A program made the translations under genes and the position numbers. A DNA stretch of 30,456 nt from a virus. Positions within the stretch are counted from its first letter, which is position 1; each line of letters opens with the position of its first letter. The notes under the pieces were generated by a model. It did not search any database. It was not told where the DNA came from and saw nothing but the letters and a program-made list of their open reading frames with translations. The stretch is taken from IMG/VR virus record IMGVR_UViG_3300002519_000006, positions 14,776 to 45,231 of that record, one strand, 5' to 3'. This document shows positions 1-30,456 of this stretch, piece by piece.

Positions 1-161
1 CCGCGGCCGGCCGGTCCTGTCGTCCAGCCACTGTCATATAAGATACCATTATCAAAAAAAGAATAATAGGCCGGCCTAAATCGACTTTGTGATAATCGAT
101 ATCGTCCCCATGGGGTTAATTTAATCTCAATTACTTCTTCTTTTTTATCAAAAAATTCCAT
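1..161 (-). CDS. Conserved phage structural-type protein, N-terminal part only
   Basis: This is the first 53 codons of a gene that continues beyond position 1. It begins at ATG 161-159, sharing one base with the TAA of the 4009-aa gene (TAATG junction), which supports the start and translational coupling. The product opens MEFFDKKEEVIEIKLTPWGR and continues with an aromatic stretch (RPAYYSFFDNGILYD). From memory, this opening (FDKKE-VI-IKLT--G, then YY-FFD) resembles a widespread, uncharacterised family found beside tail and baseplate genes of T4-like environmental phages. No catalytic motif is visible. A role in the tail or fibre is inferred from position only. Confidence 0.8.
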   Translation of the reverse strand, partial: MEFFDKKEEVIEIKLTPWGRYRLSQSRFRPAYYSFFDNGILYDSGWTTGPAGR

Positions 162-3100
162 TATTCATCACTCTTTACGGGTAGTAGTGGGTTGACTATA
201 TTGACGTTAAGTTCCTCATTGGTTATTTGTACTGTGCTGTCGGGCTTGGTATGAGAATTGTATTGAATCCCCGTATCTACTTTAACTAGCTCCACTAGTG
301 AAAAATAATCATAGGGCCAGTTGTATGAATAAGCCAACGTAGGCTCTGGATCGATAACCCTTGTATCGACAACTCGCGTGCCGCCTTTGCTAATTTGTCC
401 CTTATAAATGGTAGACTCTTTCCTAGCAAAATCATTATAATTGTTCTCGGCCCTCTTCTTTACCTTAAAAACTACCCATTGTAAATCTTCATTAACTTCA
501 CTTCGGCCCAAAAGTTCACGCGCTAAAAGCTTATGCTTTATTTGCGATACCTTCTTTTCTATTTTACTACTAAAAGAATCGCTTCCTTGGTGACCCGGAG
601 GCAAATTCTGCCACATATCAACATAATCTATTTGATCCATCTCCATTGAAAATTCGAAAATATACATAGCAATAGGCGCCATCTCCGGATTCATGACAAA
701 ATCGAACCTGGGTGGGAAAACGTACTTTTTCATCATAGCAATTTGTTGTTTAACAGTCTCAGAGACTTTTGTAGACAGACCTATAGCATCAGGGAAAGAC
801 AAGCGATCTGCCTTGTTAAGATCTAGAATTAATTCTACTTGCTTTCTACTAAGTTCGAAGAATTTGCGACGGCCATCCGCACACAAAATAAAGGGAAGTG
901 CAACAACCGCCTCTTCTAATTTGCCGCCCGACTTCACTTCGCCGACCCTTTGTGGGACTCCTACTTCAAATCCTAACCGGGTGGCCAAATCTTCAGGAGC
1001 GCGTACGGTCACCGGGGTCCCATCGTCCGCCGAATAGGTAACCACGTGTGGTACTGTAATTTCTGCGAAAAGACCTTCTGCTCCAACAGGTACAGCACCA
1101 TATTGGTGCCACATGCCACTAGTTGCAATCGAGAAGTTATCACCAGCGCCAGCGCCGCCGCCACTCGGCTGCCAGCCGGTCCACCCGTACGGTTGGAAAG
1201 TGAGCGCGCTGAGTTGGCCCGGGTAAGCACTTGGCATCGTTATATCATTATAGCTATGGGTTAAATGTACGTAATAATTGGTTCCCGCATCAGTACGTCG
1301 GGCCAAGTTGAGGAGCACCGGCGCGTACATGGAGTTGGTGCCGTCGCCCTCGAAGAGTACCTTGTTAATTACATTTCTTAGATGATTCATGTTGGTGCCG
1401 CCGGAGCCCGTAAGCTGCAGCAGATTAGATTTCCCATAACCATTGATGGTGTCGGCGCCTCCGGTGCCCTCGAAAACGAAACGCGTCCAAATCACGTCCG
1501 AGCTACTAGTAAAAACGGCCGGGTCGAGATCCGGATTATAAATCGGAATCGAAACTTCGTTATTCAACGTGGCGTCGCTGCGGGTGTATACATATGCTTC
1601 TGGGTACTCAGGAAGGCCGCTGCCGCGGCTGTATGGCGGAAATGGAACGGAGGTCTCTACACCGGCAAAGTTTAAAACGGGTGTTTCAAATTTGGTTTGT
1701 ATAAGCCACCGAGGAGAAGTGGCAAAATTGCCGAGAGGCGACGGCCCCAACACTGACCTTTTCAAATTAAAACTGGACGATAGCTGCATGGCAAACCAAG
1801 TGCCCATCGCATCTGGCGTGGCATTTCTATTAAGAGCGCGATCATAAACAAAAATCGAATTGTCCCATATATCAGAAATTTGCTGTTGTCCGTTGCGGTC
1901 AGGCGTAAATATGATCGTACAACTACCGCTTCCATCAAAATATGGTGGAGTTACGTGTGCATAGCTTGCCGAATGAATCGGGCCCCCGCTTTTTGCTATA
2001 CCCTGGCTTTGGTCCAGCACACACGGCATTCCAAACGCACTCTTGCGGTTATACATTGTAAAGGAGCTTGTCAAGGCCATCCCGGAATTATTACTAGCAT
2101 GATTTCCTGCCACAGGATCTAAGGTTCTATATAAATTCAATCTAAGGGCATAAGTTTTATCCATTTGAAAATCATCATTAAACTCATCCTGTATAGATGA
2201 AGCAAAACTGGTTAATCCTTTTTGGAAGAAGTTGACCGTTTCGCAAGCAAAATTATCGGCGGCTAGCTCATATAGTTTACTACCGCCTCCGGTCCACCTT
2301 ACTCGATGCGAATGGAGATATTGCGCGGCGCCGGCATAGCTAGCGCTGGAATTCCAAAACAGACTGCCGGTTTGGATTCCCGGCTGATCAATGATCCAGG
2401 ATCCTGAAATGGCTCTCTCACTTAAATAATTCCTGGGTCTTAGAAGTGCCTCAAATGGTATTCTCTGAACCCCGTATTGCGCGGTCTCGTAGTTAGTCGG
2501 CGACGATTGAGGATTGGGATGCTGGGTGCCGCGCGCGTAAGTGTCGTCGGGATATGCACTCATACTTAGGAGGCTAGCAGAGGGAAATTGTATCATTCCT
2601 TCTGGCAACTGGGTGCCGGTGCCCACAGATGATGCAGCGCAGCTGGCCCATGGATACTGCCAGCCAAGCCCCGACTTATTGTCTAGAGTATTAAATATAA
2701 CGTAATTGTCCACAGCAATTCCTGATTTAATAGTATTAAATAAAATTCCTGGCCCAAAGAGAGGATCTAATAGCGGACGATGACCAATTGCCGAATCCTG
2801 GCTATAATTGTACGAATAGTAGCCGATGTTGGCGCCTTGCTCTATATACGGTGCGTAGGAAGAAGAAAACAAACGAGACAGTTCTACGGTTCTCTCAGCC
2901 GGATAAAATCCCTTATAAGGCAAAAACTTAAGTAACGCTGTACACTCTAGAGCTATCACATCTCGTTTCAGAATATCATCATTAATCAGAACCTTATTGT
3001 CGTATTTTTCATCCACAATGCTGAAAAGCTTCAGGAAATCAGAATTCATATATGTCTTAAAGAAATCACTTTCTACGCCACACAGCGAATACGTTTCATC

Positions 3101-6100
3101 CTCATTCGAAATCGATCCGCCGGTTAATTCAAAATATGTCGTGGGAGCTAAAAAGTCTCCGCCCTTTTCATTAATATAAAAATCCATTTTTTCACTTATT
3201 CTGAATTCCGGAACTATTGAATAATCTTTTCCTATTAATCTCAAGTTCTTACAATATTCACTATAAGTCGCGTAAGGTCTCTTATTCGCCTGGGTCCCGG
3301 CCGTCCATTCTGCAAAGCCGCCCATACAGGGCATGCCCGTGGAGGTTTCCCCTACCGGGATGGGCACATTATAGATAGCTGTACTGGCAGTTAGGAGGTT
3401 CGCTAGGTCCTGGAAGACCAATCCGGCGCCGTCCATGAAGACCTCGACGCCGTACCTAGTAAAGTTATTTTGAAGCTCGCCGGCGCCGTTGTAAGGAGTA
3501 TCTAGAGCGCTGGCACTAGTGGCAAAAAGCGTTGGTGCGTCTAGAGGCCAGATGCTGGCATCTGGGTTTGTCCTCGCAACAGGCTCCCCTACGGTGGGAA
3601 GCCAAGACATAACTTCTTCATCTATAACGGTTCTCGCTGCTCTGGCATCATTCCATATATTTGCTATTGTATAGTTCTCGCGAGTCCTGGTTCGATTTAA
3701 ATATGCATTATAAGCAGCTGGGTATACTCGTTGTTTATAGTTCGCCGCGCACCTCAACATTTTAAGGAATGGCGTATGGATGCCGGCTTTAGCCTTCACA
3801 AAAAGGCTGTTCATACGATTAAAATAAAGATCTCCGCGGTCCGTATCGTATTTAAGACCGAATTGGGGCCAAATCTGGCCCAAATTAGAAAGATATTCTA
3901 TTTTATTGCCAAATGAGCTGATGTATTTTCTTACTTGCTTTTTACTTACCTGCTTGCCTTCTTTAGTGTCATATTTATTAAGGGACACAAATATGTGTTC
4001 TAAGGGGTGATGCTCGCTTGCCACACATGGTTCAATATAGTTTTTAAAAGTATTAACCAGCTTCGGCCGCGGATTCTGCCATATGGTCCAAGCTTGTGTG
4101 TGGGCCCCGTAGGTTCCATCTCTTATAGAAAGAATGTTCTGTTTTTTGTGGAATCTCGCAACAGGACCCTCTCCGGTTCGAACCTGCTTCCATGATGGAT
4201 ATTGATATGGGCCGTTGCGGTGAAGCATGAGAGCGTTAAACATATAGGCTGCCGCGGCGCCGAAGCTGTTGACGGTCGTCCCGGGATTTGCCGTGGACTG
4301 GCCAACCGGGTTAGAGGTATTGGTGATCATTCCCTGGCTCCGTTCGTCGGCGAGAGTAGGCGTATCAAGGTTCCTGTTGGCATATTGTGTCGCGGTTCGG
4401 TTGGCGAGACCGGTCTCTTGACCCCAAAGCGGTACCGTTGAGGCAAAGCCTAATATGTTTGTTGTGCAACTAACTGGATCTTTAAGATTAAAATTTATAC
4501 CAACAAAGTCTGTTGGGACATGAGATCCTGAAACTGCGTACGCGTGGTTGGCCATTATGGCCGGGGTTCCACCCCAGGTCCACTCGAAGTTGCTGTTGCT
4601 GTTGACATATGAACCCCACTCACTTCCTGAAATTGTTGCATCCGACATCGGATAATACGCAGTAACTTCATATCTTGAGCCGGCTATAGAGGTGGGAGTG
4701 ATCGCAACGTCGAGGCTGTTTCGGGTACCATTACGATCTCCAATTTGATCGAAAAACAAATTATTGGTGCCGTCTATCTCTCCATATTGAGAACCCCATC
4801 GCCTGCCATCACCCATGCGCCACCACGAGATTAGATTGTTGGAGTCCATTCTCTTAAGATCGTGGGCGCCGGCGTTATTGTACAAACGCGTAATCTGTTT
4901 AGCACTTAAGGCCTCGTTCCAAATTGATACTTCGTCGATGTAGCCATCCCAACAGCGGGACAGGGTTCCGGCCCGGTTTCCAATGAGTGAATTATAAGTA
5001 TCTATGTTGTCTGGACTCGAAGCACCCGTACTCCCCAGAACGGTCGCGTCGGCGCCGTTAAGATAAATTTTCATGCGTCCGTACGAGTCTCCCGCACCTC
5101 CACCGGCGTCCAAGGCCCCGTCAAAAGTACAGACCACATGAGTCCAAGTACTTAAAGGCACCGTATCGTCCGCGGTCTTCACGTAGTTGGCAGCTGGTGA
5201 ACCTGCGCGCTGGAACTGAATTAGTTTATCATTGGTATACCGGATACGGATATCGCCCGTACCCATTTCTACTACACGCCCGAAGCCGGCCTCGCCGGCG
5301 TCGAGTGGATTCACCCACGCAGAAATAGAAAATGGCTTTGCAGCGCTACCAGCACCTCCTATTAAGGCATCCCACGTGGCCGGCGTTCCAATATCGATAT
5401 AATCGCCAACACCATCGAACTGAACCGACGCAGTATTGGGATAATACCTATAGTACTCTTTTTCGTCATAACCAAACCACGAAGAGCCCGGATCCAACGA
5501 TGCCGTAATCCAGGCATATTGTCGATCCGCCTGTGGAATGGGGTGCTGGACATACCAGTTATCATAGCGAGAGCCTGTAATGAGGGGGAACCCGGACGAT
5601 CCAGTAAAGTTTCCCGATAATTCCAAGCGTCGACGACGGTTCCTGTTTACCTTATGATAGGCCGGCTCGCACGAATTTTCGTTAAGATCGAGGCGTCCGT
5701 AAAGAGCATCAACAGCCTCAAGATTAGGAAGGGGGCCCCCTGCTGGTGCGGACAGAGACCCTGTATTAATACCAGGGCGGAATACCGGATCCGACCCATA
5801 TGGGCCACAGTGCGTTGTTAACAACGCTTGTAGCGCTCGCCAATGTCCACTTTGATCCTCGGTCCAAACCCAAGGAATCCAATCGAGCTCCCGATTTTCT
5901 TCATCATTCGGGTCTATATTAAGACCCGCAGGACCTCTTACTGAAAGATTTCTAAACGGGTGAGCATTATAGACTGACTTTTCCTCGTGTGCTGGATCCA
6001 TATATCCAAGGGATGCTACTTCATAACCGCCGGGTGCACCAAATCGATTTACAATTACTGTTTGGTTAGAGTTGGAGCCTATTCGCTCAGGAATTTCATA

Positions 6101-9100
6101 TGATAGATTACCGCTGAGGTTGTTGGTCAGTGCCCCTACAAAAGGCGGCGAGACCTTTTGAATCGCGCCCGCGAGGAAATTACCTGGTACACCGCCCTGA
6201 AACGGTACCTCGTCTTGTATTGCGGTATAAATGCCGTCTCTAATATTGTCGCCTAACTGCCACCAGGAAAGAAGATGGTTTGAGATCGTTGCTGATCTTA
6301 AATTCCAGCGGCGGCCATTATTATAAATCTCGGTGGCGTCTGCTTGAGATAGCTCTTTAGTCCAAATAGCCACATCACATAGGTGGCCTTCAAAGCCCTG
6401 GTTGAGGTTCGAGTTGTTGCCGATATAAGATATAGCTCCATCAATCGCTACCGGCGCATCGGCAGCTACTTGACTGTTATTATCAAGAACTCCATTAATA
6501 TAAATCGAGGGGGCGCCATCGGTGTCCCCGGGATATGTTGCAACGACGTGATACCATTGATTTAAATTTAAGGTGCTCGAATCCACCCGGCCGGCGGTAG
6601 AACCATTAATATAAAATCTCAAGGTATTGGTAGACCCCTGCCAGCCTAGCTGCCGGTCGATGAGGCTAAGATTAATTATCCGACCGTAGTTGAGGCCACC
6701 ATCTCCCGTAGCATAAAACCAGGCCGAGAAGCCAAATGCCTTTGCTGCGGCGCCGGCGCCACCTATTCTGTTGTCCCACGGGGTTCCATCAGTCGCCCCG
6801 TTACTAATATCTATCGCATTGGTGGAGTCCGCAAACTCAATTGAATGAACGAGAGGGGGCGCAAGAACGCCGCGGCCTCGAGTTGCTAATGTTTCAGGAT
6901 ATTGAGCAAAGCTAAATGATTGATCCTGGAAGAATGGATCGTTAATACTACGGCCGGCCGTTTGAACCACTTGATAATTCTTTATATAATTGCCGATCTT
7001 GCTGTGCATTATGGTGCCGGACAGTCTTACCTGTGGAACAGCGCCTGTCATTAAAATATTTTTAATATTAATAGGACGCTTGGCCAGCTCGTCTCGCAAA
7101 TATATGGCCCTTGGACGATTAAATAAGTAAGGAGGAGACACCGCTGGAGACCCAGGATCTGGATAGTCTGGAGATACTAGTCCTAGGGCCCCGACAGACG
7201 CTATTGGAGATCTTGTTAAATCAATGCCCGTTAATATTTTATAGCCTTCTGCTCTATCATCAGCCGAATCTAGTCCACTAAACGCAGGATTTCTGGACCC
7301 GGAGGCGTTAAGTGCAATATGCCGCACTTGTCGTCCTCCAACAAATTTCTCTGTAAATGGACTTTGTAGCGGAGTTTCCATATCATGACCGTACGTATCG
7401 GCGTGCAGATTCGTAAGCAATACAGAACCGGTAAATCCCTCAGCAATAACAGCATTATAGCCAGTATTAACAGAGGCATTCCACTCCGGCAAAGACGAAG
7501 TAATCTTATATAAACTAAAGGGCGATAAAGTATTGCCATGGCCCACTAGGCTTGGATTATCGCCTTTATTAACCTGTGCGTCTAAAGTAAAATCAATACG
7601 CTTTTTCTTGTGGAGTCCCAAATCATCTATTGAATCAATAGTTTGATCAACATCTTTACCGAAAGCCAGCATTATATTCTGTGGTAGATTGGTTCCTGGT
7701 ATCAGTGCTCCTGCGGGTGTGGTAGACGTATAGACGAAACCTATCTTTTTATTACGATGATAGTTTGTACCGCAATATATGACCTTGGAGAGTCTAAATT
7801 TATCCCGATAATGTGTTGTCTTTTTTCTATTTCTAGTTTCTTTTGTAACATTTAGTATTCTGGTGCGACTAAAATTTACTCCCGCATCGGAGGAAGATAG
7901 TTGTGTGGCAAAAGTAGATAAAGAATTTCTTTCAGCCAATTCTTTCCACCAATTAGCGTTTTGATCTTGCTTATTACTAACCGGATGATGCGTATTCTCC
8001 CAACCAGGACTAAGAGGCAGAATAGATTGGACGGTACCGAGGGGATCCCCCGCTTCCATCTCCAAGGTGGGAAACTTGTGATCATACTTGTTTCTTTCTA
8101 AAATGTGGCTTTCAATCATCAAATTAATCTTGTCGGAAAAGGCGGTTGACGCCGGAATGAGCTGCACCAGCATTTGTGTCAATGAAGAGTCGAACCACTT
8201 ATAAAATTCGATATATTTGTCAAGATCCGGCTCGTTCTCTATGTTTTGAAAAAACAGCTGCCGTAGCTTATTTAAGTCTTTATAGTGTGGGCGATATCTG
8301 TTAATGGGCGCGCCGACTATATTATTAAAATCTATAATTGTAGAAAACATTTTAAGCATTTCTTCAGAAATAGCTTGATACATGCTTTTTTCAAAAGCAA
8401 AGAAGAAGTTAATTGGTCTCGAATCCTGTACAAATAGGGATTCATCGGCAGTATTTAAAACTTTTATGGTGTCTTCAGAATATAGGTTCTCTGGTAGGTT
8501 TAATTGAGCACTAGGAATAAAGTTAGTGTCAACTATTTTTAGTGAAGAGGTGGGGAATCCCAATCCGCGACCTGGATGTCTGAGTTCCAACGTGGGTCCT
8601 AAGAAACCATAGCGCGTTGCCGGAGAGGAGCCGGAGGAATAGTCTGCAACTTCAAACTCTCCGGACGCGCTTGAGCCAGTCACTTGCTCGAAATCCCAAT
8701 TCAAAGCCAGCGTCTCTATTTGAGAAACTCCAAAATTTCCTCCGGGCCCAAGACTTGCGCTATGTTGATATACGTATGAATTCTGAAGAGGGTGTGCGCG
8801 GCCGTAGTTTTCCACATCTTTGGCGTGGGCCACAATTATATCATCCTCTAAATAATCTAACCAGTATCTTAGAGCGCCAATTTTAATATCAGTGGCGGTT
8901 AAGACCGAGCCAGTAAAGTTTTGTCGATGCGCGCCGGCGTACAGTCGTTTAGAACCTGTTACAAACGCTGCGGGCGGTGCACTAATGGTGCCCGTAAGAC
9001 TAAATTGGTTCAGTGTTACTCCGGCATCGGTTTGAATTCCAAAAAATTCTACGATATAGTCGTTAGGATTGGTTGAATAAGTGATATAATCAGCTGTGGG

Positions 9101-12100
9101 ATATTTAGATGGTTTAATTTTAACAGCAAAAGTCCACTTAGAATTATCATAAACTTCACTATAATACGAACTTGTTAATAGCGGTATCACGCCTCCCGCG
9201 TGTTGGCTAGATGATAACTTAAATTTAGCAGCCTTAGAAAGGCTCGTATTGCGAGTACAATATACTTGGAAATTAGGAGCATCATCAACGCCCCACGTAG
9301 GATCTCCTTCATCATCAGTTGAAGCGCTATGTATCCCAAATAGGGAAGCATCCAGGGCCTGATATTCTTGAGTGTTGGCATCGGGGTGAGTGAGTGGCAG
9401 CTTTTTGGGGAATATAATTTCAGCCTCAATTGTTTGAGCATAGCCCCCTGTTAGCTCAAATGCTCCAGATATATAACCGACCGTATTGGTATTCAAACTA
9501 GAAGTCTGTTGGTACACAGTACCAGTAAACCTATCGATGTTATTGAAATCAATAAACTTTTTACGAACCGATTTGAGAGTCCTGTTGTCCCTAAACTGAT
9601 ATTCAACATTGTCTCCATACATGTTGATCTTGATTATTTCTTCGCCTATGCCAAAACAACGTATAAGATTTCTAAATGATTTTAAAGTGCCTTTAGATTT
9701 ATAAATGTGTATGAGATTATTGTAGATGTTCTTATAAATGATGTTTTTAATGTCAGTTAAAGATTTATCATATAGCCGATCTTCGCTTCTGTCGGCCAGT
9801 TGCTCTAGAACATCCGCATCTAAGAAAAGCTCTGGAGAAAGAAGCCCTCTTCCTTCTAGTAAACGATTCGCAAACACATTCGGCTTGTTTGAGCCGCTTA
9901 CATAAGCAACATCTTTTAGACGATTTATGCTTTCAATTTGTAAATGAAGACTATCAAAATAGCTTGCCATAATCTGAGCTAGATTTTCTAGACCGGATCC
10001 TCTTTCGGCATCTTCCTCCTGCATCCAAGAAGGAAACATATTGAACATGCTGGCATTATTAGTAATGTCATAATCCGAACCACTGGCCTCTAAGCGCGCT
10101 TGGGTTGCGGCGACGTTCGGATTAGAAGAATAAATGATAGGATCTCGGAATTCTTTAGTCGCGGCCGAAGATGAAACTATGGCCGAGCCCGTATTTCTAA
10201 TTCCGGTATAGTATGTTGCCCCGCGCGTCCAGGCGCCGTTGGTTACGCGACCTGAATAGTCTAAAATAGTTAAGTCCGTACTCGCAATTCCTGTAATCCC
10301 TTCATTAAACTTGTAATATACTCCCAAATTGGTATTGGCCGTATCCGTATTGGTGCCTCCACCTACCTGTGTGAACCAATATCTACCAATATCTTTTGAT
10401 GTTCTTTGCGTTTTCCAATATCGGAATTCGTCCAGGGAGGCAGACAATTTGCCAGCATACTGTGCCCCATCTGAACCAGAGGGAGAAGTTACAAGCGCAC
10501 CAATAGTTGCTACTTTGGCCCCGCCTATCTCGCCAACACTTCCAGTAAGAGTGGATATGCCCACGTCTAGGGTATCGTTTAAGTCTCCATCGGCGTAAAA
10601 CCTAACTCGAACAGCATTATTTGAGGGGGAGTAGGATTGAATCTGGCTTGCAGCCATTGCTGTTATTATACTATCTGAATAGCCGTCCATACCTCCTTTT
10701 TGATCGACAATATTATTAGTGGCCGAGGGTGTATCGGTGCCATCAAAGCTATCGTCTGGATCGTTCCCCATCTTCCACCATGAAAGAAGACCCGCAGGCG
10801 TCGAGGCTGCCAGAAGGTTATTCATAGAGCCGCGCTTATAAAGTGTTCTAATTTGTGTTGGGGTCAAGACGATATTCCAGATGGCTACGTCACCAATGTA
10901 GCCGTCCCAGAAGGCGTCGCCGGTAATCTGGTAACCTCCGATATAGGCCGTAGCACCGATGTCAGCAACGGACGTTGTAGCCGTGGGAGTACTGGTCTCG
11001 TTAACACCATTAACATATATTTCCATTGTACCATTGCCATCGCCATAGGTGCTTCCGCCACTATAGCTTATAGCGACATAATACCACCGGCCCGGGGGGA
11101 AAGTGTTGGCTGTATATAGTGTGGTGATTGTTCCCCCAAGGCGAACTGAAAAGGCAAATTTTTCTGCAGAAACATTATAGAGAAGATTTCGGTAGTAGCT
11201 AAAATTGAATATCGCTGGGGTTGTCTCTGTCGTGTCCTCCTCTAAATAGACCCATGCCGCAGCCGTAAAGGGGCGCGCATTGGTGGTTGCGCCTCCAATT
11301 AAGTCACTCCAGTCCCCAATGTTTATTCTATTTTCACCAGCAGCATCGAAGAAAATCGATTTGTTTACTGTATCGGTATTTTTCAATGTAACTGCGTAGT
11401 GCGTCCAGCTTTCGTCTGCAACCGATGCTGTAGTAATTGTGTTAGCGCCAACTGGTCTAGACTGGAACCCGGTAGTGCCAGACATTAAAGTCAGCATGAA
11501 CGGATTGCTACCTTCGTCACCGTGGCCCGAAGCGGTAAGCTCTAACCTAAAGCGTCCATATGTACCGCTGCCGGTTTCTTCGTTATTCCAAAGATCAAAT
11601 ATAACTTCCTTCTTGGTATTATCGGTATCAAATGCATCCTTTTTCAGCCAAAACTCTAATGAAACACCGCCTGATACATCTAATTTCAAATTAGATTCGC
11701 GATTTTGAGAAGTATTCCATATATTTGCACCAGCGCTTTGAGGGCCGCCTCCCAAGCCCGGGCCGCCTTTAATATTGATATATTCTAACTCGGCCGGAAG
11801 ACCATACCCATCATCAATAGAAGTCTGAGCACCCCACCCACCATAAGAGAAATTAATATAACCGGTAGATCGTGGATATTCGTTCTCTAATATGTAAAGG
11901 TCTACAAAGGACGAACTGTTTTGCCAATCTATCCTTTCGTATAAAGAGCCGTCATAAGGATAGGTTTTGTAAATATTTGTTATGGCATCGGTATAATATT
12001 TTTTGGCCGATCCATAACGAGCAAAATTTTTGGGTTGAGAATAATCAACGGCCGGAATGAACCGCTTCTCGTTTTTAATATCAGCCCTGTGATAGTCTAC

Positions 12101-12190
12101 TGACTCAACTTCGGACGCAATCTCGTTCTCAGACTTGTTGACGAGAGACTTTTGAAGTTCTATATTTTTAAATAAATCTTTTAAGCTCAT
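161..12190 (-). CDS. Giant 4009-aa baseplate/tail-fibre protein with gpI-like segment and multiple LamG modules
   Basis: A single uninterrupted 4009-codon frame. Seen in order: an N-terminal region (1-130); a LamG/concanavalin-like domain split into halves at about 170-275 and 524-640, with a complete second LamG module between them (about 276-523); a helical segment (about 690-870) ending in IYKSKGTLKSFRNLIRCFGI, which recalls P2 gpI-type tail proteins; another probable concanavalin-like sandwich (about 890-1110); a segment containing NKLRQLFFQNIENEPD (about 1300); further LamG modules at about 1780-2010 and 2250-2500; and a long unassigned C-terminal part. LamG domains usually bind glycans, so receptor or surface-polysaccharide contact is a reasonable inference. 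Placement after gp6/J and the 526-aa gene matches the P2 gpI/fibre position. The ATG at 12190 overlaps the preceding TGA (ATGA). No signal peptide is seen. It may combine roles that other phages split between wedge and fibre proteins, but that is inference. Confidence 0.85.
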   Translation of the reverse strand: MSLKDLFKNIELQKSLVNKSENEIASEVESVDYHRADIKNEKRFIPAVDYSQPKNFARYGSAKKYYTDAITNIYKTYPYDGSLYERIDWQNSSSFVDLYILENEYPRSTGYINFSYGGWGAQTSIDDGYGLPAELEYINIKGGPGLGGGPQSAGANIWNTSQNRESNLKLDVSGGVSLEFWLKKDAFDTDNTKKEVIFDLWNNEETGSGTYGRFRLELTASGHGDEGSNPFMLTLMSGTTGFQSRPVGANTITTASVADESWTHYAVTLKNTDTVNKSIFFDAAGENRINIGDWSDLIGGATTNARPFTAAAWVYLEEDTTETTPAIFNFSYYRNLLYNVSAEKFAFSVRLGGTITTLYTANTFPPGRWYYVAISYSGGSTYGDGNGTMEIYVNGVNETSTPTATTSVADIGATAYIGGYQITGDAFWDGYIGDVAIWNIVLTPTQIRTLYKRGSMNNLLAASTPAGLLSWWKMGNDPDDSFDGTDTPSATNNIVDQKGGMDGYSDSIITAMAASQIQSYSPSNNAVRVRFYADGDLNDTLDVGISTLTGSVGEIGGAKVATIGALVTSPSGSDGAQYAGKLSASLDEFRYWKTQRTSKDIGRYWFTQVGGGTNTDTANTNLGVYYKFNEGITGIASTDLTILDYSGRVTNGAWTRGATYYTGIRNTGSAIVSSSAATKEFRDPIIYSSNPNVAATQARLEASGSDYDITNNASMFNMFPSWMQEEDAERGSGLENLAQIMASYFDSLHLQIESINRLKDVAYVSGSNKPNVFANRLLEGRGLLSPELFLDADVLEQLADRSEDRLYDKSLTDIKNIIYKNIYNNLIHIYKSKGTLKSFRNLIRCFGIGEEIIKINMYGDNVEYQFRDNRTLKSVRKKFIDFNNIDRFTGTVYQQTSSLNTNTVGYISGAFELTGGYAQTIEAEIIFPKKLPLTHPDANTQEYQALDASLFGIHSASTDDEGDPTWGVDDAPNFQVYCTRNTSLSKAAKFKLSSSQHAGGVIPLLTSSYYSEVYDNSKWTFAVKIKPSKYPTADYITYSTNPNDYIVEFFGIQTDAGVTLNQFSLTGTISAPPAAFVTGSKRLYAGAHRQNFTGSVLTATDIKIGALRYWLDYLEDDIIVAHAKDVENYGRAHPLQNSYVYQHSASLGPGGNFGVSQIETLALNWDFEQVTGSSASGEFEVADYSSGSSPATRYGFLGPTLELRHPGRGLGFPTSSLKIVDTNFIPSAQLNLPENLYSEDTIKVLNTADESLFVQDSRPINFFFAFEKSMYQAISEEMLKMFSTIIDFNNIVGAPINRYRPHYKDLNKLRQLFFQNIENEPDLDKYIEFYKWFDSSLTQMLVQLIPASTAFSDKINLMIESHILERNKYDHKFPTLEMEAGDPLGTVQSILPLSPGWENTHHPVSNKQDQNANWWKELAERNSLSTFATQLSSSDAGVNFSRTRILNVTKETRNRKKTTHYRDKFRLSKVIYCGTNYHRNKKIGFVYTSTTPAGALIPGTNLPQNIMLAFGKDVDQTIDSIDDLGLHKKKRIDFTLDAQVNKGDNPSLVGHGNTLSPFSLYKITSSLPEWNASVNTGYNAVIAEGFTGSVLLTNLHADTYGHDMETPLQSPFTEKFVGGRQVRHIALNASGSRNPAFSGLDSADDRAEGYKILTGIDLTRSPIASVGALGLVSPDYPDPGSPAVSPPYLFNRPRAIYLRDELAKRPINIKNILMTGAVPQVRLSGTIMHSKIGNYIKNYQVVQTAGRSINDPFFQDQSFSFAQYPETLATRGRGVLAPPLVHSIEFADSTNAIDISNGATDGTPWDNRIGGAGAAAKAFGFSAWFYATGDGGLNYGRIINLSLIDRQLGWQGSTNTLRFYINGSTAGRVDSSTLNLNQWYHVVATYPGDTDGAPSIYINGVLDNNSQVAADAPVAIDGAISYIGNNSNLNQGFEGHLCDVAIWTKELSQADATEIYNNGRRWNLRSATISNHLLSWWQLGDNIRDGIYTAIQDEVPFQGGVPGNFLAGAIQKVSPPFVGALTNNLSGNLSYEIPERIGSNSNQTVIVNRFGAPGGYEVASLGYMDPAHEEKSVYNAHPFRNLSVRGPAGLNIDPNDEENRELDWIPWVWTEDQSGHWRALQALLTTHCGPYGSDPVFRPGINTGSLSAPAGGPLPNLEAVDALYGRLDLNENSCEPAYHKVNRNRRRRLELSGNFTGSSGFPLITGSRYDNWYVQHPIPQADRQYAWITASLDPGSSWFGYDEKEYYRYYPNTASVQFDGVGDYIDIGTPATWDALIGGAGSAAKPFSISAWVNPLDAGEAGFGRVVEMGTGDIRIRYTNDKLIQFQRAGSPAANYVKTADDTVPLSTWTHVVCTFDGALDAGGGAGDSYGRMKIYLNGADATVLGSTGASSPDNIDTYNSLIGNRAGTLSRCWDGYIDEVSIWNEALSAKQITRLYNNAGAHDLKRMDSNNLISWWRMGDGRRWGSQYGEIDGTNNLFFDQIGDRNGTRNSLDVAITPTSIAGSRYEVTAYYPMSDATISGSEWGSYVNSNSNFEWTWGGTPAIMANHAYAVSGSHVPTDFVGINFNLKDPVSCTTNILGFASTVPLWGQETGLANRTATQYANRNLDTPTLADERSQGMITNTSNPVGQSTANPGTTVNSFGAAAAYMFNALMLHRNGPYQYPSWKQVRTGEGPVARFHKKQNILSIRDGTYGAHTQAWTIWQNPRPKLVNTFKNYIEPCVASEHHPLEHIFVSLNKYDTKEGKQVSKKQVRKYISSFGNKIEYLSNLGQIWPQFGLKYDTDRGDLYFNRMNSLFVKAKAGIHTPFLKMLRCAANYKQRVYPAAYNAYLNRTRTRENYTIANIWNDARAARTVIDEEVMSWLPTVGEPVARTNPDASIWPLDAPTLFATSASALDTPYNGAGELQNNFTRYGVEVFMDGAGLVFQDLANLLTASTAIYNVPIPVGETSTGMPCMGGFAEWTAGTQANKRPYATYSEYCKNLRLIGKDYSIVPEFRISEKMDFYINEKGGDFLAPTTYFELTGGSISNEDETYSLCGVESDFFKTYMNSDFLKLFSIVDEKYDNKVLINDDILKRDVIALECTALLKFLPYKGFYPAERTVELSRLFSSSYAPYIEQGANIGYYSYNYSQDSAIGHRPLLDPLFGPGILFNTIKSGIAVDNYVIFNTLDNKSGLGWQYPWASCAASSVGTGTQLPEGMIQFPSASLLSMSAYPDDTYARGTQHPNPQSSPTNYETAQYGVQRIPFEALLRPRNYLSERAISGSWIIDQPGIQTGSLFWNSSASYAGAAQYLHSHRVRWTGGGSKLYELAADNFACETVNFFQKGLTSFASSIQDEFNDDFQMDKTYALRLNLYRTLDPVAGNHASNNSGMALTSSFTMYNRKSAFGMPCVLDQSQGIAKSGGPIHSASYAHVTPPYFDGSGSCTIIFTPDRNGQQQISDIWDNSIFVYDRALNRNATPDAMGTWFAMQLSSSFNLKRSVLGPSPLGNFATSPRWLIQTKFETPVLNFAGVETSVPFPPYSRGSGLPEYPEAYVYTRSDATLNNEVSIPIYNPDLDPAVFTSSSDVIWTRFVFEGTGGADTINGYGKSNLLQLTGSGGTNMNHLRNVINKVLFEGDGTNSMYAPVLLNLARRTDAGTNYYVHLTHSYNDITMPSAYPGQLSALTFQPYGWTGWQPSGGGAGAGDNFSIATSGMWHQYGAVPVGAEGLFAEITVPHVVTYSADDGTPVTVRAPEDLATRLGFEVGVPQRVGEVKSGGKLEEAVVALPFILCADGRRKFFELSRKQVELILDLNKADRLSFPDAIGLSTKVSETVKQQIAMMKKYVFPPRFDFVMNPEMAPIAMYIFEFSMEMDQIDYVDMWQNLPPGHQGSDSFSSKIEKKVSQIKHKLLARELLGRSEVNEDLQWVVFKVKKRAENNYNDFARKESTIYKGQISKGGTRVVDTRVIDPEPTLAYSYNWPYDYFSLVELVKVDTGIQYNSHTKPDSTVQITNEELNVNIVNPLLPVKSDE
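4685..5437 (-). repeat. LamG module C (paralogue of modules A and B)
   Basis: Encodes about residues 2252-2502 of the 4009-aa protein. Signatures in order are SVQFDGVGDYIDIG, ALIGGAGSAAKPFSISAWVN, WTHVVCTFDG, MKIYLNGADA, CWDGYIDEVSIWNEALSAKQ, LYNNAG and LISWWRMGD. Similarity to modules A and B is clear in protein and locally visible in DNA: the stretch coding for the LIGGAG motif near 5355-5375 resembles that near 6760-6780. Hand-counted G+C of one sample line (5041-5100) is 35 of 60, against 16 of 60 for a backbone line (8341-8400). Confidence 0.7.
6150..6850 (-). repeat. LamG module B (paralogue of modules A and C)
   Basis: Encodes about residues 1781-2013 of the 4009-aa protein. It opens with SIEFADSTNAIDIS, then RIGGAGAAAKAFGFSAWFY, WYHVVATYPG, SIYINGVLDN, GHLCDVAIWTKELS, EIYNNG and LLSWWQLGD. 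The shared GGA-xxAxxFxxSAW opening and LLSWWxxGD closing signatures make it a sibling of modules A and C. It sits between backbone segments ending near SFSFAQYPETLA and resuming near LSYEIPERIGSNSN. Boundaries are approximate. Confidence 0.7.
10622..11365 (-). repeat. LamG module A, nested inside another LamG domain
   Basis: Encodes about residues 276-523 of the 4009-aa protein. The module starts near ENRINIGDWSDLIGGA, has the central SAW-type strand (FTAAAWVY), WYYVAISY, the MEIYVNGV hairpin, GYIGDVAIWN, then TRTLYKR-like and LLSWWKMGN signatures. These match the general LamG_3 pattern (W..va.., lYvNG, G.iDev.iwn..L....i..ly). It interrupts a second LamG domain: the flanks SWTHYAVTLKNTDTVNKS and AVRVRFYADGDLNDT join into one ordinary LamG core once the module is removed. 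Boundaries are accurate to perhaps 10 residues. Confidence 0.7.
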
Positions 12191-13767
12191 TCTTCCACTC
12201 TAAACTTAAAGGCCTGTGGTTGCTCGGCCCAATCTCCTATAGAATCATTGTAATAGCTTAATCCAATTTGATAAGAATAACCCGCCTCTAACGTGGCCAT
12301 ATCCAAATCAAAATAATTTCCTGATACATCATAAGACAAATAAGTGCTTTTGCTACTACCAGTTCCATAAGATACTACTTCTAAATCATCTGTTACTCGA
12401 ATTATTTTATATGAGGCACTCTGCAAAGTAAGATTTGGGGGATTTGCATTCGCTACGACATATATGGTAGGGCTCCAATCCTTGTTCCGAATAAATAATC
12501 TAAAACGAGAAATTTCTTTACGAGTATAGGCTGCCTTCAGATTAGTAATTGATGTCATATATTCGAATGTGGGAGCATTATCATAAGCTACTAGCGTTTT
12601 GGGCGCCACTGTTCCTGTAAAGAATTGAGTCAAGTCAGGAGTGCCAAAGGTCCCCGTATGCCAAACATCAAAAATTCTAGCGAGGGGAGTGGCCGCCGCC
12701 GTAATAGCAACAGAAGCAGAATAAATTCCTGCTGAAACATATCCCCCCGTAACTGACTGGTTTCCGTTATGCAAAATTAATTTTGCTCCGGATGGGGCCG
12801 TATTTGCCAAAGAGCCAGAATAGAGACTCACCATTACAGATCCTGTGGTACCCACCTCTGGAATATTTGTTAGTTTTCCTCGAACGTAATTGTATAAATA
12901 TAGTGTATTTAAGTTGTCGGGGCCCGTTGCTAAGGAACTGCTATAATAAAAGCTACCACGATCGTCAGTTTTTCTCGAGTCCCAGCGCGCTTCGAGCACG
13001 GGCCGTTTGAAAAAATACTCCGAGCTCCGCGAAAAAAACTTTTTAGTAAAATAAGTATCTTTTGCTCCTACGGTATTTTGCAAGACTCCATCAGACGTGT
13101 CTTGGCCCGTAGAGCTAGAATAATAGGCTTCTTGGCTCGCAGTCAAATGGATTCCTAATCCATAATTATCATATTTTCCACCGGAGGATCCTAAAATCCA
13201 ATCTTCCACAACGGCACTAATATTCAATTCTATATTTTCATATCCATCATCAAAAAATACCTTATAGGTGGAAATCCCGGAGCCAGTTAAATAATCTCCT
13301 CCGGCTGCTGTCCACGTACCAATTCCTGCTGGTGAAGTACCAGAAGCATTCATCCAATTCGAGCCGCTCCCGTTGTACGTAACGTCCTTATATTCTTCCA
13401 TATCAAGTCCGACGCCCTCTTCCCATGATTGTGAAACGGGTACTATATCCAAGTAAAATCTTCGAGGTAGCGTAAAGGCGGTGCGAGCATTATACATTCT
13501 AAGATACCAATCCACGCTTCCACTCGCTGGGATTGTACCGGCTGTACGATCGGTAATTACTGAATCTACCGGGAATCTTATTAAGATGCGCGAAAGCTCC
13601 TGAGAAAGCCCGCTAGACCCTGACGCTTCACCGTAGATGGAAAAGACTTCTAATACGTCTGCGGCGCCCATATTAGATCCGGTTCCTCTTTGTGTGTCTA
13701 AAAGAGAAGATCTATACGCATTTGTAATCGTATTATCAGTAGTGGCTGTATACCTCTTAATTGCCAT
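12187..13767 (-). CDS. Virion protein with DNRLRE/CBM96-like beta domain, 526 aa
   Basis: A soluble, Ser/Gly/Tyr-rich beta protein. The N-terminal half (about 55-265) has the layout of DNRLRE/CBM96-type domains: an RILIRFPVD strand, an LRMYNA strand, a QSWEEG segment (W115), NWMNASG and a GTWTAAGGDY turn (W152), a VVEDWILG strand (W190), and the closing FFKRPVLEARWDS strand. DNRLRE domains occur in adhesive and carbohydrate-binding surface proteins. The C-terminal half looks like beta-sandwich repeats. It lies between gp6/J and the gpI-like giant gene, so a baseplate-to-fibre connector or adhesin is likely. Its ATG at 13767 shares a base with the TAA of the gp6-like gene (TAATG), and its TGA overlaps the next start. 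The domain call is by eye; the structural role is inferred. Confidence 0.6.
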   Translation of the reverse strand: MAIKRYTATTDNTITNAYRSSLLDTQRGTGSNMGAADVLEVFSIYGEASGSSGLSQELSRILIRFPVDSVITDRTAGTIPASGSVDWYLRMYNARTAFTLPRRFYLDIVPVSQSWEEGVGLDMEEYKDVTYNGSGSNWMNASGTSPAGIGTWTAAGGDYLTGSGISTYKVFFDDGYENIELNISAVVEDWILGSSGGKYDNYGLGIHLTASQEAYYSSSTGQDTSDGVLQNTVGAKDTYFTKKFFSRSSEYFFKRPVLEARWDSRKTDDRGSFYYSSSLATGPDNLNTLYLYNYVRGKLTNIPEVGTTGSVMVSLYSGSLANTAPSGAKLILHNGNQSVTGGYVSAGIYSASVAITAAATPLARIFDVWHTGTFGTPDLTQFFTGTVAPKTLVAYDNAPTFEYMTSITNLKAAYTRKEISRFRLFIRNKDWSPTIYVVANANPPNLTLQSASYKIIRVTDDLEVVSYGTGSSKSTYLSYDVSGNYFDLDMATLEAGYSYQIGLSYYNDSIGDWAEQPQAFKFRVEE

Positions 13768-15572
13768 TAAACTACACTTCCTTGAATGTCTCTATTAGGA
13801 AATTTAATTTCAAATACCGTATCCCTATCAGCAGTTACATAACGGCCATCATTTGATAAATGCTCCTCAAAGTCAAAAGATGTCCTAGAATATGCACCGC
13901 CCGTAGTTTTGGCTACAAACTGAACATCTAGAACATCAACCACATTGGGTACTTTTTGCAATTCTTTATAAATATCAGTCACAAAAATTGCCTCTCCTAT
14001 ATCAAAGGTATTATTAGTAAAATAATTTTTCAAGCTCAGGGTTGCAGCCTCCAAGGCATTAAATTTGTTTTCACTATAATCTGTAACAATCTTAAAATCA
14101 ATTCCAAAATTCACTATGCGCGCATTCAAAATATCTATAGTATCATTAATAATTTTGTAGTTAGCTAGCCATGTTCTTAAATTGTTTTTAAGAGTGGTGT
14201 TGGTCTCCACTAAAACGCCAGTTGTGTCTTCGGAAATTACATATAAATTTAAATTACGTTTAAATGAATCAAAATCCCTTTCAATGGTGCAACGCTTCAC
14301 CGCGCCGAAGCTCGGGGGCATAGCATATACAATTGCTTTATAATCTTGAACCGTTACGGCTCTATTTTGAGCTGCATAAAAACTAAAAACTCGTTGTTTG
14401 ATCTCATCTGCTGATGGAAGTTCAATATCGCCCAATATGGGTTCTACATTATTAACCTCTAGTGAATTATTTACTATATTTTGGAGTGACGGATTCAAAG
14501 AGTTCTGGGCCTCGAACTCTAAAATGGGAAAACTTACATTTTTCAAAGTATTCGAGGCTATATTAGCGTCTCCCGCATCATTAACCCGATAAAGAATAGT
14601 CAGCACTGTATTAGAGGGCGCCACACCAAACTTATCGGTAGCGGTTAGATTGGTGGGATCAAACTCTTGCTGTGTATAGTAATCGCGCCCGTGACGCTTT
14701 AACGTAATAGCGCTAGGATCTACAATCGATTGATTGGTTAATTCCGAATCGCTCCCGTATCCAAACTGTAGAAACGCTCTATCCCGTGTCTTTTCAAGCA
14801 CAAATCGACGTGGGACCGGGAGTGCTTTCAAAATAGACGGTACTACTGCTTTGTCTGAATTATTATTCCGAATCGCTTTAAAAACTATCTCTTGTGCCAA
14901 ATGATCTACTTCAAAATATTCGTGCCCTTCGCTGTCGGTAACCGATACAATTTCTGTAACTGCCGGATTTGCGATATCAAGCGTGAGAAATTTTTCAAAA
15001 TCCTCTATCGTTTCGGTTTGAATTTCGGTTTTTCCAGATATTACGGTCCCGGTTGCCTTAACAGCAAATTCGGTAGGTACCCCTGTCGTAGAATTAACTT
15101 TAGATACTATGACTTCGTTGTTATCGGCCCCAAAATAAATATCGTCAGTCAATGTAAATAACTGTCCGCTGAGGGAAGTAAATTGACTTCCCGCGCGCAA
15201 TGTAGGAAAATAGTTAGAATCTGGTACTCCAGCACCATCGGCGGGGATCGAAACATAAAATTGTACAAGCCCAGACGAAGAGTTAGAATCGCGATATTTA
15301 TATCCTAGCTGTCTTGCGATACGTACAACATTATCATATTCCAGAGAAGTATCTAAAAAGGATTCATTAACTTGATAATCAAGATAAAAAGAAAGTATAT
15401 CTCCAATATATGCCACCGAATCTATCATCATTGCGCCGAATCCGGCTTCATTAAAATCTTGAAAGCTATCAGCATAATAACGCTTGGCGTAATTCACAAG
15501 CTCTAATTTGATTGAATCAAAGTCGCGACTGGTATAATTTATTGCTGTTAATTTCTTTTTAGATTTAGCCAT
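13767..15572 (-). CDS. Baseplate wedge protein, T4 gp6 / P2 gpJ-like (Baseplate_J family)
   Basis: A 601-aa protein. In T4, gp6 dimers form the iris-like ring that joins baseplate wedges and relays the contraction trigger; gpJ plays the equivalent part in P2-type tails. Seen here: the typical N-terminal segment DFNEAGFGAMMIDSVAYIGD (39-58) followed by a helix on enclosure of FYLDYQ, and the Baseplate_J core with SADEIKQRVFSFYAAQNRAV leading to TVQDYKAIVYAMPPSFG (about 385-420). Length is close to T4 gp6 (660 aa). The ATG at 15572 is preceded by AGAAGGA about 10 bases upstream. The gp25-like gene lies directly upstream, the same W-J pairing seen in P2 and many contractile systems. Confidence 0.9.
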   Translation of the reverse strand: MAKSKKKLTAINYTSRDFDSIKLELVNYAKRYYADSFQDFNEAGFGAMMIDSVAYIGDILSFYLDYQVNESFLDTSLEYDNVVRIARQLGYKYRDSNSSSGLVQFYVSIPADGAGVPDSNYFPTLRAGSQFTSLSGQLFTLTDDIYFGADNNEVIVSKVNSTTGVPTEFAVKATGTVISGKTEIQTETIEDFEKFLTLDIANPAVTEIVSVTDSEGHEYFEVDHLAQEIVFKAIRNNNSDKAVVPSILKALPVPRRFVLEKTRDRAFLQFGYGSDSELTNQSIVDPSAITLKRHGRDYYTQQEFDPTNLTATDKFGVAPSNTVLTILYRVNDAGDANIASNTLKNVSFPILEFEAQNSLNPSLQNIVNNSLEVNNVEPILGDIELPSADEIKQRVFSFYAAQNRAVTVQDYKAIVYAMPPSFGAVKRCTIERDFDSFKRNLNLYVISEDTTGVLVETNTTLKNNLRTWLANYKIINDTIDILNARIVNFGIDFKIVTDYSENKFNALEAATLSLKNYFTNNTFDIGEAIFVTDIYKELQKVPNVVDVLDVQFVAKTTGGAYSRTSFDFEEHLSNDGRYVTADRDTVFEIKFPNRDIQGSVV

Positions 15573-15589
15573 TGATTTTTATCCTTCTA

Positions 15590-15985
15590 TTAAAGCGTGT
15601 TTGCGCTACTTCCTATTGTAAGCTGTTCTAAGTTTCCTCGGGGGGGTATAGAATAATCAATAGTAACTGACAGAAGGTTGTCCTCCCCTTCTATACCACT
15701 ACCAGGAACAAAAGAAATATCATTTATTTCCAAAAATGGCATATATTGATTAACTTGCGATACGATATTTTCAGAAATTTTTGCAAAGGTTGTCTCGGTC
15801 ATCTGCTCAAAAAAATAACTTCTTAAACCAACTCCAAAGTTTATATCCATTACACGCTCGCCAGGGGTTGTCAAAAGAAGATTTTTAAAATTTTGTTTAG
15901 CTACTTCTTCTAAAGTTAGATTAGCGGCATAAGCACCAATAATATTATCTATATAAAGAGGAAACTTGGGAGATAAACCTTTCAC
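15590..15985 (-). CDS. Baseplate wedge protein, T4 gp25 / P2 gpW-like
   Basis: A 131-aa protein of the GPW/gp25 family, which forms the wedge core and seeds sheath polymerisation at the baseplate. The diagnostic block is NLLLTTPGERVMDINFGVGL followed by RSYFFEQ (about 34-60), which matches the family's TxPGERxMxPxFGxxL..lFE pattern. Some databases label the family lysozyme, but no muramidase site is expected or seen. The start is GTG at 15985, preceded by AAAGGA at about 8 bases; no upstream ATG fits. It precedes the gp6/J-like gene by 17 bases. Confidence 0.88.
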   Translation of the reverse strand: MKGLSPKFPLYIDNIIGAYAANLTLEEVAKQNFKNLLLTTPGERVMDINFGVGLRSYFFEQMTETTFAKISENIVSQVNQYMPFLEINDISFVPGSGIEGEDNLLSVTIDYSIPPRGNLEQLTIGSSANTL

Positions 15986-16010
15986 TGTGTTTTCCTTTCA
16001 GTTTAATTAG

Positions 16011-16021
16011 TTTATTATATA
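16011..16021 (-). promoter_or_regulatory. AT-rich late-promoter-like element in the largest intergenic gap
   Basis: The 47-base gap 15986-16032 is the longest non-coding stretch in the window. On the minus strand it holds TATATAATAAA, which resembles, but does not match, the T4 late consensus TATAAATA read by gp55-type sigma factors. It lies about 26 bases before the GTG of the gp25-like gene. It could also be chance A+T richness. Confidence 0.25.
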
Positions 16022-16032
16022 GTTCTTGTTCC

Positions 16033-19000
16033 TTATTCGCATTCAAAACTGGTTTGATCTGCCTCATCGCCGGCGTCGCCGGCGGGACCACCGCCACCAG
16101 GCGCCGGGGCGCCGCCACCCGGTGCACCGTCCGCAGGTGCTGTCTGTGCCGGGTCAGCGCATGCCCACGTCGAAGTGGGGCTCTCAGATAACTGATCATT
16201 CTCGCTGTCCGATCCCAACCCTGCCGGGGGAGCGGCAAAGTGAGGATCGTCGCCAAGTATACATTCTTCTAGAGCCTTTTGATGATCAAACATTTCTTGT
16301 AACTCCTCTGCAGAAAGATCGAAAAGGATATACGCCCAACCTAGCGGGCCAGGAGGCAAAATAGCCATATAAGGTAGTGTTCCGATCAAATCAAAACCAA
16401 AAGGCTTAAACTTTGGACGCAATGGTTTTGGCAGCGCTACTAAGTCTGTGTCGACTTGTTCCTGTAGTCTTTCAAGCATGTTGTCGAGGGTACCCTGGCT
16501 ATCGTACGTTCTTACCATTTGAAACACCTGGCCGCTTACATCACGAATTTTTTTACCCACCACAACATGGGGATCAATTAATTCTGCTAATCCTTTTAGA
16601 ATTAATTTGGGAGTTTCCAGGAACATCTTTAACAGGAACGACATCCCCATAGCCGCAAACTCGCTAGCGGCCGTTCCAAGAAGTCCAGCAGCGGCTAGCC
16701 CTGCTCTCTGTGAGGCCGTCTGAGACTCTTTATCCACATATGCATAATCATCGCCGGCGAGGGCCGCTTTTAATATAATCCTCAACGATTTTTTAGTGTC
16801 ATTAAAAATGATATCATACTCGCGGGTGTCGCCTCCGGTTACCAAAAGTCCATACATAAACAAAAATGTTATAACATCTTTAGCATTAATGGCCTTTCCA
16901 AATAATTCTTTAAAGGCTTCGCTCTGGGCCATCTCGTTGAGTATATTATTTTTATAGTACAAGAAATAATTATTTGTAATGTCGTCACGTATGTACGGTG
17001 GCGGAAGAAAGTCTGACCCACGCAGTTTATTGCTCCACATATAGGGATTTAATAGGTTGCGATCGAGTTTGCTTATAAGTTGGCGGTCAGCTTGTACACT
17101 AGTGGGAACAGAAATGCTATACCTGCTGGAGGCCATCGGCAGAAGAAGTGCACTTTTATTTCTTATTAGCTTTGAAGCCTGACTAACTGGGGTCCGGACT
17201 CCCATAATATTAATCAGGCCGTTCATCAAGTTATGAACTTCAGTACCGTTCGCTGGGTACGACATGCTCGAGTTACTGTTCTCACCGCCGACGGTGAGCA
17301 TCGAGAGCATTCCGAAGGGCGATGTTGGAGGAGTATAATATACCACTCGCGATCCAACATTAACATTAGTAACAATTTCGCCCAAAATCTCATCAAGCCA
17401 TTCATTGTCAGTCCATGTCTCCGAAGCATCCGGTGGGGCTAAACCAAGTTGTGCCTCGGTGGGACTGTCTGGCGTCGGCTGCTGCCCGGGCCGGGACTCT
17501 CTTTCCGGCTCCTGGCCGGGCAACGCGAGGAGCCCGGAATCGTCGTCATCGCCAACGCCATAAGATAAAAGAAAGTCCTCCAGGTCATCACGACGTACAT
17601 TCATCAATGCGGTCATCATGTGAGCTGAGTACTCGTCAAATGGTACTATGAGCGTCGGCCTTGCGCCCCATGCTTCATCGCCGTCGTCGATGACGGACGG
17701 GGACGCGTCATGAACTCCCGGGGTTTTATAAATATCAGTTACATCTTCGGCAGTTAGGCTATACCATGGTTGCGCTTCGAAGAAATAGGTCCCGTCCTGG
17801 TTCTCGGTACCGAAGTAGGGATCCCCCTCACTAGGGCCGATATTATCGTCAGCATCGCCGGGATCTTCTTTCCATATAGTAACTTTAACTTTGATATGGT
17901 TATTAAAATCTTTATACAAATGCGACACGAACTGGTGCGACCAGTGGCCGTGGTCGGAGAGGTGGCTGACCAAGCCAAAATCACTTGGATTATAATTTAT
18001 ATTCTGCACCGCGTCACCGATCACGTACTTCCGGCCGCTGGCGACGGTTGGCTCTGAGGCAGTGAATCGTCTAATCAGCTGCGACCGGCTGCCCTCGTGC
18101 TTCGCCAGCACACAATCCCAATAGGTGACTGTCGAGCCGGCTACACCATTGCAGGGCTCGTCGCCTTCCGCGATGTGGTCGAGCCCCACGCTGGCCGCTT
18201 CAAAATCGAACCCGGTTGGGAGATCCGGATAGGCAACTTTCCTATCCAGTCGTAACTCGCGGGGTTTACTTATTATCACGTCAGACATTGAGGCCTCTTG
18301 ATTGCCAGACTGCCTATCAGAGTAACCGACGAACTGGCCGGCGAGGCCGTTGGTGAGGCTCACAGTTCCGTAGTACTCATGCTCATATTCCAGACTATCA
18401 TATCCGTGGCCTGCACCATATGCATGAGGGGCATGTTTGGACAGGCTGTCTTCATGGATATCCTGCGCTCCAGGATCCTGGTCGGGGCGCGTGGTGCGTA
18501 CATCCCTAATCATGTGGCCATCCAGGTGGTTCAGTCTAATATCGGCGTACCGGATGTCGGACCCTTCGGGGCGGTGGTGCTTCGAAAGAGCGAAGTTAAT
18601 CCAGTCTTCGTCCTGAACAAACCCGTTCACGTATGCGCCGCCCGTCATCTGCGACGCGCGTGTAGTCATCATCATACGTTTCATAAAAAATCTTACAGCA
18701 TCATAATTATCAAGATTCAAAAATCCGATGTAGCCCTTGTCGTAGTTGCCGATGCCCGTGACGAGGCCGGCATCGTCTTGCGATATTCCGGTGGCCGGGA
18801 TGTGGGGGGTGATGAATGCTAGTTTTATGGTTCTCAAGAATTTATCTATTTGAGTGGCGCCTAGTTTTGCTTTGAGGCTCTCGTCGTTCAGCCCATTAAG
18901 AAAATGATCAAATCTCTCAGTGCTTACTACGTGGCGGACCTTGCCGGCAGAATACGCGCCGGGGGGCACGGGGGGGGTTCCTTCCGCAGCAATGAGTGCG

Positions 19001-22000
19001 CCATTATCATCAACAAAAGCGACGGCAGACTCCGGGTGCTTATAGGATACAGCCAGCTCGACATCAGGCAGTAATCTTCGAAAAACGTTTTTAAGTCCTT
19101 CCTCGTAGGCGAACTTCATATATGCATTCCGAGCGGTGAATGTGCTATTGCCATGGCTGATATCTATAGTGTCGCCGCTTCCATCAATTCGATATCTCAT
19201 GCCCTCAAGCTTATTATAATCGTAATCAAAACTAACGTATTTTTCGTTTACAAAAATACCATTATCTTTGGCGTATTCAACCAAGTCCTCCGGTGCAAGT
19301 CGCCCGGGCTCGTTTAATTCCCAGAGCTGGTTACGCAGAGCGCGCCATTCGTCAGTCTCGGAGACGCCCGGCGGCATGTCGCGCTCCAGCCCATTCAATT
19401 GCTCAATGAGATTCTCGCGGGCGGCTATATCGCTACGACTATACCCAGGAAAAATCATATCATAACTAAATTGAGCCACGGGAGTGTCCTCACTCTCCAC
19501 ACCATCAAAGTGCAGTGGATCTGCTTCGCCGTGGCGCTCCGGAGAAACCATCGCTCGTAACACTTGGCGCGGTGATCCATCGCCGGAAGTAAAATCAATA
19601 GTGTTTTGGTACCCGGTGCCGGCGAGCAGGTGCATTATTATGTTGTGAGCAGATATACTGGGGGGATTAACCAGAGGAAATACCTGTCGCATAACAATAC
19701 TATTAAGATTGCCATCTTCATTTCCAAATGCAGTCAAGATAGCTGAATTTAAGTTGCCTATCCTCTCCTTTATTATATAATCTAATGCCCAATCCCCGAA
19801 CGCCGTAGGCAACGTACCTGTTTCCTCAAAAGTCTGGGCTCCGGTAACTATTTGTGATGGGACTGCCAGGCCGTCGCCGTCCGGATCAAACGGGTTGGAT
19901 ATCATGCGCTCGGCCTCGCCGTGTAATTCGGCGCGGCTTATAATCTTTTCTACATAGATAGCGGCCGCTTTTTTAAGATTGTTGAAAGTTGAACCTTCCA
20001 TCGCCTCGTCGGTACCCAATATTGAACTCCTAACTCCTCCAATCAGCTGCTCTGTGACCAGAGGGTTATAGGCGTATTCACTAAAGCCGTATATCGATAC
20101 AAGAAATATATTTCTTAGTAACTGCTCTAAAAGAAGTACTTGAATATAAGCATTCATCACAGTAAAAATTATTGTATCCTCAACGGGCCCTACTACGCAG
20201 TCCCGGTCCGTACAAGCATTGTCAGCAAATTCTTGAAGCCCTTTTAACTTTAGACTGTCAATATCAAAAAGTCCCCTACCCTGTGGCGAAAATTTCCCGT
20301 CTGGGCACGGTACTGGCTCTAGGGATAGCCTCTTTACATTGTCGGCAATAAAAAGCGGAGACTTTCGTATTTGATAGGCAGCCATATTTACAAAAGAAAG
20401 CATCGACGGCATATACATACTATATCGCGACACCATTTTAAATACATCGACGACGGCGCCAGAACCCTCTCCGGGAAGTGCCTTATTTCCGGTGTTAAAT
20501 CGATCGACCAAGTTCTTAAATGTATTATGATAATAATAAGAGGTTGTTGGATCAGGAAAGATGATGGGGTTCTCGGGGGCATAAAACCCGTTGTCCGGAT
20601 CAAAATCATTATTAATAGAACCACCTGTCCAAATACGGTTCGGTACGCCGTGGGGGGGGCCATGAGGCCCGTCACCGGTTTCATTCTCGGGAAAACGAGA
20701 TATAGCATAACTTACGCTCTGGCTACTACCGGGCGGAGTTACTCCAAATGCAAAGTTTTCCGTAGCCTCGCGTTGAGATCCCCCAACTTGAAAGTTTGTT
20801 ACCAGCGGAACTTCATCAGTTCCCAAAGCCTCATAGGCGGTGCCCAAGGGAGAAACTACTTTATAAGTTATTTGTGTCTGGCGCGCGGCTTCTCCCTCTT
20901 GAAATAAAATACCTAATTTTTGTATCTCTGGGTTGGCCGCCAATTGAGAAGCGGCACCGGGCGCGCCAGAAGGAGGGCTATCCAGATTTTGCATAAAGTC
21001 TTCGGCGCCGGCTACTGCGTTAGGGTTGGGGTCCCGGTCCTGTGGAAACGGTAATAGTCCCGCTTCTTCCAGCGCTCTTTGTTCATTTGCCGACATCCAA
21101 CCATAGTCCGGCTTTAATAAAAGAGGCTTCAAGTTCCCCAGATCATTAATAAAATTAATTTTAGGTATTTCAAAAATCGCATCCATCAAAGTCGAAATAG
21201 AATGGGCAAAGGGCGGCATGGCAGTTAATGATGGCACTACACCGGCACCACAATTGAGGTTGGGAGTTCCAAGGTCTTCAATATCTTCCAACAAATCATT
21301 ATAAAAATCTATAACATCATTAAAGTCCGCGTCGGCATCCAGAAGCTCCAAACAGACATCTAAATTCTCTGGTACTTCAAAAGGTGGTTGGGAAAGGATA
21401 GAGTCACAATAATCCGGCGAGACCATCTCTCCGATGCAAGAAAAGAAATTTATAACTTCCGAACGACTAGCTAACGCTGCCTGTAATGTAGCTAAATTTG
21501 TTTCAGTATTTATTAAGCCCCGAATAATCTCTAAAACCTCGCGAGAGGGCGCGCCGTTTATAAGACGACAACTTTCTCTAGCGCTAATATTGTGAGATAG
21601 GAGCTCTAGAAATGTATTGCCAGTTTCTACATTAATACCGTATTCCTCATAGCACCCCTCTAGGGTGGGAGGAACCGCTTTATAATCGTTGGATATATTA
21701 GGAAATTCATTGATGGCCTGAGTTAGTGGTACGCCATCTCCCGGATCTTCGCTAGCCTTACACGCCTCAACTATTAAATCTGCAACAGCACCGAGAACAC
21801 CAACCAACGTCTTGAGGGCGGCTTCTTTAAGGGCGCTCTTGATTTGCTCGGTTATTTCTTTATTAATATTAATTACTGGAAGTGTGGTAGGTAATTTAGG
21901 TATGCGTGGTATCTTGGGGGGCCCCGGAAGTTGATAAGGATCGACTCCTGGGATGGGAGGCATCTGGCCCGCTGGGATGCCGGCCTTAATCGCTATACAT

Positions 22001-23265
22001 TCGAAGGCAGCCCAAATAAGCCGATCAAGGCCATATTTATTTAAAAATCGCCTTACAAGCTTTTCGGCACTATTAATTTTTTTAATGGCTTCGCCAATCT
22101 TAGTAAACTTCCCTTCAACATCTTTCCGCTTATCTTCCACCCCCTGGTTGAAAGCCTCAATATTTTTTGCTGGATCGTTTAACTGCTCGTCCTGGGCGCG
22201 TATCTGCTTAGGAGTTTGGAAAAGCTTATTGACAGCCTTTTCTTCCTGTGTCCATATATTGGGGAGCGTCTCCGAGTGGGGGGCGCCGAAAAAATCGATT
22301 GTTACGTTTGCGGTTGTTAGATATGCTTCGATAAACCGCGACCAAGTTAAGGCTTTTTTTCGTTGTCTATATATTCCATTTAAATTATATAACAGTTCCG
22401 AGGCTACTCTTTGAGTATCTTCATTTTGCTTCCAATAAAATTCATAACCCTTCGTTAGGGCAATCGTGCGTCCTTTTTGTTGTAGCTGAATTAAAACTAC
22501 ATTATAATCTTCATCAAAATTGATAGTAAGAGCATCGTCTTCATTTAATCTTAATTGACGCCCATTAAATTGTACAAAATCTTCTAGCTGATCAAATAAT
22601 AAAACTAATTTATTATGTTCTTCTTTAAAGTCTATATAGGGCGAGACACGGCCATCAAAAAATTTAGCTTGCTTATTATATATATCAAAAAGTGGTTTAA
22701 GCGCTGTTATTTTCTTCCCTATCTTTCCGGAGGAATAGGCGCCCGTTTTATCAATGCTAGACAGGTTAAAATCGGCTTCTCGCAGATTTTCTAATTCCTC
22801 GAGCCGATTCTCGGCGATGGTATATTTTATCAGTGGCTTTAAATACATTCTAGAGGGAAAATGTACTTCTAGATTCGCCGCGATGTTCGTGTCCGAGAAG
22901 GGCTGCATACCGTGTAATGAGAGAAGCCACGAGTACATCTTCTCGATGTCGCCGAGGCCCCAGGTGAAACTGAAACGGTGATGAAGCAGTTTTTTCCCAT
23001 AATAACTTAGAATTTTATCTATCGCCCCATAAGCAACAGAAGAATCACCCCAGTACGTTGGATACCATTTTTCGTAAGCCGACGACCACTCATAGCCGGG
23101 CGGAGGACTATTAATATCTGATGGCTCTAACATCGCGGTAGGGCCTTTCACAATAATATGAATAACTTTCTGAGTCTCCCCGGGGTGCAAAGGTCCGGCC
23201 GGCACAACCTCTTCCCAGGGTTTGTTTATTTCGCGATTGTACCATAAACGAGTAATAGTGGCCAT
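16033..23265 (-). CDS. Giant 2410-aa virion protein of unknown function (tail/baseplate region)
   Basis: A single 2410-codon frame between the spike-like and gp25-like genes. I recognise the general C-terminal pattern (FLLKMFLETPKLILKGLAEL, then IDPHVVVGKKIRD, then FGFDLIGTLPYMAILPPGP, about 2205-2330) as one recurring beside baseplate genes of aquatic T4-like phages, but I know of no function. Also seen: a Pro-rich hinge (about 436-462, PGPPKIPRIPKLP), an amphipathic stretch (about 473-500), a His/Asp-rich middle part (about 1540-1945) ending in a Pro/Glu/Gln linker (LPGQEPERESRPGQQPTPDS), and a Gly/Pro/Ala-rich acidic tail (about 2369-2410). Hydrophobic stretches near 2320 are short and Pro-broken, so membrane insertion is doubtful. 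Extended coiled coil is not evident, which argues against a classical tape measure. Position suggests a baseplate component. The ATG at 23265 has only a weak ribosome site. Confidence 0.75.
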   Translation of the reverse strand: MATITRLWYNREINKPWEEVVPAGPLHPGETQKVIHIIVKGPTAMLEPSDINSPPPGYEWSSAYEKWYPTYWGDSSVAYGAIDKILSYYGKKLLHHRFSFTWGLGDIEKMYSWLLSLHGMQPFSDTNIAANLEVHFPSRMYLKPLIKYTIAENRLEELENLREADFNLSSIDKTGAYSSGKIGKKITALKPLFDIYNKQAKFFDGRVSPYIDFKEEHNKLVLLFDQLEDFVQFNGRQLRLNEDDALTINFDEDYNVVLIQLQQKGRTIALTKGYEFYWKQNEDTQRVASELLYNLNGIYRQRKKALTWSRFIEAYLTTANVTIDFFGAPHSETLPNIWTQEEKAVNKLFQTPKQIRAQDEQLNDPAKNIEAFNQGVEDKRKDVEGKFTKIGEAIKKINSAEKLVRRFLNKYGLDRLIWAAFECIAIKAGIPAGQMPPIPGVDPYQLPGPPKIPRIPKLPTTLPVININKEITEQIKSALKEAALKTLVGVLGAVADLIVEACKASEDPGDGVPLTQAINEFPNISNDYKAVPPTLEGCYEEYGINVETGNTFLELLSHNISARESCRLINGAPSREVLEIIRGLINTETNLATLQAALASRSEVINFFSCIGEMVSPDYCDSILSQPPFEVPENLDVCLELLDADADFNDVIDFYNDLLEDIEDLGTPNLNCGAGVVPSLTAMPPFAHSISTLMDAIFEIPKINFINDLGNLKPLLLKPDYGWMSANEQRALEEAGLLPFPQDRDPNPNAVAGAEDFMQNLDSPPSGAPGAASQLAANPEIQKLGILFQEGEAARQTQITYKVVSPLGTAYEALGTDEVPLVTNFQVGGSQREATENFAFGVTPPGSSQSVSYAISRFPENETGDGPHGPPHGVPNRIWTGGSINNDFDPDNGFYAPENPIIFPDPTTSYYYHNTFKNLVDRFNTGNKALPGEGSGAVVDVFKMVSRYSMYMPSMLSFVNMAAYQIRKSPLFIADNVKRLSLEPVPCPDGKFSPQGRGLFDIDSLKLKGLQEFADNACTDRDCVVGPVEDTIIFTVMNAYIQVLLLEQLLRNIFLVSIYGFSEYAYNPLVTEQLIGGVRSSILGTDEAMEGSTFNNLKKAAAIYVEKIISRAELHGEAERMISNPFDPDGDGLAVPSQIVTGAQTFEETGTLPTAFGDWALDYIIKERIGNLNSAILTAFGNEDGNLNSIVMRQVFPLVNPPSISAHNIIMHLLAGTGYQNTIDFTSGDGSPRQVLRAMVSPERHGEADPLHFDGVESEDTPVAQFSYDMIFPGYSRSDIAARENLIEQLNGLERDMPPGVSETDEWRALRNQLWELNEPGRLAPEDLVEYAKDNGIFVNEKYVSFDYDYNKLEGMRYRIDGSGDTIDISHGNSTFTARNAYMKFAYEEGLKNVFRRLLPDVELAVSYKHPESAVAFVDDNGALIAAEGTPPVPPGAYSAGKVRHVVSTERFDHFLNGLNDESLKAKLGATQIDKFLRTIKLAFITPHIPATGISQDDAGLVTGIGNYDKGYIGFLNLDNYDAVRFFMKRMMMTTRASQMTGGAYVNGFVQDEDWINFALSKHHRPEGSDIRYADIRLNHLDGHMIRDVRTTRPDQDPGAQDIHEDSLSKHAPHAYGAGHGYDSLEYEHEYYGTVSLTNGLAGQFVGYSDRQSGNQEASMSDVIISKPRELRLDRKVAYPDLPTGFDFEAASVGLDHIAEGDEPCNGVAGSTVTYWDCVLAKHEGSRSQLIRRFTASEPTVASGRKYVIGDAVQNINYNPSDFGLVSHLSDHGHWSHQFVSHLYKDFNNHIKVKVTIWKEDPGDADDNIGPSEGDPYFGTENQDGTYFFEAQPWYSLTAEDVTDIYKTPGVHDASPSVIDDGDEAWGARPTLIVPFDEYSAHMMTALMNVRRDDLEDFLLSYGVGDDDDSGLLALPGQEPERESRPGQQPTPDSPTEAQLGLAPPDASETWTDNEWLDEILGEIVTNVNVGSRVVYYTPPTSPFGMLSMLTVGGENSNSSMSYPANGTEVHNLMNGLINIMGVRTPVSQASKLIRNKSALLLPMASSRYSISVPTSVQADRQLISKLDRNLLNPYMWSNKLRGSDFLPPPYIRDDITNNYFLYYKNNILNEMAQSEAFKELFGKAINAKDVITFLFMYGLLVTGGDTREYDIIFNDTKKSLRIILKAALAGDDYAYVDKESQTASQRAGLAAAGLLGTAASEFAAMGMSFLLKMFLETPKLILKGLAELIDPHVVVGKKIRDVSGQVFQMVRTYDSQGTLDNMLERLQEQVDTDLVALPKPLRPKFKPFGFDLIGTLPYMAILPPGPLGWAYILFDLSAEELQEMFDHQKALEECILGDDPHFAAPPAGLGSDSENDQLSESPTSTWACADPAQTAPADGAPGGGAPAPGGGGPAGDAGDEADQTSFECE

Positions 23266-23274
23266 AATAATTCT

Positions 23275-24249
23275 TTAGTTCGTATTGTTGTAAGCGCTAC
23301 ATATATAAGAATCTGCAACTGTGCTCAAATAATTTTGCTGCCAAGTGGCCAAGTTCGTTTGGTGTGAAATAATTGAAAGTTCTGTTTGGGCGGTTTCCTG
23401 AATTATGCTTTTTACGCCCCTGGCCATCATCATAAAAGGAGGGGATGTATCTAATTGTTTCGACGCGGTTGGCTGAAAAGGAGATATATGAGTATGCGAG
23501 AGCGCTGCATCATTAAAGGATCGTTGATATTTCACAAATGAGTAAAGTATTTCTCGTAAATCTTCTATTTGCTCAACTAATTCGGTTAAGCCATTAACAA
23601 GATTACATCCCTTAACTAGCGGCTGAAGATCTTCGTCAGTGTTTCCGGCGATCAAATCTATACCGTTAATGGCCGCCTGACGTTCTCCCTGAGAATCTCG
23701 CGTGTCTGTTCCGGTTACCAATTTTATACCACTTCGGGCTACTAAACGAATATCATCGGCCTTCAGTGCAATGGCCGATTGCGCGATGCTATCTCCGACG
23801 GTGCCCTCTACAAGCTCAAAATATTCATCAATATTGGCTTTTTGACTCACATACATTCTTGCTGCGTCAATCTTAAAGTCGGGATTAGCGTAGACAGGTT
23901 CTCCTTCCTCATCACACTCTCGCGCATAAGTCCCCATCCGGCCAACGACCAAATCGATTGCTGCACATTGTGTATGACATGCACCGCCGTAACCACTCGT
24001 AACCGCCGAGGACCGATCGACTCCTAAAACTATCCACGCATTTCGATCGTTTTTATAAACCACTTCGGCTTTCGCTTGACGATAATCAGGAACCGGTTCT
24101 AAAGAAGGTCCACACCCGCATCCCGAATATTTAACAAAAAACTCCAGAGGCATCTTTCTAATGCTCTCCTTGGTATCCTGACAAAGATTTGATAAATCAA
24201 TAGGCTTTTTTCGCTTAGGTATGGTATATTTTTTATGAAGACTGGACAT
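23275..24249 (-). CDS. Possible baseplate central-spike protein, 324 aa
   Basis: Not securely recognised. Seen: a basic N terminus; a Cys-rich segment (YSGCGCGPSLEP, about 41-52); GYGGACHTQCAAIDLVVGRM (about 87-106); a beta-repetitive stretch IALKADDIRLVARSGIKLVT (about 161-180) followed by AAINGIDLIAGN; a helical segment (about 215-240); and LSHTHISPFQPT with an H-x-H motif near 251-253. Beta-helical 'ADDIRL-ARSGIKL' runs and H-x-H tips occur in contractile-tail spikes; in P2 gpV an HxH motif binds iron at the tip. Position just ahead of the W/J pair and after a lysozyme-domain gene matches gpV or gp5. The spike call is inference. The ATG at 24249 follows the lysozyme gene by 11 bases without a clear Shine-Dalgarno. 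Confidence 0.5.
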   Translation of the reverse strand: MSSLHKKYTIPKRKKPIDLSNLCQDTKESIRKMPLEFFVKYSGCGCGPSLEPVPDYRQAKAEVVYKNDRNAWIVLGVDRSSAVTSGYGGACHTQCAAIDLVVGRMGTYARECDEEGEPVYANPDFKIDAARMYVSQKANIDEYFELVEGTVGDSIAQSAIALKADDIRLVARSGIKLVTGTDTRDSQGERQAAINGIDLIAGNTDEDLQPLVKGCNLVNGLTELVEQIEDLREILYSFVKYQRSFNDAALSHTHISPFQPTASKQLDTSPPFMMMARGVKSIIQETAQTELSIISHQTNLATWQQNYLSTVADSYICSAYNNTN

Positions 24250-24260
24250 AATTTAAGTGG

Positions 24261-25532
24261 TTAGGCTGGAACATCCCAAGGGTCGATCTCTTCGTCGGCT
24301 ACGGGAGTCACCGGTGAAGATATCTGCTCTTGTTCAGCTACCCAGCCAGAAGCTTCAGCATCGTCCACCACTTTAGGATAAAGCCCAGCAGCAATTGCTC
24401 CTCTTTTGACGGTCTGGCTGTAGTTCCATGGATATTTGCTTTTATAACCTGCTGGAGGGGAGGAACCGGCCGGCTTACACGCAAAGCAAACTTCAAATTT
24501 TACCGCGATTTGTTGAGCACAATTCTCAGCGGTCGCATTAGGATCGCTAACAAGAGACCCAAAAAGTCTCCTCATATCCTGCGCAACAAATTGAAATTGT
24601 TTATCTGAATCGGTAATGGCCGGCAGTAGTGCCGCTTTGTTCGTTAACTCAATATTATGAAATGCAGCAAAACGCTGCCCTCCTCCGTCGGTCGCGCAAA
24701 CATTAAGTTGCCAATAGCCAAATGAACAATAGTTATTAATCGCCAATGCTCCATTGCCACCCGAACTGCTGCGTTTATCGCCCTGCGCGGCATTCTTAAA
24801 GCCTGACTCGTGTTGTGCATTGGCCGCCAAGCCGCATAGAAACTGATCTGAAAAGCCAGTGAAGTGTCCGCTTTTTTTCATTTTTCTAACAAATTCAACG
24901 GCGCCCGGTGCTGGCTCCTGTGGTGTAGCCGAAAACAAACCTTCCCCCATTATATCTGGAATCATGTTTTTAAACATATCCACAATAGAACCCGGCATGC
25001 CCCCCATACTAGGAAATATTTGAGGGGTCCGCGCAGGATAGCCCACAAACTCTCCACATATCCAGGGGCCACACAGCGAGGCGCCAGGATCATATTTTAC
25101 ATGTACAATCTCTTGGGGAGCGGGCTCCGAAGACATGAAAGACTTAGGTGACCAGCGAAATCCCGGGAAAAGTGATATCTTATCACCATCGCCGCCATCA
25201 CCAAGGGAAGGCATCGGGTAGTCCACGGGCTTTTCGAGGCACTCTGTACGGCCATCTGATAATATCATACATCTTAAAACTCTTACAGGCTGAACCCGAG
25301 GCCCATAAAGTGCTTTTTCAACAAGGGTGGGCGCCGCGTCGTCTACTCGTAATACAACTGCTTCTGCAACATCTGAATCTTCAAAAGTAGAAGGAGTGCA
25401 TGCTGCTTCATTATTTCGGCTCGTTAAAGATAGGCCGTCTTCTCGCCGAGGATCGTAACTAACTTTGGCCGGCGTCATGACTCTTTTGGGCCACATTTCA
25501 TACATTTCTTTAAGCGTTAAATCAATGCTCAT
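24261..25532 (-). CDS. Baseplate/tail protein with lysozyme-like peptidoglycan hydrolase domain, 423 aa
   Basis: The C-terminal half (about 205-385) resembles the phage tail lysozyme fold: FSDQFLCGLAANAQHESGF with the likely catalytic glutamate E242, followed by the NNYCSFGYWQLNVC segment, equivalent to the 'GlyTyr/GlxW-Q' glycan-cleft motif of lytic transglycosylase and goose-type enzymes. Such domains open the peptidoglycan locally during tail-tube penetration. The N-terminal half (1-200) carries no domain I recognise and may anchor the protein to the hub. The lysozyme region holds several Cys (CGLAAN, NNYC, NVC, ENC, EVCFAC). The ATG at 25532 overlaps the previous gene by 11 bases and has GAGGAAG upstream. 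It directly precedes the spike-like gene, reproducing the lysozyme-plus-spike partnership that T4 gp5 holds in one chain. There is no signal peptide or holin nearby, so a role in infection rather than lysis is favoured. Confidence 0.72.
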   Translation of the reverse strand: MSIDLTLKEMYEMWPKRVMTPAKVSYDPRREDGLSLTSRNNEAACTPSTFEDSDVAEAVVLRVDDAAPTLVEKALYGPRVQPVRVLRCMILSDGRTECLEKPVDYPMPSLGDGGDGDKISLFPGFRWSPKSFMSSEPAPQEIVHVKYDPGASLCGPWICGEFVGYPARTPQIFPSMGGMPGSIVDMFKNMIPDIMGEGLFSATPQEPAPGAVEFVRKMKKSGHFTGFSDQFLCGLAANAQHESGFKNAAQGDKRSSSGGNGALAINNYCSFGYWQLNVCATDGGGQRFAAFHNIELTNKAALLPAITDSDKQFQFVAQDMRRLFGSLVSDPNATAENCAQQIAVKFEVCFACKPAGSSPPAGYKSKYPWNYSQTVKRGAIAAGLYPKVVDDAEASGWVAEQEQISSPVTPVADEEIDPWDVPA

Positions 25533-25827
25533 TATCTTCTTCCTCGTTTAGCATATCGTATAAATCTTCTTTATCCTCTTCGGAAAGTCCCGTAATGTCT
25601 CCCTGCTGTTTCTGGAGTAACGCCGATAATTTAACCATTTGTTCGTTAGAACGTTGTAGGTTTTCTACATATTTGGCGGCTATAGAGCCTAATTCTTTGC
25701 GCGCCCCATCTGACATTTTCATGTCCTTCATGGCATCCATAAGAAGTGATTTGGCGAGAGCACGATCTTCTCTGACGTTGCGCGTGGCCTCTTGTATATA
25801 TTCTTCTAAATTTCGCCGCTTTCCCAT
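25522..25827 (-). CDS. Small conserved phage protein, 101 aa, unknown function
   Basis: A short, highly charged, probably all-helical protein: MGKRRNLEEYIQEATRNVRE, a helix with ARKELGSIAAKYVENLQRSN (about 43-62), and an acidic tail (SEEDKEDLYDMLNEEEDNEH). From memory this pattern (RNLEEYI, then IAAKYVE-LQRSNEQ) recurs in T4-like aquatic phages without assigned function. It overlaps the sigma-factor gene by 22 bases and has no evident Shine-Dalgarno, so it is probably translated by coupling. No metal or catalytic motif is seen. A packaging or assembly adaptor role would be speculation. Confidence 0.75.
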   Translation of the reverse strand: MGKRRNLEEYIQEATRNVREDRALAKSLLMDAMKDMKMSDGARKELGSIAAKYVENLQRSNEQMVKLSALLQKQQGDITGLSEEDKEDLYDMLNEEEDNEH

Positions 25828-26507
25828 TTGTTTTTGAATATCCTATATTTTTTACGTAACTTGTTTAAATTATTAACAACTTGTTTGGTATTAAGCCCTG
25901 TAATCTCCCGTAAGTATAAGTAAATAGCTTTTTTATTGAAAATTTCAATATCATTTGAAGACTCAAAAAGAATTTTAACTGCCTTAAGGACCTTTTTTTC
26001 ATTTTCCTTTAGCATATCTCCATTCCAACTTGCTAGTTCCTCAAAAAAATTCTTCCAAAATTCTTCTTCTTCTCTTATCTCCTCATACTGCCTTTCTTTA
26101 GAAACAAGATCTTCCTCAAGCTGGTTTATTACGTCCTCAAGATAAACTTCTTTTTTGGCGCGCCTGGTGTTTTGTTTTACTTTATGAATAAACCAGTTTT
26201 TTGTTACGACACTAAAATAAGAAAACGCCTTTGATCCCTTGTTGGGATCATATTTGTCCAAAATGGTGGTGAGCCATATTTTACATTCATCGCGAAGATA
26301 ATCAATATTAGGTAGCGAAGTGAATCTATAGGTAAAGATTATTTTATTAACCATCTCGTCAAAAGCCGGCTGAATCAATGTTATATATAATTCGGTGCGT
26401 CTTTTATTACATCTTATCTTTGCATATTCTACGATAGCATCTTCGTGTATCTGTGTAAAATAATAATTTTTGCGTCTCTTACGACGTTTCTTCGGTGTTT
26501 CTGCCAT
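25806..26507 (-). CDS. Late-transcription sigma factor, T4 gp55-like
   Basis: A 233-aa protein of the gp55 family, which redirects host RNA polymerase to phage late promoters (TATAAATA in T4). Residues 70-112 form a sigma region 2-like core: YLRDECKIWLTTILDKYDPN followed by GSKAFSYFSVVTKNWFIHKV. The N terminus is strongly basic (KKRRKRRK). A C-terminal helical part (about 185-233) contains LREITGLNTKQVVNNLNKLR, which could form a winged-helix-like unit. It is longer than T4 gp55 (185 aa). I chose ATG 26507 rather than the in-frame ATG 26525 because AGGAG lies 7 bases before 26507, and the six codons before it only overlap the upstream gene. T4 gp55 ends in a short hydrophobic sliding-clamp motif; here the end is NKWESGEI, so clamp dependence is uncertain. 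Its place in the virion operon suggests it feeds back on the same late genes. Confidence 0.85.
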   Translation of the reverse strand: MAETPKKRRKRRKNYYFTQIHEDAIVEYAKIRCNKRRTELYITLIQPAFDEMVNKIIFTYRFTSLPNIDYLRDECKIWLTTILDKYDPNKGSKAFSYFSVVTKNWFIHKVKQNTRRAKKEVYLEDVINQLEEDLVSKERQYEEIREEEEFWKNFFEELASWNGDMLKENEKKVLKAVKILFESSNDIEIFNKKAIYLYLREITGLNTKQVVNNLNKLRKKYRIFKNKWESGEI

Positions 26508-26808
26508 CAGCCATCTCCTCTTCAATCATTTCTAAATCGGTCGTAAGACCATATATTTCTTCAAATCTTTCTACTTCTTCGCAAACGAGCTTCGTTTTGG
26601 CAATGAATTCTTCCATAATGGGCTCGCCATAAAACATTTCCATGTTGTACATAGATGTAGTAAAATCTTCAAACATTCGAAATGTTATATACAAATCTCC
26701 AAGATTATCGGCTGTATATAGAAGTTTTCCTAAGATCTTTAAGACGTACCAGATCAGAAATATATTTAACAACAATGAAAAACATAATATTATAATCAGC
26801 CACATCAT
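26479..26808 (-). CDS. Small single-pass membrane protein, 109 aa
   Basis: The N terminus is one strong transmembrane helix (MMWLIIILCFSLLLNIFLIW, residues 1-20) followed by YVLKILGKLL, so the remaining acidic, helical domain probably faces the cytoplasm. The soluble part includes MFEDFTTSMYNMEMFYGEPI (about 45-64), a pattern I recall from small membrane proteins of T4-like phages without known function. It starts at 26808, overlapping the stop of the zinc-ribbon gene (ATGATG junction), and overlaps the sigma gene at its end. Length, single helix and lack of Arg/Lys-rich tail do not make a convincing holin. Function unknown. Confidence 0.72.
   Translation of the reverse strand: MMWLIIILCFSLLLNIFLIWYVLKILGKLLYTADNLGDLYITFRMFEDFTTSMYNMEMFYGEPIMEEFIAKTKLVCEEVERFEEIYGLTTDLEMIEEEMADGRNTEETS
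26515..26519 (-). promoter_or_regulatory. Shine-Dalgarno of the sigma-factor gene (decides its start)
   Basis: AGGAG on the minus strand with 7-base spacing to ATG 26507. It lies inside the first codons of the longer in-frame version starting at 26525, which lacks a comparable site; this supports the shorter 233-aa product. Confidence 0.65.
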
Positions 26809-27056
26809 CGTTTTTTCTCCAGTTCGTTCCGTTGCATTTTTAGATCAGTGCGAGACTGCTCGATAAACTCTTCAGTTATCTTGCCAACTTTCCCGCGCGA
26901 TTGTGTTTTTTTAACGTCAACCGTAGGTCGAGTCAATAGTTTGCTTAAACTATTCTCCTCGTTGCATAGTTGACACCTCTCTAACACCTCTTCAGAGCCG
27001 TGCATAACTAAAAATTCATTAGAGCACGCCTCGCACCTATAAAAATACCGCGGCAT
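26805..27056 (-). CDS. FmdB-type zinc-ribbon protein, 83 aa
   Basis: An N-terminal zinc ribbon with ligands C8, C11, C28 and C31 (YRCEAC ... RCQLC) and the opening MPRYFYRCEACSNEF typical of FmdB-family putative regulators. The ribbon is followed by a linker and a basic/acidic C-terminal helix (FIEQSRTDLKMQRNELEKKR). Phage members of this family sit near replication, recombination or late-gene regulators; their biochemical role is not established. Its ATG at 27056 overlaps the TAA of the 78-aa gene by one base (TAATG). Proximity to the sigma factor makes a nucleic-acid or polymerase-binding role plausible, but that is inference. Confidence 0.75.
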   Translation of the reverse strand: MPRYFYRCEACSNEFLVMHGSEEVLERCQLCNEENSLSKLLTRPTVDVKKTQSRGKVGKITEEFIEQSRTDLKMQRNELEKKR

Positions 27057-27292
27057 TATTCCTCTATAGGAATTTCAGAACCTACAAGCTCTTCTACCAC
27101 TCCTGGAACGTCAGTTGGTTCTACATTCTCAAATGTAACCACCGGCGGATTTGTCACAATTAATTCGCCTTGGCTCGGCCCATTAGGTTGAAAGTTCATT
27201 TCTTTCAGAATCGGAACTATGTCCGTTTCCTCCATAAGACATTTCTGAAGAGCCATCATCACGGCTCCCAGGGCCTGATTGGACAACTTCAT
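27056..27292 (-). CDS. Small conserved phage protein, 78 aa, unknown function
   Basis: MKLSNQALGAVMMALQKCLM opens an amphipathic helix; this is followed by DIVPILKEM, a short strand with LIVTNPPVVTFE, and an acidic C-terminal tail. From memory, the LSN-ALGA-MMALQ-...-DIVP-L motif with a 'NPP-V-F' strand is shared by many environmental myophage small proteins of unknown role. It starts at ATG 27292, overlapping the TAA of the 53-aa gene by one base, and ends overlapping the zinc-ribbon start, so the three genes are coupled. No enzymatic signature. Confidence 0.7.
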   Translation of the reverse strand: MKLSNQALGAVMMALQKCLMEETDIVPILKEMNFQPNGPSQGELIVTNPPVVTFENVEPTDVPGVVEELVGSEIPIEE

Positions 27293-27453
27293 TATTTTTT
27301 ACTCTCCTCTAAAGCACGCAGGCGCGCATCGACATCATTTAAATGCTTTTCTAGCTCACGCGCATGTTCACGAAAAGCCGTACGCAAAGCATCGTCCATT
27401 AGTTCTTTAGCTCGTCCTTCCGTTAAGTACTTAATATTTTTTGTTAATTTCAT
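27292..27453 (-). CDS. Small helical protein, 53 aa
   Basis: A short frame read directly from the sequence: MKLTKNIKYLTEGRAKELMD, continuing through a heptad-like helix (ELEKHLNDVDARLRALEESK) that could form a coiled coil. ATG 27453 is preceded by AGGAGGT at 6 bases, one of the strongest ribosome sites in the window, and the TAA overlaps the next ATG (TAATG). These junctions support a real gene. No homologue is recognised. Confidence 0.75.
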   Translation of the reverse strand: MKLTKNIKYLTEGRAKELMDDALRTAFREHARELEKHLNDVDARLRALEESKK

Positions 27454-27459
27454 TTTTTT

Positions 27460-27466
27460 ACCTCCT
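27460..27466 (-). promoter_or_regulatory. Strong Shine-Dalgarno AGGAGGT before the small-gene cluster
   Basis: A near-perfect ribosome site 6 bases before ATG 27453. Its first bases overlap the TAG of the dehydratase gene (GGTAGGAGGT), so terminating ribosomes arrive on top of it. It likely gives high translation of the 53-aa gene and, by coupling, of the genes behind it. Confidence 0.7.
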
Positions 27467-28415
27467 ACCAATGAAAATTATTCTTATAGTGTTTAACTAT
27501 ATTTTCTATCTCTCTCTCAAAATCTTTTTGTGGTTCCCAGCCCAAAGCTCGTAATTTATCATCATTTAGAGCATAACGTACGTCCTGGCCTTCTCTAACT
27601 TTGTCCCAACCCACATATTTTTGCCAGTCTTCGTCGGTACCATGATATTCTTTAATAATTTTTCGTACCGTTTCTTTGTTTTCCTGCTCAAACGCGCCGG
27701 CCACATTAAAAATTTCATTTTGAACGCCGCTCTCAATAATAGTTATAACTGCCCGGGCGGTGTCCGCTGCGTGTAACCAATTACGAACCGGGAGCCCCTT
27801 ATCGTGTAACCGTACGTTCTTGTTTCTTTGAAGCATTTTAATTGTTAATGGTACCAGTTTTTCCGCACATTGTCGTATCCCATAATTGTTGGTCGGGCGC
27901 AACAGAATATAATTTATCCCATATGTTCTCGCCCAGGCCTGAACTAACATGTCGGCAGCTGCTTTTGAGGCCGAGTAGGGATTACTTGGGTTCAAAAGAT
28001 CTCCTTCATAATGAAACCCCTCTAATATATCACCGTACACCTCATCGGTGCTAAACTGAAAAAAGGTGGGGCGTTCGCAAACATTGTCTGGTTTGTGTCG
28101 AACTACCTCCAGTAAATTTTTAACTCCTCGTACATTAGTAGAAATAAAGTCAGTGCTATCAATAATGCTATTTCCAACATGAGTTTCTGCAGCCGTATTT
28201 ATAATATAGTCGCAGTCCGGAAGCCACTTAATATCGCAAATATCTTCTCGTACAAAATAAAAGTTCTTATTGCTTTCAAATTGAGAAATCAACTCTTTAT
28301 TTGCAGCATGCGTACACTTATCAATACCATATACTTTCCAGCCGCGCTCCAAACACACTTCGGTTACATATGATCCAATGAATCCCAAACACCCTGTAAT
28401 GGTTACTATCTTCAC
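27465..28415 (-). CDS. NDP-hexose 4,6-dehydratase, RmlB-like (extended SDR)
   Basis: A 316-aa extended short-chain dehydrogenase. Seen: the NAD-binding TGCLGFIG glycine motif (7-14); the dehydratase triad region FSTDEVYGD with T123-D124-E125; and Y147-x3-K151 (NPYSASKAAADM). The TDE plus YxxxK arrangement is that of dTDP-glucose 4,6-dehydratase, where the Asp and Glu drive water elimination, and separates it from simple 4-epimerases. The nucleotide and sugar cannot be fixed from sequence. The start is GTG at 28415, one base after the cupin stop, with GGGAG upstream. It closes the sugar cassette and would supply a 4-keto-6-deoxy sugar nucleotide. Confidence 0.85.
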   Translation of the reverse strand: MKIVTITGCLGFIGSYVTEVCLERGWKVYGIDKCTHAANKELISQFESNKNFYFVREDICDIKWLPDCDYIINTAAETHVGNSIIDSTDFISTNVRGVKNLLEVVRHKPDNVCERPTFFQFSTDEVYGDILEGFHYEGDLLNPSNPYSASKAAADMLVQAWARTYGINYILLRPTNNYGIRQCAEKLVPLTIKMLQRNKNVRLHDKGLPVRNWLHAADTARAVITIIESGVQNEIFNVAGAFEQENKETVRKIIKEYHGTDEDWQKYVGWDKVREGQDVRYALNDDKLRALGWEPQKDFEREIENIVKHYKNNFHW

Positions 28416-28775
28416 TTAGTCTCCCTTTACAATCCTATAACTATCAGTATCAAAATGTTGCGTCGAAAATTCAAATAGAGCCGTGTCTTCCAATGCTAGC
28501 ATTTGGTGTCTAAGTCCTGTATGAACGTGAAAATTATCTCCGGGGCCCAAAATCACTTCTTGTGCGGTATTCAGATCATCTCGATCAGAATACCTTACCA
28601 AGACCCTTCCGGATTGGATATAAAAGACCTCATCCTTGATTTTATGAAAATGCCACGAGCATCGCCTTCCCTTAACAAAATAAAGAAGCTTTCCACAATA
28701 CTTTTCACAATTCACAATCCATTTTTCAAACCCCCACCCCTTGGGCACAAATTTAATCGGTAAAGAATTCTTCAT
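28416..28775 (-). CDS. Single-domain cupin, possible sugar-nucleotide isomerase/epimerase
   Basis: A 119-aa single cupin. Motif 1 is intact: G36, H42-x-H44, E49 and G56 (GRRCSWHFHKIKDEVFYIQS), matching G-x5-HxH-x4-E-x6-G. Motif 2 is GPGDNFHVHTGLRHQ with H83, H85 and H90. These would bind one divalent metal. Cupins of this size in surface-polysaccharide loci include sugar isomerase (type II phosphomannose isomerase-like) and 3,4-keto-isomerase members that act on the 4-keto sugars made by RmlB-type enzymes. The adjacent downstream RmlB-like gene favours that, but the reaction is inferred. It overlaps the HAD gene by 23 bases. No signal peptide. Confidence 0.75.
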   Translation of the reverse strand: MKNSLPIKFVPKGWGFEKWIVNCEKYCGKLLYFVKGRRCSWHFHKIKDEVFYIQSGRVLVRYSDRDDLNTAQEVILGPGDNFHVHTGLRHQMLALEDTALFEFSTQHFDTDSYRIVKGD

Positions 28776-29076
28776 CTGTTATTCCTTTATCGTCGACATA
28801 TACATCACCGGCCGGCTTTCCCAAAAACAAAGTATGATATTTTACTCCCCATGAGTCTAGTTGGTTCTGCGTAAACTCATAAAACATTTCATGAGCAGCT
28901 GTAGAATCATTATGGCTGCGCCCCATTCCACGGGCAGTCTGAAATATCACCGTATTGCCCGCGTCATAGAGATGATTAATTTTTTCAATTCGCTCAGGAA
29001 AGGGTGTGGCTGTTTTATAGCTACTGCCATCTTGTGTACAAATAGTGCCATCAATATCAAATACATATGTTCTCAT
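28753..29076 (-). CDS. Small HAD-superfamily phosphatase, 107 aa
   Basis: A cap-less HAD hydrolase with all core motifs: motif I FDIDGT (D7 nucleophile, D9), motif II threonine T48 (FQTARGMG), motif III lysine K87 (LGKPAGD), and motif IV D95-D96 (YVDDKG). The TARGMGR stretch and small size resemble HAD proteins of capsule and polysaccharide loci, often beside nucleotidyltransferases. Likely role: dephosphorylating a sugar phosphate in the cassette; the substrate is unknown. Its ATG overlaps the nucleotidyltransferase stop by 4 bases (ATGA). Confidence 0.8.
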   Translation of the reverse strand: MRTYVFDIDGTICTQDGSSYKTATPFPERIEKINHLYDAGNTVIFQTARGMGRSHNDSTAAHEMFYEFTQNQLDSWGVKYHTLFLGKPAGDVYVDDKGITDEEFFTD

Positions 29077-29468
29077 GCCTTGCTCGTTTTTAGGATATTA
29101 CTTGTAGAATATCCTTCAATAAAATTAAAAATCACGACCTCCGCGATGTCGTTTCCGACCACGTCGTCTATTTTGTAATCGCCTCCTTTGACAATGATAT
29201 CAGGTTGTAATGATTTTATTAAGTTATATGGCTCTAACTCTTTAAATGAAATTACCTCATCCACATATTTACACGCTTGAAGCATAAATATTCTGTCTTC
29301 TAGAGCAAAGTATGGCCGGCCGGGGCCTTTAAGGTGAGATACACTATTATCACTATTAATGCCAACCACTACCCTTCCCAGGGATTTGCAAAATTTTAAT
29401 AACTCAAAATGTCCACGATGTAACACATCAAAACACCCATTAGTAAAAACGGTTTTAGTAGTTTGCAT
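29073..29468 (-). CDS. RfaE2/HldE-like sugar-phosphate nucleotidyltransferase, 131 aa
   Basis: A stand-alone cytidylyltransferase-fold enzyme with TNGCFDVLHRGHF (HxGH nucleotide motif at 17-20), the GPGRPYFALEDR segment, and the C-terminal VKGGDY and GYSTSNIL motifs that are typical of the adenylyltransferase domain of HldE/RfaE2. That domain joins ATP with heptose 1-phosphate to make ADP-heptose; related enzymes use CTP with glycerol or polyol phosphates, so the substrate is uncertain. No heptose kinase domain is present. I chose ATG 29468; a TTG at 29483 would add five residues without a better ribosome site. It overlaps the upstream SDR gene by 14 bases and the HAD gene by 4. Confidence 0.8.
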   Translation of the reverse strand: MQTTKTVFTNGCFDVLHRGHFELLKFCKSLGRVVVGINSDNSVSHLKGPGRPYFALEDRIFMLQACKYVDEVISFKELEPYNLIKSLQPDIIVKGGDYKIDDVVGNDIAEVVIFNFIEGYSTSNILKTSKA

Positions 29469-30381
29469 ACCACGGACTTTCAATTAAGGCATACGCCTTA
29501 ACAAGTTGCTCGATACTAGTATCCAAATCGTACAGACAATTAAACCCTTTATCGTATATCTTTTGGCTGCTCACCACATAATCTCGGACGTCTGGGTCTT
29601 TCGTGAACTCTGCCTTAATAATTTCTAGAGGCAGCTGTTCTCCTATCTTTTGAGCAAGTTGTAGCTTATTCATGTTCATGGCATCGTGACCTAAATTATA
29701 AGTATCATTTTTGCATGCGTCCCAATTGTCGATAAGAAATTTAAACGCTCGGCAAACATCCCAAATGTGAACATAATTTCTCATGAATTCGCATTCATAC
29801 AATATCAGAAGGCGATCTCGCAAAGCTCGTAAAACAAAATTATTAACTAATAAATCTGTGCGCATGCGGCTCGAAGGACCACAAACCGTGGCTAATCGAA
29901 AGGTGGCACAATTATTAGTATTCCTGAATACTGTTTCGGCATCCACCTTGGTCCTTCCGTATAAGGAAACCGGATTTAGCGGTGACTCTTCCGTGACCAC
30001 CGAGCCATCTACGCTTCGGCCATAGCCCGAATTTGTACACGGATAAATTATAATTTGATTATCAGATTTGTTTTCTGCCAGCCACCTGTTGGCTTCAAAG
30101 TTAACCTGGGCTGCCTCAACGGGTTTTTGTTCGCAAAGAGGAAACCCCACCAATGCAGCCAAAGGAATAACCACATCAGCATCTTTTAAAAGGGCGGCAT
30201 AAAGTTTGGTATCGCGGACGTCTCCACGAACAAATGTAAAATTTTCGTTCTGGACATAGCGGAGCAACGAGTCCTTATCGTACATCAAAGTATCCAAAAC
30301 TGTTACATTATGCTCGGGCAACAAAAATTGAATAAGCTCGCTACCAATATACCCAGCTCCGCCAGTAATAAGTATTTTCAT
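29455..30381 (-). CDS. NAD-dependent sugar-nucleotide epimerase/dehydratase (extended SDR), 308 aa
   Basis: Extended SDR fold: GGAGYIG (7-13) with D30 for NAD selectivity, PCTNSGYG carrying the catalytic Ser/Thr (116-118), and Y141-x3-K145 (SLYGRTKVDAE). There is no TDE dehydratase triad, so a 4-epimerase, 3,5-epimerase/reductase or decarboxylase-type sugar-nucleotide enzyme is likelier than a dehydratase. Internal Cys are common in this protein but not obviously catalytic. The ATG at 30381 has AAGGGAG about 8 bases before it and overlaps the upstream gene's TGA by 4 bases. It heads the visible part of the sugar cassette. Confidence 0.8.
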   Translation of the reverse strand: MKILITGGAGYIGSELIQFLLPEHNVTVLDTLMYDKDSLLRYVQNENFTFVRGDVRDTKLYAALLKDADVVIPLAALVGFPLCEQKPVEAAQVNFEANRWLAENKSDNQIIIYPCTNSGYGRSVDGSVVTEESPLNPVSLYGRTKVDAETVFRNTNNCATFRLATVCGPSSRMRTDLLVNNFVLRALRDRLLILYECEFMRNYVHIWDVCRAFKFLIDNWDACKNDTYNLGHDAMNMNKLQLAQKIGEQLPLEIIKAEFTKDPDVRDYVVSSQKIYDKGFNCLYDLDTSIEQLVKAYALIESPWYANY

Positions 30382-30456
30382 TCTTTATTCTCCCTTATAC
30401 CATACGGCACATAATTACAAATTCTCTCATATGCATAATAAACAAAAAACCCTGTT
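30378..30456 (-). CDS. C-terminal end of an upstream gene (partial)
   Basis: One minus-strand frame is open from the window edge to a TGA at 30380-30378, which overlaps the next ATG by 4 bases (ATGA), the usual coupling in this operon. The visible 25 residues end YYAYERICNYVPYGIRENKE. They are too few to name a family. A second frame is also open over most of the stretch, so the frame choice rests on the junction. Confidence 0.45.
   Translation of the reverse strand, partial: TGFFVYYAYERICNYVPYGIRENKE

Follow-up and report, generated by a model that had tools for sequence, protein, structure and literature searches.

Can a laminin G (LamG) domain be housed within another LamG domain of the same phage protein, and how might such an arrangement come about? 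In this work, we analyse a 30,456-nucleotide stretch (the window), which is part of a 45,231-base IMG/VR virus record and carries on its minus strand, at 161..12190, one uninterrupted open reading frame for a giant protein of 4009 amino acids, P0001. We report the nesting of a LamG module in P0001, natural relatives in which the site is empty, recurrent insertion sites, and both horizontal and cross-site transfer of the LamG module family.

Domain insertion is common: one survey put it at ~20% of multidomain proteins, and about a third of the insertion events there were not between different homology groups. Recursive same-fold insertion is described for the hybrid-motif (HABAS) domains of cyanobacterial RpoC2 (PMC13114784), and domain shuffling is already known from the tail proteins of phages (PMC10684548). 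Also described are mobile Ig-like domains of tail proteins and sheath proteins in phages (Fraser et al. 2006, cited in PMC10684548; PMC9230969), as well as jumbo phage virion proteins with laminin G3 domains of concanavalin fold, proposed to be host-surface lectins (PMC7824862). Nesting within the same fold and domain mobility in phages are each known, while their combination was not found in the literature searched; nor did the open-access literature searched yield a description of a LamG nested in a LamG or of the P0001 scaffold family.

A complete LamG module inside the N-terminal LamG domain

Pfam places four LamG matches (PF13385, Laminin_G_3) in P0001, three complete and one covering only profile positions 13-98. 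The half-match directly precedes the first complete LamG, which is the pattern expected of an interrupted domain. With the LamG-module profile, residues 171-276 (11363..11680, minus strand, as for all P0001 features below) correspond to positions 33-104, residues 277-523 to positions 1-246, that is the entire profile, and residues 524-677 to positions 110-244, so that the inner module lacks nothing, and the outer one becomes complete once its two flanks are read as one. Residues 277-524 (10619..11362) are a complete LamG/pentraxin-like module lying in a beta-hairpin loop of the N-terminal LamG domain, which is the older of the two and comprises residues ~171-276 and 525-677 (second half at 10160..10618). 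The nested module scores 83.0 bits against PF13385, for which the curated cut-off is 27.6 bits.

The initial annotation had read this region as a LamG inside a LamG with an intact frame, and this is borne out by the uninterrupted frame, the complementary profile halves and the relatives with an empty loop. Both motifs which it had named are present, SWTHYAVTLKNTDTVNKS at residues 261-278 and AVRVRFYADGDLNDT at 526-540, with its numbers 3 residues off; a complete second LamG module does lie between the flanks, but it ends at SYSPSN (524) and not at LLSWWKMGN (468-476).

A second profile was built solely from 52 natural empty-loop relatives. Against P0001 it matches in two pieces, model positions 1-199 (232.9 bits, first half) and 180-349 (240.1 bits, second half), and when the two flanks are joined a single match of 481.6 bits is obtained, a natural empty relative scoring 507.0. 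Because the flanks score this highly each on its own, and because 52 of 63 distinct N-terminal sequences are without a long insert, the nesting is not a chance resemblance. L086 and L110-L113 show this same 33-104 / 1-246 / 110-244 pattern, and L085/L010 show it at a neighbouring loop. The outer domain of empty relatives is itself recognised by PF13385 above the cut-off (L012, 40.2 bits; L099, 37.6 bits); that of L093, also empty, is missed by Pfam, yet reaches 88 bits with the family LamG profile.

Structures were predicted with AlphaFold2 for residues 96-690 of P0001 (pLDDT 75.6, pTM 0.71) and, for comparison, for the corresponding part of L012, a natural empty relative (pLDDT 67.7, pTM 0.76). 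These models support what the initial annotation had expected, a single chain that forms two separate jelly rolls. The strands flanking the loop correspond, being 167-176 and 431-438 in the nested model and 171-180 and 186-192 in L012, as do the strands that follow, and the strand order of the outer sandwich is equal with and without the insert. In VIA structure comparison the inner domain, model residues 179-432, matches the LamG domain of PAPP-A and pentraxins with Z up to 22.2; these residues are 274-527 of P0001, in agreement with the module boundary derived from sequence. The matches listed for the whole nested model cover the inner domain alone, and the outer fold was therefore read from the natural empty relative, whose predicted outer domain matches the PAPP-A/pentraxin LamG fold with Z 18.1; on the C-terminal side of the outer domain, parts are poorly predicted (pLDDT < 60). 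By these models both the insert and the empty outer domain thus have the LamG/pentraxin jelly-roll fold. The inner domain shares this fold with PAPP-A and pentraxin (PDB 8d8o and 1gnh, Z 22.2 and 17.3) at 16-17% sequence identity, and function is not transferable from them. Taken over sequence and models, the arrangement is a domain insertion of the A1-B-A2 kind, in which a host domain is split by a complete domain and the host fold is kept.

Empty loops, recurrent sites and movement of modules

A scan of viral contigs with residues 1-950 gave 299 related stretches; in most of the 80 best of these, which were retained, residues 1-~274 and ~519-930 of P0001 run contiguously. The scaffold family is represented in environmental viral contigs by about 300 related stretches, while the INPHARED collection of isolated phages, searched with the same 950 N-terminal residues, gave no match. 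In the 52 of 63 distinct N-terminal sequences without a long insert the loop reads 'HYAxTLKSA-SAGVxTRFYVDG' or alike, which is the exact gap in homologues by which the initial annotation had proposed to check the nesting. A LamG module occupies the nested site in 7/63 (P0001 itself, L006, L007, L008, L009, L011 and L014) and the neighbouring loop in one more (L010), while in L061/L062 and L026 two further loops of the outer domain hold inserts of non-LamG type. Occurrence of the same loop in natural occupied and empty versions shows that a whole domain can be gained inside another without breaking the host domain. With the insert alone as query, the viral-contig scan returned a single match, a near-identical contig, which suggests that the nested module diverges fast.

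P0001 was compared at full length with 30 relatives, of which a few are truncated by the end of their contig. The outer LamG is always present on a scaffold of ~2830 amino acids; the shortest intact members (~2830 aa) have no other LamG and the longest reach 4733 aa, with 0-5 inserted LamG modules per protein and 53 in all. Six of the 31 members (L092, L093, L099, L103, L107 and L109) have none. In L099 numbering the inserts recur at scaffold sites 251, 280 (the nested one), 1193, 1424, 1525, 1665, 1727 and 1765. P0001 itself uses 280, 1525 and 1727: besides the nested module, it has a second at residues 1782-2016 (6143..6847, site ~1525, 231 bits, profile 1-245) and a third at residues 2254-2505 (4676..5431, site ~1727, 237 bits, profile 2-235). 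The scaffold comparison also shows an extra segment of ~160 aa and unassigned type at residues 3517-3678 (1157..1642, site ~2562).

A second mobile module type, unrelated to LamG, is ~130-150 aa long, 51-66% identical between copies, and has the motif 'ITILLDASET...IATLIxKAINGT...EGSSNTQITLTMD'. It is found at sites 210 and 1424 (both in L091, residues 211-365 and 1601-1740), 1663 and 1729, further copies being residues 1917-2072 of L094 and 2019-2216 of L087, so that some sites receive modules of either kind. LamG and non-LamG sites coincide (4/8 within 6 residues) to a degree reached in 0 of 20,000 random draws, the list of sites having been compiled by hand after the data had been seen. A third type of insert, 400-440 aa long and 39% identical, was noticed in L086 (residues 2764-3171) and L112 (residues 2848-3288), at two scaffold positions ~110 residues apart.

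Two pairs of modules bear directly on movement. At site 1193, the LamG modules of L089 and L098 have 90% DNA identity over 682 bases (dS 0.226), and this stretch starts within one residue of the module start; in the scaffold on either side identity falls to 55-59% and dS is saturated. A LamG patch of 459 bases is 95% identical (dS 0.077) between site 1527 of L065 and site 1193 of L061, the sampled scaffold stretch of this pair being 64% identical, again with saturated dS. Both pairs represent recent transfer, in the first case within a single site and in the second between two sites. The LamG module family is accordingly exchanged independently of its flanks, as mobile phage domains are, and in it domain transfers can be observed shortly after they took place (dS 0.08-0.23). 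All the recent transfers are at other sites; at the nested site none was caught among the copies compared. The recurrent sites, the two further inserted LamG modules of P0001 and the horizontal exchange had escaped the initial annotation.

The nearest known systems each share a part of this behaviour. As in RpoC2 with its HABAS domains, in P0001 a conserved scaffold houses domains set into others of like fold, but the RpoC2 domains have another fold and belong to a cellular RNA polymerase, whereas the phage LamG case includes module exchange (PMC13114784). The mobile Ig-like domains are likewise beta-sandwich modules which are added to a conserved core of the virion, pass between phages and are presumed to help adhesion (PMC10684548; PMC9230969); in contrast to them, the P0001 modules are LamG/pentraxin-like and use several recurrent sites, one landing loop lying within a LamG. 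Jumbo phage virion proteins have the same domain type, and the passages of their description considered here mention neither nesting nor insertion sites nor exchange (PMC7824862).

Probable place in the virion and proposed meaning of the modules

Sequences in PHROGs and PDB gave no match to P0001 or to its scaffold, including wedge proteins of the T4-like gp7/gp8/gp10 type, and a gp6-like protein is seen in the neighbour P0004 only. Upstream of P0001 lie, on the same strand, P0003 (526 aa, 12187..13767), a homologue of which stands beside the scaffold gene also in L117 and L118, and then P0004 (13767..15572), a gp6-like baseplate wedge protein (PHROG 10646/219, E ~5e-20; PDB 9f4a gp6, E 0.0034). 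P0006 (24261..25532, minus strand) resembles tail lysozymes weakly (PF18013, E 9.8e-5, 23 bits, below the cut-off of 28.2). As the P0001 gene is two genes downstream of the gp6-like gene and the region has this weak lysozyme match, the gene neighbourhood makes a tail or baseplate location of P0001 likely. Also encoded in the region are P0002 (2410 aa, window 16033-23265), another giant protein and one with no Pfam or PHROG match, and, upstream of the tail genes, the sugar-nucleotide epimerase/dehydratase-like P0008 and P0009 (window 27465-28415 and 29455-30381). A genome scan gave four matches, the best being L117 (7722-12401), which lies in the WOR-3 bacterium MAG chromosome CP070664.1; its loop is empty and the P0003 homologue adjoins it. 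This copy may represent a prophage, misbinning or misassembly, for which reason it is not taken to indicate a host.

LamG lectins and adhesins bind carbohydrate or protein ligands, often in a calcium-dependent manner. From the fold and the fit of the family to adhesion, we infer that the modules would bind glycans or proteins on the host surface; the two glycan-binding heads on one stalk envisaged by the initial annotation would be a putative case of this. The explanation which we consider probable is that a large virion scaffold of the tail/baseplate region starts with an ancestral N-terminal LamG domain, and that a mobile LamG module of ~248 aa would have entered one beta-hairpin loop of it in frame. 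Modules of the LamG family and the unrelated small module would be inserted at a limited set of tolerant scaffold sites and swapped between phages by recombination; protruding from the virion, they would act as interchangeable adhesion heads for glycan or protein that tune attachment to the host, while the scaffold presumably keeps the assembly contacts. A further-reaching reading, which we put forward tentatively, is that of a cassette system, in which the giant virion protein would offer a few docking sites, one of them in its own LamG, which would repeatedly take up and release LamG and other modules and exchange them from site to site and from phage to phage, thereby altering the surface in contact with the host. 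Movement of modules may renew the phage parts that touch the host. Should the modules be adhesins, this would be a further route to diversity of phage receptors besides the swapping of fibre tips.

The main competing explanation, which we regard as unlikely, takes the modules to be structural or neutral: harmless in exposed loops, they would add bulk or contacts between subunits and not bind the host. It would accommodate the six of 31 members without an inserted LamG, and the unrelated module at the same sites is as expected if these are merely permissive; moreover, for the additional Ig-like domains of sheath proteins a role in adhesion or in stabilising virions has been suggested (PMC9230969). 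Against it, dN/dS is 0.25-0.57 in the recently transferred modules and ~0.1 for the nested module versus L006 (a weak value, as dS is saturated), which points to constrained and not decaying sequences; a constraint on folding alone would match these values as well.

Quite unlikely, in our opinion, is an old occupancy of the loop, by which most relatives would have lost the module and the nested copy would be no recent mobile insertion. Modules of the nested site can form one clade (not rejected, p 0.80, in a quick tree with many open forks), six of them have a C-terminal signature in common, and the most divergent member, L014, is also occupied. A single clade of the scaffolds that carry these modules is rejected by the AU test (p 6e-41 with six rows, 4e-5 with five rows), and at least 6 changes of nested-site occupancy are needed on the scaffold tree. 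Since module and scaffold trees disagree, this module lineage was either spread between scaffolds or lost repeatedly, and the counts taken alone fit either. Old occupancy would need many clean losses of exactly one module, leaving the same short loop each time; the occupied forms are few and interspersed among the empty ones, and exchange of modules is directly seen at other sites.

Finally, a misreading of tandem LamG domains as nested, or a chimeric contig, can hardly be credited and is refuted by comparison of occupied and empty loops: LamG repeats are common in P0001 and metagenomic contigs can be chimeric, but the gap is exact in 52 relatives, the profile halves are complementary, a second contig (L005) matches at 100%, and an assembly chimera does not explain why the six other occupied contigs share the arrangement at 37-61% identity.

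Among the relatives, long arginine-rich or Lys/Gly/Ser-rich tails (e.g. RRRRRRRRR) were also noticed, at the C-termini of L088, L091, L098 and L104 and at residues 4196-4325 of L095.
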